Assembly (NCBI GenBank): GCA_902527045.1
Contig: CABZNL010000007.1
Location: 1 to 61,892 of the forward strand
Reading direction: 5' to 3'
From: an uncultured Alphaproteobacteria bacterium
Lineage (GTDB): Bacteria > Pseudomonadota > Alphaproteobacteria > HIMB59
Length of the DNA: 61,892 nucleotides
In this document: in pieces, positions 1 to 61,892 of the stretch
Layout of the letters: every line of letters starts with the position of its first letter
Position numbering within the stretch: the first letter of the stretch is position 1
Notes under the pieces: model-generated
The model's input: only the letters and a program-made list of their open reading frames with translations
Database searches by the model: none
Told to the model about the DNA's origin: nothing
Made by a program: the position numbers and the translations under genes

Positions 1-2
1 AT

Positions 3-1043
3 CCAAAAAAAGAAAAAGAATGTGCAGTATGCGGATCTAAAGATTTTACTAAATTCATAAATCAATTTAGGAGTTTTTCATTTTGGGATAATGATTTTAA
101 TGATATTGGCCTGCATTATTATCATGACTTACAATTTAAACTTCATAATGAATTTTTACTTATTTGTAATAACTGCAAATTAATTTTTTCAGAATTCAAA
201 TTAAACCAAGAGTTTTATGAGGATTATTTTAAAGTTTTTGAGGACCAATCTAGCCCTTTAAATTTTGATGATAATACATTAAAAATAGATAAGTTATATT
301 CTACTGAAAAAAACAATATTCGTTTTGAAATTATTGAAAATTACTTATCATTAAATAGTAAAATCTTAGAGATATCTAGTTATAGAGGGTGGGGTTTGAA
401 TGATATGGTGGCTAAATTCGACGTCTATGGAATTGAGCCAAATTTACCATCATATAAGTTTTGTGTACATAATTTTCCAAAACTTAAAGAAAAAATACAT
501 TATGGTTTATTTGAGAAATCAAAAGATTTTTTATCTATCCATGGGAAGTTCGATGGGGTGATTTTTTCTCAATGTTTCAGGCACATTCCCGATCCTAGAT
601 TTTCATTAAAACTTTTAGATAATATAACTAATGAAAACTCACTTGTAATTGTCGATGAATCACTATTTTTAGACACAATTTATTTTCAATTTAAAAATAG
701 CTCAAGAACTATAGAGAGTTTAAACGAATCCTTTATTCATGGAAAAAAATTTTATTACTCAACACATCATCTAATCTCTTTATTTAAAGAATTTGGATTT
801 GAGCTCATCAATAAGTATAATTTTGACTCTAAAAAGGTTGATGGACTACAACTAGATTTATTAGTTTTTAAAAAAAATGATATAGAAAAGACAAAAACGG
901 AAAATATTCAAAAAGAAATGGTCTTCATGGAAGATTTTTTAAAAATTTTCGATAAAAATTATGATGATAAACGTTTTTACAAATTTTCTATAAATTCTAC
1001 TCTAATAGATAAATTGAAATTAAAATTAGGTATAATAGCTTAA
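3..1043 (+). CDS. SAM-dependent methyltransferase with N-terminal zinc motif (5'-partial)
   Basis: The reading frame is open from base 3, so the gene begins outside the window; the first internal ATG at 396 is not the real start. Visible residues 7-10 (CAVC) and 55-58 (CNNC) form two CxxC pairs like the zinc-binding N-terminus of sugar C-methyltransferases. A class I methyltransferase fold follows: a degenerate SAM motif I (ILEISSYRGWG) near visible residue 120, then FDGVIFSQCFRHIPDP. Family knowledge: zinc-motif methyltransferases of this build often methylate NDP-keto-sugars or act in polysaccharide loci. The adjoining glycosyltransferase fits that role. The glycine-rich motif is weaker than usual, so the exact substrate and even activity are uncertain. 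At least 346 residues are present. Confidence 0.75.
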   Translation, partial: PKKEKECAVCGSKDFTKFINQFRSFSFWDNDFNDIGLHYYHDLQFKLHNEFLLICNNCKLIFSEFKLNQEFYEDYFKVFEDQSSPLNFDDNTLKIDKLYSTEKNNIRFEIIENYLSLNSKILEISSYRGWGLNDMVAKFDVYGIEPNLPSYKFCVHNFPKLKEKIHYGLFEKSKDFLSIHGKFDGVIFSQCFRHIPDPRFSLKLLDNITNENSLVIVDESLFLDTIYFQFKNSSRTIESLNESFIHGKKFYYSTHHLISLFKEFGFELINKYNFDSKKVDGLQLDLLVFKKNDIEKTKTENIQKEMVFMEDFLKIFDKNYDDKRFYKFSINSTLIDKLKLKLGIIA

Positions 1044-1062
1044 ACAACAAAGCGCTCTATTT

Positions 1063-1851
1063 ATGAATTTTACAATTTATATACTTCTATATAATAGTGA
1101 AAAATCTTTAAATTGGGTTTTCGATGAATTGGATAAATTTGATCCAGGCTTCATTAAGAAAGTTTATTTAGTTGATAATAAAAGCTTAGATAAAACGATT
1201 CAAAGATGTGAAGTACTTAAATCAAAGAGTAAATTAAATCAAAAAATCACAATAATGTGTAATAATGAGAATTATGGAATGGGTGGAAGCATAAAAAATT
1301 GTATTGAAAACTTTTTGTCAACGCCCTCTAATGAATTTATGTGTATTCTCCATTCAAATGGTAAGGGCAATAACTCTAAAATTTTTAATTCATTTGTAAG
1401 TGAATATAAAAATAACCCAAGTATAGACTTTCTTACAACAACCAGATTTAATAAATCCACTAATTTAGCAAATTACCCTAGATCTAGAATTTATGGTAAT
1501 TATGTTTTTAATTTAATTACTTATGTTTTATCAGGTAAATATTTCACTGACTCAGGATCAGGTTTAGTTTTAATAAAAAAAGATTTACTTAAAAATCTAA
1601 ACTTAGATGATTTGACTAATGGCCCTCAATTTAACCCTATGCTCAATATTTTTTTAAAAGATAAAACTAAAAATTTTAAAGAAATTCCAATAGATTGGAG
1701 AGAGGGTAAGTTGCCTTCAAATATATCAGTCCTCTCATATTCAATAGAATTGCTCAAAATATTAATTAAATATTTTATTTTTAAGAGAATATTAAGAAGG
1801 AAAAATTTTTGGAAATTTAAATCTTTAAAAAGAAATTACACTCTAATTTAG
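1063..1851 (+). CDS. Family 2 glycosyltransferase
   Basis: A 262-residue GT-A glycosyltransferase. It opens with the family 2 pattern: a hydrophobic strand (FTIYILLYN) followed by VYLVDNKSLDKT, where VDN sits at the nucleotide-sugar position. GMGGSIKNCI and SGSGLVLIKKDLL fit later family motifs. No transmembrane anchor is obvious; the C-terminus is basic and hydrophobic (LIKYFIFKRILRRKNF) and may contact the membrane. It probably adds one sugar to the polysaccharide made by this locus. The 3' end overlaps the convergent SGNH-type gene by 9 bases. Acceptor and donor sugars cannot be read from the sequence. Confidence 0.8.
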   Translation: MNFTIYILLYNSEKSLNWVFDELDKFDPGFIKKVYLVDNKSLDKTIQRCEVLKSKSKLNQKITIMCNNENYGMGGSIKNCIENFLSTPSNEFMCILHSNGKGNNSKIFNSFVSEYKNNPSIDFLTTTRFNKSTNLANYPRSRIYGNYVFNLITYVLSGKYFTDSGSGLVLIKKDLLKNLNLDDLTNGPQFNPMLNIFLKDKTKNFKEIPIDWREGKLPSNISVLSYSIELLKILIKYFIFKRILRRKNFWKFKSLKRNYTLI

Positions 1852-2949
1852 ATAATCACACTTTGAAAAACCTTTTTTTGTTATGTGATATGGATCCATC
1901 ATATCTTCATTCAAAAAATTAAATTTTTTAGGATCCGCATGACAAAAAATTTTTGAATTTGTTAATTTTGATAATTCCAAGATTTTTTTATTTGATAAAT
2001 TGATTGATTTACAAAGTTTATGATCATTTAATTTTTTTTTACAATTATCTATAACATAACTAGAAAATGGTGCATAAAATAAAATGGTTTCTATATTAAT
2101 TTTATTTAAATAATTTATTGTCTCAACATACTGATTAAAAGATCTTTGGTCGTAAGTTTGAAAACCTACTAAATTTGTTGACATAGAGTCGTATATTTTT
2201 TTTATTTCTGAATATTCAACCTGTTGTTCTTGACTTGGTTTCCAGGAATTTTCACCCCAGTCTAAATAAGAAGATCCATTCTTCTTCCAGTACCTATAAA
2301 CATTATCATTATTTTCATCTATAATTCTATAATCGGGTTTATTGAGAAAATGTTTCAAATTTATCTTAAGATAATTAATGTCAAAAAAATCTCTATTATT
2401 AGTAGAATTGTTCTCTAATTCTTGACTGGTAATACTTTGTAACTGCTCTTTCTCACTTAAGCTGTTGAAGTATTCTAAATAATTATTAAATTTTGTTTCA
2501 TCAAAATTAATTCGACTAAAGTCTTCAGATCTAAAAAACCATGGATTAACTTCAATTATTATATTTTTTATTTTTTTTTTGTTAATTAAAGTGCCTAAAA
2601 ATTTATGATTATTAATTAAATATGCAGTTGGACCATGTAAATTAATCATTTCATTGCATAAGCTATCAATTATTTTATTATCTTGTTTTTCTATAAACAT
2701 AGATCTACTTGTTCCAAAAAAATAACAATCAACATCCGTATTTGATGCCAGCCAAAATTTGATTGGCATTTCGTTAAGTGGGTGAAATTTCAAACCAACT
2801 TCATTCTCTTTTAGTTCACTCATTTTTTTAAATGAGTACATAAATTCAAAACTTGCATAACTTTGAGAATTAATGCTTTTATTTAGATAAAAAATTAATG
2901 TTAAAGATATTAAAATTCCAAAAGTGAATGATAAAATCCTTGAAATCAT
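1843..2949 (-). CDS. SGNH-hydrolase-like membrane-anchored acetylation partner
   Basis: A 368-residue protein with one N-terminal membrane anchor (residues about 4-23). The rest is predicted to be periplasmic. FFGTSRSMFIE supplies the GxSxS nucleophile block of SGNH/AlgX/DltD-type proteins. The C-terminal DPYHITKKG supplies the Asp-x-x-His pair of the same families. It starts one base after the stop of the MBOAT gene upstream on the minus strand, and MBOAT plus SGNH/AlgJ-like pairs are an established design for O-acylating exported polysaccharides. I infer that it moves acyl groups (probably acetyl) onto the surface glycan. The exact family (AlgJ, AlgX or DltD-like) is not settled by eye. Confidence 0.7.
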   Translation of the reverse strand: MISRILSFTFGILISLTLIFYLNKSINSQSYASFEFMYSFKKMSELKENEVGLKFHPLNEMPIKFWLASNTDVDCYFFGTSRSMFIEKQDNKIIDSLCNEMINLHGPTAYLINNHKFLGTLINKKKIKNIIIEVNPWFFRSEDFSRINFDETKFNNYLEYFNSLSEKEQLQSITSQELENNSTNNRDFFDINYLKINLKHFLNKPDYRIIDENNDNVYRYWKKNGSSYLDWGENSWKPSQEQQVEYSEIKKIYDSMSTNLVGFQTYDQRSFNQYVETINYLNKINIETILFYAPFSSYVIDNCKKKLNDHKLCKSINLSNKKILELSKLTNSKIFCHADPKKFNFLNEDMMDPYHITKKGFSKCDYLN

Positions 2950-2950
2950 T

Positions 2951-4411
2951 TTAAAACTGATAATAAATAAATTTTTGTGGAACGGAAGAAATAGATAAAA
3001 TTGATACTAAAAATATAAACCCACTACCTATTAATATTAAATTTATATAAATTTTTGAATAATTATTTTTATCTAGGTATTCAAATATGCGATTACTATT
3101 AGGCAAGCAAAAACAAATAACAAATGAAATAATCAAATATGTGAACAATTCATAAATATTTTGAGAAGGGCCAATAGGAAAGTGTTTTACAATGTTAGTT
3201 AATTTATAATCCTGAAGAGATAGTATTTTTTTTATAATTTCTGAAGCTAGATTTATATCAGTAACTCTGAAAAATATCCAAATTAAATTTATTATAAAAA
3301 AATTAAAAATTATTGATAAGAAATTTATAATTCTATATTTAAATATAAAATTAAATTTCGTAAACAAAAACCTATCAAAAAAAAAATAAATTACTAAATA
3401 AGCACCATTTAATAGTCCCCAAAGCACAAAATTCCAAGAAGCACCATGCCATAACCCTGATATAAAAAAAGTAATTATTATTGATATAAGTGAGGCTAAG
3501 AAAATATTTGAATATTTTTTTCCAAAATAAAGAAATTTAAAAAAAATAAAATCTCTAAAGAATTTTGAAAGAGTAATATGCCAGTTTTGCCAAAAATCTG
3601 AAATGTTTTTAGTTTTATAGGGTGAGTTAAAATTATATGGTAGGTTAAGTCCAAATAGTTTTGATATAGCAATAGCCATATCGCAATATCCAGAAAAATC
3701 GAAATATATTTGAAAACTAAAGGCAAAAGAGATTAATAAATAATAATATGAATTAGATATTAAATTAAAATTTTCGTTTCCATAAAATTTATCAATAAAT
3801 ATTCCTAGACCATCAGCAAGAACAACTTTTTTGAATAATCCAATAGAAAATAAAACGAAAAAGACTGTGATATTTTTTTCTAATTTTGATGTATTCATAC
3901 TCTCTAATTGAGGATGAAATTGAGACCATCTTAAAATAGGGCCTGCTATCAATTGTGGAAAATATGTAACAAAAAAAACATATTCAGGGTAGTCAACTTT
4001 TTTATTTGAATCAAAATTCTCAAAATGAAAAATTATTTGTTGAAAGGTATAAAATGAAACAGCTAAAGGTAGATAAATATCTAAAAATTGAAATTCAGTT
4101 GTAAAAATAAAATTGAAATTTTCTACAATAAAATTTGTATATTTAAAGTAACCCAAAAATCCTAAATTTATTAACAATATTGTTAAAAAATAAATTTTTT
4201 TTTCAATATATAATCTGTATTTATAAAAAATATAGTTGAGAGAAATTAAGATAATCAAAGCTATAGTATCTTGAAAGCTACTACTGTAAGAATAAAAAAT
4301 TAATGAGGATAAAATAAAAAGATATTTAATAAAATTTTTCTTTGTTAATAAAAATAATGTAAAAACTATAGGCAAAAAATAAATTATAAAAGTATATGAA
4401 TTAAAAAGCAT
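2951..4411 (-). CDS. MBOAT family O-acyltransferase (AlgI/DltB-like)
   Basis: A 486-residue polytopic membrane protein with about ten hydrophobic segments. It carries the MBOAT signatures YFPQLIAGPILRW, NWHITLSKFFRDFIF and SGLWHGASWNFVLWG. The His in WHGAS is the conserved catalytic residue of the family. Members such as AlgI and DltB pass acyl groups across the inner membrane for attachment to a polysaccharide or teichoic acid. The next gene in the same transcript is an SGNH-type partner, which strengthens this role. The gene sits inside the polysaccharide locus but is divergent from the exporter genes. Length is normal for the family. Confidence 0.9.
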   Translation of the reverse strand: MLFNSYTFIIYFLPIVFTLFLLTKKNFIKYLFILSSLIFYSYSSSFQDTIALIILISLNYIFYKYRLYIEKKIYFLTILLINLGFLGYFKYTNFIVENFNFIFTTEFQFLDIYLPLAVSFYTFQQIIFHFENFDSNKKVDYPEYVFFVTYFPQLIAGPILRWSQFHPQLESMNTSKLEKNITVFFVLFSIGLFKKVVLADGLGIFIDKFYGNENFNLISNSYYYLLISFAFSFQIYFDFSGYCDMAIAISKLFGLNLPYNFNSPYKTKNISDFWQNWHITLSKFFRDFIFFKFLYFGKKYSNIFLASLISIIITFFISGLWHGASWNFVLWGLLNGAYLVIYFFFDRFLFTKFNFIFKYRIINFLSIIFNFFIINLIWIFFRVTDINLASEIIKKILSLQDYKLTNIVKHFPIGPSQNIYELFTYLIISFVICFCLPNSNRIFEYLDKNNYSKIYINLILIGSGFIFLVSILSISSVPQKFIYYQF

Positions 4412-4426
4412 TTAGCTTTATAGACA

Positions 4427-5020
4427 CTACCACTTAGTTTTATTTTTTTTTAAGCTAGGGTGCGTGACTAATAAGTGCCATACAAAAACTTGAGCTGTTT
4501 CAGAAATTGGAGTAACAAACTCAGGACAGTTATCAGTATTGATAACAATAGAACAATCCGAATTTTTAGCAGCAAAACCATCTTTTTTTCCAACTATAGA
4601 AATAATTTTTGATTTAACTTTTTTTGCATATTTTATAGCATTTATCAAATTCACAGAAATTTTTTTTTTTAAATTTCCCCCGCCCACAGACAAAACCAAA
4701 ATCGAGTCTTTAGAATTTAATTTTGATAATTTCAAATATTGTAAAAATATATTTTCAAAACCTTCATCATTTGTTCTCGCAGTAATTTCAGAAACATTAT
4801 CTGTCGGGCAATATGATTCAATTGAACAAAGTTTTCTAAAATCATTTACAGCATGTGAGGCATTACCTGCACTTCCGCCTACACCTAAAATGAACAATCT
4901 ACCCTTAACTTTTTGAACTTTTTTTAAAATTTTGACTGCATTATCAAGATTAGAAAGATCAATCTTTGAAATAGAACTTAAAAATTCGTTCGTATATTTA
5001 GAATTAAATGACTGTTCCAT
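4427..5020 (-). CDS. GmhA-like SIS-domain sugar-phosphate isomerase
   Basis: A 197-residue single SIS domain. LGVGGSAGNASHAVNDF is the phosphosugar-binding Ser-rich loop, SVGGGN the second loop, and ETAQVFVWHLLVTHP places a His where GmhA carries its catalytic His near the C-terminus. GmhA converts sedoheptulose 7-phosphate to heptose 7-phosphate, the first step of heptose-nucleotide synthesis. A GmhB-like phosphatase lies at 16077-16607 in the same locus, which supports a heptose-type branch. No HldE-like kinase is seen in the window. The start overlaps the upstream methyltransferase by 17 bases, suggesting coupled translation. Another SIS phosphosugar isomerase function remains possible. 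Confidence 0.75.
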   Translation of the reverse strand: MEQSFNSKYTNEFLSSISKIDLSNLDNAVKILKKVQKVKGRLFILGVGGSAGNASHAVNDFRKLCSIESYCPTDNVSEITARTNDEGFENIFLQYLKLSKLNSKDSILVLSVGGGNLKKKISVNLINAIKYAKKVKSKIISIVGKKDGFAAKNSDCSIVINTDNCPEFVTPISETAQVFVWHLLVTHPSLKKNKTKW

Positions 5021-5678
5021 CTTTTGTTAGAATTGTCCAATAATAATAGCCTGTATAACCTATTTCATCAAATAGTTCTAACCATTCATCAGGTTTTAAA
5101 TAAGTTTTGGCTGTCAACATCCAATCTTTAAATATCTCTAATTCTTCTTCATCTCTGTAAGCATCTACCTGAATAAAAGCGTTACCGCCAGAAACTCTTT
5201 GAATTTCTCTTAAAGCATTTTTGCAATCATCTAAATCTAAATTATGAATTGTATTAATCGATACGACAGCATCAAAATAATTGTCTTTAAAGTCTAGTTG
5301 TTTACAGTTAGATGTAATTATATTGTTTTTTATTTCTAGGGGTGCATTTTCCTTTGCATACTTTGAAATATCTATGCCGTATAGCTCAATTTTATTAATT
5401 TGATTATATAGATCATAAAGTAAAAATCCTTTGGCACAGCCAACATCTAGGAATTTAGATCCTTGTTTTAAATCAAATATATCGATTATTTTTTTTGCTA
5501 TTTTTACCCATCTACCATCATAGTAATATCCACCATATCCAGTATTTCTATCACCATCAAAATAATCCTTTTCAAATTTTAGAGCCTTCTCTCGAAATTC
5601 ATTTTTATTACCAGTTCTTGATTTAATATTACGTTTAACGCTTTTATCGCTTTCTAATAGGTCTAGTTTTTGATACAT
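5004..5678 (-). CDS. Class I SAM-dependent methyltransferase
   Basis: A 224-residue soluble methyltransferase. Motif I is FLDVGCAKGF, the acidic end of strand beta-2 is in LYGIDISKYA, and motif IV is in FDAVVSINTIHNLDL. The acceptor-binding C-terminal part (KTYLKPDEWLELFDEIGY) is typical of small-molecule or sugar methyltransferases. It is divergent from the ABC exporter genes and overlaps the isomerase downstream by 17 bases. It probably methylates a sugar of the surface polysaccharide, but the target atom cannot be deduced. Confidence 0.82.
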   Translation of the reverse strand: MYQKLDLLESDKSVKRNIKSRTGNKNEFREKALKFEKDYFDGDRNTGYGGYYYDGRWVKIAKKIIDIFDLKQGSKFLDVGCAKGFLLYDLYNQINKIELYGIDISKYAKENAPLEIKNNIITSNCKQLDFKDNYFDAVVSINTIHNLDLDDCKNALREIQRVSGGNAFIQVDAYRDEEELEIFKDWMLTAKTYLKPDEWLELFDEIGYTGYYYWTILTKDGTVI

Positions 5679-5714
5679 ATTAATTTAAAAATTAGTTATT
5701 AATTACATTAAATC

Positions 5715-6479
5715 TTGTCAAATTTCAAAAAAATTTCAGGTTTTCTTCACGATACATGGCTACTGGGTTGGTATGAAATAAAATCAAAATATTCACGATC
5801 AACATTGGGGCCATTTTGGATAACTTTAAACACTCTAATTTTAATAAGCGGCCTAAGTATTGTCTCTTACTCTTTATTTGGGATGCCGATGGGTAAAATG
5901 GTTCCGTGGATTGGCTTTGGAATTATTACTTGGAATTATATATTAACTACAGTTGATGAAGCTACTACAATATTTTTATCACCTATTTTATTAAACATTC
6001 GAACTACTCCACTTAAATATTCACTAATACATATTTTTAAAAATGTAATTATTTTTGCTCATAATCTATTAGTTGCTATACCAATATTAATAATTTTTAA
6101 AATTGAAATTAACTTTAACACTTTATTTATCTTTTACGGTTTTTTTATATTGTTTGTTAATTCAATAAATTTTAATATTTTAGTAGGCTTTCTTTGTCTG
6201 AGATATAGAGATTTTATTTTGGTAATTAAAAATATTTTTTATCTACTTTTTCTTATGACACCAATATTTTGGATGCCAGATGTGCTTACTGGTTTGAGGG
6301 TTTTATTAATAGATGTAAATATTCTATTTCATCTAATTCAAACTGTAAGACAACCTTTGCTTGGTCTCCCAATCGAAAAGTTAACATTTTTAGTCAGTAT
6401 TGGCTTTACTTTATTTTCATCGTTTCTTTGTTTTTTAATTAACAAGAAGTATATGAGGAGCTATATCTTCTGGCAATAA
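5715..6479 (+). CDS. ABC-2 type polysaccharide export permease (Wzm/KpsM-like)
   Basis: A 254-residue membrane protein with six hydrophobic segments and the ABC-2 permease pattern: a cytoplasmic N-terminal amphipathic stretch (WLLGWYEIKSKYSRSTLGP), then paired helices. The start is TTG; no in-frame ATG lies close enough upstream. The ATPase gene begins one base after its stop, so the two form the usual permease/ATPase pair that flips a completed polysaccharide across the inner membrane. Length matches Wzm/KpsM proteins. A dedicated O-antigen or capsule substrate is inferred from the surrounding locus. Confidence 0.88.
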   Translation: MSNFKKISGFLHDTWLLGWYEIKSKYSRSTLGPFWITLNTLILISGLSIVSYSLFGMPMGKMVPWIGFGIITWNYILTTVDEATTIFLSPILLNIRTTPLKYSLIHIFKNVIIFAHNLLVAIPILIIFKIEINFNTLFIFYGFFILFVNSINFNILVGFLCLRYRDFILVIKNIFYLLFLMTPIFWMPDVLTGLRVLLIDVNILFHLIQTVRQPLLGLPIEKLTFLVSIGFTLFSSFLCFLINKKYMRSYIFWQ

Positions 6480-6480
6480 A

Positions 6481-7239
6481 ATGGCATTTATAAAAGCAAA
6501 AAATTTAGATTTATCAATTCCTATTTTAGGGAAGACCGATCGTTTATTTCATACAGCAAATTATAGCGACTCACTTGTTGGCTCTGAGAAGAAAGTTGAA
6601 AAAAATAAAGTGAGTTCTTATATATTATCAGACTTAAATTTTGAATTTTCTGATGGAGATAAGGTTGGTCTTATTGGGCATAATGGGTCTGGAAAAACTT
6701 CTCTACTTAGACTTATTAATCAGATATATCACCCTACCCAAGGAGAATTATTGTTGGATGGTACCATTGCATCTTTGATGGATATAGGAATAATGCTCTC
6801 TCCTGAATGCTCTGGATATGAGAATATTAAGATTTTATGTCTTCATTTTGGATTTAAAGTAAAAGAGTCAAACATAGTTGATCAAGTAAAAGATTTTTCA
6901 GGTTTAGGAGAATTTTTAAATTTACCCGTTAAAAATTATTCATCAGGCATGCAAGCAAGATTGGTATTTGGCATTTCTTCTATGATTAGGAAAGATATAT
7001 TATTGATGGATGAGGGCATATACACTGGAGATTATAATTTTAAATCTAAAGCTAGCGAAATTCTAAAAGGGCTTTTGAATTCAGCTAAAATTATTGTTTT
7101 TGCATCTCATGATTTAGAATTTATAAGACATCAATGTAATAAGTTAATTATTTTAAAAAAAGGAAAAATGAACTTTTACGAGGATGTTGATAAAGGAATT
7201 GAATTTTATCAATCTCCCGAATATTTAAATAAAATTTAA
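6481..7239 (+). CDS. ABC transporter ATPase for polysaccharide export (Wzt/KpsT-like)
   Basis: A 252-residue ATP-binding subunit. Walker A is GHNGSGKT with Lys72, the signature loop is YSSGMQARL, Walker B is ILLMDEG, and the switch His is in ASHDLEF. An N-terminal leader of about 45 residues before the nucleotide-binding core (with a SYILSDLNFEF strand) is typical of Wzt/TagH-type polysaccharide ATPases. There is no C-terminal carbohydrate-binding domain of the Wzt O9a type. Export is therefore less likely to depend on recognition of a terminal cap. It pairs with the permease immediately upstream. Confidence 0.9.
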   Translation: MAFIKAKNLDLSIPILGKTDRLFHTANYSDSLVGSEKKVEKNKVSSYILSDLNFEFSDGDKVGLIGHNGSGKTSLLRLINQIYHPTQGELLLDGTIASLMDIGIMLSPECSGYENIKILCLHFGFKVKESNIVDQVKDFSGLGEFLNLPVKNYSSGMQARLVFGISSMIRKDILLMDEGIYTGDYNFKSKASEILKGLLNSAKIIVFASHDLEFIRHQCNKLIILKKGKMNFYEDVDKGIEFYQSPEYLNKI

Positions 7240-7245
7240 AATATA

Positions 7246-7512
7246 TTGAACGAAATTATTAGCCTATTATTAAATCAAGACTTTAGACCTTTTATACTTG
7301 GTAAAGTTTTAGAAATAGGTTTAATAGTAACTCTAATATTAATTATATTTTTTAAACTCAAAAGCAAAGATATTTCAAGTAACTTAAAAATAATTTTTTA
7401 TATTATAATGATATTTTTAACTTTTTCATTGTTTATAAATATTTTAAATGACTTATTATTTTTTATAAAACAATATGATCTAATTGAAAGATTTTTAAAT
7501 GAAAATAATTAA
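7246..7512 (+). CDS. Small two-helix membrane protein of unknown function
   Basis: An 88-residue product starting at TTG, six bases after the ATPase stop, with two clear hydrophobic helices (about residues 18-37 and 45-75). I recognise no family. Its position suggests co-transcription with the exporter, and it overlaps the convergent aminotransferase by four bases. It could be an accessory subunit of the exporter, or a low-complexity frame kept open by high AT content; membrane-rich frames arise easily in such DNA. The moderate score reflects that doubt. Confidence 0.45.
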   Translation: MNEIISLLLNQDFRPFILGKVLEIGLIVTLILIIFFKLKSKDISSNLKIIFYIIMIFLTFSLFINILNDLLFFIKQYDLIERFLNENN

Positions 7513-8615
7513 TTATAAAATTTTTTTATACAATTAATTACATAATTAAGCTGTCTTTGATTTAAAAATTGATGAACAGGTATGGTTAATAATTTTTTTG
7601 CTTGATCTTCCGCAATTGGAAACATCCCCTTTCTATACCCATATTGTTTAGAGGCTTTTTGTAAATGCAAAGGAATTGGATAGTGAACTTTACATTCTAT
7701 TTTATTTTTTTTAAGAAATTCCTGGAGCTGATCCCTCTTTTTACAAAGCACCATATATAAAGCATAAGTTTCCATATAGCCTTTAGGTCTTTTAGGTATT
7801 TCGATAAATGGTTTCAAATTTTTTAAATGGCTATCATAAAATTTTGCATTTTTATTTCTAATTTTGATTACTTTGTCTAATCTTTTCAAACAATCCATAG
7901 CCACAATAGCCTGAAGAGGCTGGATTCTGTAATTTACACCCCAAAAATCTATATTATCCCTGTCAACCATTCCGTGATTTCTATATTTTAGCATCCACTT
8001 ATAGATAGACTGATTGTTAGTCACAACCATCCCTCCATCTCCCATAACATTTAAAGATTTTAGAGGGTGCATACTATAAGCTCCAACTAAACCAAATGTA
8101 CCTGGAGATTTGCCATGAATTTTAGCCCCAATACCCATACAAGCATCTTCTATAACAATCAAACCTCGACGTTTTGCAATTTTATTAATGGCCTCCATAT
8201 TAGGAGATGCACCGCCCCAATGGACTGGGAGAATGGCTTTAGTTTTTTTTGTAAAAACTTTCTTAATTTCCTCAACATTTATTTGATATCTTTCATCACA
8301 ATCTACAAATATTGGCTTGGCACCAACAGCAACTATAGCACCAGTTGTTGCATAAAATGAATTTGTAACAGTTATAACTTCATCATCTTTTGATATACCC
8401 GCAGCTTTTAAGGATAGGATCAGAGCATCCGTGCCATTATTGGTAGCTATGCAATATTTACCTCCTATATATTTTGCAAACTTTTCTTCAAACTGCTTTA
8501 CAAAAGACCCTAAAGTAAAATCAGAAGTTTTAATGAGCTTTTTCCATTCGTTAAAAATAGATTTTGTACTTTTATTATTAAATTCAAAAGGAAGATAATT
8601 GTAAGGAACTTTCAT
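7509..8615 (-). CDS. DegT/DnrJ/EryC1/StrS family PLP aminotransferase
   Basis: A 368-residue sugar aminotransferase. It has NNGTDALIL (phosphate-binding), VIEDACMGIGA with the Asp that contacts the PLP ring nitrogen, and the PLP-binding Lys in SMHPLKSLNVMGDGG. These enzymes convert NDP-keto-sugars to NDP-amino-sugars, usually with glutamate as donor. It is divergent from a second member at 8698-9813, and the two share the HPLK-LN motif, so they look like paralogues. The exact position aminated (C3 or C4) cannot be told by eye. The start is ATG, with a short AT-rich divergent promoter region between the two genes. Confidence 0.88.
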   Translation of the reverse strand: MKVPYNYLPFEFNNKSTKSIFNEWKKLIKTSDFTLGSFVKQFEEKFAKYIGGKYCIATNNGTDALILSLKAAGISKDDEVITVTNSFYATTGAIVAVGAKPIFVDCDERYQINVEEIKKVFTKKTKAILPVHWGGASPNMEAINKIAKRRGLIVIEDACMGIGAKIHGKSPGTFGLVGAYSMHPLKSLNVMGDGGMVVTNNQSIYKWMLKYRNHGMVDRDNIDFWGVNYRIQPLQAIVAMDCLKRLDKVIKIRNKNAKFYDSHLKNLKPFIEIPKRPKGYMETYALYMVLCKKRDQLQEFLKKNKIECKVHYPIPLHLQKASKQYGYRKGMFPIAEDQAKKLLTIPVHQFLNQRQLNYVINCIKKFYN

Positions 8616-8697
8616 TTTTTTTCATTTCTACACTTTAGATTAATTTATGCAATAAAATAATTGATTATAGTTCTGTAAATAATATGATCTTGATTTT

Positions 8698-9813
8698 ATG
8701 GCAAATATAAAAGTACCACTTATTGATTTACAACTTAGATATAAAAAAGAAAGAAAAGATCTTTTAAAAATAATTGATGATCAATTAAAACTTGGAAACT
8801 TAGTTTTGACTAAAGAAGTTAGTGATTTTGAAAATAGAATATCTAAGTACCAAAAACAAAAATTTGCAGTTGGTCTTAACTCAGGGACTGATGCCTTATT
8901 AATGGCCCTATGGTCTTTGGGTATTAGAAAAGGCGATGAGGTTATTACCACTCCAAAATCGTTTATTGCTACTATTGGTGCAATCCATCACGTTGGTGCT
9001 ATTCCAAAATTAGTTGATATAAAAGATGATTTAAATATGGATGAAAATCTAATTGAGGAAGCTATAACTAAAAAAACAAAAGCTATTATACCTGTGCATT
9101 GGACTGGAAGATTATGTGATATGAAAAAAATAAATTCCATTGCAATAAAACATAAACTAATAGTAATTGAGGATGCAGCTCAATCTATTGGTGCAACAAA
9201 AGACAATTATATGGCTGGCAAATATTCAAGTGTTGCATGTTTTTCAGCTCATCCACTTAAAAATTTAAATGGTATTGGTGACTCTGGTTTTTTGACAACT
9301 AATAATAAAAAAATAAGAGATGTTATTAATCTATACAGAAATCATGGCTTGGAATCACGGGATAATGTTGCAATATTTGGATTAAATTCAAGGCTTGATA
9401 GTGTAAATGCAGTTGTTTTATCGTATAGATTAAAATCTTTAAGACAAAACATTAAAATTAGAAATAAACATATAAATATTTATAGAAATTATTTTTCAAA
9501 AAATGAGAGAATAAGTATCCCAACTGATAAAGCAGGTGAATTAAATCCTTATGTTATGTTTATTACTCAATGCGATAAAAGAGATGAACTTCAAAAATAT
9601 TTACAAGAAAATGGGATACAGTCAATGATTTACTATGGCACCCCATTACATAAACATACTGCATACAAAAATTATTATGGAGATGTAAAAAACTTGCCAA
9701 ATGTAGAAAGAATATGCAAAAGAGTACTGGCTTTACCGCATCATCAATATCTAAAAGAGTCAGATATACATTATGTTTGTAAAAAAATAGATAGTTTTTA
9801 TAAAAAAAATTAA
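8698..9813 (+). CDS. DegT/DnrJ/EryC1/StrS family PLP aminotransferase (second copy)
   Basis: A 371-residue paralogue of the neighbouring divergent gene. Motifs are LNSGTDALLM, VIEDAAQSIGA and the Schiff-base Lys in SAHPLKNLNGIGDSG. The N-terminus (VPLIDLQLRYKKE) matches the usual start of the family, supporting the ATG at 8698. It begins the plus-strand run that continues to 19340 and is followed three bases later by a glycosyltransferase. Two aminotransferases suggest either two amino sugars in the repeat unit or a diamino sugar. Confidence 0.88.
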   Translation: MANIKVPLIDLQLRYKKERKDLLKIIDDQLKLGNLVLTKEVSDFENRISKYQKQKFAVGLNSGTDALLMALWSLGIRKGDEVITTPKSFIATIGAIHHVGAIPKLVDIKDDLNMDENLIEEAITKKTKAIIPVHWTGRLCDMKKINSIAIKHKLIVIEDAAQSIGATKDNYMAGKYSSVACFSAHPLKNLNGIGDSGFLTTNNKKIRDVINLYRNHGLESRDNVAIFGLNSRLDSVNAVVLSYRLKSLRQNIKIRNKHINIYRNYFSKNERISIPTDKAGELNPYVMFITQCDKRDELQKYLQENGIQSMIYYGTPLHKHTAYKNYYGDVKNLPNVERICKRVLALPHHQYLKESDIHYVCKKIDSFYKKN

Positions 9814-9816
9814 TTT

Positions 9817-10731
9817 ATGGAATATGACTTAATTATTCCTTTTTTCAATGATCAAAAATACTTAAAAAGATTTCAAAAACAAATTAATCATCAAAAACTT
9901 CTTCCAAAAAATCTAATTTTTATAGATGATTGCAATAAAGATAAAAATTTAAAAAAAAAAATTAGAGAAATTATTAATAACAAAATTAAAGTAATCTACA
10001 TTAGAAATAATTTTAATTTAGGTCCTGTAAAATCAATTAACAAAGGATTTAAATATTTAAAGAGTGAATACTTTAGGATATCTTCCACTGATGATTTTAT
10101 GGACTCTGAGCTTGCTCTCAAGAGCTTGAAAGTTTTAAATAAGTATAAAAAAAAACCATATATATTTTCTGATCTTGTTTGTTTTAATGAGAAAACACAA
10201 AAAGAAATTAAAATAAGATATAGTTTTTTGAAAAAGGAAAGTTATAGCTCTAAAGAAGTAATTGATATTTTTAGTAAATACCAATTTAAAATTTATCATA
10301 ATAGTATTTTTTTTAGAAAGAATTTTTTTCTTAAAAATAATATTTTTAACGACATGTACGGAGATAGATGTGATATGCTTAATCTATATCATATCTCATT
10401 CAATTATGGTTTTTGTTATACACCTGGTTATCTATCAAAATATGTTTATAGAAAAGGTCAATTTGGACAAATAAAAAAAAACAACTACTTGTTTAATGAA
10501 ATTGAAATGATACATAAATTTAATAAAAAATTATTTCTTAATTTAATTAAAGCTAACTTACTCTATGAAATTTCTCCAAAAGCATTGCTAGAAAATTTTA
10601 AATATAAAAAACAAATTATAAATCTTAATTGGCTTATAAGATCTGTAAAATACCACTCATGGAAAAAAATTAGATTTTTTCTTCCTAGTTGGCTAATATC
10701 TGTTACTTTTAGAATTACAACTAAGTTATGA
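9817..10731 (+). CDS. Family 2 glycosyltransferase
   Basis: A 304-residue GT-A glycosyltransferase. It opens with YDLIIPFFNDQKYL, followed by FIDDCNKD and the metal-binding-like STDDFM at about residue 90. The middle matches the nucleotide-sugar fold; the C-terminus is basic. The stop codon overlaps the next start as ATGA, so translation is probably coupled to the E1 alpha gene. Expected to act at the cytoplasmic face on a lipid-linked intermediate. Donor and acceptor are unknown. Confidence 0.82.
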   Translation: MEYDLIIPFFNDQKYLKRFQKQINHQKLLPKNLIFIDDCNKDKNLKKKIREIINNKIKVIYIRNNFNLGPVKSINKGFKYLKSEYFRISSTDDFMDSELALKSLKVLNKYKKKPYIFSDLVCFNEKTQKEIKIRYSFLKKESYSSKEVIDIFSKYQFKIYHNSIFFRKNFFLKNNIFNDMYGDRCDMLNLYHISFNYGFCYTPGYLSKYVYRKGQFGQIKKNNYLFNEIEMIHKFNKKLFLNLIKANLLYEISPKALLENFKYKKQIINLNWLIRSVKYHSWKKIRFFLPSWLISVTFRITTKL

Positions 10732-11696
10732 TTAATAACAAAAATATAATCAAAGGTCATTTAAGTATGAAAATGATAAGAGCAGTTGAAGATGAAATTG
10801 CTTTTAGATATTACAAAGATCAATTGATGCGCTGTCCTGTGCACTTATCTATTGGTCAGGAGGCTGCTGCTGTTGGTGTTTGTGAAAACCTAAAATCGAG
10901 TGACTATATTTTAAGTAACCATAGATGCCATGCTCATTATCTTGCAAAAGGTGGTGACCTGAATTCTATGATATGTGAGATACATGGTAAAGCTAATGGT
11001 TGCGTTGGGGGCAGAGGTGGCTCAATGCATCTCCAAGATGACTCTGTAAATTTTTTAGGAAGCTTTCCAATAGTTGGAAGTGCAATTCCTCTAGCTATAG
11101 GTGTTGCGATGAATATTAAAAGATTAAAAAAAAATTCTATTGTTGTAAGTTTTTTAGGAGATGGTGCTGTTGAAGAAGGAAGTTTTCATGAGTCTTTAAA
11201 CTTTGCATCTGTATTTAAGCTTCCTATACTTTTTGTAGTTGAAAATAATTATTATTCAATTCAAACGCACATAAAAGATAGACAGGTTTCAGACAATTTT
11301 ACTAGATTTTCTAATTCTAATTTAATTCCATCCACAAGATGTGATGGTAATAATTTTATTGATACTTTTACTAATGCAAAAAAAATTATTAAAGAGGTGA
11401 GGAAGTCTAAACCTTATCTATTACAACTAGATACTTATAGATTCGTTGAACATTGTGGTCCAAACTCAGATGACCATTTAAAATACAGAGATGGCAAAGA
11501 GTTAAATCATTGGCTGAAAAAATGCCCTGTTTCGCATATTGAAAGACTTATGTTGAAAAATAATATCATAAATCAAGAATATCTTATTAAATTAAACTCT
11601 CAGATACAGAGAAAGGTTATAAGCGCTTTTAACTTAGCCATAAGATCTCCTCTACCTAAATCAAGAGACGCATCAAAATACTCATATGCAAAATAA
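10728..11696 (+). CDS. Thiamine-diphosphate-dependent E1 component, alpha subunit
   Basis: A 322-residue E1 alpha subunit of the pyruvate/branched-chain dehydrogenase type. The thiamine diphosphate motif is visible as GDGAVEEGSFHESLNFA ending in VENNYYSIQ (the GDG...NN pattern). RGGSMHL and HYLAKGGD fit the family. The beta subunit follows with an 11-base overlap. No lipoyl acyltransferase (E2) or dihydrolipoamide dehydrogenase (E3) is nearby, and the pair sits in the middle of a polysaccharide locus. I infer a role in sugar modification, perhaps transfer of a two-carbon unit to a keto-sugar, and not central metabolism. Confidence 0.85.
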   Translation: MINNKNIIKGHLSMKMIRAVEDEIAFRYYKDQLMRCPVHLSIGQEAAAVGVCENLKSSDYILSNHRCHAHYLAKGGDLNSMICEIHGKANGCVGGRGGSMHLQDDSVNFLGSFPIVGSAIPLAIGVAMNIKRLKKNSIVVSFLGDGAVEEGSFHESLNFASVFKLPILFVVENNYYSIQTHIKDRQVSDNFTRFSNSNLIPSTRCDGNNFIDTFTNAKKIIKEVRKSKPYLLQLDTYRFVEHCGPNSDDHLKYRDGKELNHWLKKCPVSHIERLMLKNNIINQEYLIKLNSQIQRKVISAFNLAIRSPLPKSRDASKYSYAK

Positions 11697-12771
11697 AACT
11701 ACTTACTCTTTATCTGAAAGTTTAAGAGTCACCCTAGAGAGACTAATGAAGAAAGATAAAAGAATTATATTATTTGGCGAGGGTATTGATGACAATTCAG
11801 CAATGTTTCAAACAACAAAGGGTTTGACTAAATTATTTGGCAAAGAAAGAGTTGTAGAAATGCCCCTAAGTGAAAATTGTTTTACTGGTGCAGCGATTGG
11901 TTCCTCAATTTTAGGGGACAAAGTAGTTGTCAATTTGCAAAGAGTAGAATTCTCATTGCTTGCATTAGAGCAAATATTTAATAATGCGGCCAAAATTTAC
12001 TATGGAAGTAATGGGCAACATATGTCTAGAACTGTATTTCGAATGGTTGTTGGAAGAGGCTGGGGTCAAGGACCTGTTCATGCTCAAAGTCTTGAGTCTG
12101 TTTTCTCCTCTATCCCTGGTTTAAAAGTTTTTATGCCCGTATTTCCATCAGAGGGTTGTCAACTATTAGCTGAAGCCATCAATGACAACAATCCTGTAAT
12201 TTTCATTGAACATAGGTGGTGTCATTATAATTTAGAAAAATTTAATCCATGGAAAATAAATCTATCCCAAAAGATAAATGCTATAAAAAAGTTAAGTAAT
12301 GGTAAGGACTTAAGTATCGTTTCTAATGGATATCATTCATCTGAAATTTTTACTTTATTAAAAATATTTAAGAAATTTGGAATCTCGATTGACCATCTTC
12401 ATCTAAGAAAACTAAATCCTTTAGAAATAGATGCTGTTTACTCATCATTAAAAAAAACAGGGAGGCTTTTGATTGTTGACTCAGGTCAATTAAAGCAAGG
12501 AATTAATTCTGAAATTTTATCTAGGGTTTTTGAAAAAGGGTTAAACTTGAAACTTCCACCTATCAGAATGGGGCTACCTGATCATCCTGTGCCAAGCTCA
12601 CGCGGATTTATTAAAAGTGTTTATCCAAATTATCTATCAATTGCTGAGAATATATTCAAACTACTAAATATAAAAAAAGATAAAAGTTTAAAAATATTTA
12701 ATCAAATTGATAGTATAATTAAAAGAACATCTGTAGACGTACCAATCAATGATTTTAAAGGGCCTTTTTGA
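11686..12771 (+). CDS. Thiamine-diphosphate-dependent E1 component, beta subunit
   Basis: A 361-residue transketolase-like beta subunit. FGEGIDDNSAMFQTTKGL, MPLSENCFTGAAIGSS (with the Glu that activates the thiazolium ring), NLQRVEFSLLALEQI and GRGWGQGPVHAQSLE match the beta family; the C-terminal transketolase domain (SIVSNGYHSSEI) is complete. It overlaps the alpha gene by 11 bases, so the two are almost certainly one enzyme. It lacks any fused lipoyl domain. The downstream epimerase gene begins 27 bases later behind its own strong ribosome-binding site. Confidence 0.85.
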   Translation: MQNKTTYSLSESLRVTLERLMKKDKRIILFGEGIDDNSAMFQTTKGLTKLFGKERVVEMPLSENCFTGAAIGSSILGDKVVVNLQRVEFSLLALEQIFNNAAKIYYGSNGQHMSRTVFRMVVGRGWGQGPVHAQSLESVFSSIPGLKVFMPVFPSEGCQLLAEAINDNNPVIFIEHRWCHYNLEKFNPWKINLSQKINAIKKLSNGKDLSIVSNGYHSSEIFTLLKIFKKFGISIDHLHLRKLNPLEIDAVYSSLKKTGRLLIVDSGQLKQGINSEILSRVFEKGLNLKLPPIRMGLPDHPVPSSRGFIKSVYPNYLSIAENIFKLLNIKKDKSLKIFNQIDSIIKRTSVDVPINDFKGPF

Positions 12772-12798
12772 GAAAAATTAAACGGAGGAATATTTAAA

Positions 12799-13800
12799 TT
12801 GAAAAAAAATAAAAAAAGATACCTAATCATAGGTGGGGCTGGTGTCTTTGCTCTTCACCTTATTAGAAGGTTAGTTCATAATGATAATAATGAAGTCATA
12901 TCTTTAGGCAGGAGCCCAGAAAAAAATGATCATTTTACCCTAGGTATTACTAGTAAAAATTTTAACAATTATAAATATATCCAACTACACATGACTTTTG
13001 AAAATGATATGTTGTTAGAAATTATAGAAAACTTTAAACCTAATTATATCGTTAATTTTGCTGCATTAGCTTACGCAACATCATGGGAAAAATCATATAG
13101 ATATTATGATACTAATGTGACCGCAGTAACAAAGATATGCGAATATTTGTACAACAAAAATTATTTAGAACAGTTTTTGCAAATTGGCTCCTCAGAAATT
13201 TATGGCGCCACCAAAAAGCCTGCATTAGAAACAGATACTCCAAATCCAACTAGTCCATATGCTGTCTCAAAACTATCATGCGATCAACATTTATTAACTT
13301 TATATAATCATTTGCAATTCCCAGTTAACATAATTAGGCCCTGTAATTGTTATGGACCTACCCAATTAATGTATAGAATTATTCCTAAAGCAATCTTAAA
13401 TGGGCTAAATGGTATAAAATTTCCACTCGAAGGCGGTGGTAAAGCAATGAAGTCATTCATGCACGCTGATGACTTAGCTACTGCAATATTGAAAATACTT
13501 GAGTCTAAAAGATTTGGTGAGATTTATAATGCTGGAGTAGATAAGCCAATAACTATGAAAGAGATAGTAAAAAAAATATCCTATAAATTAGATTTAGAAT
13601 TTAATGATTTTGTAAAAATAGTTCCCGGTAGAAAAACTGAAGATAAAATCTATTGGGTCAATAGTAACAAGATAAAAAAACATTTAAATTGGAAACCAAA
13701 TATCACATTTGATGAAGGATTAGATGATTGTATAAAATGGGTAAGAGAACATAATCACCTCTTACTTCAAGAAAATACTTCTTTTAAATTTAAAGCGTAG
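12799..13800 (+). CDS. NAD-dependent epimerase/dehydratase (extended SDR)
   Basis: A 333-residue extended short-chain dehydrogenase. The dinucleotide motif is IIGGAGVFALHL (third Gly replaced by Ala), the catalytic Ser/Thr region is GSSEIYG, and the active-site pair is in YAVSK. RPCNCYGP and SFMHADDLA are typical of the sugar epimerase/4,6-dehydratase branch. The TTG start at 12799 is set by a GGAGGA ribosome-binding site at 12784-12789. It probably converts an NDP-sugar (epimerase, 4,6-dehydratase or keto-reductase) for the surface glycan. Position directly after the E1 pair suggests it acts before or after the proposed branching step. Confidence 0.85.
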   Translation: MKKNKKRYLIIGGAGVFALHLIRRLVHNDNNEVISLGRSPEKNDHFTLGITSKNFNNYKYIQLHMTFENDMLLEIIENFKPNYIVNFAALAYATSWEKSYRYYDTNVTAVTKICEYLYNKNYLEQFLQIGSSEIYGATKKPALETDTPNPTSPYAVSKLSCDQHLLTLYNHLQFPVNIIRPCNCYGPTQLMYRIIPKAILNGLNGIKFPLEGGGKAMKSFMHADDLATAILKILESKRFGEIYNAGVDKPITMKEIVKKISYKLDLEFNDFVKIVPGRKTEDKIYWVNSNKIKKHLNWKPNITFDEGLDDCIKWVREHNHLLLQENTSFKFKA

Positions 13801-13814
13801 TTAATAATATTATA

Positions 13815-14846
13815 TTGCATAAAACAAATTTATTCATATTGAGTCTCAAAGAGGATGAAGACCTTAAAAAAAAATTAAATAAATATTTAGGTTTATTTAA
13901 AAAAATTAATAGAAAAAGTATAAATAAATTAGTTATTGTAAGTTATCAAGTAATCGAAAAAAAAAAATTTGCTTTTTATATCAGGAAGCTGAGATTGGAC
14001 TCTTCTAAATTTAAGACTTATTTTGATAAAATATACTTTTTTGAATTTTTCAATAAAAGTATAAATAATATAAAAAAGTTTAATTTTGCATCAGATATTT
14101 CTTATCTAAACAATGCATCATCATTAATATTTTTAGATAATGTTAAAGATAATTTTATTAGTATTTCAAATTGTTTAAATAAATATAACAATTCAATAAT
14201 GGCTTCAAAAAAAAATTTTTCTTGTATTGATATAGTTTGTATTAAATCTCAAAGATTGAATATGATTTATGATTTTCATATGAATTCTTCAAAGAAAATT
14301 AATGATTTGTTATTGGGTACAAATTATAAGATAAGTAAAATTAATAAAAATTACATTTTTTTTTCGCAATTGCCTTTTTTTGAGACAATAAAAAAAGATG
14401 ATTTTGCCAATAAAAGAGATAGCGTTTATTTTGTAGGTAATACTATTTACGACAATTACCCCCATTATTTAAGAAATAATTTAATGTCTTTGAGTCAAAA
14501 AATATTAAGTTACGTTTTATTTTTTACCAAGTATCGAATTAATAAAAATAAATTTATCGATCTATCTATAGATACATTTTTAAAAGGCTCATCTTTATTT
14601 ATTGTTAAATTATCTCTGGTTATACCCGTTTTCACCTTTCAATTATTAAAGATTTATAAGTATATTGTTGCAAGAATTATTTACGATAAAATTGCAAATA
14701 AATTTTTATTTTTGGGAATTAAAATGCCAAAATTCATCTTAAAAATATATAACCTTGATCAAATTGTTATAAAATCAATGACCCGAATTAGAAGGAGACA
14801 ATATCTTTATCTCTACTTGAAAAACATAACTAATGAGAAATCATAA
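13815..14846 (+). CDS. Unassigned polysaccharide-locus protein
   Basis: A 343-residue protein, very rich in Lys, Asn, Ile and Phe, that I cannot assign to a family. The N-terminal third alternates short strands and helices (LFILSLKEDEDL, INKLVIVSYQVI, NNASSLIFLDNV), which could be a glycosyltransferase or glycan-modifying fold. The C-terminal third has two hydrophobic stretches (SLFIVKLSLVIPVFTFQLL and nearby) and ends basic. It starts at TTG and overlaps the next gene by 14 bases. Location in the sugar locus suggests polysaccharide assembly, nothing more specific. Confidence 0.6.
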   Translation: MHKTNLFILSLKEDEDLKKKLNKYLGLFKKINRKSINKLVIVSYQVIEKKKFAFYIRKLRLDSSKFKTYFDKIYFFEFFNKSINNIKKFNFASDISYLNNASSLIFLDNVKDNFISISNCLNKYNNSIMASKKNFSCIDIVCIKSQRLNMIYDFHMNSSKKINDLLLGTNYKISKINKNYIFFSQLPFFETIKKDDFANKRDSVYFVGNTIYDNYPHYLRNNLMSLSQKILSYVLFFTKYRINKNKFIDLSIDTFLKGSSLFIVKLSLVIPVFTFQLLKIYKYIVARIIYDKIANKFLFLGIKMPKFILKIYNLDQIVIKSMTRIRRRQYLYLYLKNITNEKS

Positions 14847-16080
14847 AAAAAAAATAGTTTTTGTTTTTTTTGTTTGGGGTGATCAATATGTAAAGAGATT
14901 ATCAAATTACTTATTAAAAAATATTGATTTAGAAATTCAAGAAAATAATAAAATATTTAATAAATTTGATATTAAATTTAAATTTTATACTACCAATCAA
15001 AGCTCAAAAGATATTGAGAATAATTTTTTTCAATATAAATACATTAATAAATTTTGTAACTTAGAAATTAAAACATTCGATAACCTAAGTAAAAATTTAG
15101 ATAAAAAAAATAAATATAAGCTTTTAGGAAGTCTTCAGACTTTATCATTCATAGATAACATATTATATGACTATATGTTTTTTTTATATCCAGATTTCCT
15201 ATTTAAATTAGGCTCTATTAAAAATTTATTAAATAATCTTAAAAATTACGATATTTTTTATTCTTATTGTCCTCAAGTAATTGAAGAAGATGTTTTAATT
15301 AAAATTAAAAAAAATAGTTTTGATTATTTTTTAAGAAACTTTGAAGAAATAATTCTTAAATACTTACATCCGATAGTAAAAGCCTGTGATTTAGATACTG
15401 ATAGATATAATCATGCTTCTAACTTAGCTTTAATTATGAAAGATCACGCAATATTTAAAAATTTTCATTTACATCCAACCTTGATTAAAATTTCAACTAA
15501 TAACAGGGAATTATTTAAATCGTCAAATATTTCATTTGATGAGGATTTCTTTGACTTTGCTATTGACAAAAATTTAAAGATTTTTTACCCAAAAACCTCA
15601 GATGAAATGATGTTCTGCAGTTTATTTGAGAAAAATGCAATAATGTTACCAAAAGTAAAAATGACAAAATTAAATGTCGCTACATGGATTCTTCAAAATG
15701 CATATCCAATTCATTATAAAAATGTTTCAAATACTTTTTTATTAAAATCTAAAAATCATAATAAAAAACAAATTAAAAATTCTATTAATAGAATGGAAAA
15801 TTTTCTTAAAGAAGTTATTAATTACATAAATGAGGATGATCTTTTTGATAGAGTCTATAAAAAAAAAGATCCTTTATTTGTTATAGCTAGTTTGAATTCT
15901 AAAAAAAGAACATTATTTTATCAAAAACAAAAGATTTTAATTAATCATGATTTATGTATAGATAATATTTATTCAAAAAATATTAATATAAATAAAAAGA
16001 ATTTTAAAAAATACTATTTGAAAGAGCTCATAAAGATTGACCCATCTTCTTATGCGTCAATTAGTGATTTTTTAAATTGA
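14833..16080 (+). CDS. Unassigned protein, possible glycosyltransferase
   Basis: A 415-residue, mostly soluble protein with an N-terminal strand (KKIVFVFFVWGDQYVKRL) followed by helices and a second strand at IKFKFYTTNQSS. LYDYMFFLYPDFLF resembles the hydrophobic strand before a donor-binding Asp motif in nucleotide-sugar enzymes. I do not recognise a named family. It overlaps the preceding gene by 14 bases and the following HAD gene by four (TTGA), so it is part of one translationally coupled run. A glycosyltransferase is the likeliest class by context. Confidence 0.6.
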   Translation: MRNHKKKIVFVFFVWGDQYVKRLSNYLLKNIDLEIQENNKIFNKFDIKFKFYTTNQSSKDIENNFFQYKYINKFCNLEIKTFDNLSKNLDKKNKYKLLGSLQTLSFIDNILYDYMFFLYPDFLFKLGSIKNLLNNLKNYDIFYSYCPQVIEEDVLIKIKKNSFDYFLRNFEEIILKYLHPIVKACDLDTDRYNHASNLALIMKDHAIFKNFHLHPTLIKISTNNRELFKSSNISFDEDFFDFAIDKNLKIFYPKTSDEMMFCSLFEKNAIMLPKVKMTKLNVATWILQNAYPIHYKNVSNTFLLKSKNHNKKQIKNSINRMENFLKEVINYINEDDLFDRVYKKKDPLFVIASLNSKKRTLFYQKQKILINHDLCIDNIYSKNININKKNFKKYYLKELIKIDPSSYASISDFLN

Positions 16081-16607
16081 CAAAGCCAGCAATATTTTTA
16101 GATAGAGATGGGGTTTTAAATAAAGCTATACCTAAAAATAACTTAAAAAAAACAAGGCCACCATATAACATAAGTGAGTTAAAAATTTATAAAGATCTTA
16201 AATTTATAAACCAATATAAAAATAAATATCTAATTTTTATTATTACAAATCAACCTGATATTAAAAAGGGTCTGCAAACAAAAAAATTTAATAATTTTAT
16301 AAATATGCAAATTAAAAAGATCATAAAAGTAAATGGTATTTATACTTGTGAATGTCTCGAGATAGATAAAGAATGTTATTGTTATAAACCTAAACCAGGT
16401 TTAATAAAAAAAATATTATCTAGATATGATATTTCTTTAAAAGAGTCATACTTAATAGGTGATACTTGGAGAGATATTAAATTAGCAAATTATTTTAAAA
16501 TTAAATCTATTCATATGATGCGAAGTAATATTGATTATACTTTAGGAATGAATACTAATTATAGAATTAAAACATTAAAATCATTAAAAAGTATCATAGA
16601 TGTCTAG
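16077..16607 (+). CDS. GmhB-like HAD-superfamily sugar phosphatase
   Basis: A 176-residue HAD hydrolase of the histidinol-phosphatase/GmhB class. The nucleophile motif is FLDRDGVLN, motif II is in ITNQPD, and the Lys and acidic motifs are KPKPG and IGDTWRDIKLA. A cysteine cluster (CEC, then CYC) precedes KPKPG, where GmhB binds zinc through Cys-x-His and Cys-x-Cys; here the first pair is Cys-x-Cys. GmhB removes the C7 phosphate of heptose 1,7-bisphosphate. With the GmhA-like gene at 4427-5020 this suggests a heptose-type precursor. The start is TTG overlapping the upstream TGA stop. Confidence 0.8.
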   Translation: MTKPAIFLDRDGVLNKAIPKNNLKKTRPPYNISELKIYKDLKFINQYKNKYLIFIITNQPDIKKGLQTKKFNNFINMQIKKIIKVNGIYTCECLEIDKECYCYKPKPGLIKKILSRYDISLKESYLIGDTWRDIKLANYFKIKSIHMMRSNIDYTLGMNTNYRIKTLKSLKSIIDV

Positions 16608-17046
16608 TCCTATTGGAAAAAACCCTAATAATGCCTCTGCAATAATTCCATATTACAAAAAAAAAGTTTTATTACAAAAAAGATCAAATAATCCAAAAAT
16701 ATATTACCCTGGTTTTTGGGGATGTTTCGGAGGTGCTTTGAATAAGAATGAGAAATATGAAATGGCTATCATAAGGGAGTTTAAAGAAGAGACCAATATA
16801 AAACTAAAAAAATCTAATTTTAAATATTTAATGAATGTCGATTTTACAATACCAATAAAAAACATAATTATAAGAAGAAGGTTCTATGTATATAAAATAA
16901 TTTCTATCCAAAAGTTTAAAAAAGAATTTTTACTTGGGGAAGGTGATGATTATAGTTTTTTTAATATTAAAAGTTTTAATAATCTTAATAAAGTTGTGCC
17001 ATATGACAAATTAGCTATCGATAATTTTTTTCATATCTTAAAATGA
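16600..17046 (+). CDS. Nudix hydrolase
   Basis: A 148-residue Nudix protein. The Nudix box runs from GALNKNE to REFKEETNI, matching the consensus except that the Gly after EE-x is Asn. WGCFGGAL before it resembles the approach seen in MutT and in GDP-mannose hydrolases. It overlaps the HAD gene by eight bases and the ligase gene as ATGA, so it belongs to the polysaccharide transcript. A substrate such as a nucleoside-diphosphate sugar is inferred from context; general nucleotide house-cleaning is the alternative. Confidence 0.82.
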   Translation: MSSPIGKNPNNASAIIPYYKKKVLLQKRSNNPKIYYPGFWGCFGGALNKNEKYEMAIIREFKEETNIKLKKSNFKYLMNVDFTIPIKNIIIRRRFYVYKIISIQKFKKEFLLGEGDDYSFFNIKSFNNLNKVVPYDKLAIDNFFHILK

Positions 17047-18299
17047 GCATAAGCATAGAAAAATCAATAATATTAATATTATCCTTTTTAATTGTCCCCT
17101 CTCTTATTACTGGACCATTCTTGCCAGACTCCTTCCTTGTTATTTTTGGTTTGATGATCTTATACAAAAAAAAATTTTTTAAAGAAATAATTAATACAAA
17201 TTTTCTTAGCACTATTTTATTATTCTCTTGTTTTTATTTAATTCTTATTATTTCAACAATAATCTCAGAAAATCCATCTTTATCATTTGAAAGTAGTTTA
17301 TTTTATTTTAGATATTTATTTTTTACATTATCAATAATTTTTTATTTTAGAGAATATAAAGAAGCACCAAAATTAATTTATTTTTCAATAATTTTTAGTT
17401 TTATTATTTTAATATCTGACTCAATATATCAATTAATAAATGGAACTAATTTAACTGGATATAGCAAATATCAAGGACAGGTGAATAGTTTTTTTGGAGA
17501 AAATAAAGATGGGATTTTAGGTAGTTATATGTCTAGAATACTTCCTATTTATTTATCACTACATTATTTTTTAAATCCAAAACAAAAATTTTTCGAATTG
17601 GTCAAATATATATTTATATTTATAACTGTTGTTATATGTATTTTTACTGGCGAAAGAGCAGCTTTTATTTATTCAATAATAACTTTTCTTTTCTATATAT
17701 TTTTTATCGAAAAGAATTTTAAGACTAAATTTTTAATTATTGGAATAATATTTATTTCAATTTGTGTCTCTTTTATTTATGAAAAACAATATTATGAGAG
17801 ATTTATTTTACTTTCAAAAAATGCTTTAAACTTTTCTGATAATCAAATAACAATATTTTCTGATGTACATACACAGCATTACATTTCTGCTATTAAAATG
17901 TTTAAAGATAGGCCGATATTGGGTCATGGCCCAAAATCTTTTAGGGAACAGTGTTCGAAACTTAATTACTATAGTGTAAGAAGCTGCTCAACTCATCCTC
18001 ATAATACTTATATTCAGTTACTTGCCGAAACTGGTTTAATTGGATTTATTTTACCATTTTGTGTATTCTTATTCACCTTATTCAAATTAAGTAAATTTTG
18101 TTTTAACTCAGTTTTTCATAAGACAAATATTGAGAATTATAAAGTCTTTGCATTATTGGCTATATTTATTAATTTATTTATCTTTGCACCAACAGGAAGT
18201 TTTTTTAATAATTGGATAAATGTAATTTATTATTTACCTATATCGTTATATTTATTTTATACATATAATGATAAAAATCTTAAAATTGTTGTTAAATAA
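17043..18299 (+). CDS. O-antigen polymerase/ligase family membrane protein
   Basis: A 418-residue protein with about 11-12 hydrophobic helices. The large periplasmic loop contains GHGPKSFREQC and STHPHNTYIQLLAETGLIG, the Wzy_C signature shared by O-antigen ligase (WaaL) and some Wzy polymerases. The His in HPHNTY is the conserved residue of the ligase active site. Because the locus encodes an ABC-type exporter, a ligase that joins the finished glycan to lipid A-core is more economical than a polymerase, but sequence alone does not decide. Start overlaps the Nudix stop (ATGA). Confidence 0.82.
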   Translation: MSISIEKSIILILSFLIVPSLITGPFLPDSFLVIFGLMILYKKKFFKEIINTNFLSTILLFSCFYLILIISTIISENPSLSFESSLFYFRYLFFTLSIIFYFREYKEAPKLIYFSIIFSFIILISDSIYQLINGTNLTGYSKYQGQVNSFFGENKDGILGSYMSRILPIYLSLHYFLNPKQKFFELVKYIFIFITVVICIFTGERAAFIYSIITFLFYIFFIEKNFKTKFLIIGIIFISICVSFIYEKQYYERFILLSKNALNFSDNQITIFSDVHTQHYISAIKMFKDRPILGHGPKSFREQCSKLNYYSVRSCSTHPHNTYIQLLAETGLIGFILPFCVFLFTLFKLSKFCFNSVFHKTNIENYKVFALLAIFINLFIFAPTGSFFNNWINVIYYLPISLYLFYTYNDKNLKIVVK

Positions 18300-18311
18300 A
18301 TTTTTTACAAA

Positions 18312-19340
18312 ATGAAATATTTCGAAAATTTTTTGCTAGATATAGATCTCAAAAAGATATTTATTTTTTTGTTTATAATATTTTTAATACATTTTTTTTT
18401 TATTAATATTTACAGAAAACTAAATTTATTTGATTTACCAAATATAAGAAAAAAACACTCTATCCCCGTACCTTTTTCGGGCGGTGCCACTCTATTATTA
18501 ACACTTTATATTTCAGTATTTTTATTTGACTACAGTACTAGACTTAATTTTTTAATTATTATTTCTACAATTATATTTTTTGCTGGCTTACTTGATGATT
18601 TGGGTAAAATTACAATTTTTAATAGAATTTTACTTCAATGTGTTTCATGTGTAATTTTATTTTATTATGGAATAAAAGTTACTGATATTGGTTACTTTCA
18701 AAGCATAGATAAAATAATAAGCTTTGGATCTTTTTCAATTTTATTTAGTATCTTTTGTATAATTATTACTATAAATGCTTTCAATTTTTTTGATGGTATT
18801 GATGGAAATTTATCAAGTATTGTAGCAACAAGTATTTTTTTCTTTTTTTTATTTTCAAATAATTATTCTAATTCATATTTTCTAATTACTATCTTTTTAT
18901 TTTCACTTACATTTCTCTTTTTTAACTTTGGTATAATTTTTGGTTTTAAAAATTTCTTGGGTGATAGTGGAAGTAATCTTTTAGGCTTTATTTATGCTGG
19001 ATTAATGATTGATAGCGCTGGTACAACGTTTAGAACAATAGAACCGGGACTTATAATATGGTTAGTACCTTTAATTTATTTTGATTTTCTTCACTTAATT
19101 ATCTACAGATTGAAGAACGCAAAATCTCCTCATCTCCCAGATGAGAACCATATTCATCACGTCTTTAATAGGTATTATAACAAAAAATTGGTAGTTTTGA
19201 TTTTAACTACGTTAAACATAACTTTTAGTCTAATAGGATATTTTTTTTATAAATTTTTTAGTGCTGAAGGTTCAATAATATTATTTACTTTAATGTTCTT
19301 TTTATATTACTATTTTAAAAATATATTATTAAGAAAATAA
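18312..19340 (+). CDS. WecA/MraY-family undecaprenyl-phosphate sugar-1-phosphate transferase
   Basis: A 342-residue polytopic enzyme with about ten helices. Family motifs are present: KKHSIPVPFSGG near the N-terminus, FAGLLDDLG (aspartate pair), NAFNFFDGIDGN, FLGDSGSNLLG and the cytoplasmic HIHHVF loop typical of WecA-like proteins. It transfers a hexosamine-1-phosphate to undecaprenyl phosphate at the cytoplasmic face and so starts glycan synthesis. It ends the plus-strand polysaccharide run. The HIHH-type loop favours the WecA/WbpL branch over MraY. Confidence 0.88.
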   Translation: MKYFENFLLDIDLKKIFIFLFIIFLIHFFFINIYRKLNLFDLPNIRKKHSIPVPFSGGATLLLTLYISVFLFDYSTRLNFLIIISTIIFFAGLLDDLGKITIFNRILLQCVSCVILFYYGIKVTDIGYFQSIDKIISFGSFSILFSIFCIIITINAFNFFDGIDGNLSSIVATSIFFFFLFSNNYSNSYFLITIFLFSLTFLFFNFGIIFGFKNFLGDSGSNLLGFIYAGLMIDSAGTTFRTIEPGLIIWLVPLIYFDFLHLIIYRLKNAKSPHLPDENHIHHVFNRYYNKKLVVLILTTLNITFSLIGYFFYKFFSAEGSIILFTLMFFLYYYFKNILLRK

Positions 19341-19344
19341 ATAT

Positions 19345-20436
19345 TTAATTTTTTTCAATATAAATTGATTGACTTGGGAAAGCAAAATTTAAACCGATCT
19401 TTTCAACACTATCTTTAATTTTAATAGCTAGCTCTTCTTTAATTTCTAAATATTTATCCCAATCTTTAGTAGATGTAAAGCAAAGGACTAATATATCTAT
19501 AGAGCTATCATTGAACTTTTCGATTCTTACAAATGACTTATAATTTTCATTAACCATAAAATTATCATTTTCAGATAAAAAAGATGAGATTAATTCTGTA
19601 AGTTTTTTTAATTGATTTAATGTCGAATTATATTCTAGACCAATTGTCCAGTTTATTCTTCTATATTTTCTATTTGTGTAATTTAAAATTGGTGCCTCTG
19701 CAAAAATATAATTTGGAATAGTTATTGGTGTTGAGTCAAATTTTCTTATTAATGTCGATCTAAAACCAATGTGTTCAACTGTCCCTTCAGTATGTCCAGG
19801 AACACTTATAACATCACCAAGTTGGAATCTTTTTTCAAGTAAGATCATAATTCCTGAAATTAAATTTTTAAAAAGATCTTGGGCACCCAAAGCTACAGCA
19901 ACTCCAAATAAACCTAAGCCTGCAATAACAGGTCCAATTTTTATGCCCCATACCTCAAGAACTGCAACGATCCCTAAAAAAATGATTAGGTATTTTAGTG
20001 ATTTAATTATCCACAGAACCAATCCTTTGGATAAAATACTTTCCAATTTGTTAAATAAATTAGAAAATGGAATTAGTGCTTGATGGATTAACCAAAAAAC
20101 AAAAATTGTTGATAATGTGTTATTTATTTTTTGCATGTAAAGACCAAGTGTTGACTCGATATCGAAATATAAGGTTATAGCAAGAAAAACAACTACAATT
20201 GGCAAAAGTCTAAAAGGTGGGACCAGTGCTTCGAATAATTTATCATCAATTTTATTACTGGTTCTAGTTACTATTTTTTTTACTTTGTTTACTAATACTC
20301 TAGCAACAACACCTCTTATCATTAAAGATACTATTACACTTACAAAAATAATTGTTAAGTTACCTAAATTTAAACCAAAGACTCCGTCATTAAAGACCCT
20401 AATGATTTGTGTGTAAAAATTATCAATCAAGTTCAT
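19345..20436 (-). CDS. MscS-family mechanosensitive ion channel
   Basis: A 363-residue channel with several N-terminal helices and a Gly/Ala-rich pore helix (IAGLGLFGVAVALGAQDL) followed by the MscS beta domain (FQLGDVISV, GTVEHIGFRSTLIRKFD, PITIPNYIF). It opens under membrane tension during osmotic downshock and releases solutes. It is convergent with the WecA-like gene, and a hairpin terminator separates it from groEL upstream. Its osmotic role fits the betaine uptake genes elsewhere in the window, although they are not adjacent. Confidence 0.92.
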   Translation of the reverse strand: MNLIDNFYTQIIRVFNDGVFGLNLGNLTIIFVSVIVSLMIRGVVARVLVNKVKKIVTRTSNKIDDKLFEALVPPFRLLPIVVVFLAITLYFDIESTLGLYMQKINNTLSTIFVFWLIHQALIPFSNLFNKLESILSKGLVLWIIKSLKYLIIFLGIVAVLEVWGIKIGPVIAGLGLFGVAVALGAQDLFKNLISGIMILLEKRFQLGDVISVPGHTEGTVEHIGFRSTLIRKFDSTPITIPNYIFAEAPILNYTNRKYRRINWTIGLEYNSTLNQLKKLTELISSFLSENDNFMVNENYKSFVRIEKFNDSSIDILVLCFTSTKDWDKYLEIKEELAIKIKDSVEKIGLNFAFPSQSIYIEKN

Positions 20437-20460
20437 TAAATGAGATTATATTAGCTTAAA

Positions 20461-20489
20461 AAAAAAGCCGCATAAAGCGGCTTTTTTTT
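20461..20489. terminator. Rho-independent terminator downstream of groEL
   Basis: GCCGC at 20467-20471 pairs with GCGGC at 20477-20481 around a 5-base loop, flanked by A-runs on the left and T-runs on the right, so the stem extends by A-T pairs and can act in either direction. It lies between the groEL stop and the mscS start on the minus strand and most probably ends the groES-groEL transcript. Confidence 0.9.
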
Positions 20490-20508
20490 AAATTCTTATT
20501 ATTTAAGA

Positions 20509-22475
<1,967 letters not shown>

Positions 22476-22505
22476 TTTTATACCTCTATATCTAAAATTT
22501 AATTT

Positions 22506-22532
22506 TTAGCACTCACTTTTATAGAGTGCTAA
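22506..22532 (-). promoter_or_regulatory. CIRCE operator (HrcA binding site)
   Basis: TTAGCACTC at 22506-22514 and GAGTGCTAA at 22524-22532 are separated by exactly nine bases: a perfect match to the CIRCE consensus. It lies 31 bases upstream of the groES start. HrcA repressor binds CIRCE and is inactivated under heat stress. On the minus strand a TTGAAA at 22570-22565 could be the -35 element, but I see no convincing -10. Confidence 0.96.
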
Positions 22533-22713
22533 TTCACATATGTAAATGGTAAATATATTTCTGTTTTCAATCGAAAAATTTTAAAAATAACGAAAAATAT
22601 TGAAATTTCCTCCTAATTACATAATTATTCCTATATGCAAAATAGCTCAAATTTAGACGACTTAGCTAAACTATTCATTATCTGTCGTTTTTTTAAAGAT
22701 TGGCTATCGTAAA

Positions 22714-24870
22714 TTGTTTGAAAATAATTTTACTAAACAGTTAGTATTGATAGGAGGTGGGCATGCAAATATTCAAGTTTTGAGGAAACTATGTATGAAC
22801 AATTTAAAAGGACTTCATACAATTTTAATAAGTGAGCATTTTGAGGCTACATATTCAGGTATGACGCCTGGATATATTCATAAAGATTTTAGCAAAGAGG
22901 AAATAAGTATGGATCTTCAAAGACTTTGTTTTAATGCAGGTGCAACTTTTATTAGAGATAAGGTCGTAAAAATAGAAACCAACTATCAAAAGTTAGAATT
23001 ACAAAACTTACCTTCAATACATTACGATTTATTATCAATCAATACTGGTTCGATCTCAAATACTAGAGGAATAAAAATAGAAAATTCATCTAGGTGTTTT
23101 TTTGTAAAACCTATTAGCTTACTTGTAAAAAATTTAAGTGAGATCGATCAAATTATTAAATATAAAAAAAATAAAATTGCAATTATAGGTGGAGGCATAG
23201 CTTCTTATGAATTAGCTTTTAGCTTATCAAGAAGATATGAAAATAATTTAGAAATAACTATTTTAGGAAAAAATATTTTAAAAGAGAAAAACTTAAATGA
23301 AAAAACAAAAAAATATATAAAAAAAATTTCAAATTATTTAGGTATTAAAGAAATTCAAGGAGAAGTTGTTTCTATATCAGAAAAATTTTTAACTTTAAAA
23401 AATGGTGTTATATTTGAATGTGATTTAAGTTTAGTTTCTTCTGGTGCTGATATTGAAACCTGGTTATCTAATAGCAGCCTTAACAAAGACAAAAATGGAT
23501 TTATAGCTGTTAATGATAATCTCTTATCTACTAATAATGAAAGTGTCTTTATTACAGGTGATGCCTGTAGTTTAGAAAATAATTTTAGACCAAAATCAGG
23601 AGTAATGGCAGTTCGTCAAGGAGAGGTACTAAAGGAAAATATTTTTTATAAATTAACTGGTAGACCTCTTATTAAATTTAGGCCTCAAAAAAATTGGCTT
23701 TATTTAGTCGGTACTTATAAAAATTATGCTTTATTAAACTATTTTTTCTTATCTTTTCACGGTCGATGGTGCTGGAAATTAAAAGAATGGATTGATAGGC
23801 GATTTATTAACAAATTTAAATTTTCTAGTGGCAAAAGCATGACAAAAAAAAATTTTGATTTGGAAGAATCAAAAAATATTAAAATGTATTGTCAAGGTTG
23901 TGGTTCTAAGGCTTCTAAGTATACCTTAGTTAATTTTTTAAAGGCAGAAAATTCAAATACTGAGTTATCAGATGCCTCAATCATAGATATTAATACCTCC
24001 TCTCTCCTTCAAAGTATTGATCACATAAAATTATTTACATCACTCAATCCTTTTGATTTTGGAGTTATTAGCTATTTGCATTCCCAAAATGATATTTTAT
24101 CAAGTGGGGGATCTGTTCAAACAATCAGTGTTTCACAAGCTTTGCCGTTTTCAGAAGGAATAATAGAAAAATTTTATATGGATTATTTTATGAAGGGCAT
24201 AAAATCTGAGTCCATTAAAGACGACTCAGTTATTGTTTCAGGACATAGTTACCAATCAAAAGAACCGGGTATTACAATTACTATGAATGGAGTCTTTGAA
24301 AAAAAGATTTCTAAAAACCAAGCCCAAGAAAATGACCTAATCTATCTTTCGAAACCCTTAGGCACCGGATACCTTTTAGCTGCATATTTTAACAATTCAG
24401 AGCTTTTATCAAGTATTGATTTTCAAAATTTAATTGAATGGCTTAGAAAAGGAAATAGTAAGGCTTCTGAAATTTCAAAAAGTTTTAAAAGTAATATTAC
24501 AACTGATATTAGTGGATTTGGTTTAGCGTCTCACTTATCGGATATTTGTAAATCTTCAAAATTATCTGCTGAAATTAAACTCAATAAAGAGATATTGATT
24601 AATAAAAACATTGAAATATTAAAAACCTTTAAAAGTACAGGCTTTGATAATAATTATTCATCATCAATAAATGATATTTTAATATCTGACAACAATAAGT
24701 TAAAGAACATTCTTTATGACCCTCAAACTAATGGCCCTCTTTTATTTTCTATTAATAAAAAAAATCAAATTGAATTTGAGAAGAAATTTCTATTAAAACT
24801 TGGCTTTAGTCCAATACCTTTAGGAAAATTCAAAAAGCCCGAGGATAAATTAATCAATGTAGTTGATTAA
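22714..24870 (+). CDS. selD: NADH dehydrogenase-like / selenide, water dikinase (SelD) fusion
   Basis: A 718-residue two-part protein. Residues 1 to about 375 form an FAD pyridine-nucleotide oxidoreductase: FAD motif GGGHAN at 14-19, NAD motif IIGGGIASYE near 155, and TGDAC for FAD. Residues from about 385 form a SelD domain: GCGSK with Cys396 and Lys399 (catalytic pair), and Asp436, Asp460 and Asp598 at the magnesium-ATP positions. SelD makes selenophosphate from selenide and ATP. Such fusions are known in cyanobacteria and some marine bacteria. The SelD part is divergent: SxDFFTP is replaced by SIDHIKLF and the usual QTSGGLL is QTNGPLL. No other selenium gene is in the window. The start is TTG. 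Confidence 0.85.
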   Translation: MFENNFTKQLVLIGGGHANIQVLRKLCMNNLKGLHTILISEHFEATYSGMTPGYIHKDFSKEEISMDLQRLCFNAGATFIRDKVVKIETNYQKLELQNLPSIHYDLLSINTGSISNTRGIKIENSSRCFFVKPISLLVKNLSEIDQIIKYKKNKIAIIGGGIASYELAFSLSRRYENNLEITILGKNILKEKNLNEKTKKYIKKISNYLGIKEIQGEVVSISEKFLTLKNGVIFECDLSLVSSGADIETWLSNSSLNKDKNGFIAVNDNLLSTNNESVFITGDACSLENNFRPKSGVMAVRQGEVLKENIFYKLTGRPLIKFRPQKNWLYLVGTYKNYALLNYFFLSFHGRWCWKLKEWIDRRFINKFKFSSGKSMTKKNFDLEESKNIKMYCQGCGSKASKYTLVNFLKAENSNTELSDASIIDINTSSLLQSIDHIKLFTSLNPFDFGVISYLHSQNDILSSGGSVQTISVSQALPFSEGIIEKFYMDYFMKGIKSESIKDDSVIVSGHSYQSKEPGITITMNGVFEKKISKNQAQENDLIYLSKPLGTGYLLAAYFNNSELLSSIDFQNLIEWLRKGNSKASEISKSFKSNITTDISGFGLASHLSDICKSSKLSAEIKLNKEILINKNIEILKTFKSTGFDNNYSSSINDILISDNNKLKNILYDPQTNGPLLFSINKKNQIEFEKKFLLKLGFSPIPLGKFKKPEDKLINVVD

Positions 24871-24875
24871 TAAAC

Positions 24876-25568
24876 TTACCTTTTAAATTTTTTTTTAAAC
24901 AAAATAATCAAAATTATTAAAAATGACATTAAGCCTATAGGAATTAAATATTCTGGATTTGCCACAAATGATAAATTAAACTCTTGATTATTTAAAAATA
25001 ATTGGTCAAGTCCTTGACCTAAACTGGCGTAAATAAAAGCCCAAGGTGATAAGCCTATAAATGTTGTAATAAAAAATTTAAAATTTTTAGGACCGAGTCC
25101 TGCTAAGATTAAATTTTGAACAAAAAAAGGGGTTATAGGAATTAATCGAATTAGTAACATAAGCTCTATATCATTTTTATAAAAATAATTTTTTATATAT
25201 GGGTATTTATATAAAATTTTTTTATTAATAAAATCCAAAAAAAAGAACTTTGAAGCTAAAAAAACTAAATAAGCCCCTAGTGTTCCACCTATAATTACTG
25301 ATAAACCCCCAATCCAAGTACCAAATAAAAACCCTCCAATCAAAGTTAGTAATGATGCTGAAGGAAAATTACAAATTATCAAAAGAAAATAAAAAAATAT
25401 AAATAAAATAACAGACAATAATAAATTTGATTTAATAAATAAATTAACTTTATCAATATTTGATAATAAATTTTCAAATTGAAATATATCTTTATTCAGA
25501 AAATATAATGACCATACTATTACAATTAGAGGAATAACAATTATTAATAAAACTTTTTTTTTAATCAT
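24876..25568 (-). CDS. TVP38/TMEM64 (VTT-domain) family membrane protein
   Basis: A 230-residue protein with five to six helices and the VTT/DedA-like core: NFPSASLLTLIGGFLFG, a Gly-rich GGTLGAY segment, and RLIPITPFFVQNLILAG with the Arg and Pro residues typical of the family. Related proteins act in lipid scrambling or undecaprenyl-phosphate recycling; the specific role of this bacterial branch is unsettled. It lies eight bases after CcdA on the same strand. The two may be co-transcribed without sharing a function. Confidence 0.85.
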   Translation of the reverse strand: MIKKKVLLIIVIPLIVIVWSLYFLNKDIFQFENLLSNIDKVNLFIKSNLLLSVILFIFFYFLLIICNFPSASLLTLIGGFLFGTWIGGLSVIIGGTLGAYLVFLASKFFFLDFINKKILYKYPYIKNYFYKNDIELMLLIRLIPITPFFVQNLILAGLGPKNFKFFITTFIGLSPWAFIYASLGQGLDQLFLNNQEFNLSFVANPEYLIPIGLMSFLIILIILFKKKFKR

Positions 25569-25576
25569 TAAAAATC

Positions 25577-26305
25577 TTATATTAAAATCATTTCTAAAGA
25601 TGGAAGAATATCATTAAGCCTAAAACCTAAAGATTGAATCGATCCATTAAATATAAGTACTCCTGTTATGAGTAAAATTAAACCAGTAATAAACTTGAAG
25701 TATCCGATGTATTTATTTAAACCTTTTATCATAAATGTTAATTTTCCCATTAATAAACCAACTATCATAAATGGAATGGCTAATCCAAAAGAATAAAAAC
25801 TTAATAATATTGCACCATTTACGCTACTGTTAATTGCAATAGCTAGTACGGATCCGAGAATAGGTCCTATACAAGGGCTCCATCCAAAAGCAAAAGCAAT
25901 ACCAATTAAAAAAGGGAAAAAGGGTTTATTTTGTATGTCATCAAATTTGATTTTTCTTTCTATGTCTAAAATTGGAATTTTGATAAACCCAATAAAATAC
26001 AGACCAAGAACTGTGATCATAACTCCTGAAAAATAGTTTAAAGTTTTTTTATAGGTATAAAGAGTATTACTTAAGTAATCAATTGATGCTCCCATTGCGA
26101 TAAAAATTAAAGAAAAACCTGATATGAATAATAGTATAAGTGGTAATAACTTTAATTTACCAAATTGGGAAGTGTTTTGTATATCTGAAAATGACTTGCC
26201 TACTACATAGGATATAAAACCTGGCACAATTGGAAGAACACACGGTGAAAGAAAACTAAATACACCAGCTAAAAAAGCTATTAGAAGAGTTATTTCTTGG
26301 TCCAT
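25577..26305 (-). CDS. ccdA: CcdA-type thiol-disulfide membrane transporter
   Basis: A 242-residue six-helix protein of the CcdA/DsbD-beta family. The redox cysteines are in SPCVLPIVPGF (helix 1) and SPCIGPILGS (helix 4), both in the usual Pro-bracketed setting. It carries reducing power from cytoplasmic thioredoxin to the periplasm, mainly for cytochrome c maturation. Length and both cysteine motifs match stand-alone CcdA, with no DsbD periplasmic domains. It is divergent from the CDP-alcohol phosphatidyltransferase. Confidence 0.92.
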   Translation of the reverse strand: MDQEITLLIAFLAGVFSFLSPCVLPIVPGFISYVVGKSFSDIQNTSQFGKLKLLPLILLFISGFSLIFIAMGASIDYLSNTLYTYKKTLNYFSGVMITVLGLYFIGFIKIPILDIERKIKFDDIQNKPFFPFLIGIAFAFGWSPCIGPILGSVLAIAINSSVNGAILLSFYSFGLAIPFMIVGLLMGKLTFMIKGLNKYIGYFKFITGLILLITGVLIFNGSIQSLGFRLNDILPSLEMILI

Positions 26306-26345
26306 GGATTTATAGTAATATATTACTAAAACAATAATAATACAG

Positions 26346-26960
26346 ATGTTTGATCACCAATTACAAAAGTTTACTCAAAAGCCACTAAATGTAATGGCAA
26401 AAATGTTTTTAAAAATATTTAAACCTAATCAAATGACAATATTTGGTTTCATAATTGGCATATTTATGTGTATTTTAGTTTTTTTACAATTTTATTTTTC
26501 TGCATTAATTTTTTTAACAATAAATAGATTATGTGATGGACTTGATGGATCAATGGCTAGGTTGTCAACACCTACTCCTTTAGGTGGATATTTAGATATT
26601 GTTAGTGATTTTATAATATACTCTGGATTTGTTTTAGCTTTTGGATTAAGTAATAGTGATTATGCAACAGTGTCTATAGTTTTGCTTTTTTTATATATAG
26701 GTACAGGTACAACATTTCTTGCAAAAGCAGCTATACAATCACAGTTAATTAATATTTATGAAAGAACTGAATTAAATGAAGAAATACCTAAAAGTTTTTA
26801 TTTTTCATCTGGGTTAATCGAAGGTACTGAAACAATCTTATTTATGGTTTTATGTCTATTACTACCTAACTTTTACATTTACTTATCAATATTATTTGGA
26901 ATTTTATGCCTAATAACATTTATCTCTAGAGTTATTGTTTGTTATAAAGAGTTTACTTGA
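26346..26960 (+). CDS. CDP-alcohol phosphatidyltransferase
   Basis: A 204-residue membrane enzyme. The full family signature, DG-x2-AR-x8-G-x3-D-x3-D, is visible from DGSMAR to DIVSD near residues 63-85. It transfers a phosphatidyl or phospho-alcohol group from a CDP-activated donor. Substrate within the family (glycerophosphate, serine, inositol or other) cannot be read. Its 3' end overlaps the convergent small membrane protein by eight bases. Confidence 0.88.
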   Translation: MFDHQLQKFTQKPLNVMAKMFLKIFKPNQMTIFGFIIGIFMCILVFLQFYFSALIFLTINRLCDGLDGSMARLSTPTPLGGYLDIVSDFIIYSGFVLAFGLSNSDYATVSIVLLFLYIGTGTTFLAKAAIQSQLINIYERTELNEEIPKSFYFSSGLIEGTETILFMVLCLLLPNFYIYLSILFGILCLITFISRVIVCYKEFT

Positions 26961-27309
26961 TAAAAGCTAAATAACCTTCCATAAATATTTTTGCTATAAT
27001 TAGAGTAATAAAAAAAAATATTAACTTCAAAAGTATTCTTGCAATCCTTCCAGGCTCAAAACTAGCGTAATAGGCTTCAAAAATATTAAATCCATCAAAT
27101 AAATATTTGATTACAATTTTTTTTGCTTTGTGAAGAACATAGGCTAAGGGCTTGCAAACTAAATGATATCCTAAAATAATGAATATGATCACTATAATTA
27201 GACTTATGTTCATCATAAAAGACCAAATGATTAAAGAAAGTGTCCAGTATCCAAGAAATGTCATACGTTCAACTTGATCTGGCCGAGAAAATGTTTGGAA
27301 GTAATTCAA
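26953..27309 (-). CDS. Small hypothetical membrane protein
   Basis: A 118-residue protein with two or three hydrophobic helices (TLSLIIWSFMMNISLIIVII and a C-terminal LIFFFITLIIAKIF). I recognise no family. It starts at TTG directly after the stop of the leucine dehydrogenase gene, so it is the last gene of that minus-strand run. Charged linkers such as FSRPDQVERM and YASFEPGRIARI make a real protein more likely than an accidental frame. Confidence 0.6.
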   Translation of the reverse strand: MNYFQTFSRPDQVERMTFLGYWTLSLIIWSFMMNISLIIVIIFIILGYHLVCKPLAYVLHKAKKIVIKYLFDGFNIFEAYYASFEPGRIARILLKLIFFFITLIIAKIFMEGYLAFIK

Positions 27310-28344
27310 CTATTGAAATCCTATCTCAGCTAATTCATTTGAGGATATAGTTGTGAGTTGGTTTTTTTCTTTAGAGAGATTTAAAATTTTAATTAGCTGA
27401 TTTTTGATACCAGTAAGTTTATTTTTTGCTTCGGTATCTAAGTATTCCATATCCTCTTTAATGCTTGAGCGTAAAGCTAAAATAATTACCCCTCCAGCAT
27501 TTACACAGTAATCAGGACAAAAAGTAATACCCATATCAAATAAATTTTTTTCAATTGTATTATTTTCTAATTGATTATTTGCGGCGCCAATTACACAATC
27601 AATTTTAACTGAATTTGCAAATTTAATAAATTCTGTATTTAAATCTCCTCCTGTTGCACAAGGAGAAAATATATCTATGCTTTCAAAAGATGTATTCTGG
27701 TATTTTGAAATAAATTTAAATCCTTCACTCTCAATAAAAGTTTTATTAGACTCAAAATCAGTGACCTCCACTTTAGCACCTGCCTCTTTACAAAAGTGAG
27801 CTAGCCTAGATCCAACTTTTCCAAAACCTTTAAGAACAATTTTTTTATTTTCAATTGAACTTGAGTTATACTTAAATTCATTGTAACCCTGTATTGCATT
27901 AAAAACACCGTATGCAGTACTTTGACCTGAGTCTGTTCCTTTTGTACTACAAACATAATTAGTATATTTTTTTAGTTCGACCAAATCTTTATCTACTATG
28001 CCTATATCTCCAGCTGTAATGTAAGAACCATCAAGATGATCCAGCATTTTTCCATAAAGTTCATACATTTTATTTTTAGAAACCCTAGAGTTAATAGTAG
28101 CTTTTCCACCTCCAAAATCTAAGTCAGCTAAAGAATTTTTATAGGTCATAGCCTTTGAGAGTTTCAAAACATCTTTTTTTTGATCATCTTCACCATGGTA
28201 ACCAAAAAAACGACATCCCCCTAGGGCAGGACCTCTTTTTGTATTATGAATAGCTATTATAGAATAAAAACCAGTTACACGCTCTTCAGCTAGTAATACT
28301 CTTTCGTATCCATCTTGTTTTAAGTCAGTAAATTTTAAGCTCAT
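27310..28344 (-). CDS. Glu/Leu/Phe/Val dehydrogenase (leucine dehydrogenase-like)
   Basis: A 344-residue amino-acid dehydrogenase. GPALGGCRFF binds the substrate carboxylate, AMTYKNSLADL and FGGGKA hold the two active-site lysines, and GFGKVGS is the NAD-binding loop. These enzymes reversibly deaminate branched-chain or aromatic amino acids to 2-oxo acids. The length (about 345) and sequence style fit the leucine/valine branch better than glutamate dehydrogenase. Its start overlaps the MutT gene by 20 bases, and the run continues with two transporters upstream that might carry amino acids. Confidence 0.9.
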   Translation of the reverse strand: MSLKFTDLKQDGYERVLLAEERVTGFYSIIAIHNTKRGPALGGCRFFGYHGEDDQKKDVLKLSKAMTYKNSLADLDFGGGKATINSRVSKNKMYELYGKMLDHLDGSYITAGDIGIVDKDLVELKKYTNYVCSTKGTDSGQSTAYGVFNAIQGYNEFKYNSSSIENKKIVLKGFGKVGSRLAHFCKEAGAKVEVTDFESNKTFIESEGFKFISKYQNTSFESIDIFSPCATGGDLNTEFIKFANSVKIDCVIGAANNQLENNTIEKNLFDMGITFCPDYCVNAGGVIILALRSSIKEDMEYLDTEAKNKLTGIKNQLIKILNLSKEKNQLTTISSNELAEIGFQ

Positions 28345-28738
28345 TATTGATAATTTGATCTATAATTTTTTTATCACCATCAAGAAAATCATAGCTATGT
28401 AAGTCCTCTTTTTCAATCCAATTAAGATTATTATGCAAATTATTTTTAATTTCACCTTTATACTTTGAAATCAAATAGAAATTTAAATGAATGTGCTTAC
28501 CTAAGTCTTTGTATGTGTAAAAGTAGTCTACCAAAAAACTATAATTTTGAATAGTTATTGATAGCTCCTCTTGTATTTCTCTAGTTAGTGCTATCTCCTT
28601 TGTTTCTTTATCCTCAATTTTACCTCCAGGAAATTCCCATTTTAAACCATGATCTTTATTCTTTGTCCTTTGACAAATTAATAGTTTTTGATTTTTAACA
28701 ATCAAACCTCCTACAACATTTATAATGTTATCTCTCAT
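28325..28738 (-). CDS. mutT: MutT-like Nudix hydrolase
   Basis: A 137-residue Nudix protein. KWEFPGGKIEDKE leads into REIQEELSI, matching the Nudix box except for Ser at the usual last Gly. LLICQRTKNKDHGLKWEFPGG resembles the MutT branch that cleans 8-oxo-dGTP from the nucleotide pool. It overlaps leucine dehydrogenase by 20 bases and the EamA transporter by 11. MutT is the best guess; another nucleotide-diphosphate substrate is possible. Confidence 0.82.
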   Translation of the reverse strand: MRDNIINVVGGLIVKNQKLLICQRTKNKDHGLKWEFPGGKIEDKETKEIALTREIQEELSITIQNYSFLVDYFYTYKDLGKHIHLNFYLISKYKGEIKNNLHNNLNWIEKEDLHSYDFLDGDKKIIDQIINNELKIY

Positions 28739-29597
28739 ATTTTGTTCGAGCGATATAAATCCCGATTAATATTAATGCACTTCCAAAAAACTGAATTGTT
28801 GTCAGTTTTTCTTGAAAGAAGAAGTAGGCTAGAACTGATGCGGCGATGGGTTGAATTAAAAGACATAGAGATGAGAGAGATGCAGATAAATATGCCAAAG
28901 AATACGTAATAAATGATTGTCCCATAAATTGACAAATAAATCCTAAAAGAAATATTATCGTAATTGTAAATAAGGATTTTGGAATCAAACTTTGCTCAAA
29001 AAGTATTGAAACAATAAAAAGAATTATTGCTGTCACTATTCCTGAAAAAAACATAATAGAAGTTGAATTATATTTTTTTCTTAATTGACTAATTGTAACT
29101 ATGTAGCTTCCGTACCAGACTGCTGTTAACACTCCTAAAAGATCTCCTATAAATTGTGATTTGTTAAATTTAAAGCTCTCACCAAGCAACATTAACATTC
29201 CCACCATAGACAGTAATGCTGCTAAATAAAAAAATTTAGAAAATCTCTCTTTTAAAAAAATTAAGGAAAAGATAATAACTACTATTGGAGCGAGGTTTGA
29301 TAAAAAGGTAGCTTTTGAGACAGTGGTAAGTTTTATTGACCAGTGCCAACAAATCAAGTCTAAAGCAAAAAAAATACCTGAAACTAGAAAAATTACATAA
29401 CTCTTATTAAATTGAGGAGATTTAACTTTCTCAATTATATTGAAAGATGAAAAAAATAAAAAAAAGGGCAAGCTTATAAAAATTCTATAAAAAGCAGTCA
29501 TTATTGGATCTACATCAGAAAATCTTACAAAGATCGGGGAGAAAGCAATCGCAATAGCACCTATTATTAGAATAAAAAATGGGTTAATTTTAGGCAA
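28728..29597 (-). CDS. EamA/DMT-family transporter
   Basis: A 289-residue membrane protein with ten hydrophobic helices arranged as two EamA repeats; each repeat ends in a typical segment (FLKERFSKFFYLAALLSMVG and FFQEKLTTIQFFGSALILIG). These transporters usually export metabolites such as amino acids or their derivatives. The start is TTG and overlaps the MFS gene by eight bases. No substrate can be named. Confidence 0.88.
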   Translation of the reverse strand: MPKINPFFILIIGAIAIAFSPIFVRFSDVDPIMTAFYRIFISLPFFLFFSSFNIIEKVKSPQFNKSYVIFLVSGIFFALDLICWHWSIKLTTVSKATFLSNLAPIVVIIFSLIFLKERFSKFFYLAALLSMVGMLMLLGESFKFNKSQFIGDLLGVLTAVWYGSYIVTISQLRKKYNSTSIMFFSGIVTAIILFIVSILFEQSLIPKSLFTITIIFLLGFICQFMGQSFITYSLAYLSASLSSLCLLIQPIAASVLAYFFFQEKLTTIQFFGSALILIGIYIARTKYER

Positions 29598-30792
29598 AAA
29601 CTTCTTCTGATTTTTCTTTTTCTACAATAGGTAGGTGAATAAAAGCAGAAAATAATGATATAACTATTGCCATTATCCATGCTATGTCAAGAGAACCATA
29701 AGCATCTATTACTAAGCCACCCACAAAAGATCCAAAAAAAGCACCTGCTTGATGAGAAACCATTACAATACCAAAAAGAGTTGATAGGTATCGTGTACCA
29801 AATCTATTTGCAACAATACCTGAAGTTGGAGGAACTGTTGAGAGCCAGAGTAAGCCAATTAGACAGCTAAAGCCAATAACTACAAAATTATTAGTTGGTA
29901 AAATTAATAGGAAGAATATTACTATGCTCCTTGAAAAATAAATAAAAGAAAGGACATATTTTTTTTTAATAATTCCAGAAATTTTTCCTGATATTAAAGT
30001 ACCCATCATGTTAAATATTCCAATTAATGTTAATCCCGTTGCAGCAATAGTAGTTTCAAGTCCTTTTAATTTTGTAAAAACTGGAAGATAATTTGAGATT
30101 AAAGCTACATGTAAGCCGCAAACAAAAAACCCTAAGATTAAATATTTATAACTTTTATCTTTGAAAGCCTCTTGAAGAACATCTGAGATTTTTCTTTTGG
30201 TAAATACTTTTTTATTTTTCTTTTCAGGTCTAGGTAGTAAAAAAATTAAGGATAAAGGTATCATCAATAAGAAAAAAATAGATGTTATTTGAAATGATAA
30301 ACTCCATTGATATGTGGAGACTAAAAATTGATTTATCGGTGTAAATATGAACATACCAGAGGCAGCAATAGACATTAATATACCTGTTACAGTACTTTGT
30401 GTTTTGTCATCTGCATAAAACTTTGACACGCCTCCAATAATAACTGGTACAGAAATTACTCCAGCAGAGAGTCCACCTATAACGCCAATACCAAATAAGA
30501 AATGAATCGGGTCAACAGCGGATGATGCTACATAAAATGATAAAGAGACACCAATAAATCCTACGCAGAGAGTTTTTACATACCCTTTTTGTTCAGCAAA
30601 TGCTCCTGCTATAGGTGACATGGAACCCCACAATAAATTAAAAATTCCATACGTTAGTCCAATTAATGAAGCACTAAAAATAGTTGAACCTAATAAATCA
30701 GGAACATAAATACCTAAAGACATTCTAAAACCATTCCCTACGCATAGTATTAATCCACTGATTAATATGAGGAAAAACGATTTCATCCGCAT
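29590..30792 (-). CDS. MFS transporter
   Basis: A 400-residue transporter with 12 predicted helices and the MFS pattern: NGFRMSLGIYVPDLL near the N-terminus, GVIGGLSAGVISVP in helix 4-5 and RFGTRYLSTLFGIVMVSHQAG in the second half. It resembles the OxlT/monocarboxylate-type branch. An alternative ATG two codons downstream (30786) is equally good. It is the first gene of the five-gene minus-strand run ending at 26953 and is divergent from the tiny basic gene at 30859. Confidence 0.87.
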   Translation of the reverse strand: MRMKSFFLILISGLILCVGNGFRMSLGIYVPDLLGSTIFSASLIGLTYGIFNLLWGSMSPIAGAFAEQKGYVKTLCVGFIGVSLSFYVASSAVDPIHFLFGIGVIGGLSAGVISVPVIIGGVSKFYADDKTQSTVTGILMSIAASGMFIFTPINQFLVSTYQWSLSFQITSIFFLLMIPLSLIFLLPRPEKKNKKVFTKRKISDVLQEAFKDKSYKYLILGFFVCGLHVALISNYLPVFTKLKGLETTIAATGLTLIGIFNMMGTLISGKISGIIKKKYVLSFIYFSRSIVIFFLLILPTNNFVVIGFSCLIGLLWLSTVPPTSGIVANRFGTRYLSTLFGIVMVSHQAGAFFGSFVGGLVIDAYGSLDIAWIMAIVISLFSAFIHLPIVEKEKSEEVFA

Positions 30793-30858
30793 AAATTATA
30801 TTAATGGTAGAAAAAAAATATGTTTATTTTTTAAGTTAAATATCTATGATACGCCGTC

Positions 30859-30942
30859 ATGGGTTATCCTAAAAAACATCGTGGCAGACGTAAAATCGGT
30901 TCTCGAAAACGTCGCGCTAAACGAAGAGCAAAAAAGAAATAA
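30859..30942 (+). CDS. 27-residue Lys/Arg-rich micro-protein
   Basis: ATG at 30859 opens a 27-codon frame ending in TAA. The product reads MGYPKKHRGRRKIGSR and continues with Arg, Lys and Ala to a KKK end; 16 of 27 residues are Lys or Arg. Six of its eight Arg codons are CGN, unlike the AGA-dominated neighbours, which argues for selection on a protein. A TATGAT at 30845-30850 lies eight bases before the ATG and no Shine-Dalgarno is seen, so the message may be leaderless or nearly so. The composition resembles tiny ribosomal proteins that bind rRNA; I cannot name the family. Confidence 0.6.
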   Translation: MGYPKKHRGRRKIGSRKRRAKRRAKKK

Positions 30943-30987
30943 TTATATTCATTTTTAATTTTTTATTCTTAAAATAGAGCTAATATT

Positions 30988-31446
30988 TTGAATAGAAGAT
31001 CTTTTTTAACTTTTACTTTAGGAGGGTGTTTATTTAGGTTGAAACCTTTATTATCCATGGAAAAATTAGTATTAACAGAAACAGAATGGAAAGCAAAACT
31101 TACAGAAGAAGAATACTATATACTTAGACAGGCAGGAACAGAGCGCCCTGGTACAAGTGTCTTAAATTACGAAAAAAGGAAAGGTGTCTATCAGTGTGCT
31201 GGATGTGATCTTCCTTTATTTAATTCTGATATGAAATTTGATAGCGGAACTGGTTGGCCATCATTTTTTGATTATATTCCAAATTCATTGGGCTTTAAAA
31301 CAGATTTTAAAATTATAATACCAAGAAAAGAATATCATTGTGCCAGATGTGGCGGTCATCATGGGCATGTTTTCAAAGATGGACCAGAGCCAACTGGGCT
31401 AAGATACTGTAATAATGGTTTTGCTTTGAAGTTTATTCCAAGTTAA
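30988..31446 (+). CDS. msrB: Peptide-methionine (R)-S-oxide reductase, possibly exported
   Basis: A 152-residue MsrB. Zinc-binding pairs are CAGC and CARC, SGTGWPSF and GGHHGHVF are family hallmarks, and the catalytic Cys is in RYCNNGFALKF. It repairs methionine-R-sulfoxide in proteins. Residues 2-14 (NRRSFLTFTLGGC) look like a twin-arginine signal whose LGGC would also fit a lipobox at Cys14, so the enzyme may be a periplasmic lipoprotein. The start is TTG. The gene is convergent with bioY, overlapping it by four bases. Confidence 0.93.
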   Translation: MNRRSFLTFTLGGCLFRLKPLLSMEKLVLTETEWKAKLTEEEYYILRQAGTERPGTSVLNYEKRKGVYQCAGCDLPLFNSDMKFDSGTGWPSFFDYIPNSLGFKTDFKIIIPRKEYHCARCGGHHGHVFKDGPEPTGLRYCNNGFALKFIPS

Positions 31447-31991
31447 TTTTTTTTTATTAACAAATATGAAATTGAGATAGCTAATGCTATTTTTAAAAGT
31501 TCACTGTAAATAAAAGGGTATAAACCTGCTTTAATTGATTTTTCAAAACCAATAAAACCAGCAAGATGAAATAATCCACAAACAAAAATTATAGTCGCCC
31601 CAATCAATATTGAAAAAGTGACCTTTAGTAAATTTTTATTAAATAAATTTTTTGAAAAATAAGCAATTACAAAAGAAGCTAAAACCATGCCATACAAAAA
31701 GCCAAAGGTAGGCGACATCATATAACCAAATCCTCCACCAGCTGCAAAAATAGGTAGTCCCATTAACCCGAGAATAACATAGGATAAAGTTGAGTAGAAA
31801 CCAACCATGCCCATAGAGGCGGCAATAAGATAAACCACAAAGGTTTGAAGAGTCATAGGAACTGGGTAAAATGGAATACTTATTTTGCTTGATACAGACA
31901 AAAGGATAATACCTAATAAGAAAAAACCTAATTTTGAAATATTGCTAGATAAATATTGACTAAGAATTGTGATATTTTTTCTATTTTGCAT
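31443..31991 (-). CDS. bioY: Biotin transporter BioY (ECF S component)
   Basis: A 182-residue membrane protein with six helices. SIPFYPVPMTLQTFVVYL, SYVILGLMGLPIFAAGGG and GFLYGMVLASFV are BioY hallmarks. BioY binds and imports biotin, alone or with energising ECF ATPases, none of which are nearby. A solitary bioY suggests that the organism relies on external biotin, a common trait of streamlined marine bacteria. Confidence 0.93.
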   Translation of the reverse strand: MQNRKNITILSQYLSSNISKLGFFLLGIILLSVSSKISIPFYPVPMTLQTFVVYLIAASMGMVGFYSTLSYVILGLMGLPIFAAGGGFGYMMSPTFGFLYGMVLASFVIAYFSKNLFNKNLLKVTFSILIGATIIFVCGLFHLAGFIGFEKSIKAGLYPFIYSELLKIALAISISYLLIKKN

Positions 31992-32029
31992 AGATATTAT
32001 TTATAATTTTGTATGAAGTTTGGCAATAA

Positions 32030-32989
32030 TTATAATTGTTCTCTAATATTTTTCTTGAGTTTTAGTAGATCTTTGTTGAATAATCTAATTCCCTCAGCAA
32101 GCTTAAAGGAAGCCATTTGATTCTCATTTAGATGCCAACGAAAAGAACTTTCGTTTACATTTATTCTATCAATATCTATTTGACTAGACTGATTTTGTGA
32201 TAGTTTTTGATCCAACTCCCCTTCTGATTTATTTAATTCTTCAAGCAGAGATGGGCTTATTGTTAATTTATCACATCCTGCTAAATTGATTATTTCCTGT
32301 TTGTTTCTAAACGATGCAGCCATTACAATCGTATTATAATTGTACTTCTTAAAATAATTATAAATTTTCTCAACACTTTCGACACCAGGATCGTTAGTTG
32401 CATCATAATTTTTTGAGCTGTTTGTTTTGAACCAGTCAAGAATTCTTCCAACAAACGGTGATATCAAAAAAGCACCCGCCTCAGCACACGCTACCGCTTG
32501 TGTTAAAGAAAATATTAATGTGCAATTACATGATATTCCCTCGGCTTCTAATTTTTTAACAGCTTGAATTCCCTCCCAAGTTCCAGCTATTTTTATTAAA
32601 ATTCTATTTCTAGGAACTCCAGATTGTTCGTAACTATTAATAATTTGTTTGGCTTTTTCTAAAGTTGCCTCTGTATTAAATGATAAATCAGAGTCCACCT
32701 CAGTTGAAACGTAACCTGGGACTATTTTTGTCAATTCTATTCCAAAAGCTATTGCAAGTTGGTCTGCAATATAATCAACTTGATCATTTAATTTATTAAA
32801 TTTTCTACTTTTTGAATTAGCTAATACTTCATCAAAAAGTTTTTTATATTTATTAGATTGAACTGCTTTAAATATTAGGGATGGATTTGTAGTACAATCA
32901 TCAGGGCTAAATTTTTGTATACTGTCGATATCTCCGGTGTCCGCAACAACTGAAGAAAATTTTTTTAGACTTTCTAATTGAGATATCAT
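32030..32989 (-). CDS. tal: Transaldolase
   Basis: A 319-residue transaldolase of the long (TalB-like) type. VADTGDID, DCTTNPSLI, and RILIKIAGTWEG with the Schiff-base Lys at about residue 133 are conserved; NCTLIFSLTQA and SPFVGRILDW complete the barrel. It moves a three-carbon dihydroxyacetone unit between sugar phosphates in the pentose phosphate pathway. Residues match the classical enzyme closely. Confidence 0.97.
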   Translation of the reverse strand: MISQLESLKKFSSVVADTGDIDSIQKFSPDDCTTNPSLIFKAVQSNKYKKLFDEVLANSKSRKFNKLNDQVDYIADQLAIAFGIELTKIVPGYVSTEVDSDLSFNTEATLEKAKQIINSYEQSGVPRNRILIKIAGTWEGIQAVKKLEAEGISCNCTLIFSLTQAVACAEAGAFLISPFVGRILDWFKTNSSKNYDATNDPGVESVEKIYNYFKKYNYNTIVMAASFRNKQEIINLAGCDKLTISPSLLEELNKSEGELDQKLSQNQSSQIDIDRINVNESSFRWHLNENQMASFKLAEGIRLFNKDLLKLKKNIREQL

Positions 32990-33045
32990 GAAAATAAATA
33001 TTGTTTCTTAATACTTATTTAAGCTATATATTAATAAAACTCCTT

Positions 33046-33552
33046 ATGCAAAAAAAAATAATTATATGTGGATTAGCAGATATTAAAGATTGTGTTGACA
33101 AATACAATCCGGATAAAATGCTAACCATCATAAATAAAAACTTTGAACCTGAAACACCCTTAGGTATGAATAAAAATAGACACCTTAAAATGTTAATTGA
33201 TGATATATCTGAGCCTAGAGATGGATTTATATTACCTGAAAAACATCATGCTAAAGAATTATTAGATTTTACTGATGACTGGGATAAGACCAAACCTATA
33301 TTAATTCATTGTCATATGGGTATAAGTCGCTCCACAGCAACAAGTTTAGGGGTCGCAGGAAAATTTGCACCTGATAACATCGAATTAATCATTGAAAATC
33401 TGAGAGAAATAGCGCCACATGCTAGTCCTAATAAAATTATGATGAAGCACTATGATGAAATATTGGGCTTAAACAACAGACTTTACGGGTCTGTAACTTA
33501 TTTTAGCCCTGAACCAATTGAAGAGAGTAGAATTGTAGAATTAAATTTTTAA
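33046..33552 (+). CDS. Protein-tyrosine/dual-specificity phosphatase-like protein
   Basis: A 168-residue protein from the ATG at 33046; a TTG 45 bases upstream is in frame but adds a leader without visible conservation. LIHCHMGISRSTAT supplies the HC-x5-R phosphatase loop, and a WDKTKP segment precedes it. Bacterial members of this small family are often annotated as tyrosine phosphatases but their substrates are unknown. A 52-residue zinc-finger gene follows ten bases later and may be co-transcribed. Confidence 0.8.
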   Translation: MQKKIIICGLADIKDCVDKYNPDKMLTIINKNFEPETPLGMNKNRHLKMLIDDISEPRDGFILPEKHHAKELLDFTDDWDKTKPILIHCHMGISRSTATSLGVAGKFAPDNIELIIENLREIAPHASPNKIMMKHYDEILGLNNRLYGSVTYFSPEPIEESRIVELNF

Positions 33553-33561
33553 GATAATTTA

Positions 33562-33720
33562 ATGAGTAATAATTGTGAAGTGTGCAAAAAAAAAATTTTA
33601 GAACCACTATATTGGGCCGATCCAAAATTTTATAGTATTCCCAAAAAGGTATTTTTTTGTGGTGCTGATTGTTCACTAATCTATTATAAGAAAATTAAAA
33701 AATTATTTAAAATTCAATAA
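33562..33720 (+). CDS. 52-residue zinc-finger protein
   Basis: ATG at 33562 opens a 52-codon frame to TAA at 33720. Residues 5-8 are CEVC, and FFCGADC near residues 32-37 supplies another Cys pair, giving a four-cysteine zinc site like treble-clef or TRASH-type fingers. The frame starts ten bases after the phosphatase stop, with no strong ribosome-binding site. Its small size means annotation pipelines may miss it. Function unknown; a metal-binding or nucleic-acid role would be typical. Confidence 0.6.
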   Translation: MSNNCEVCKKKILEPLYWADPKFYSIPKKVFFCGADCSLIYYKKIKKLFKIQ

Positions 33721-33813
33721 AATCAATATTTATAGCTATGCATAATTTGCACAGCTACTTTTTAATTTCTGCAATTTAATTTTTACAGATTATTAGTAAA
33801 TATATCTATTCGT

Positions 33814-33878
33814 AAAACTAGCTCCAACCTTATTCCTATCCTTACTTATTCCTCCGGAGCTAGTTTTATTTAAATTTT
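33814..33878 (+). ncRNA. Candidate small RNA or regulatory hairpin with pyrimidine-rich loop
   Basis: AAAACTAGCTCC at 33814-33825 is perfectly complementary to GGAGCTAGTTTT at 33856-33867. The 30-base loop is made almost only of C and T with scattered A, and includes CCTTATTCCTATCC and CCTCC, so as RNA it could pair with Shine-Dalgarno sequences. The right arm is followed by a TTTTATTTAAATTTT tail, which would suit termination on the plus strand. A TTTACA at 33782-33787 and TCTATT at 33805-33810 (17-base spacing) could be the promoter, placing the start near the stem. The gap between genes here is 221 bases and holds no tRNA. Expression is unproven. Confidence 0.4.
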
Positions 33879-33941
33879 CAAAATATTAAATTTTTAGGTA
33901 AAACTTTATTATGCAAATTGAATGCATATAATTTTAAAAAT

Positions 33942-35369
33942 ATGAGTGATCGTTTTATTTTTTGGGATCTGGAGACGACAGGACGAAATGATAAATTTAA
34001 CCAAATCACTCAAGTAGGTGCTGTATTAACAGATCATAACTTTGAAATTATAGATAAATTAGAAATACATAGTAAATTAAGAGAAGGAAAATGGTTTGAA
34101 CCAGGTGCGCTAATCACAACTGGTGTTGATCCAAGAAGTTTAATACAAAATAATTATCCAAACTATTACGAAGCAAGTGCTCAATTGTATGAGACATTTC
34201 AAGAATGGTCATCGTCATCTGCAATTTTTGTAGGTTTTAATAATATAAACTTTGATGAACCCTTTTTAAGGCAGGCACTTTATCAAAATTTGTTTCCTGA
34301 GATTTACATGACAGTGACTAACAATAATGTGCGTATGGATGTTTTTGATATATTAAGATTAGTCTCAGTATACAGCCCAGAACATATAAAATTTAATACT
34401 GACGATCAAGGTTACCCCATACTCAAATTAGAAGAAGTTTTTAAGCTCAACAAGATTTCAATAAGTTATGAAGCAGGACCACACGATGCTGTTTTTGATA
34501 GCCTTGTAACCTTAGAGCTTAATAAAATACTAAATGTGAGATGTCCAAAAATTTGGAATGCAGCCTATGAATTTCGTCATAGAGATACTCCTAAAAAATT
34601 CATGTTAGAAAATTTAGTATTCACTAATACTACTTTTTGGGGAAGAAGACCGACGATTAAATCTCAAACTCTAATAGGGGGCATTCCAGGTAGAAATCAT
34701 CACTATCTAGTTTATAATTTGCATACTAATCCAGTCAAGCTTATAGATTTAGATGACAAAGATCTACTTAAAAAGATGAATGATGGGGCTAGAAGAATTT
34801 GTGAGATTTTTGATGGCTCAAAATCGAAAACGCTTTTAAATGAAAGTTATTCCTTTAAAGACAGTAAATATGCAGAATTAGGAGTAGATGAGTTAAGAAA
34901 TAGAGCAAATTTTATAAAAAAAAATGAACAGTTTTGCTCAAGGTTGATCAAACTCCATCTATCTAATCAAAAAGATTGGCCTGAGCCTTTTAATGTTGAG
35001 GATAGAATTTTTGAAAGCTTTCCATCGCATCAAGACAAAAAACTAATGATTGATTTTCATACTTCTCCGAATGAAAAGAAGTATGAAATTGCAAAACACT
35101 TCAAAGACGACCGATACAAAGAAATTGCAATAAGAATTTTATATGAAATAGCACCTCATACTCTTTCTGAAAATGACAAGAGAAATTATGAATTTGAAAT
35201 AAAAGAACGTTTTAATGATGATGATAAATCTAAATGGAATTCCAAAAACAAGATACTTGCTAGCTTAGACGCTGACTTAGATAAAATGATAACAGATGAA
35301 AATGAGAAAATTCAGTTTAAACAAAAAGTTATAACATTTTTAAACAATGAGTCAGCAAAATGGGATTGA
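33942..35369 (+). CDS. sbcB: Exodeoxyribonuclease I
   Basis: A 475-residue ExoI. The N-terminal DnaQ-like exonuclease shows FWDLETTG (ExoI motif), GFNNINFDEPFLRQ (ExoII) and GPHDAVFDSLVT (ExoIII), followed by the SH3-like and C-terminal ExoI regions. It digests single-stranded DNA 3' to 5' and acts in repair and recombination. I chose the ATG at 33942 because it stands just before the conserved domain; a TTG at 33918 would add eight residues. Length fits the E. coli enzyme. It is convergent with the RmlA-like gene. Confidence 0.93.
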   Translation: MSDRFIFWDLETTGRNDKFNQITQVGAVLTDHNFEIIDKLEIHSKLREGKWFEPGALITTGVDPRSLIQNNYPNYYEASAQLYETFQEWSSSSAIFVGFNNINFDEPFLRQALYQNLFPEIYMTVTNNNVRMDVFDILRLVSVYSPEHIKFNTDDQGYPILKLEEVFKLNKISISYEAGPHDAVFDSLVTLELNKILNVRCPKIWNAAYEFRHRDTPKKFMLENLVFTNTTFWGRRPTIKSQTLIGGIPGRNHHYLVYNLHTNPVKLIDLDDKDLLKKMNDGARRICEIFDGSKSKTLLNESYSFKDSKYAELGVDELRNRANFIKKNEQFCSRLIKLHLSNQKDWPEPFNVEDRIFESFPSHQDKKLMIDFHTSPNEKKYEIAKHFKDDRYKEIAIRILYEIAPHTLSENDKRNYEFEIKERFNDDDKSKWNSKNKILASLDADLDKMITDENEKIQFKQKVITFLNNESAKWD

Positions 35370-35371
35370 AA

Positions 35372-36253
35372 TTAGATATTAGTCAAATATTCCTTAATAT
35401 ATTTTCCGTAATCAGATTTTATTAATTTTTCTGCTATTTTATTTAATTCATTTCTATTGATAAACCCCTGTTCAAAAGAAGCAATTTCATAAGAACCGAT
35501 TTTCAAATCATTATTCTCCTCATATAGTTTTACTTTTTTTGCAGCTTCTAATAAAGCATTCGCATTTCCAGCATCTTGCCAAATAATTGAGTTATCTAAA
35601 ATTTCTAAAGCTAGTTTTTTTTTGGATAAATAAATCTCAATTAAATCAGTTATCTCTAACTCGCCTCTGTTAGACGGTTTAAGAGTCTTGGCATACTCTG
35701 AAGCATTGGAGTCGAAAAAATAAAACCCTGGAATGATCAAATTACTTTTAGGCTTCGATGGCTTTTCTTCTATGCCAACAATATTATTTTTTTCATCTAA
35801 TTCTATGACACCAAATTTTTCTGGATCTGGAACTGGTAATCCAAATACACTTCCACCTAAATCTTGCATTTTAAGAAGAGCTGAATTGGCATAATCAAAA
35901 TATTTTTTGCCAAGAAAGATATTATCGCTCAATGCTAAAACTGAAGGACAGCCATCTAAATACTTATCAGCAATAAAATATGCATCAGCTATACCTCTTT
36001 GTACATTTTGTATTTCATAAGAAAAATTAAGACCAACATCAGAACCAGAACCAAATATTTTTTTAAATATTAAAAGGTCATCCTCCTGAACAATAAATAA
36101 GATATCTTTAATACCTAATCTAATTAATGTTTCTAAAGGATAATAAATCATAGGCTTATCGTATAATGGTAATAATGGCTTTGAGGCAGGGATTGTTGCA
36201 GGCATTAATCTTGTACCCTTACCAGCGGCAAGAATAATCCCTTTAGTTTTCAT
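35372..36253 (-). CDS. Glucose-1-phosphate nucleotidyltransferase (RmlA-like)
   Basis: A 293-residue nucleotidyltransferase. The nucleotide loop is ILAAGKGTRLMPAT, LLPLYDKPMIYYPLETL and LALSDNIFLGK match RmlA, and GIEEKPSKPKSN and NRGELEITDL follow at the right spacing. RmlA couples glucose-1-phosphate to dTTP and opens dTDP-rhamnose and related pathways. Differences from the classical enzyme (AAGKG instead of AGGSG) leave UTP as an alternative. RmlB, C and D are not in the window. Its start overlaps the CBS-domain gene by four bases. Confidence 0.85.
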   Translation of the reverse strand: MKTKGIILAAGKGTRLMPATIPASKPLLPLYDKPMIYYPLETLIRLGIKDILFIVQEDDLLIFKKIFGSGSDVGLNFSYEIQNVQRGIADAYFIADKYLDGCPSVLALSDNIFLGKKYFDYANSALLKMQDLGGSVFGLPVPDPEKFGVIELDEKNNIVGIEEKPSKPKSNLIIPGFYFFDSNASEYAKTLKPSNRGELEITDLIEIYLSKKKLALEILDNSIIWQDAGNANALLEAAKKVKLYEENNDLKIGSYEIASFEQGFINRNELNKIAEKLIKSDYGKYIKEYLTNI

Positions 36254-36726
36254 ATCCAGCCAAATGATTTAGTTAAAAATACTATTGGGATGATCATACA
36301 AATAAATGTAATCAAAATTATATTAAGCTTAGTGCTATCTCTGACAGAACTAATTAAGTCTCTGTGAGATATAAAATTTATTAATTTATTTTGATCATCA
36401 ACAACAGGAAGGTGTCTAATATTGTTTTCACCCATAATTTTAATTGCTATTTCCGATGATGTTTTTAAATCTACAGTTATAATTTCTGTGGTCATGATGT
36501 CTGATGCTGATACTAAATCTGGATCTCTTCCGTCTTTAACACATTTTCTAACTATATCTCTCTCTGATACAACGCCTAATAATATTTTTTGATCATCTAA
36601 TATTGGAACCGCTCCAATATTCTTTAAATCCATACTGTCAGCTATTTCACTAACAATTGATTCTGGGCCAAAATATACAAACTCATCGTTTTGTTTAATT
36701 TTTTTAATATCTCTTATGCTTGGCAT
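36250..36726 (-). CDS. CBS-domain protein with C-terminal membrane anchor
   Basis: A 158-residue protein made of two CBS motifs (IGAVPILDDQKILLGVVSERD and IRHLPVVDDQNKLINFISHRD) followed by one hydrophobic helix (LNIILITFICMIIPIVFL). CBS pairs bind adenine nucleotides and act as energy sensors. The transmembrane tail after the pair is uncommon. It overlaps the RmlA-like gene by four bases, so a regulatory role in nucleotide-sugar supply is possible. Confidence 0.8.
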   Translation of the reverse strand: MPSIRDIKKIKQNDEFVYFGPESIVSEIADSMDLKNIGAVPILDDQKILLGVVSERDIVRKCVKDGRDPDLVSASDIMTTEIITVDLKTSSEIAIKIMGENNIRHLPVVDDQNKLINFISHRDLISSVRDSTKLNIILITFICMIIPIVFLTKSFGWI

Positions 36727-36825
36727 AGTCTTATTATATTAGTAATTAGTGATTAAAATAAATTAAGCGTATTGAAGCACTTAACTCTTCAAAAAATGTA
36801 ATTTTTCACATATTGTTGCAAATAA

Positions 36826-37821
36826 ATGTTCAGATTTTTTAATTCAAAAAAATGGTTTTTGTGGGCTTGGGCTGGATCTGCTGCGATTTTAGGAAGCCTA
36901 TGGGTTCAGGTAGAAATCGATGTCAAAATCAATGAGTGGTTTGGAACTTTTTACGATATGATTCAAAAAGCTCTTGCTGAGCCTAATTCGATTACTATTG
37001 AGGAATATTGGGCGGGCTTAATGTCTTTTATAACTCTTGCTGGTATTTATGTTGCTATTGCTGTTTTAGTGAGTTTCTTCACTGCCCATTTCTTATTTAG
37101 ATGGAGAACTGCCATGGTTGAGTGGTATCACAGCGTTTACAACTATGCTCGTACCATTGAAGGAGCGGCTCAAAGAGTTCAAGAAGACACTATTAAGTTT
37201 GGAAGAATAATGGAAGGTCTTGGTACTAGTTTAATTGAGTCTGTTATGATCATTGTTCAATTCTTACCAATTTTATTAGGACTCAGCGCTGGTATTCCAA
37301 TATTCTTTTTTGGTGATTGGGAATATGGTTTAGTTGTTGGTGCTTTAATATGGTCAGTTGGTGGAACTATTTTTTTAATTCTTCTTGGAATTATCCTTCG
37401 CCTTGTAGGTGTAGAGTATGATTTACAAAAGCAAGAGGCAGCATACAGGAAAGTGTTAGTGATTGCTGAAGATGATGAAACAGTTCGTCCCAAAACAATT
37501 GAGGAATTATTTGACGACGTTAGAAAAATTCATTTTGTATCATATATTCGTTACCTATATTTTAATATTGGTAGAATTGCCTATTTACAAGCTAATGTTT
37601 TAAGTGCTTACGTATTTTTAGCACCGGCAATAGTTGCAGGCGTAATTACCCTTGGTGTAATGCAACAAATTATCCGTGCCTTTGGAAGAGTTGAAGGATC
37701 AATGCAGTATTTATTAAAATCTTGGCCGACGATTATTGAGTTAGCTAGTGTTTATAAAAGACTGAGAGAATTTGAGAGAAAACTTAAAGCTACTGCAGGT
37801 ACTGCCAAGGTGTCTGAATAA
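36826..37821 (+). CDS. SbmA/BacA-like peptide transporter
   Basis: A 331-residue membrane protein with about seven or eight helices. Conserved SbmA/BacA features include VEIDVKINEWFGTFYDMIQ near the N-terminus, FRWRTAMVEWYH and EGAAQRVQEDTIKFGRIMEGL, and the C-terminal PTIIELASVYKRLREFE. These proton-driven proteins import peptides and, in symbionts and pathogens, peptide antibiotics or very-long-chain lipids. No ATPase domain is fused. Codon use is notably less AT-rich than neighbours, suggesting strong expression or a different history. Confidence 0.88.
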   Translation: MFRFFNSKKWFLWAWAGSAAILGSLWVQVEIDVKINEWFGTFYDMIQKALAEPNSITIEEYWAGLMSFITLAGIYVAIAVLVSFFTAHFLFRWRTAMVEWYHSVYNYARTIEGAAQRVQEDTIKFGRIMEGLGTSLIESVMIIVQFLPILLGLSAGIPIFFFGDWEYGLVVGALIWSVGGTIFLILLGIILRLVGVEYDLQKQEAAYRKVLVIAEDDETVRPKTIEELFDDVRKIHFVSYIRYLYFNIGRIAYLQANVLSAYVFLAPAIVAGVITLGVMQQIIRAFGRVEGSMQYLLKSWPTIIELASVYKRLREFERKLKATAGTAKVSE

Positions 37822-37930
37822 ATATTTTAGACATTACATAAATAGAGCTCAACGTAATTAGAACAATTATTATCCATACCCATCTATTTTTCTTATCATA
37901 GTTTTCGCCATTTTTATTGGGATCAGCCAT
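37790..37930 (-). CDS. 46-residue single-helix membrane protein
   Basis: ATG at 37930 opens a 46-codon frame on the minus strand. It has a polar N-terminus (MADPNKNGENYDKKNR) followed by one clear membrane helix (WVWIIIVLITLSSIYVM) and a short tail. It begins 31 bases after the acetyltransferase stop on the same strand and overlaps the 3' end of the SbmA-like gene by 32 bases. The polar-then-helix design is typical of real small membrane proteins. No family recognised. Confidence 0.5.
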   Translation of the reverse strand: MADPNKNGENYDKKNRWVWIIIVLITLSSIYVMSKIFIQTPWQYLQ

Positions 37931-37961
37931 AATATCTAAATATAATATAAATTAATCAAAA

Positions 37962-38390
37962 TCAATTATGCTTTTTTAGATATCTTGTCCTATTAACTAC
38001 AGTGTAATTTTTAAAAAGCTTCTGAGCGAGTAAATTACTTTTTTCTACTCCTTTAATGATTAGATCAAGCTTTTGATCTTTTGCTATTTCTTCTATTTTG
38101 TTCATTAAAGATCTTGCAACACCTATTTTTCTAAAATCTTGCAGTACGAATAAAACATCTAAAACAATATTCTTTTCATAATAAGTCTCATTAATTTTAG
38201 CCACAACAATTCCCATAAATTTATCTTCATTTTTTGCTGCAAAAGCAAAATAATCATCCTGAAATATACAAGTCCAAAATAAACTAAAATTTACTTCATC
38301 AAATTGAAAAGAATTTGATGAGGCGCTCTCATTAATTATATTCTTCCAACTCTGTAAATGTATTTGTTTAGGTTTTTCTATTGTGAACAT
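37962..38390 (-). CDS. GNAT-family N-acetyltransferase
   Basis: A 142-residue GNAT protein. DVLFVLQDFRKIGVARSLMNKI supplies strand beta-4 and the acetyl-CoA pyrophosphate loop (RKIGVA), and AQKLFKNY gives the C-terminal CoA contact. The family acetylates amines on small molecules or proteins; the target cannot be told. It is divergent from cysE. Confidence 0.82.
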   Translation of the reverse strand: MFTIEKPKQIHLQSWKNIINESASSNSFQFDEVNFSLFWTCIFQDDYFAFAAKNEDKFMGIVVAKINETYYEKNIVLDVLFVLQDFRKIGVARSLMNKIEEIAKDQKLDLIIKGVEKSNLLAQKLFKNYTVVNRTRYLKKHN

Positions 38391-38485
38391 TTGACTATCA
38401 ATCTAACAATTTATAACCTTTATTTATATAAATTATTGATTAAAGACTTGATCTCAGAGCGATAAGCCTTATCTGTATAATATAA

Positions 38486-39070
38486 ATGTTGGAGAATTTA
38501 AAAAAATATATTGAGTCCATTAAGGCCAGAGATCCTGCAGCTACCTCTTTGTTACTTGTTATTTTAACATATCCAGGAGTTAAAGCAGTGTTCTTTCATC
38601 GGATAGCAAATTTTATCTGGCAACTTAATATAAAAATCCTAGGAAGAATGATCTCACAATTATCTAGATTTTTGACTGGAATAGAAATTCACCCTGCTGC
38701 AAAAATTGGAAAAAATTTTTTTATTGATCATGGAATGGGTGTTGTGATTGGAGAGACAGCTGAAATAGGCAACAATGTCACTATTTATCATGGAGTAACT
38801 TTAGGTGGAATATCTCCTGCTATTAAATCCTCAGAGCAAGTAGGTATTAAAAGACACCCTACTCTTGAAGATGATGTGATAGTAGGATCTGGTGCGCAAA
38901 TATTAGGACCTGTTTTAGTGAAGAGTTGTGCACGTATCGGATCAAATGCTGTTGTTACCAAAGACGTACCCAAAGGTGGAATAATGGTTGGTATCCCTGC
39001 TAAAAATATTAGCTCAGGTAGTAAGAAAACTGATAGTACGTTCGCCCCATATGCTGTTACAAAAAAATAA
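38486..39070 (+). CDS. cysE: Serine O-acetyltransferase
   Basis: A 194-residue enzyme with a left-handed beta helix. [30 protein letters not shown] and [22 protein letters not shown] are the CysE signatures, with catalytic His residues in IDHG and IYHG. It makes O-acetylserine for cysteine synthesis. The N-terminal helical part is shorter than in E. coli, as in the short (EpsC-like) SATs. A TATAAT at 38476-38481 ends five bases before the ATG; if used, the transcript would be leaderless. No cysK is adjacent. Confidence 0.95.
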
Positions 39071-39077
39071 AAAATTA

Positions 39078-40067
39078 TTAAATTTGATTAATACGAGTCA
39101 TAAGCTCTTCTGAAATAAAAATATCTTTATTAATATTTTCATTAAATGCATTCAATCGCTTTGAACCAGGCACTCTTGAACCTTCCTGAGAAGAAATGGA
39201 ATTGAGAAGTTGATTTAGATTAGACTCAAAATCTTGATTAAATTTTTTTGGATTAATGGCTATGAAAAATTGACCTGTAGAGGGTGGGCCTCCATCCTCA
39301 CCTGCAAATGATGAGGCTTGCGTACCTAAGTTTCCCCCAGCTACACAAGCAGTTAAGATTTCAACTAATAATCCTGTACTAAAACCCTTGTATCCCCCAC
39401 TTGGTGCCATTGTTCCTTTGAGTGCCTCTTTTGCATTTGTCGTAACTTTTCCCTCTTTATCAAATGCCCATCCCTTTGGAATTGGCTCGCCTGTTTTTGC
39501 TCTTAAAGAAATTTCACTTTTTGCTACTACGCTGGCTGATTGATCGATAATAATCGAAGGTTTTCCATTTAGGGGGACTGCTATTGAATAAGGGTTCGTT
39601 CCAATGACTGGTTTAATACCTCCAATAGGTGCAATTGAGGCAGGAGCATTTGTGAAACCTAATCCGATTAAATTTTTTTCAGCTATTCTTTTGGTATGAA
39701 AACCTAGAACTCCACAGTTATATGAATTGTAAATAGACATACAGCTAATTCCCTCTTTGTGACTAATGTTATTTAAATGCTTTAGGCCAATATTAATTGC
39801 TGTATGAGCAAAACCATTATCTGCGTCCACTTTGATAGATGAACTAGAAATTTGCTCAAGTGTTGGTGAGGCATGACCTTTGATTTTGCCAATTTTTAAG
39901 TGATTACAATATACAGGCAAATATTGAAAACCGTGACTTTTGATGCCACAATATTCGGCGTCAATTATGCCATTAATTATACCCTCGGAGTTTTTGTGAG
40001 AGCATCCTGATTTCAATAGCTTTTCAGAAGCTAAATTTTTGGCCAGAGTTTTATTTAAATAAGGCAA
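39078..40067 (-). CDS. Malate/L-lactate dehydrogenase family (Ldh2) oxidoreductase
   Basis: A 329-residue NAD(P)-dependent 2-hydroxyacid or imino-acid reductase of the Ldh2/DpkA family. CGIKSHGFQYLPVY holds the conserved SHG His, and IAPIGGIKPVIGTNPYSIAVP and GGYKGFSTGLLVE are typical. Members include sulfolactate, ureidoglycolate and delta1-piperideine-2-carboxylate reductases. The SHHFG-like motif common in the family is replaced by SYNCG (residues near 115), so the substrate may differ. The start is TTG. It is divergent from the betaine importer. Confidence 0.8.
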   Translation of the reverse strand: MPYLNKTLAKNLASEKLLKSGCSHKNSEGIINGIIDAEYCGIKSHGFQYLPVYCNHLKIGKIKGHASPTLEQISSSSIKVDADNGFAHTAINIGLKHLNNISHKEGISCMSIYNSYNCGVLGFHTKRIAEKNLIGLGFTNAPASIAPIGGIKPVIGTNPYSIAVPLNGKPSIIIDQSASVVAKSEISLRAKTGEPIPKGWAFDKEGKVTTNAKEALKGTMAPSGGYKGFSTGLLVEILTACVAGGNLGTQASSFAGEDGGPPSTGQFFIAINPKKFNQDFESNLNQLLNSISSQEGSRVPGSKRLNAFNENINKDIFISEELMTRINQI

Positions 40068-40144
40068 TATAGTTAATTAAATGGCTTTTGATCGATGATA
40101 CAAGATAAATAGCATAAAAAAGACAATTTAACCTCAAATACTAT

Positions 40145-40200
40145 TTGCATGATTATGTCCTAAATGATTATATCTCTATAGATATATCTACATAAGGAGG
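40145..40200 (+). promoter_or_regulatory. Candidate proX promoter, palindrome and strong ribosome-binding site
   Basis: TTGCAT at 40145-40150 and TTATAT at 40168-40173 are 17 bases apart and would place a start near 40180. ATATCT (40170-40175) and AGATAT (40180-40185) form a short dyad over that start, a possible operator. AAGGAGG at 40194-40200 is the strongest Shine-Dalgarno in the region and fixes the proX ATG at 40205. The -10 match is weak. Confidence 0.35.
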
Positions 40201-40204
40201 AAAT

Positions 40205-41203
40205 ATGTCAATTTTAAGATTATTTACTGCGCTCTTCCTTGCATTAGGGATAACCTCCATTTCTTCTAATGTTAAAGCTGGGGCACACTGCAGCAATGTT
40301 ACAATTGCAGAGATGAACTGGGCTTCTGCTCAGGTCATCGCACACATCGATGCTGTTCTCTTAAGGGGGCTTGGATGTGAAGTGGAATTAATTCCTGGAG
40401 ATACTATGCCAACAGCAACATCTCTAGTTGAAAAAGGTGAGCCTTCAATAGCTCCTGAATTATGGTCTCAAAATATTAAGCCAATCTTAGATCCTGCTGA
40501 AGCTGAGGGTTTAATCAAAAACGTTGGTAAAGTGTTTGAGGATGGTGGTGAAGAAGCAATTTGGATACCAACATACATAGCTCAAGAACATGGTATTGTT
40601 ACTATCGATGATGCTCTTGCAAGACCTGATTTATTCCCACACCCAGAAGATTCAAGTGTAGCTGGTTTCTACGGATGTCCTGCTGGTTGGAACTGTCAGA
40701 TTACTACAACTCAAATGTTTAAAGCATTTGGCATGGCTGATGCTGGATTTGAATTTATTGATCCAGGTTCAGGTGGAGCTCTTTCAGGTGCAATGGGTGA
40801 GGCATACAACAAAGGTGAAGGTTGGATGGGTTACTATTGGGGCCCAACAGCTATCCTTGGTAAGTATGATATGACAAAACTTGATGAAGGTGTTGAACAT
40901 GACAAAGAAACTTGGCTTTCAGAAATCAATGATCTCAATGTAGAAGCTCCAGGCAGAAATAAATATCCTGCCTCAGTTGTGGAAACTTATGTTGGTAAAG
41001 ATATGCTAGGAAACTCTGAAGTTATGGGTTACTTGGAGAAAAGAAGCTTTAATAATACTCTTCTAAGTCAAATTCTTGCATGGAAAGAAGAAAACCAAGC
41101 AGAAGCTGAAGAGACTGCTTACTACTTCTTAGAGAATTTTTCTGGTGTTTGGGGAGAATGGGTACCATTTGACCAAAAACTAGCAATTCAAAACTCATTA
41201 TAA
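40205..41203 (+). CDS. proX: Glycine betaine/onium ABC transporter, substrate-binding protein
   Basis: A 332-residue periplasmic protein with a signal peptide (residues 1-25, ending in VKA-GA). It belongs to the ProX/OpuAC family: Trp87 (ELW), Trp162 (GWNC) and Trp207/Trp212 (GWMGYYW) lie where ProX proteins build their aromatic cage around a trimethylammonium group. The ligand may be glycine betaine, proline betaine or DMSP. It is preceded by a strong Shine-Dalgarno and followed by a stable hairpin, so it is likely made in excess over the membrane subunits. Codon use suggests high expression. Confidence 0.92.
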   Translation: MSILRLFTALFLALGITSISSNVKAGAHCSNVTIAEMNWASAQVIAHIDAVLLRGLGCEVELIPGDTMPTATSLVEKGEPSIAPELWSQNIKPILDPAEAEGLIKNVGKVFEDGGEEAIWIPTYIAQEHGIVTIDDALARPDLFPHPEDSSVAGFYGCPAGWNCQITTTQMFKAFGMADAGFEFIDPGSGGALSGAMGEAYNKGEGWMGYYWGPTAILGKYDMTKLDEGVEHDKETWLSEINDLNVEAPGRNKYPASVVETYVGKDMLGNSEVMGYLEKRSFNNTLLSQILAWKEENQAEAEETAYYFLENFSGVWGEWVPFDQKLAIQNSL

Positions 41204-41216
41204 TCATTAAAGAATT

Positions 41217-41248
41217 AAACCTGGGGATATCCTCCCCAGGTTTTTTTT
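41217..41248 (+). terminator. Terminator-like hairpin between proX and proW
   Basis: CCTGGGGA at 41220-41227 pairs with TCCCCAGG at 41233-41240, extended by A-T pairs and followed by a run of eight T. It lies 14 bases after the proX stop and 19 before the proW start. Partial termination here would give more ProX than ProW or ProV, as is common in binding-protein-dependent importers. Confidence 0.88.
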
Positions 41249-41266
41249 GAAAAGAATTTAATATAT

Positions 41267-42157
41267 ATGTCTAATTTCTTAACAGATTTTCCAGAAATGC
41301 CTAACAAGCAGTTTCGCGAATTCAAAAAAGGCGTTGATGCTAGCTATAAAGATTTTGCTCGTGAATGGGGTGATTTAATTGATGCAATGTTTGATCCTCT
41401 TCTTAAAATGCTAGTTTTTTTTGAAAAAACCCTCATTGCTACACCCTGGCCAATTTTTATGATTGTTCTTTTAGGTCTTACCTATTGGGGAAGTAGGAGT
41501 ATTAAGTTAGTTATTGGAACTTTTTTAGCTTTCGTGTTTATAGGGTACTTTAGGATGTGGGATGAAACAATGAGCACTATTGCTATCATACTTACTTCTG
41601 TGATCATGTCCGTAGTAATAGGCCTACCGACAGGAATAGCAATGTCTAGATCTGATCGTACGCAAAGTATAGTTACCCCAATTTTAGATGTCATGCAAAC
41701 AATGCCACCATTTGTGTATTTGATACCTATCGTAATGTTAATGGGCATTGGAAAGATACCAGGATTGATTGCTGTTGTAATCTATGCAATACCTCCTCTA
41801 ATTAGATTAACTAATTTAGGTATTCGAGAAGTGGATAAAGAGGCTTTAGAAGCTGCAGATGCATTTGGTGCTACCAAAAAACAAAAGCTATATCAGGTTC
41901 AACTCCCTTTAGCTTTACCAACAATTTTTGCTGGTATTAATCAGACTATCATGATGGCTTTAGCGATGGTTATTATTGCTTCAATGATAGGCGTGAAAGG
42001 CTTAGGCCAACCAGTCTTACAATCTATATATAATCAATATTTTACCAAAGGTGTATTATATGGACTTGCCATAGTAATCGTCGCTATTGTTTTTGACAGA
42101 GTATCTCAGTCTTATGGTCAACGTATTCAAAAACATCGCTCCGGTAAAATAGTTTAA
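41267..42157 (+). CDS. proW: Glycine betaine/onium ABC transporter, permease
   Basis: A 296-residue permease. After an N-terminal amphipathic part it has about six helices; the EAA loop that contacts the ATPase is EALEAADAFGATKKQKLYQVQLPLA. QTMPPFVYLIPIVMLMGIGKIPG and AMVIIASMIGVKGLGQPV are typical of ProW/OpuAB. Stop and proV start are directly adjacent. It forms the membrane channel of the betaine importer. Confidence 0.95.
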   Translation: MSNFLTDFPEMPNKQFREFKKGVDASYKDFAREWGDLIDAMFDPLLKMLVFFEKTLIATPWPIFMIVLLGLTYWGSRSIKLVIGTFLAFVFIGYFRMWDETMSTIAIILTSVIMSVVIGLPTGIAMSRSDRTQSIVTPILDVMQTMPPFVYLIPIVMLMGIGKIPGLIAVVIYAIPPLIRLTNLGIREVDKEALEAADAFGATKKQKLYQVQLPLALPTIFAGINQTIMMALAMVIIASMIGVKGLGQPVLQSIYNQYFTKGVLYGLAIVIVAIVFDRVSQSYGQRIQKHRSGKIV

Positions 42158-43180
42158 ATGTCAGAAGCAAAAATACAGATTAAAAATCTTTATAAAATCT
42201 TTGGAAAAAATCCCAGAGGTGCAATGGAGCATGTTAAAAATGGAGTTGGAAAAGATGAATTGCTGGAAAAACATAATCATGTTCTAGGACTAAAAGATAT
42301 TAACCTCGATATTCAAGCTAAATCTGTTCAGGTTGTAATGGGATTATCTGGATCTGGAAAATCAACTTTAATTAGACATATCAATAGGTTAATTGAACCC
42401 ACAGATGGAAGTGTAACTGTCGACGGTGATGAAGTTTTAAAAATGAATGAAGAGGAACTTCGAAATTTTAGAAGAAGCAAAACCGCGATGGTCTTCCAAC
42501 GTTTTGCCTTACTTCCCCATAAAACTGTTTTGCAAAATACCATTTTTGGTCTTCATATTCAGAATATTAGTGAAGAAGATGCAAACAAAAGTGCGCGTCG
42601 TTGGATTGAAAGAGTTGGTTTATCAGGTTATGAAAATAAATATCCTCAACATTTATCAGGTGGAATGCAACAACGCGTGGGTTTAGCAAGGGCCTTAACT
42701 AATGATGGTGATATTCTTTTAATGGATGAAGCTTTTAGTGCACTGGATCCTTTAATCCGTAAAGATATGCAAGATATACTTTTAGAACTTCAAGACGAAC
42801 TTCATAAAACAGTTGTTTTTATTACACATGACCTTGACGAGGCTTTAAAAATTGGAGATCGTATTGCTATTTTAAAAGATGGAATTATGGATCAAGAGGG
42901 AATACCTGCAGAGATTTTGCTAAATCCAAAAACAAAGTATGTAAAAGACTTCGTAGAAGATGTAAATAGAGCAAGAGTGATTAAAGCAAAACATATAATG
43001 AGTGAAATTAATGGCCAAGATCTTAGTGGGGCTATGCCAATAGACCAAGATGATTTTATTGATCGTTTTATTGATAAAGTGATTTCAGATAAACCCGATA
43101 ACTTAGTCATTCAAGACAAAGACAAAAAAAATGTAGGTTTTTTATCTACTAAAAAACTTTCTGAGATCTTAAAAAGATAA
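42158..43180 (+). CDS. proV: Glycine betaine/onium ABC transporter, ATPase
   Basis: A 340-residue ATPase. Walker A is GLSGSGKST, the signature is LSGGMQQRVGLARAL, Walker B is ILLMDEAFSALDPL and the switch His is in FITHDLDEAL. A C-terminal regulatory stretch of about 85 residues is present but lacks two complete CBS motifs. ATP hydrolysis drives uptake through ProW. The gene starts right after the proW stop and is followed three bases later by the aldehyde dehydrogenase, suggesting that import and catabolism share one transcript. Confidence 0.95.
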   Translation: MSEAKIQIKNLYKIFGKNPRGAMEHVKNGVGKDELLEKHNHVLGLKDINLDIQAKSVQVVMGLSGSGKSTLIRHINRLIEPTDGSVTVDGDEVLKMNEEELRNFRRSKTAMVFQRFALLPHKTVLQNTIFGLHIQNISEEDANKSARRWIERVGLSGYENKYPQHLSGGMQQRVGLARALTNDGDILLMDEAFSALDPLIRKDMQDILLELQDELHKTVVFITHDLDEALKIGDRIAILKDGIMDQEGIPAEILLNPKTKYVKDFVEDVNRARVIKAKHIMSEINGQDLSGAMPIDQDDFIDRFIDKVISDKPDNLVIQDKDKKNVGFLSTKKLSEILKR

Positions 43181-43183
43181 CTT

Positions 43184-44623
43184 ATGAAAAAATCTAACTA
43201 TATTGCTGGCCAGTGGGTCGAGGGCACCAGTTCAATTAAAAATATTAACCCTTCTGACACTTCCGAAATAATCGATAATTATACTGCTTGTACAGATAAA
43301 CAATTTGAACAATCTATTCGTTCTGCCGCTATCGCTCAAAAAGAGTGGGAGACTGTGGGAATTGAAAAGAAATCACAGATACTTATAAATATAGGTGATG
43401 AACTAATCCAAAAATCTCAACAAATTGGAGAATTATTATCTCGTGAAGAGGGAAAACCATTAAAAGAGGGTATTGGTGAAGTATCAAGAGCTGGTCAACA
43501 ATTTCAGTATTACGGGTCAGAGTGTTTACGTTTATATGGTGAGAAAATTCCTTCAACTAGACCAGGTTTTCAAGTTGAGATATCAAGAGAGCCTCTAGGT
43601 GTAGTTGGTATTATTTCACCATGGAATTTTCCAATAGCAATTCCGGCATGGAAAGCAGCTCCCGCAATGATGTGTGGTAATGCCGTGATCTTAAAACCAG
43701 CCTCTCTAACAATAGGGAGCGCTATCGCTTTGACTGAGATAATTTCTAAGCAAGATATACCTGCTGGTTTATTTAATTTAGTCTTGGGTTCTGGAAGTGA
43801 TGTCGGCCACAAGATAGCAACCCATCCAGAGATTGCAGCAATAACTTTTACTGGTTCTGTTGAGGTAGGAAAACAACTTTATCAAAACTCCTCATCTTCC
43901 ATGAAAAAAATGCAAATGGAAATGGGCTCTAAAAACCCACTAGTTGTAATGGATGACGCAGATTTGAAAACAGCCATTACATGTGCAGTTAATGGAGCGT
44001 ATGGTGGAACAGGCCAAAAGTGTACTGCTTCCTCAAGATTAATTGTTCATGAAAATATTTATAAAGATTTTGTAAAAGGCTTATTAGAGAGTATTAAAAA
44101 CTTAAAAGTAGGACATGCCTTAGATGAAGGGACACAAATGGGACCTGCCTCAAATCAATCTCAGTTTGACTCAAACCTAAATTATATCGAAATTGGTAAA
44201 AGTGAAGCCAAACTTGCTTTTGGAGGAAACCCAATGAATATGAGAACTCCAGGGTATTATATGGAACCAACCTTGTTCATTGATGGAGATAATAAATCTC
44301 GCATTAACCAAGAAGAAATGTTTGGGCCAATCGCATGTGTAATTCCTGCAAAGAACTTAGATCATGCACTTGAAATTGCTAATGCTACAGATTTTGGACT
44401 ATCTAGTGGTATTATTACTAATTCTTTAGCGAAAGCTGAGTTTTTTAAACAAAATATTAAAACTGGAGTAACGACTGTCAATTTACCAACTGCTGGCTTA
44501 GATTATCATGTACCATTTGGAGGAAGAAAAGCCTCAAGTTTTGGTCCTCGAGAACAGGGAACATACGCCAGAGACTTTTACTCTCAAGTAAAGACTTCCT
44601 ACATTAATTCTGGATCCGTATAA
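43184..44623 (+). CDS. NAD(P)-dependent aldehyde dehydrogenase
   Basis: A 479-residue aldehyde dehydrogenase. The catalytic Glu246 is in MEMGSKNP and Cys280 in GTGQKCTAS, and ISPWNFP and FTGSVEVG are family hallmarks. The C-terminal AGLDYHVPFGGRKASSFGPREQG resembles 2-oxoglutarate-semialdehyde dehydrogenases more than classical BetB. It starts three bases after proV, so it probably acts on an aldehyde released from an imported betaine. Betaine aldehyde, oxoglutarate semialdehyde or trimethylaminobutyraldehyde are candidates. Confidence 0.87.
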   Translation: MKKSNYIAGQWVEGTSSIKNINPSDTSEIIDNYTACTDKQFEQSIRSAAIAQKEWETVGIEKKSQILINIGDELIQKSQQIGELLSREEGKPLKEGIGEVSRAGQQFQYYGSECLRLYGEKIPSTRPGFQVEISREPLGVVGIISPWNFPIAIPAWKAAPAMMCGNAVILKPASLTIGSAIALTEIISKQDIPAGLFNLVLGSGSDVGHKIATHPEIAAITFTGSVEVGKQLYQNSSSSMKKMQMEMGSKNPLVVMDDADLKTAITCAVNGAYGGTGQKCTASSRLIVHENIYKDFVKGLLESIKNLKVGHALDEGTQMGPASNQSQFDSNLNYIEIGKSEAKLAFGGNPMNMRTPGYYMEPTLFIDGDNKSRINQEEMFGPIACVIPAKNLDHALEIANATDFGLSSGIITNSLAKAEFFKQNIKTGVTTVNLPTAGLDYHVPFGGRKASSFGPREQGTYARDFYSQVKTSYINSGSV

Positions 44624-44630
44624 TTCTTGG

Positions 44631-45599
44631 ATGAATTTTCGAGTAGACAATCTTCAGTATTGTAACTGGACTAGAGAAATATTTGAGATTAATCACGAAG
44701 CTCAATTAGATGCTGTTCACGCCACGATTTGTTATCACGAAGACTACGACGAAGTTCTCTCTAATATAAAGACTTGGAATACTTATTTTGAAAAAAACAA
44801 AGATTTAATTTTTCAAGGCAAAAGTTCAAAAGATATTGCTAAAGCTAAGCTAGAGAATAAGACTGCTATATTTTATGGCTTACAAAATTGCTCTCCTATT
44901 GAAGGTAATATTGATTATGTAGAGTCTCTAAAAGAATTGGGCGTACTATTCATGCAACTTACTTACAATAATCAATCATTACTAGCCACTGGGTGTTATG
45001 AAAAACGTGATAGTGGTATTACTCGAATGGGAAAAGAGGTTATTAAAGAGATGAATCGGGTAAATATGATTATAGATATGTCCCACTCAGCAGAATTTTC
45101 AACTTTAGAAGCAATTGAAATTTCTATTCAGCCAATTGTTGTAAGTCATGCCAATCCTTTATTCTGGCATCAGGGGCTTCGAAATAAATCAGATGAAGTA
45201 TTAAAAGCATTAAACGATAGTGGCGGAATGATCGGGTTCTCATTATATCCTCACCATCTTAAAGATACTTCAAATTGTACTCTTCAATCATTTTGTGAGA
45301 TGATTGCAGAAAGTACAAAAAAAATATCTGTTAAGCAAATTGGTATTGGCTCAGATCTTTGTATTCATCATCCTGATAGCATAGTTGAATGGATGAGAAA
45401 TGGTACTTGGACAAAGACAAAAGATTTTGGTGAAGGAACAGCCAATAACGCAGGTTTTCCTCCTCAGCCCTCATGGTTTAAAGATGCTAGAGGTTTTGAA
45501 AATCTCCATAAAGGTTTAAAAGATGTTGGCTTCAGCGAAGATGAGACGCACGACATCTTGGGTAATAATTGGTACAATTTTTATAAGAAATTTGATTGA
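44631..45599 (+). CDS. M19 (membrane dipeptidase)-like protein
   Basis: A 322-residue TIM-barrel protein of the M19 family. MSHS and SHANP hold metal-binding His residues, and GIGSDLCIHH gives the final Asp. The N-terminal HxD metal motif of classical dipeptidases is not seen; the equivalent region reads VDNLQYCNWTREIFE. Related proteins stand next to dimethylglycine/betaine catabolic genes in pseudomonads, where their role is unclear. Hydrolysis of an unusual amide or lactone is possible. The stop overlaps the next start as TGATG. Confidence 0.78.
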   Translation: MNFRVDNLQYCNWTREIFEINHEAQLDAVHATICYHEDYDEVLSNIKTWNTYFEKNKDLIFQGKSSKDIAKAKLENKTAIFYGLQNCSPIEGNIDYVESLKELGVLFMQLTYNNQSLLATGCYEKRDSGITRMGKEVIKEMNRVNMIIDMSHSAEFSTLEAIEISIQPIVVSHANPLFWHQGLRNKSDEVLKALNDSGGMIGFSLYPHHLKDTSNCTLQSFCEMIAESTKKISVKQIGIGSDLCIHHPDSIVEWMRNGTWTKTKDFGEGTANNAGFPPQPSWFKDARGFENLHKGLKDVGFSEDETHDILGNNWYNFYKKFD

Positions 45600-47254
45600 T
45601 GCAAATAGATTTAAGAAAACCGGAATTAGTCATGAAATTAGACCGATTAGGCTCCTTTCATCAATCTAAATTGTCTTTTCTAAGAAGTTTTATAAGAGAA
45701 TTTAAGAATTGGGAATTTAAAACTCATGAGTTCAACTTAGATAATCGAGGCTTTGGTTATATTGTTTATGTTGTAAATAATGGGCAAAAACAATACTCCC
45801 TAATTTGCTTTTCAAATCATATTGAAGATAGTGAAAGATCTGATCGAGTTATAGCTACGAAATGGGATGCATCTTTTGTTTTATTTGATGGAGTTCCAGC
45901 TAAAGAGGATATTGAAAGGCTTAAAGCTAATGTTCCTCTCCAAGAGCAGGGAAGAGTGAGTGAAAAGGAACTTTGCCTATCTCGAGCTAACAAATCAGTA
46001 CGTGTTTTTGAACATGTAGTAGATAAACTGTCTAAAGGTATACAACCTGATACTAAGCTTCTATACAGCGTGGGTTATCTTTATCGAACTACTGCTGTTT
46101 ATGGCTCTGGAAAATTTGGATTAGCTGATCGAATTAAAATTCAAGATAGAGAAGAGCTTAAAGGGCCATTCAGATTGGAGATGATGCTTGTATACCTTGC
46201 AAGACAATTTACTTTCGATGTCGTCAACCATGTGGCTCACTTTCGCTCTCCAAGCAAGGCAATTAAACTTAGCGAAGATATTGCTAGAAATTTAGGTATT
46301 GGTAATTCTACAGGTTTGGGAATGGCACCCTTTATAGTAAATCATCCAGCTTTATTAAATCAATGGATCATTGCAAAAGAAAAAGCATTAAAAGCCATTC
46401 GATCAATTTTATCTGTTAGTCAAAAAGATAAAGATATTTTTGAGTCATATCTCTCTGCTATTCAAGAGAATATTAAATATTGGAATACGGAAAGTGATTA
46501 CCAAAAGAAAAAAAATAAACAGCTTTTAAAGGACTTAGATAGTTTTCAAAATTTTTATTCAACATATACCTTGAAAAATTATTTTTGGAATTCTATTTAC
46601 GAGTGGACAGAAGCAAATACTCAATCTGAATGCTGTGAGTTTATTGTTTCATTAATGATGGAAGTTTATCCAGATATTGTAGAACCTCTCAGTTATGAAA
46701 TGTCTATAAATGAAGATAAGTACTTTGATATTGATACATCAAAGACAATAGGTGAGGTGTGTAAATTAATTGAAAATCAATATACCTGGTTGCTAAATAT
46801 TGATTTTGATAACAAAGAAAATATTTTTAATTTTTGGTATTACTCAAAAAATAAACAAGAGCCTCGAATGTCAGATAGATTTTCTGAGGAAGGCTCAGAA
46901 TTAGAGCTACCCCTAGCTATAGCAAGAGATATAAGTGAACTTTATGGTGATTTAAAATCTTATGATTTAAACAGAGACTTAGGCTATTATTTGTTAAAAA
47001 GTCAAGAATATCGACATATATTAAGAAGAGTTCTGGTATGTGAAAAACTGCCCTACTCAGAAATTCAAGATAACACTATCTCAAAAACTTTAATCCCAGT
47101 TGATATGATACGACTAAAGTTATCTTTTTTTGGTGCGACACGATTTGATCCCCGTTCTGATCGTTGGGTAAGAATTACTATGTATCAAGGTGCTCCCTTA
47201 ATGAAAGAAATAAGAACATCTAACGATACGTGGTCTTACAAAAAGATAGCTTAA
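45599..47254 (+). CDS. Large conserved-looking protein of unknown function
   Basis: A 551-residue soluble protein from the ATG at 45599, which overlaps the upstream TGA; a TTG three bases earlier is also in frame. I cannot name the family. It has no signal or membrane helix. Blocks that look conserved include RTTAVYGSGKFGLADR, MLVYLARQFTFDVVNHVAHFRS and FGATRFDPRSDRWVR. It sits between the M19 protein and a DUF3726-like protein, sharing one base with the latter. A catabolic enzyme or regulator for the imported onium compound is the contextual guess. Confidence 0.65.
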   Translation: MQIDLRKPELVMKLDRLGSFHQSKLSFLRSFIREFKNWEFKTHEFNLDNRGFGYIVYVVNNGQKQYSLICFSNHIEDSERSDRVIATKWDASFVLFDGVPAKEDIERLKANVPLQEQGRVSEKELCLSRANKSVRVFEHVVDKLSKGIQPDTKLLYSVGYLYRTTAVYGSGKFGLADRIKIQDREELKGPFRLEMMLVYLARQFTFDVVNHVAHFRSPSKAIKLSEDIARNLGIGNSTGLGMAPFIVNHPALLNQWIIAKEKALKAIRSILSVSQKDKDIFESYLSAIQENIKYWNTESDYQKKKNKQLLKDLDSFQNFYSTYTLKNYFWNSIYEWTEANTQSECCEFIVSLMMEVYPDIVEPLSYEMSINEDKYFDIDTSKTIGEVCKLIENQYTWLLNIDFDNKENIFNFWYYSKNKQEPRMSDRFSEEGSELELPLAIARDISELYGDLKSYDLNRDLGYYLLKSQEYRHILRRVLVCEKLPYSEIQDNTISKTLIPVDMIRLKLSFFGATRFDPRSDRWVRITMYQGAPLMKEIRTSNDTWSYKKIA

Positions 47255-47850
47255 TGCACTCCTTATATGAAATTGAAACAACAATTAAGAGATCATCGCG
47301 TGCTAAGGGATTAAGTTGGGGCGTTTCTGAGGAGGCTGGAAAAGCAGTAAGAGTATTAGAACAATCTAAATTTCAAGGATTAGAAAGTTTTAAAAGACTT
47401 ATCGATTTAGGTCTAACTAAGCTTAATAAACTTTTGGATGTAGGTCAATCTGATACAAGCAACCTTTGCCCCATACATTTTGGAATTTTTTTTCTTGACC
47501 AATCTCATAATAAAGATCTACATCGTATTCATAAGTTCAAGAATATAAATGAGCCCCTATTAATTCTTCCTTTTTTATCTAAGTCAGCGAAAAATAATTT
47601 ACTCTATTTTGATTTTAAGTCATCAGATTTAAATTTTACAATAAGTCCTGGGGATATTTTTTTTATAGATAAAAATGTTGTTCCTAATAATTTATCAGAT
47701 TTTTCATTAACCATTTCATCTCAAAGGAAAAGCTTATATGACCAAAGTTCTTGGGATTATCTATATAAACTATCACTTGAAACTTTTGTTGAAGAGACAG
47801 AAGAGAAGAAGATTTCTGGAGCTGGTGCTGGTTTAACAGATAATGATTAG
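47254..47850 (+). CDS. DUF3726-like protein
   Basis: A 198-residue protein starting at the ATG that overlaps the upstream TAA (TAATG); a GTG at 47230 would add eight residues but lies inside the previous gene. The N-terminus (SLYEIETTIKRSSRAKGLSWGVSEEAGKAVR) and the C-terminal SGAGAGLTDND resemble DUF3726. Function is unknown. It overlaps the exporter gene by eight bases. Adjacency with the 551-residue protein suggests that the two work together. Confidence 0.72.
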   Translation: MHSLYEIETTIKRSSRAKGLSWGVSEEAGKAVRVLEQSKFQGLESFKRLIDLGLTKLNKLLDVGQSDTSNLCPIHFGIFFLDQSHNKDLHRIHKFKNINEPLLILPFLSKSAKNNLLYFDFKSSDLNFTISPGDIFFIDKNVVPNNLSDFSLTISSQRKSLYDQSSWDYLYKLSLETFVEETEEKKISGAGAGLTDND

Positions 47851-48898
47851 TAGAAATATATCTGGAATTACAGTTATTTGTCTTATTTACATATTTGCAA
47901 TTTTTTTAAGACAACCCTTTAGTTATATTTTAAATATATCGGTTTTACCATTAAGTTTACTATGTCTTATTTTGGGAATATTGTTCTTCAATTTATTTCA
48001 ATTTTCAGAAAAAATTCTAGAAGGACGTGATTTTATAAAAAAAAATATTCTTCAATTAGCAATTGTATTGTTGGGTATAAAAATAAGTTTTACCCAACTT
48101 GCTAGCGTTAGTGTTCAATCATTAGGGATAATAATAATCACAATTTTGTTGATTTTATTGACATATTTAGCCCTTTCAAAGTTATGGCCTGTTCAAAAAG
48201 AGATCTCAAAATTATTGGCAATTGGAACGTCCATTTGCGGTGTTACAGCAATAATGGTCTCATCAAATGTTTTAAAATCTAAAGATTATGATGTTGGTAC
48301 AGCAGTATTGATTGTTGTTCTCTGGGGCAGCTTAGCTGTATTGGTTTATCCTTTTTTTATAGAATGGTATTTTATTACAGATCTAGCTAAGGGGATTTTT
48401 TTAGGTGTAGGTATCCATGATACAAGTCAAGTATTGGCTGCAGCAATGGTGCATAATGATTTATACCAAAATAATAAAGTTCTTGAAATCGCTACTATTA
48501 CTAAACTACTCAGAAATTTGTTTCTAGCAATATTAATTCCATCTTTAGTTATTTTAAAAAATAGAGCAGAAAAAACTACTTCCAAAAATTTATCAATTTT
48601 GGAAAAAATTAAAAATTCAATACCATTATTTGTAATAGGGTTTATTGTTTTAATTATAATTCGTGCAATTATAGATAATTATTATTTTAGTTCTATGACT
48701 TGGATTAATATTTTAGAAATTTTAGAAAATGTCATTACTATTTTTTTTGGTTTAGCATTAACTGCTCTTGGAGCTTCAATTAATTTGAAAAAAATATTCA
48801 GTCAAAGCTTTGTCCCTATAGTAATTGGAATGGTTTATAGTTTTGTAAGTTTTTTTACCATATGTATTTTGATTTTTATATTAGGACTAAACATCTAA
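47843..48898 (+). CDS. YeiH/UPF0324-family putative sulfate or sulfonate exporter
   Basis: A 351-residue protein with about ten helices. GTSICGVTAI, GIHDTSQVLAAAM and TKLLRNLFLA are the family motifs. Relatives are proposed to export sulfate or sulfite made during sulfonate breakdown. Here it closes the proW-proV-aldehyde dehydrogenase run, which suggests that the catabolic pathway yields a charged product that must leave the cell. Substrate is not proven for the family. Confidence 0.85.
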   Translation: MISRNISGITVICLIYIFAIFLRQPFSYILNISVLPLSLLCLILGILFFNLFQFSEKILEGRDFIKKNILQLAIVLLGIKISFTQLASVSVQSLGIIIITILLILLTYLALSKLWPVQKEISKLLAIGTSICGVTAIMVSSNVLKSKDYDVGTAVLIVVLWGSLAVLVYPFFIEWYFITDLAKGIFLGVGIHDTSQVLAAAMVHNDLYQNNKVLEIATITKLLRNLFLAILIPSLVILKNRAEKTTSKNLSILEKIKNSIPLFVIGFIVLIIIRAIIDNYYFSSMTWINILEILENVITIFFGLALTALGASINLKKIFSQSFVPIVIGMVYSFVSFFTICILIFILGLNI

Positions 48899-49450
48899 TT
48901 AAATTAAATTTTCTAAAGATTTTAATTTACTTCTTACAGTTTCATCGTGGGGAAGTATTTTTTCAAGCTCTTTATATGTGTAGTAAGCCTTACTTTTTTT
49001 ATTTTGTTTCTCATAAACTAAAGCCAAAACTCTTAATGCATCAAAATGTCTGGGCTCAAAAGATAAAACACTTAGAAGGTCTTCACGTGCCTCATTGATT
49101 TCTCCCTGATAATAATGAACGATTGCTCTTTGGTAATAGGCATCCATAAAATCATTTTGTTCAAGAATTATGAGAGATAGGTAATCTTCCGCCTCTTGGT
49201 ATTGCCTAAACCTTATAAAATGCCCAATATTACTCATTTTTTGTTGTATTTCTTCACTTTTTGAAATTTTCCAAATTCTCATAATAGCGCCCTTAATTTC
49301 TTCTTGGGATTCCTTATCTAGTGGTTCTTTTAATAATTCAATTAAATAGTCTACACGATCTGAATTGCTGTTTGCATGTACCTGAGATATACAAATTTGG
49401 TGTAATAATAATACTAAAATAATAAAAAAATATCGTTTGCTTTGTATCAA
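48899..49450 (-). CDS. Exported TPR-repeat protein
   Basis: A 183-residue protein with a signal peptide (residues about 6-27, ending VHA) and at least two tetratricopeptide repeats near residues 105-170 (AYYQRAIVHYYQGEINEARE and ALRVLALVYEKQNKKSKAYY). TPRs mediate protein contacts, so this is likely a periplasmic scaffold. The start is TTG. It stands alone on the minus strand between two plus-strand runs and is divergent from dmdA. Confidence 0.8.
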   Translation of the reverse strand: MIQSKRYFFIILVLLLHQICISQVHANSNSDRVDYLIELLKEPLDKESQEEIKGAIMRIWKISKSEEIQQKMSNIGHFIRFRQYQEAEDYLSLIILEQNDFMDAYYQRAIVHYYQGEINEAREDLLSVLSFEPRHFDALRVLALVYEKQNKKSKAYYTYKELEKILPHDETVRSKLKSLENLI

Positions 49451-49479
49451 GAATACATATTAACTAAATCCGAAATTTT

Positions 49480-50586
49480 ATGAACCATTTAATCGCTAAA
49501 AGTGCTCGACTTCGTTCCACGCCCTATACCAAAAGAATAGAAGAGTATGGGGTTCAATCCTACACAGTTTACAATCATATGATTTTACCTGCATCTTTTA
49601 AAGGGGTAGAGGAAGACTGTCTTCATCTTAAAAACAATGTCCAGGTTTGGGATGTATCGGTAGAAAGGCAAGTCCAATTTAAAGGTCCTGATGCTGCAAA
49701 GCTTACACAGCTTATTACTTGTAGAGATCTATCTAATGCAAAAGATTATCTTTGTTACTATGCGCCAATTATTGACGAAAAAGGAAAAATTCTTAATGAT
49801 CCATTAATTATGAAAGTTGGTGATGATACTTGGTGGTTATCCATAGCCGACTCAGATATCTTATTATATGCAAAGGGTATTACCATTGGTATGAATTTAG
49901 ATGTCGAAATTACAGAACCCAATGTCAATATATTAGCTGTACAAGGACCTAAATCTTTTGATTTGATGGAGAGAGTCTTTGGTGAAGAAATAAAAAAATT
50001 AAAATTTTTTAATTTCAAAAGATATGAATTTCAAGGCCATAAATTGTTAATCGCAAGATCAGGTTGGTCGAAACAAGGTGGATTTGAAATTTATGTTGAT
50101 GATGATCAAATTGGTCTAAATCTTTATGATAGCTTGATTAATAATGGTGAAGATTTAAATGTCAGACCAGGCTGTCCAAATTTAATTGAAAGGATTGAGG
50201 GAGGTCTGCTTTCTTTTGGGAATGATATGACCATGGAAGATACTCCCCTAGAATGTGGCCTAAATCCTTTTGTTTCATTTAATCCAGATATACATTACCT
50301 AGGAAAATCAATACTAGAAAAACAAAATCGAGAAGGAGTACAAAGGTCCTTAATTGGTTTAAAACTCAAGCTTGATGATTTAACTATAACAAAATATTTA
50401 CCTATCCAATTAGATGGCCAGATTATTGGTGAATTAAGATCTGGTTGTTTTAGCCCTGATTTTGGTTGTTGTCTTGGTATCGCAATGATACAAACCAAGT
50501 TTCAAAATTTTAATGAAGTTAAGACACTGTTGATTGATAATCTAGAAGTGCAATCGCAGATGACGACAATACCTTTTTCAAAATAA
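49480..50586 (+). CDS. dmdA: Dimethylsulfoniopropionate demethylase
   Basis: A 368-residue GcvT-fold enzyme with the motif set of DmdA: RLRSTPYTKRIEEYGVQSYT, YNHMILP, VWDVSVERQV, KLTQLITCRDLS, SGWSKQGGFEIY and CPNLIERIEGG. DmdA moves a methyl group from DMSP to tetrahydrofolate, giving methylmercaptopropionate; SAR11 and marine roseobacters use it for carbon and reduced sulfur. The length is normal. It is followed by an MFS transporter and a RidA protein. Downstream dmdB, dmdC and dmdD are not in the window. A paralogue lies at 56531-57682. Confidence 0.9.
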   Translation: MNHLIAKSARLRSTPYTKRIEEYGVQSYTVYNHMILPASFKGVEEDCLHLKNNVQVWDVSVERQVQFKGPDAAKLTQLITCRDLSNAKDYLCYYAPIIDEKGKILNDPLIMKVGDDTWWLSIADSDILLYAKGITIGMNLDVEITEPNVNILAVQGPKSFDLMERVFGEEIKKLKFFNFKRYEFQGHKLLIARSGWSKQGGFEIYVDDDQIGLNLYDSLINNGEDLNVRPGCPNLIERIEGGLLSFGNDMTMEDTPLECGLNPFVSFNPDIHYLGKSILEKQNREGVQRSLIGLKLKLDDLTITKYLPIQLDGQIIGELRSGCFSPDFGCCLGIAMIQTKFQNFNEVKTLLIDNLEVQSQMTTIPFSK

Positions 50587-50624
50587 CTGTTGCATTCTTA
50601 AACTAAAAGTTTACCTATTCGCGG

Positions 50625-51890
50625 GTGTTTGGAACAATTTTAAATTCATGGGCACTTTTTAGTGGCTTTGGGCTAATAATGATAGCTCATACTCTCCAAG
50701 GAACTTTACTAAACATCAATTCTGTTTTTTTTAATTTTTCAGACTTTGAGATTGGTTATGTATTTACAGGATATTTCATTGGATTTCTGTTTAGCTCAAT
50801 TCAATGTCCTAAACTAATTAAAAATGTTGGGCATATCAGAGTATTTGCAGCATTCGCATCATTAGGATCGATAGCTATCTTATTACATTGGATTTTTGTC
50901 GATCCAGTTCTTTGGTTAATCTTTAGAATGATTACTGGTTTCTCCTATGCTGCCATTTATATAGTTTGTGAGAGCTGGTTAAATGATCGGGCAGATAACA
51001 AAACAAGAGGCCAATTAATTGGCTTCTATATGATTGTTTTATATATTTCTACGAGTATCGGAGTAATGTTAATAAATATAGGTACAACTACAGAAGCTCA
51101 TCTTTACATTCTATCATCTTTGTTGATATCCTTTGCTTTGGTTCCTATATTGCTTACTAAGAAACCTGCTCCTGAATTTACTACACCTAAATTTTTAAGT
51201 CTTAAAGACTTATATAATAAATCACCTATGGCTTTTGTAGGATCTTTTACAATTGGAATGATTTACAGTGCTTTATTCGGATTAATTGCAGTTTTTGGTG
51301 CTAAAATTGGTTTTAGTATATTTCAAATTTCAATTTTAGTTTTTGTAAATATGTTTATTGGAGCTATTTTTCAGTATCCTATTGGAAAAATCTCAGATCG
51401 TTATGATCGGAGAACTATTTTATTTGTACTAAATTTGATAGCTATTGGCTCTTTAATACTGGCCTTTATATTTGGTTCATTTTCATTTTATGTTCTATTA
51501 CTATTTATTGGTATTCATTCTGCTGTTTCATTACCTTATTACGCTGTCGTTATTTCACATATGAACGATTTCTTGGAAAAGGACGAAATTGTTTCAGCCA
51601 GCTCAACTTTAACACTTGTTAATGCTTTAGGTATGGTAGCAGGTCCTATGCTAGCCTCAGGTTTTATGGCTTACTTTGGACCCTATGGTTTTTTTATTTA
51701 TATGATAGTTGTGTATTCTTTAGTCGCTCCTTATAATTATTTTAGAATTAGAGTTGGAAGAACTAGTGATATCTATGAAGAAAATACACCTTCAATGATT
51801 GTCCCTAGAAATACATCTTCAATTGGGATGCAATTAGCTACAGAACAGATTATAAATAAAATTGAAGAGGAAGAGGAAGTCTCACATTGA
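50625..51890 (+). CDS. MFS transporter (YcaD-like)
   Basis: A 421-residue transporter with 12 helices, starting at GTG. NINSVFFNFSDFEIG, RMITGFSYAAIYIVCESWLND and GKISDRYDRRTILF are typical of the YcaD branch of MFS carriers. The C-terminus carries an acidic tail (EEEEEV). It lies 38 bases after dmdA and overlaps the RidA gene by four bases (TTGA). Substrate unknown; uptake or release of a compound in the DMSP/betaine pathways is plausible from context. Confidence 0.86.
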   Translation: MFGTILNSWALFSGFGLIMIAHTLQGTLLNINSVFFNFSDFEIGYVFTGYFIGFLFSSIQCPKLIKNVGHIRVFAAFASLGSIAILLHWIFVDPVLWLIFRMITGFSYAAIYIVCESWLNDRADNKTRGQLIGFYMIVLYISTSIGVMLINIGTTTEAHLYILSSLLISFALVPILLTKKPAPEFTTPKFLSLKDLYNKSPMAFVGSFTIGMIYSALFGLIAVFGAKIGFSIFQISILVFVNMFIGAIFQYPIGKISDRYDRRTILFVLNLIAIGSLILAFIFGSFSFYVLLLFIGIHSAVSLPYYAVVISHMNDFLEKDEIVSASSTLTLVNALGMVAGPMLASGFMAYFGPYGFFIYMIVVYSLVAPYNYFRIRVGRTSDIYEENTPSMIVPRNTSSIGMQLATEQIINKIEEEEEVSH

Positions 51891-52348
51891 ATATAGAGAA
51901 TAAATTACAAGAGTTAGGAATTGTTTTACCCAATCCTGCAAAACCAGCTGGAAGTTACAAACCTTGTGTAATAGTCGATAATACTGCTTATATTTCAGGC
52001 CAAGGTCCTCTCCTTGAGGATGGAAGTTTTGCAAAAGGTGTTGTAGGTAAAGATTTGAGCTTGGAATTAGCTAAAGAACATGCACAAAAATGTGGTTTGG
52101 CAATATTATCTGCCTTAAAAAATGAAATTAAAGACCTAGACAGAGTAGAACAATTAATCAAGTTGACAGGTTTTGTAAACTGTTTAGATAATTTCACTCA
52201 ACAGCCTCAGGTTATTAATGGTTGTTCAGATTTAATGCAAAAAATCTTTGGTGAAAAGGGGATACATGCTCGTGCGGCGGTTGGGGTGAATTCTCTTCCT
52301 TTAGGCTTCTCAGTTGAAATTGAAGCTATATTTAAATTAACTCCTTAA
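51887..52348 (+). CDS. RidA/YjgF-family protein
   Basis: A 153-residue RidA-family protein. AYISGQGPLLEDGS and the C-terminal GIHARAAVGVNSLPLG, with the conserved Arg, match the family; the longer length resembles the YjgH/atzoic subgroups and not classical RidA. RidA proteins hydrolyse reactive enamine/imine intermediates. The start TTG overlaps the upstream TGA. It may clear intermediates of amine catabolism here. Confidence 0.87.
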   Translation: MNIENKLQELGIVLPNPAKPAGSYKPCVIVDNTAYISGQGPLLEDGSFAKGVVGKDLSLELAKEHAQKCGLAILSALKNEIKDLDRVEQLIKLTGFVNCLDNFTQQPQVINGCSDLMQKIFGEKGIHARAAVGVNSLPLGFSVEIEAIFKLTP

Positions 52349-52416
52349 TTTCTTAATTGACAAATATTATTAATTAACAAAAAATCTTTATAAGAATTAA
52401 TTTTGAGAGTAGCGAC

Positions 52417-53547
52417 ATGAAGATTCAGTTTTCAAGTGACTCATTAAAAGTGACACACCAAAATAATGATTATGAATTACATCCTATTTGGCTAAGAGAA
52501 AGATTATCAGGTTATGACTATGTCGACAAAGATACAAATCAAAGACTATACGAACCCTCTTCCATTAAATTAGATTTACAAATTACAACAGCAAAAATTT
52601 TAGAAGAAAAACTTGATATTGAATTCAATGATGGGGCTAAAGGGAAATATAATATTCAAGATCTTCTTACAGAATTTGATAACGATAAAAACAAACGTGG
52701 CCCTTTGCCTAAAAGACTTCTTTGGAACTCAGATTTAAAAGTATTTCCAAGTGTAGAGTTTGAAGAAAATATGGCTGAGAAAGAGTCGATGTATAGACTT
52801 TTAGAGGATTTTTATAAATATGGTTTTGTAATTATAAAAAACGTTCCAGCAAAAGACCAATATTTACTCAAATTTGTGAGATCTATAGGTCCTGTTAAAG
52901 TGACTAACTTTGGAGAGTATTTTGATGTGATGTCCAAACCGAACCCCAATGATTTAGCTTATAAGCCTATTGCTCTTCCTCCACATACGGACAATCCCTA
53001 TAGAAAGCCAGCTGCGCCTGGAATTCAATTTTTACATTGTCTAAAAAATGAGGTCAGTGGTGGTTTTTCGACTCTAGTAGATGGTTTTGCAGTTGCTGAG
53101 TATATTAAGGTCAATTACCCTGAAGCTTTTGAGTCTTTGACTAAAACTAATCTTAGATATCAATTTGAAGACAAAGATATTATTTTAGAAAATTGGGGAG
53201 AGCTTATTGAGTTGGATAAAGAGGGAGACTACAAACAAGTAAGGTATAGCACAAGGGTTGATTATGTTCCGCCAATTGATCGAAAAAAACTTACAAATTT
53301 TTATAAAGCTAGAAAACTTCTAAGTGATTTATATTCCTCATCAGATTTTGAGATTAAGTTTAAGCTTAAAACCGGTGACGTTATGATGTTTGATAATCAT
53401 AGACTGCTTCATGGAAGAACCGCATACGATGCTAATGAAGGTGCCAGACACCTCCAGGGTTGTTATCTAGATTTTGACTCAACAGATGGCAAACTTAGGC
53501 ATTTGCATAGAAAATATGTACAAGATGGATTAAAAAATTTTGGTTGA
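52417..53547 (+). CDS. Gamma-butyrobetaine-dioxygenase-like Fe(II)/2-oxoglutarate oxygenase (TmpA candidate)
   Basis: A 376-residue two-domain enzyme. Residues 1-95 form the DUF971-like N-terminal domain (YELHPIWLRERLSGYDY); residues 110-370 the TauD/TfdA domain, with iron ligands His190 and Asp192 (PHTDNPY) and His332 in NHRLLHGR. The Cys cluster that binds zinc in gamma-butyrobetaine hydroxylase after WLR is absent. The HD-domain oxygenase candidate follows with an eight-base overlap. In the TmpA/TmpB pathway such an enzyme hydroxylates 2-(trimethylamino)ethylphosphonate next to phosphorus. Carnitine synthesis from gamma-butyrobetaine is the alternative. Confidence 0.82.
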   Translation: MKIQFSSDSLKVTHQNNDYELHPIWLRERLSGYDYVDKDTNQRLYEPSSIKLDLQITTAKILEEKLDIEFNDGAKGKYNIQDLLTEFDNDKNKRGPLPKRLLWNSDLKVFPSVEFEENMAEKESMYRLLEDFYKYGFVIIKNVPAKDQYLLKFVRSIGPVKVTNFGEYFDVMSKPNPNDLAYKPIALPPHTDNPYRKPAAPGIQFLHCLKNEVSGGFSTLVDGFAVAEYIKVNYPEAFESLTKTNLRYQFEDKDIILENWGELIELDKEGDYKQVRYSTRVDYVPPIDRKKLTNFYKARKLLSDLYSSSDFEIKFKLKTGDVMMFDNHRLLHGRTAYDANEGARHLQGCYLDFDSTDGKLRHLHRKYVQDGLKNFG

Positions 53548-54145
53548 TAAGAATGTAAAATTTAAACATATGAAAGATGGTGATAAAGAGGATTATTTAT
53601 TACTTCAAGAGTATGAGGAAAAATATGTCTCTTTAACTTATGAGAGAATTATCGAAGAACTATCAAGACAAGGACAAAATACTATGGAGGGCTATAAAAT
53701 TTCTAGACTAGATCATGGACTTCAATCAGCAACAAGAGCTTATAACGATGGGGCTGATATTGATTGGATTGTTGGAACATTACTTCATGATATAGGCGAT
53801 GGACTTGCTCCTCAAAATCACGATAGATTTTCTGCTGAGGTCATAAGACCTTATGTTAGAGAAGAAGTAACTTGGGTAGTTGAACATCATGGAATTTTTC
53901 AAATGATTTATTACGCCCATCATTATGGTTGGGATAGAAATGCGAGGGATAAATTTAAAGATAACATTTATTTTCAAACATGCGCTGAATTCTGCGAAAG
54001 ATGGGATCAAAAATCTTTTGACCCAGAATATGAGAATAAAGATCTAGATTTTTTTAAACCTATGATAAAAGAGATTTTTAATAGACCTCCATATAAAGAG
54101 GAATTCATTAAAAAAAACAAAGTTTTGGGATTACCAAAAATTTAA
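53540..54145 (+). CDS. HD-domain protein, candidate mixed-valent diiron oxygenase (TmpB/PhnZ-like)
   Basis: A 201-residue HD protein. Metal ligands line up as His59 (RLDHGLQSA), His83-Asp84 (LLHDIGD), His94 (NHDRF), His116 or 117 (VEHHGIF) and Asp156 (RWDQ), the spacing used by PhnZ-type diiron oxygenases. PhnZ has Tyr24 and Glu27 ten and seven residues before its first His; here those positions are Met49 and Tyr52, so the substrate pocket differs. The TTG start overlaps the dioxygenase stop region; an ATG at 53570 is possible. With the upstream enzyme it could cleave a hydroxyphosphonate to betaine and phosphate. A plain phosphohydrolase is the alternative. Confidence 0.75.
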   Translation: MVDKNVKFKHMKDGDKEDYLLLQEYEEKYVSLTYERIIEELSRQGQNTMEGYKISRLDHGLQSATRAYNDGADIDWIVGTLLHDIGDGLAPQNHDRFSAEVIRPYVREEVTWVVEHHGIFQMIYYAHHYGWDRNARDKFKDNIYFQTCAEFCERWDQKSFDPEYENKDLDFFKPMIKEIFNRPPYKEEFIKKNKVLGLPKI

Positions 54146-54186
54146 AATTAGCAAATCTAGATTATTTAGAGTCAGTATAAGATGAC

Positions 54187-54711
54187 ATGAGAATTCTCTT
54201 GATAACCTTAAGTGTTTTACTCACAAATATAGGAAGTATTATGGCGCAAAACTTACATAATTTTAGTATTCAAGATATTGATGGTAATCAAATTAATTTA
54301 GATAAATTTAAAGGTAAACCTGTTCTTCTTGTGAATACTGCTAGTCGATGTGGTTTCACAAAGCAGTATGCTAACCTGTCCAATCTTCATCGTGAATATT
54401 TAGATAAAAATTTAATAATTATTGGGACTCCCTCTAACAGCTTTCGACAAGAGTTGGATGATGAAAAGGATGTTAAAGAATTTTGTTTAGTTAACTATGA
54501 TACAAAATTTATCATTTCTGAAATCATTGATGTGAACGGAGAGGACGCCCATCCAATATATAGCTGGATGATGTCAGCATATAATGAAACTCCAAAATGG
54601 AATTTTTATAAATATCTTTTTGATGGTGAAGGAAATTTAGTTAAAAGTTGGTCTTCAATGACTAAACCTGATAGTTCAAAAATTACAGATTTAATAGATG
54701 ACTTAATATAA
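54187..54711 (+). CDS. Glutathione peroxidase-like, exported
   Basis: A 174-residue thioredoxin-fold peroxidase with an N-terminal signal peptide (cleavage near MAQ, residue 20). NTASRCGFTKQY holds the peroxidatic Cys; the partner motif FPCNQF is changed to TPSNSF, so the resolving Cys is missing; WNFYKYLFDG has the conserved Trp and Asn. It probably reduces peroxides in the periplasm. It lies 41 bases after the HD gene and ends at a strong terminator. Without the resolving Cys it may need an external thiol. Confidence 0.9.
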   Translation: MRILLITLSVLLTNIGSIMAQNLHNFSIQDIDGNQINLDKFKGKPVLLVNTASRCGFTKQYANLSNLHREYLDKNLIIIGTPSNSFRQELDDEKDVKEFCLVNYDTKFIISEIIDVNGEDAHPIYSWMMSAYNETPKWNFYKYLFDGEGNLVKSWSSMTKPDSSKITDLIDDLI

Positions 54712-54742
54712 AAAAAAAGGGCGCAATGAGCGCCCTTTTTTT
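54711..54742. terminator. Rho-independent terminator between gpx and amtB
   Basis: GGGCGC at 54719-54724 pairs with GCGCCC at 54730-54735 around a five-base loop, with A-runs before and T-runs after, so it can stop transcription from both sides. It separates the convergent glutathione peroxidase and ammonium transporter genes. Confidence 0.92.
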
Positions 54743-54762
54743 AGGAGTACTATAAATAAGAA

Positions 54763-56043
54763 TTATTTAAATTCTGGGTAAGCTTCTGTAGTAAGTTCAG
54801 CTTTATCAAGACCTGAAGCTTCAGTTTCTTCAGATACTCTTAAACCAACTGTTCCCTTAAGGATATAGAAGAATACACCACTTAAAGGCACAACTAATAC
54901 AGCAGCTGCGATTATACCAATCAATTGTACTAAGAAGTCACCTGCACCGAAGATACCTACAGCCAAAGTTCCCCAAATACCTGCTACTAAGTGAGCAGAA
55001 ATTGCTCCCACAACATCATCGATTTTCATTTTATCGAGCATTGGGATAGCAATTGTACAGAGAATACCACCTATCGCACCAACAATCATAGATAAGAAAT
55101 GATTGGTTAAGTCAGGGCCAGCTGTAATAGCAACAAGACCAGCAATGGCACCATTAAGTGCGATTGATAAATCAATCTTCTTATACAATAATTGAGATAA
55201 AATGATTGCTGCAACAACACCACCACAAGCAGCGATATTAGTATTTACAACAACGATTGACATTGCAGATGCGTCTGCGGCACTACCTAAAGCTAGTTGT
55301 GATCCACCATTAAATCCAAACCATCCAAACCATAAGATAAAGGTACCTAGACATGCTAATGGCATATTTGCGCCAGCAATTGGAGTTATTTTACCATCAG
55401 AACCGTATTTTCCGGCTCTCGGGCCGAGAATTAAACATCCAGTTAGAGCAGCCCATCCACCAACTGAGTGAACAATTGTTGAACCTGCAAAATCAGAGAA
55501 ACCCATTTCTGTAAGCCATCCGCCGCCCCAGGTCCATGCACCATAGATTGGATAAATAATTCCTGTCATAAATGCAGCAAATATCATAAAAGGCCAAACT
55601 TTTATTCTCTCAGCACAAGCACCTGATACAATCGAAATAGCAGTTGCACAAAATACCATCTGGAAGAACCAGTCAGATGCTAATGAGTAGCCACCCTCTT
55701 CTGCGGCAACAGTCAAGTCATCAGCTGTGTCGTAAAAAGCACCACCTAATGATCCTATATATCCTGAAACATCAACATACATTAAGCTGTATCCGATCAG
55801 ATAAAACATTATTCCTGCAATTGAGTATAAAGCTATATTTTTTAATAAAATTGCTGATGTGTTTTTTTTACGAACAAATCCAGCTTCTAACATGGAAAAA
55901 CCTAATGCCATGAACATCACTAAGACTCCACTAAAAACAAATAAAAATGTGTTAAACACAAAAGCTGTTTCAGCAGACACTTCTGCACTTGCTACTCCGG
56001 AGAGAAACAAGGTAGGAATTAAAAAAGTTAATATTTTTTTCAT
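54763..56043 (-). CDS. amtB: Ammonium transporter
   Basis: A 426-residue ammonium channel with a signal peptide (ending SGVASA) and about 11 helices. AGFVRKKN, the pore His pair in STIVHSVGGW and SAHLVAGIWG, and FGWFGFNGGS match AmtB. It takes up ammonium under nitrogen limitation. The glnK gene lies nine bases upstream in the same operon, the usual order, so GlnK probably gates the channel. Codon use indicates strong expression. Confidence 0.97.
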   Translation of the reverse strand: MKKILTFLIPTLFLSGVASAEVSAETAFVFNTFLFVFSGVLVMFMALGFSMLEAGFVRKKNTSAILLKNIALYSIAGIMFYLIGYSLMYVDVSGYIGSLGGAFYDTADDLTVAAEEGGYSLASDWFFQMVFCATAISIVSGACAERIKVWPFMIFAAFMTGIIYPIYGAWTWGGGWLTEMGFSDFAGSTIVHSVGGWAALTGCLILGPRAGKYGSDGKITPIAGANMPLACLGTFILWFGWFGFNGGSQLALGSAADASAMSIVVVNTNIAACGGVVAAIILSQLLYKKIDLSIALNGAIAGLVAITAGPDLTNHFLSMIVGAIGGILCTIAIPMLDKMKIDDVVGAISAHLVAGIWGTLAVGIFGAGDFLVQLIGIIAAAVLVVPLSGVFFYILKGTVGLRVSEETEASGLDKAELTTEAYPEFK

Positions 56044-56052
56044 ACGATCTCC

Positions 56053-56394
56053 TTATTTAATAGCCTCAGCGCCTCGTTCTCCAGTACGTATTCGGACAAC
56101 CTCCTGCACTTCAGTTACATAAATTTTACCATCACCAATTTTACCTGATTTAACTGCCTCAGAAATTGTAGTAATGACCTTTTCGGCGTCAGCAGAATCT
56201 ACTAAAACCTCTGCTCGAGATTTAGGAAGAAAATGTACCTCATATTCTGCGCCTCGGTACAGTTCGGTATGACCCTTTTGGCGCCCATATCCTTTAGCCT
56301 CAACAATAGTTAAACCTTGAATATCAACACCTGTAAGTGCCTGTCTCAAAGATTCGACTTTGTCTGGCTTGATAATTGCTGTTATTAGTTTCAT
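56053..56394 (-). CDS. glnK: PII nitrogen regulatory protein (GlnK)
   Basis: A 113-residue PII protein. The T-loop reads ELYRGAEYEV with the uridylylation Tyr51, and the second loop is GKIGDGKIYV, which binds ATP/ADP. It reports nitrogen and energy status and blocks AmtB when nitrogen is plentiful. Its adjacency to amtB favours GlnK over GlnB. An AGAGAGG ribosome-binding site lies just upstream. The 136 bases between it and the next gene contain no recognised feature. Confidence 0.96.
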   Translation of the reverse strand: MKLITAIIKPDKVESLRQALTGVDIQGLTIVEAKGYGRQKGHTELYRGAEYEVHFLPKSRAEVLVDSADAEKVITTISEAVKSGKIGDGKIYVTEVQEVVRIRTGERGAEAIK

Positions 56395-56530
56395 ATATAC
56401 CTCTCTATATTTTGAGTAATAAATTTATAAATTCTGAATCAAAAAAAAAATAATGCTAAGAAGTGAACGTAACTATGCATCTAGTGAATATCAAAAGAAA
56501 ATCAATAATATCAACGATATTTCTATTTTA

Positions 56531-57682
56531 TCAAGAACTTGGAAGCGCTTTTTTAGGATCAAAGAAAGGCTTTTCTACTATGATCGCATCTCTGAGAACC
56601 CCGTTAATTTCAACTAATAATTTCATTCCTATTTCAATGTAATTTTTATCAACCATAGCCAATGCTATATTTTTTTCTAATCGTGGTGAAAATACTGCGG
56701 AAGTTACTTTTCCAATGATTTTATCACCACAGAATATTTCCCAAAATATTGTGTTTGGGCCTGTCAAAGAATCTCCCTCTATTTCCAAACCAATTTGCTG
56801 ACGTTTTATACCTTTTTTTTGGATTTCAATAAGTGCTTTTTTACCAATGAAATTAACATCACTATCTAAAGATACCAGTCTTTCAAGCCCCATCTCAAAT
56901 GGGTTAGTGTGTATATCTGCATCTGCGTGGTATGACAACATACCTCCTTCGATACGGCGAATGCTTGATGTGTGACCAGGCTGAAGTCCATATTCATTCC
57001 CTGCCATCATGATCATTTCCCATAATTTATCTCCCTGAGTTCCGTCTCGTAAAAATAATTCATATCCAAGTTCTGTAGACCATCCAGTGCGAGATACAAC
57101 TAAGGGAATACCATCTAATTCTAATTCTTTGAGCCAGTAATATTTTAAATCTCTTATGCTTTCTCCAAATAATTTCACCATAATCTCTCTTGACTTTGGT
57201 CCCTGCAGCTGAAGAGGTGAAACATCTGGTTCATTGATGTTAACATTTAGCCCTGAATTTACTGCAACACCTTGAGCCCATAGTAAAATATCGCTATCAG
57301 ATAGAGATAGCCAAAAATGATTTTCATCTAAACGAAGTAAGACAGGGTCATTGAGTATCCCCCCTTTTTCGTTGGTAATTAGAACATATTTACACTGCCC
57401 AATAGATAATTTGCTAAGATCACGCGGTGTAAGTAGTTGAATAAACTGAAATGCATCAGGACCAGTTATCTCAACTTGTCTTTCAACTGCTACATCACAT
57501 AAAATTGCATCATTTACTAAATTCCAAAAATTTTTCTCAGGGTCACCAAAATCTCTGGGGATATACATGTGATTGTAAACTGAAAAGCCAGTAGCCCCCC
57601 ATCGAACTGTAGCATCAAAAAATGGAGATTTTCTTATTTGAGTACCAAATCCAAAATTTTTTTCTGTATTTTTACTTTGCAT
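56531..57682 (-). CDS. DmdA-like GcvT-family methyltransferase (paralogue)
   Basis: A 383-residue GcvT-fold protein related to DmdA: VYNHMYIPRDFG, LCDVAVERQVEI, LTPRDLSKL, SRTGWSTELGYELF and SIRRIEGG. It differs from the true dmdA at 49480 at several motif positions (GWSTELG instead of GWSKQGG), so it may demethylate another substrate such as dimethylglycine or sarcosine using tetrahydrofolate. The ATG at 57682 is chosen because GGAAGGAG lies eight bases upstream and the start overlaps the previous stop (TGATG); a TTG at 57700 is in frame but precedes that site. Confidence 0.82.
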   Translation of the reverse strand: MQSKNTEKNFGFGTQIRKSPFFDATVRWGATGFSVYNHMYIPRDFGDPEKNFWNLVNDAILCDVAVERQVEITGPDAFQFIQLLTPRDLSKLSIGQCKYVLITNEKGGILNDPVLLRLDENHFWLSLSDSDILLWAQGVAVNSGLNVNINEPDVSPLQLQGPKSREIMVKLFGESIRDLKYYWLKELELDGIPLVVSRTGWSTELGYELFLRDGTQGDKLWEMIMMAGNEYGLQPGHTSSIRRIEGGMLSYHADADIHTNPFEMGLERLVSLDSDVNFIGKKALIEIQKKGIKRQQIGLEIEGDSLTGPNTIFWEIFCGDKIIGKVTSAVFSPRLEKNIALAMVDKNYIEIGMKLLVEINGVLRDAIIVEKPFFDPKKALPSS

Positions 57683-58236
57683 CAAAGAGGCTCCTTCCAA
57701 TCAACTAAAAAAATTGCTTCATTTCTACGAAGATTGGGAAGTGTAAAAGGACCATCATATGTAGCTTTAATAGCGGGACCTAAGACTTTTATATCATCGG
57801 CATTTAAATCGCTTTTTAAAATTTCTCTATGTTTGTGAAAATTTTTATCAGAGGCAAAACCTGAATATCTTATTACTGCAAAATATCCTGGTTCTATTGA
57901 TGAAATTTTTATTGATTTATCTGAGGGTAGAGGTATCTCATTTTGTTGAAATCTCTTGGGTAAGTAAAATTGCATAACAAACTGATTTTCAATTTCTGTA
58001 ACGTTAACTGGTGTAGTCATTTCAATTTTTTGACTTTGTTTGTTATTGCCTGATATATATTCAAAGAGTTTCTGAAATCCATTATTTTGACTAGAGTATT
58101 GTGTTTCTACTATTAAACGTTCCTCATAATATCGAATTTCATAAGTATCCGTTTGATAAACAACCTTATAGGGAGACTCACTGTAGGCCATCAAGTTTTG
58201 TACCATGAGTAACAACAATAGTAAGTATCTAATCAT
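57682..58236 (-). CDS. Exported SOUL family heme-binding protein
   Basis: A 184-residue protein from the ATG at 58236, directly followed by a signal peptide (IRYLLLLLLMVQNLMA). The SOUL domain shows YEIRYYEERLIVET, a FQKLFEYISGNNK segment, IEMTTPVNV and PGYFAVIRYSGFA. SOUL proteins bind heme or related ligands weakly; the bacterial role is unsettled. It overlaps the SH3 gene by eight bases and the DmdA-like gene by one. A GTG at 58266 would put ten residues before the signal and is less likely. Confidence 0.88.
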   Translation of the reverse strand: MIRYLLLLLLMVQNLMAYSESPYKVVYQTDTYEIRYYEERLIVETQYSSQNNGFQKLFEYISGNNKQSQKIEMTTPVNVTEIENQFVMQFYLPKRFQQNEIPLPSDKSIKISSIEPGYFAVIRYSGFASDKNFHKHREILKSDLNADDIKVLGPAIKATYDGPFTLPNLRRNEAIFLVDWKEPL

Positions 58237-58762
58237 TGATAGATTGTGTTTCTGAATTAGAAACACCCCACAGTCTCTTATCTATAGGTATCCAACCTTT
58301 AACGAAGGATTTTTTACCTTCTGGAATACTTATCTTTACCATTGTCTCTTTTACCTCTAATAAGTTTACAATTTTCGGTGCAAGAATTAATCCTTTTTGA
58401 ATAGTCAAGAGAGACTCAGGATCATAAGATTTCAGAGCGTATAATTCAGTATCCTCTAAGACTAACAAAGTTCTTTTTTTAGATAACTGATTATGTGCAA
58501 TCCAACCCTGTATCCCATTAAATAACTCTATACGATACCAGTCAGTATATGAACTCCAACTATTCTGAAACTCTTCAATAACCCTCACTGGCATATTTTC
58601 TTCTGTTAGAAGAAATTTCTCTGTTTGCTTACTCAAATCTTGATTTTCTGGATAATGACGAAGCCAAGACTCATCATGAGCTAAAGACTTATAATAAGGG
58701 ATGTGTTTATCTGAATAAGCAATTAATGGGAGTATCAAAAAAAGGAGAATGAGTCTGATCAT
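58229..58762 (-). CDS. Exported SH3-domain protein
   Basis: A 177-residue periplasmic protein from the ATG at 58762, with a signal peptide (MIRLILLFLILPLIAYS). It has two bacterial SH3-like repeats: DWYRIELFNGIQGWIAHNQLS and VKGWIPIDKRLWGV. The pattern matches alphaproteobacterial exported SH3 proteins thought to bind the cell wall. It lies between choline dehydrogenase and the SOUL gene in one tight run. A TTG one codon earlier is also in frame. Confidence 0.82.
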   Translation of the reverse strand: MIRLILLFLILPLIAYSDKHIPYYKSLAHDESWLRHYPENQDLSKQTEKFLLTEENMPVRVIEEFQNSWSSYTDWYRIELFNGIQGWIAHNQLSKKRTLLVLEDTELYALKSYDPESLLTIQKGLILAPKIVNLLEVKETMVKISIPEGKKSFVKGWIPIDKRLWGVSNSETQSIND

Positions 58763-58767
58763 CAATT

Positions 58768-60426
58768 TTATCTTTGAGAATTCTGCCAGTTTGGATGAAT
58801 ATAGGGTTGTAGATTAGATGGAGCTAAAAGAGGTTTTCCTAAAATATGATCTGATGCTTTTTCACCAGTCATTATGGATGGTGCATTGAGATTTCCATTA
58901 CAAATTTGAGGAAAAATTGAGGAGTCTGCTAGATATAAATTTGAAAAACCCTTAACTCTGCAGTCATTTTGAACAACTGATGAAGGATCATTTTCTTCTC
59001 CTATCTTACAAGTGCCACATGGATGGTAAGCACTTTCACAGTTATTTTTTATAAATTCATCAAGTCCCTCATCTGATACAACATCATCTCCGGGTTGAAT
59101 TTCACTTCCTTTATAAAGAGCTAATGCATCTTGGTTAAGAATTTCTCTCGAAAGTCTGAGTGATTTCCTAAAGTTTGGAAAATCATCTTCATGAGACATA
59201 TAATTAAATTTTATTAAAGGTGCCTCAAAAGGATTGCTAGACTTTAACTTTACAAATCCTCGAGATTTTGAACGCATGGGTCCCACATGTAATTGAAAAC
59301 CATGTCCTTTACTTGGTGATTTGCCATCATATCTTATTGCAACGGGGAGAAAATGAAATTGAATATCAGGATATGGAATATTTTTATCTGAACGAATAAA
59401 TCCAAGTGTTTCAAATTGGTTTGTCGAGCCTGGCCCACTTTTAAGAAACATCCATTGCATACCGATTAGCAATTTAGAAAATGGGTTTAAGTACTTGTTA
59501 AGTGTTACTGGTCGTAAACACTTCACTTGAAAATAAACTTCTAAATGATCTTGTAAATTCTTACCAACACCAGGTAAGTTTTTAATAACCTTAATTCCTA
59601 AGTTATTTAAATCATTTCCCTCTCCAATTCCTGACCTTTGGAGAATAGTTGGACTATTTATAGCGCCAGCTGATAAAACAACTCCGATATTGGCGTTAAA
59701 AACTTTTTTTTGGCCTTGATGAAATACTTCCACCCCTTTAGCCTTGTCTTCACTAAATATTATTTTATCGACAAAAACTTTAGTAATAAGTTGTACATTT
59801 TTCTTTGCTAATGCGGGTTTCAAATAAGCTTTAGCTGTTGAAAAACGTGAACCTTTCCAAACATTCATATCAGCAGGCCCAAAGCCCTCCTGCCGAAAAC
59901 CATTATAATCTTCAGTATATGTATACCCTGCTTGTTCAGTTGCTTTTACAAACGCGTCATGTAAAGGATTATCTCTTTTGCCATGAGTTATATTTAATGG
60001 GCCTGATTTCCCCCTAAATTCAGAATTTCCTCCATGGCTTGCTTCCATTCTTTGAAAATATGGAAGAACATCTGGATAATCCCAACCTTTCGCTCCGCTT
60101 TCTGCCCACTGATTATAGTCACCAGCATTTCCTCTTACATAAATCATTCCATTAATTGAAGAGGATCCTCCAATAACTTTACCTCTAGGGCAGGCTAAAG
60201 ACCTTCCGTTTAATGCTTGCTCTGGTTCAGCTTTATAACCCCAATCGAACTTATCCATGTTCATAGGGTAAGAAAGAGCGGCAGGCATTTGAATAAATGG
60301 ACTCTTATCCAGTCCACCAAATTCCAAAACTAGAATTTTTAACTTTGGGTTCTCCCCAAGTCTGTATGCTATTGTCGATCCTGCCGATCCAGAACCAATT
60401 ACAATATAATCAGGATTTTCAAACAT
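58768..60426 (-). CDS. betA: GMC oxidoreductase, choline dehydrogenase-like
   Basis: A 552-residue flavoprotein of the glucose-methanol-choline family. GSGSAGSTIAYRL binds FAD, GGSSSINGMIYVRG and SGAINSPTILQRSGIG are the two GMC signatures, and the catalytic His is in SAYHPCGTCKIG. Length and motifs fit BetA, which oxidises choline to betaine aldehyde. The aldehyde dehydrogenase at 43184 could complete the route to glycine betaine. Other alcohol substrates are possible within this family. It starts the run that includes the SH3, SOUL and DmdA-like genes. Confidence 0.85.
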   Translation of the reverse strand: MFENPDYIVIGSGSAGSTIAYRLGENPKLKILVLEFGGLDKSPFIQMPAALSYPMNMDKFDWGYKAEPEQALNGRSLACPRGKVIGGSSSINGMIYVRGNAGDYNQWAESGAKGWDYPDVLPYFQRMEASHGGNSEFRGKSGPLNITHGKRDNPLHDAFVKATEQAGYTYTEDYNGFRQEGFGPADMNVWKGSRFSTAKAYLKPALAKKNVQLITKVFVDKIIFSEDKAKGVEVFHQGQKKVFNANIGVVLSAGAINSPTILQRSGIGEGNDLNNLGIKVIKNLPGVGKNLQDHLEVYFQVKCLRPVTLNKYLNPFSKLLIGMQWMFLKSGPGSTNQFETLGFIRSDKNIPYPDIQFHFLPVAIRYDGKSPSKGHGFQLHVGPMRSKSRGFVKLKSSNPFEAPLIKFNYMSHEDDFPNFRKSLRLSREILNQDALALYKGSEIQPGDDVVSDEGLDEFIKNNCESAYHPCGTCKIGEENDPSSVVQNDCRVKGFSNLYLADSSIFPQICNGNLNAPSIMTGEKASDHILGKPLLAPSNLQPYIHPNWQNSQR

Positions 60427-60485
60427 CTAAAAAGAGTTAACAGGTTGTTTTAAAAAAAGTAAACTTCAAAAATCTATTAAAATTG

Positions 60486-61892
60486 TTATCTATTCTGTCT
60501 GCTACCATGTCTGATAAAAACATTTTTGGCCATCTTTTGATGCTCTGGGAGCTTCCTTATACTAAAAATTTTATCTCTCGCAAACTTTGCTGTTTTAGTG
60601 ACATCAACTATTGTTTCAAGTTTAGAGTCGTTAAATAGATTTTCATTATTAGATAGTTCAGGAGGTTTAAAAAAAAAGCTGGGTGGAAAATTATTATATT
60701 CAGGTAATTGTGATTTTATAAATTTTGCCTCAGGATCTTGATCTAAGGCTTGTTTATATGGATTATACATTCTGATAGTATTTATTCCGGTCGTTCCTGA
60801 TTGCATTTGTAGCTGGCTGTAATGTATCCCAGGTTCAAAGTCAGTAAATAAGGCTGCTAGGCGTGGGCCAAAATATCTCCAATCTAGCCATAGATTATAG
60901 GATGCGAACGAGGCTAGCATTGCCCTCATTCTAAAATTAATCCATCCATGATTTCGAAGATAAATCATACATGCATCTATAAAGTGCACGCCTGTTTTGC
61001 CCTCTATCCATGCATCAAATTTTCTAAAATCTTTTTCACGTATTTGGTCATAGACTGGAATAAAACTCTCGTGCTCGATTGATGGTTGATCCTCCAATTT
61101 TTGGATAAAATGTGATCTCCAATGTAAACGAGATAAAAAAGAATTTATAGATTTAGCGAAATTTTTATTAGTCAATTGTATCTTTTCTTTTTTTTGAGTA
61201 GCTTCTTGGAAAACTGAACGATGCGATATCGTCCCGTAAGTCAAATGAGTCGATAATCTTGAGCAACTTTTTTCTGCACTTATAGGACTAGACATCTCGT
61301 ATTGATAGTTTTCACCTCTACTGTTAAGAAAAGTGCTTAATAATTTTTCTGCCTCTCGTGAGCCCCCTTTCTGCCTATTAGGACAAGGAGTTGTGTCATA
61401 GAAAATTTTTGGTAAATCATAATTTTTTAATCCTAAATTTATCGATTGTTTAATGATGGGTAAATTTGGATATCTTAGTATATCCTTTCTGAAAAATTTC
61501 GCCCATTGATTTCTATCATGATTTCCTCGTCTTACGCCCGGATAGGCACACTCAATCCAATGGATGTCATTTTGCATAAAAAAAGATTTTAATTTTTTAT
61601 CTCTTTCAAAAGTCCATTTGATTCCTGTTTCTTGTTCGCTTATAACACTATCAAAATTATATTTATCCTTTAAAAACTTAAATATCTCTAAGGCATCTCC
61701 ATATAAAATATTTAAATGTAAATTATTTTTTGTTAATTGGTGTTGAAGATCTTTCAAGCTGTCTAAAGTAAATTGCCATTGTCTTAGAGACATATCCTTT
61801 TGTTTCCAGAGCTCAGGTTCAATTATATATATTAAGATCGATTTTTTATCTTGATCGATTAAGGTTTCATTATCCTTATACCTTAAATTTTT
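60486..61892 (-). CDS. DNA photolyase/cryptochrome family protein (5'-partial)
   Basis: The frame stays open to the right edge, so the gene starts outside the window; the ATG at 61793 is internal because residues upstream (LRYKDNETLIDQ, LIYIIEPELWKQKDM) match the photolyase N-terminal domain. In the FAD domain, LHWRSHFIQKLED and FEPGIHYSQLQMQSGTTGINTIRMYNP are typical of photolyases. The enzyme repairs UV-induced pyrimidine dimers with light. At least 469 codons including the stop are present. Exact class (CPD, 6-4 or cryptochrome-like) is not decided. Confidence 0.87.
   Translation of the reverse strand, partial: KNLRYKDNETLIDQDKKSILIYIIEPELWKQKDMSLRQWQFTLDSLKDLQHQLTKNNLHLNILYGDALEIFKFLKDKYNFDSVISEQETGIKWTFERDKKLKSFFMQNDIHWIECAYPGVRRGNHDRNQWAKFFRKDILRYPNLPIIKQSINLGLKNYDLPKIFYDTTPCPNRQKGGSREAEKLLSTFLNSRGENYQYEMSSPISAEKSCSRLSTHLTYGTISHRSVFQEATQKKEKIQLTNKNFAKSINSFLSRLHWRSHFIQKLEDQPSIEHESFIPVYDQIREKDFRKFDAWIEGKTGVHFIDACMIYLRNHGWINFRMRAMLASFASYNLWLDWRYFGPRLAALFTDFEPGIHYSQLQMQSGTTGINTIRMYNPYKQALDQDPEAKFIKSQLPEYNNFPPSFFFKPPELSNNENLFNDSKLETIVDVTKTAKFARDKIFSIRKLPEHQKMAKNVFIRHGSRQNR

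What the first reader, a model, noticed from the sequence alone, without database searches (positions are those of the whole stretch)
52417..54145. TmpA/TmpB-like oxygenase pair: possible phosphonate-to-glycine-betaine route
A gamma-butyrobetaine-dioxygenase-like enzyme with an HxD...H iron site overlaps by eight bases an HD-domain protein whose metal ligands match PhnZ-type mixed-valent diiron oxygenases. The known TmpA/TmpB pair turns 2-(trimethylamino)ethylphosphonate into glycine betaine and phosphate. Here the pair lies in a region full of betaine and DMSP genes, which would use the product. The HD protein lacks the Tyr/Glu pair of PhnZ at the same positions (Met49 and Tyr52 instead), so it may act on a different onium phosphonate. 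In phosphate-poor ocean water this would be a valuable phosphorus source.
Basis: partly seen in the sequence, partly recalled or inferred. Interest (0 to 1): 0.85.

Follow-up and report, generated by a model that had tools for sequence, protein, structure and literature searches.

The report
Paired oxygenases for onium breakdown
Two neighbouring genes in a tiny ocean bacterium encode a hydroxylase and an iron-based bond-cutting enzyme that resemble a known phosphonate-degrading pair but have lost its substrate-binding signature, so they probably break down a different nitrogen- or sulfur-onium nutrient by cutting a carbon-carbon bond.

Summary
The pair is real: a TauD/GBBH-like Fe(II)/2OG hydroxylase (52417-53547) overlaps by 8 bp an HD protein (53540-54145) with all six HD-oxygenase metal ligands. 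The genome is a marine HIMB59-order alphaproteobacterium.

The TmpA/TmpB reading is not supported as stated. The hydroxylase falls in its own clade (20 sequences, 100/99 support), apart from TmpA (including the solved 6NPB) and from GBBH-like enzymes. All 20 carry Asp where BBOX and TmpA have Asn191 (0 of 44 others do). Asp there is the trimethyllysine-hydroxylase state, proposed to hold an alpha-ammonium. The HD family is distantly homologous to PhnZ/TmpB but lacks every signature of that family beyond the metal site.

Yet the two are coupled. They are adjacent in six or more lineages, and all 11 genomes outside the order with this hydroxylase also carry the HD protein (p=7e-7). In five HIMB59 genomes an enolase-superfamily gene sits exactly where HD sits.

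Best reading: a hydroxylase plus HD-oxygenase module that hydroxylates an onium compound, probably an onium amino acid, then cleaves C-C, feeding the betaine/carnitine pool. The substrate is unproven. A phosphonate substrate is now the less likely rival.

The parts
52417..53547 (+). Fe(II)/2-oxoglutarate hydroxylase, TauD/GBBH superfamily, separate 'W' clade; Fe ligands H190, D192, H332; Asp179 in place of BBOX Asn191; Ser278 in place of Asn292
53540..54145 (+). HD-domain protein with an HD-oxygenase-type six-ligand site (H59, H83, D84, H94, H117, D156); TTG start, 8-bp overlap with the hydroxylase gene
51887..52348 (+). Rid (YjgF) family protein directly upstream; candidate imine/enamine hydrolase of the same operon
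50625..51890 (+). MFS transporter, same strand, conserved in the locus; candidate uptake system
49480..50586 (+). DMSP demethylase DmdA (above NCBIfam cut-off), start of the conserved gene row
54187..54711 (+). glutathione peroxidase-like protein following HD; conserved in the locus
58768..60426 (-). choline dehydrogenase BetA (neighbourhood)
40205..43180 (+). OpuAC-type binding protein, permease and ProV-type ATPase of a betaine/choline-type ABC transporter (neighbourhood)

Best explanation
A two-step oxidative catabolic module that works like TmpA/TmpB or PhnY*/PhnZ but is a different sub-family of both enzymes. Step 1 (inferred from family and intact site): the TauD-type enzyme uses Fe(II), O2 and 2OG to hydroxylate a carbon of an onium compound held by a retained aromatic cage (F177, F181, Y194, Y366 in BBOX numbers). 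The Asp at 191 and the invariant R294 and D/E296 suggest that the other end is a zwitterionic amino-acid head rather than a carboxylate or phosphonate anion. Step 2 (inferred): the HD protein, as a diiron oxygenase of the PhnZ/TmpB/MIOX kind, cleaves the bond next to the new hydroxyl. This leaves an onium carboxylate and, if the head is an amino acid, a glyoxylate imine or carbinolamine that the upstream Rid protein could hydrolyse. The onium carboxylate would join the betaine/carnitine pool. In some HIMB59 genomes an enolase-superfamily enzyme takes the hydroxylated product instead. Shown: genes, homology, ligands, clade, substitutions, linkage and the HD/enolase swap. Inferred: every chemical step and the substrate class.
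For: Homology to HD oxygenases: an HMM of the HD family finds PhnZ (2e-12) and TmpB (5e-12) as the only credible solved relatives. Profile comparison with the TmpB/PhnZ family gives 99.5%, and six ligands are invariant. Coupling: adjacency in the HIMB59 genus, rhizobial-type G291/G360, G375, G152, G746, G690 and a Pseudomonas plasmid. Genomes with a W-clade hydroxylase carry the HD family in 11 of 11 cases outside the order, against 97 of 369 others, p=7e-7. Substrate shift: W clade 100/99; Asp191 in 20/20 against 0/44, D/E296 in 20/20 against 0/44. TMLH Asp231 aligns with BBOX Asn191 and is placed by the alpha-ammonium (PMC7764450); BBOX Asn292 bonds the GBB carboxylate (PMC12067446). In-place HD/enolase swap in 5 genomes with Rid upstream in all. 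Onium context: pair next to a choline binding protein, choline dehydrogenase and ALDH; GbcA-like and sarcosine-oxidase-like genes; carnitine dehydrogenase, BKACE and a choline-type binding protein. HD alone lies beside carnitine genes in the sister family.
Against: No biochemistry. The hydroxylase retains R294, shared with TmpA, and its best model is still TmpA. One clade member (L298) passes the TmpA cut-off, 423 against 400. The HD family is widespread (about 30% of sampled alphaproteobacteria) and mostly not adjacent to a hydroxylase, so it may have other roles. TMLH's second substrate residue (N334 = BBOX N292) is Ser here. Trimethyllysine-dioxygenase model scores are no higher than for TmpA or GBBH proteins. 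A PstS-like binding protein follows the pair in one rhizobial genus. Structure models were poor.
Confidence: 0.5

Rival explanations
1. TmpAB-like phosphonate route on another onium phosphonate: hydroxylation alpha to phosphorus, then oxidative C-P cleavage to phosphate and an onium carboxylate.
For: Gene-pair architecture and best curated model are those of TmpA; distant homology of HD to TmpB/PhnZ; R294 kept; L298 hydroxylase passes the TmpA cut-off; PstS-like gene after the pair in G360/G291.
Against: Separate clades; Asn191 and Asn292 lost; TmpB/PhnZ invariant K106, R156, S121, S124 and QGG and near-invariant H61 absent; in-place enolase swap; no phosphonate gene near the pair in the loci read.
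Confidence: 0.18
2. Gamma-butyrobetaine/carnitine route: the hydroxylase makes carnitine or an isomer, and HD cleaves C2-C3 to glycine betaine plus glycolate, bypassing carnitine dehydrogenase.
For: Linkage of HD, or of the pair, to carnitine catabolic genes; the product would be glycine betaine, for which GbcA-type genes are nearby.
Against: GBBH score 261 against 415; GBB-carboxylate residues replaced; the own genome has a separate GBBH-like gene beside carnitine dehydrogenase and a BKACE, and L298 has both a GBBH-like enzyme and the pair.
Confidence: 0.14
3. The HD protein is a phosphohydrolase or another hydrolase that merely lies next to a promiscuous TauD enzyme.
For: HD superfamily is mostly hydrolases (PMC8177086); the HD gene is usually not next to a hydroxylase.
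Against: Solved relatives are oxygenases only; significant co-occurrence and repeated adjacency with one hydroxylase clade.
Confidence: 0.12

Closest known systems
TmpA / TmpB (Leisingera caerulea)
   Same: Two-gene Fe/2OG hydroxylase plus HD diiron oxygenase; trimethylammonium-type cage; six HD ligands
   Different: Outside both curated cut-offs and both clades; Asp191/Ser292 in place of Asn/Asn; no YxxE, HVxxKRY, LSxxS, QGG or R(x2)D signatures
PhnY* / PhnZ
   Same: Same architecture; PhnZ is the best solved match to the HD family
   Different: Same missing signatures; hydroxylase from the GBBH branch, not PhnY*
Gamma-butyrobetaine hydroxylase (GBBH/BBOX)
   Same: Fold family, Fe/2OG residues, aromatic cage
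   Different: Carboxylate-binding Asn191/Asn292 replaced; separate clade; paired with HD
Trimethyllysine hydroxylase (TMLH)
   Same: Asp at the Asn191 position, proposed to bind the alpha-ammonium
   Different: Asn334 equivalent is Ser; model score 188 against 268; eukaryotic carnitine biosynthesis uses an aldolase as the next step, not an HD oxygenase
myo-Inositol oxygenase (MIOX)
   Same: HD diiron oxygenase cleaving C-C; one family member has a sub-threshold Pfam MIOX hit
   Different: Only remote similarity; acts without a hydroxylase partner

Membership tests
TmpA (2-trimethylaminoethylphosphonate dioxygenase) | NCBIfam NF049936 score of at least 400 bits | tested here: not met
   342 bits
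TmpA (2-trimethylaminoethylphosphonate dioxygenase) | Groups with characterised TmpA (6NPB) | tested here: not met
   Separate clades: TmpA 100/100, W+W2 100/99
TmpA (2-trimethylaminoethylphosphonate dioxygenase) | Asn at BBOX 191 and 292, conserved in TmpA | tested here: not met
   Asp and Ser
TmpA (2-trimethylaminoethylphosphonate dioxygenase) | HxD...H iron site and 2OG Arg | tested here: met
   H190, D192, H332, R344
TmpA (2-trimethylaminoethylphosphonate dioxygenase) | Hydroxylates TMAEP | not testable with these tools
   needs enzyme assay
TmpB / PhnZ | H...HD...H...H...D diiron ligands | tested here: met
   All six invariant in 36 members
TmpB / PhnZ | YxxE loop | tested here: not met
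   Met49 and Tyr52 at those positions; definition from PMC8177086
TmpB / PhnZ | Other family-invariant residues (HVxxKRY, LSxxS, QGG, R156 three before the ligand Asp) | tested here: not met
TmpB / PhnZ | NF049941 score of at least 300 bits | tested here: not met
   24 bits
HD mixed-valent diiron oxygenases (wider kind) | Closest solved homologues are HD oxygenases | tested here: met
   PhnZ 2e-12, TmpB 5e-12
HD mixed-valent diiron oxygenases (wider kind) | Mixed-valent Fe(II)/Fe(III) cofactor and O2-dependent cleavage | not testable with these tools
   needs EPR/Moessbauer and assay
GBBH | TIGR02409 score of at least 414.75 bits | tested here: not met
   261 bits
TMLH | Asp at the Asn191 position | tested here: met
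TMLH | Asn at the 292/334 position; TIGR02410 score of at least 268 bits | tested here: not met
   Ser; 188 bits

The most novel reading that the evidence does not exclude
The module oxidatively removes a two-carbon glycine unit from an onium amino acid. The hydroxylase beta-hydroxylates, for example, N6-trimethyllysine; the HD diiron oxygenase cleaves Calpha-Cbeta to gamma-butyrobetaine plus a glyoxylate imine (cleared by the Rid protein); gamma-butyrobetaine then enters the GBBH/carnitine dehydrogenase/BKACE route to glycine betaine present in the same genome. S-methylmethionine is an alternative substrate. To my knowledge it would be the first HD oxygenase to act on an amino acid and a new bacterial route from trimethyllysine to betaines.
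Probability: 0.2. Interest if true: 0.85.

Novelty: new variant of a known kind. Interest (0 to 1): 0.62.

Why it matters
Only a few HD oxygenases (MIOX, PhnZ types, TmpB, fungal PhoF) have known reactions. Here is a widespread sub-family, found in about 30% of sampled alphaproteobacteria, with intact diiron ligands but a different pocket. It comes with a partner enzyme, a recurrent gene pair and an in-place enzyme swap that together narrow the substrate class. If right, it adds a reaction to this enzyme kind and a nutrient route to abundant oligotrophic ocean bacteria. It also warns that such pairs should not be counted as phosphonate utilisation in marine surveys.

Tried and rejected
AlphaFold models from the permitted shallow alignments were poor (HD pLDDT 54, pTM 0.47; hydroxylase pLDDT 39, pTM 0.32). 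A PDB search with the HD model put PhnZ first, but at E 0.009 and TM 0.3, so it is not used as evidence. The genome-contig scan returned only the own genus. A phosphonate link through the HIMB59 phosphonate islands was checked: they hold C-P lyase and transporters, and the paper mentions no HD domain or TauD. 'The hydroxylase is a TMLH' was rejected: TMLH model scores are no higher than for TmpA or GBBH proteins. The original TmpB paper could not be read, and no held paper listing PhnZ phosphonate contacts was found, so the role of the missing TmpB/PhnZ residues is inferred from family invariance. Single-genome neighbours (arginase-like in G038, ureidoglycolate-lyase-like in G358) were noted but not used as proof.

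Full report
WHAT IS THERE. The two ORFs lie at the stated coordinates and overlap by 8 bases. The first is a TauD/GBBH-superfamily Fe(II)/2OG enzyme (PF02668, E 2e-43). The second is an HD-domain protein. The window belongs to a 1.15-Mb, 82%-complete genome. Its close relatives are marine single-cell genomes named 'uncultured Alphaproteobacteria' and 'Pelagibacteraceae'. One relative, G029, has a single contig of 1,410,127 bp, which from my own knowledge is the size of the isolate HIMB59; I therefore place the genome in the HIMB59 order.

NOT TmpA/TmpB PROPER. NCBIfam gives TmpA 342 bits (cut-off 400), GBBH 261 (cut-off 415) and TMLD 188 (cut-off 268) for the hydroxylase. It gives TmpB 24 bits (cut-off 300) for the HD protein. 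True TmpA/TmpB pairs above both cut-offs exist elsewhere in the class. In a 64-protein tree the characterised TmpA (6NPB) lies in a TmpA clade with 100/100 support. The window protein lies in a separate clade of 20 (100/99) with relatives from about a dozen families. The human GBBH reference sits on a long branch and is poorly placed, but bacterial GBBH-like proteins also fall outside the window's clade.

ACTIVE-SITE DIFFERENCES, HYDROXYLASE. In BBOX numbering the iron and 2OG residues are intact. The cage positions are F177, F181, Y194 and Y366. Position 191 is Asp in 20 of 20 clade members and in none of 44 others (39 Asn, 5 Ser). Position 292 is Ser in 19 of 20. R294 is Arg in 20 of 20 (also in 33 of 44 others), and position 296 is Asp or Glu in 20 of 20 and in none of 44 others. 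Literature read here: Asp231 of trimethyllysine hydroxylase is the counterpart of BBOX Asn191 and is placed near the alpha-ammonium of trimethyllysine (PMC7764450); BBOX Asn292 hydrogen-bonds the GBB carboxylate (PMC12067446). The end of the pocket away from the onium group has therefore changed from anion-binding towards cation-binding. Mapping these residues onto a bacterial enzyme of 30-35% identity is an inference.

ACTIVE-SITE DIFFERENCES, HD PROTEIN. A 36-member family alignment keeps H59, H83, D84, H94, H117 and D156 invariant, with D87, N93, F120, Q121 and Y124 as further strong positions. The TmpB/PhnZ family alignment has instead the invariant YxxE, K106, S121/S124, QGG and R156, and near-invariant H61. 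None of these is present in the window protein. The families are still homologous: hhalign 99.5%, and an HMM search of all PDB sequences finds only PhnZ (2e-12) and TmpB (5e-12) as credible hits. It is thus a distant sister sub-family of PhnZ/TmpB. That it is an oxygenase is inferred, not shown.

COUPLING. Gene order DmdA, MFS, Rid-like, hydroxylase, HD, GPx-like, AmtB is kept across the genus. Outside the order the pair is adjacent in G291/G360, G375, G152, G746, G690 and Pseudomonas aeruginosa plasmid pF045_1. The HD tree needs about five changes of the paired state, so the association was formed or lost several times. All 11 sampled genomes outside the order with a W-clade hydroxylase also carry the HD family, against 97 of 369 without it (Fisher 7e-7). 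In the sister family and in f89 the two genes are in the same genomes but apart.

THE SWAP. Among 34 loci of the genus plus the G029 locus, 29 have HD. Five (L225, L230, L241, L243, L254) have, in exactly the same slot, an enolase-superfamily protein of the mandelate-racemase/muconate-cycloisomerase type (Pfam MR_MLE; best NCBIfam similarities are sugar-acid dehydratases, with a weak one to cis-3-hydroxy-L-proline dehydratase). One locus (L222) ends before the slot. The simplest reading is that both act on the hydroxylase product. Enolase-superfamily enzymes remove a proton alpha to a carboxylate (general knowledge of the superfamily). That favours a hydroxy-carboxylate over a phosphonate, and a beta-hydroxy amino acid would fit the Rid protein upstream. 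This is inference.

CONTEXT. The pair or its HD sits with choline/betaine/carnitine genes. The Pseudomonas plasmid has a choline-binding protein, choline dehydrogenase and ALDH. G375 has GbcA-like, sarcosine-oxidase-like and choline-dehydrogenase-like genes. G690 has a choline-type binding protein, GbdR-like regulators, carnitine dehydrogenase, BKACE and a separate GBBH-like enzyme. The sister family has HD beside a thioesterase, BKACE and, in one of the loci read, carnitine dehydrogenase. The own genome has carnitine dehydrogenase adjacent to a GBBH-like gene on C16 and a BKACE on C6. So the module probably feeds onium carboxylates into this pool.

MECHANISM. Committed view: hydroxylation of an onium substrate, then HD-catalysed four-electron cleavage of the bond next to the hydroxyl. 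The leaving side is more likely carbon (an amino-acid head) than phosphorus. By analogy with PhnZ (R-CHOH-X + O2 gives R-COOH + HO-X; PMC8177086), trimethyllysine would give GBB plus a glyoxylate carbinolamine, and S-methylmethionine would give dimethylsulfonioacetate. Which substrate is real cannot be settled here.

VERDICT. Observation confirmed; interpretation half right. It is a new variant of the hydroxylase/HD-oxygenase pair, worth testing because the candidate substrates are few and the assay is simple.

Noticed in passing
L254:10365-11513 and the same slot in L225, L230, L241, L243: An enolase-superfamily gene replaces HD directly downstream of the hydroxylase in five HIMB59-genus genomes.
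   Followed up: yes
L298 (G690) 8792-9973 and L256 (G200) 7655-8815: W2-clade hydroxylases score at or near NCBIfam's TmpA cut-off (423 and 398 against 400) although they lie outside the TmpA clade and L298's partner is not TmpB; likely database misnaming.
   Followed up: partly
window 56531-57700 (-): A second GcvT/DmdA-like protein, just below the DmdA cut-off (384 against 410) and 38% identical to the first DmdA copy; may demethylate another onium compound.
   Followed up: no
L263:7105-7638 (G037, sister family): A TmpB/PhnZ-type HD protein (157 bits, below the TmpB cut-off) with YxxE-, KRY- and QGG-type residues in an AEGEAN-169-type genome, apart from the W-clade hydroxylase.
   Followed up: no
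L260:6791-7963 (G360; conserved in G291): A PstS-like binding protein follows the hydroxylase-HD pair in one rhizobial-type genus; the only hint of phosphate near the pair.
   Followed up: partly
L251:7573-9629 (G038): The W-clade hydroxylase overlaps by 4 bp an arginase-family (agmatinase-like) gene; a guanidino substrate is conceivable there.
   Followed up: no
L259:1040-2672 (G358): The W-clade hydroxylase is followed by a ureidoglycolate-lyase-like gene, an enzyme type that acts on glyoxylate carbinolamide compounds.
   Followed up: no
window 45596-47850: A 552-aa protein without any Pfam match and a DUF3726 protein lie between an M19 dipeptidase/ALDH/betaine-type ABC operon and the DmdA locus; conserved in relatives.
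   Followed up: no
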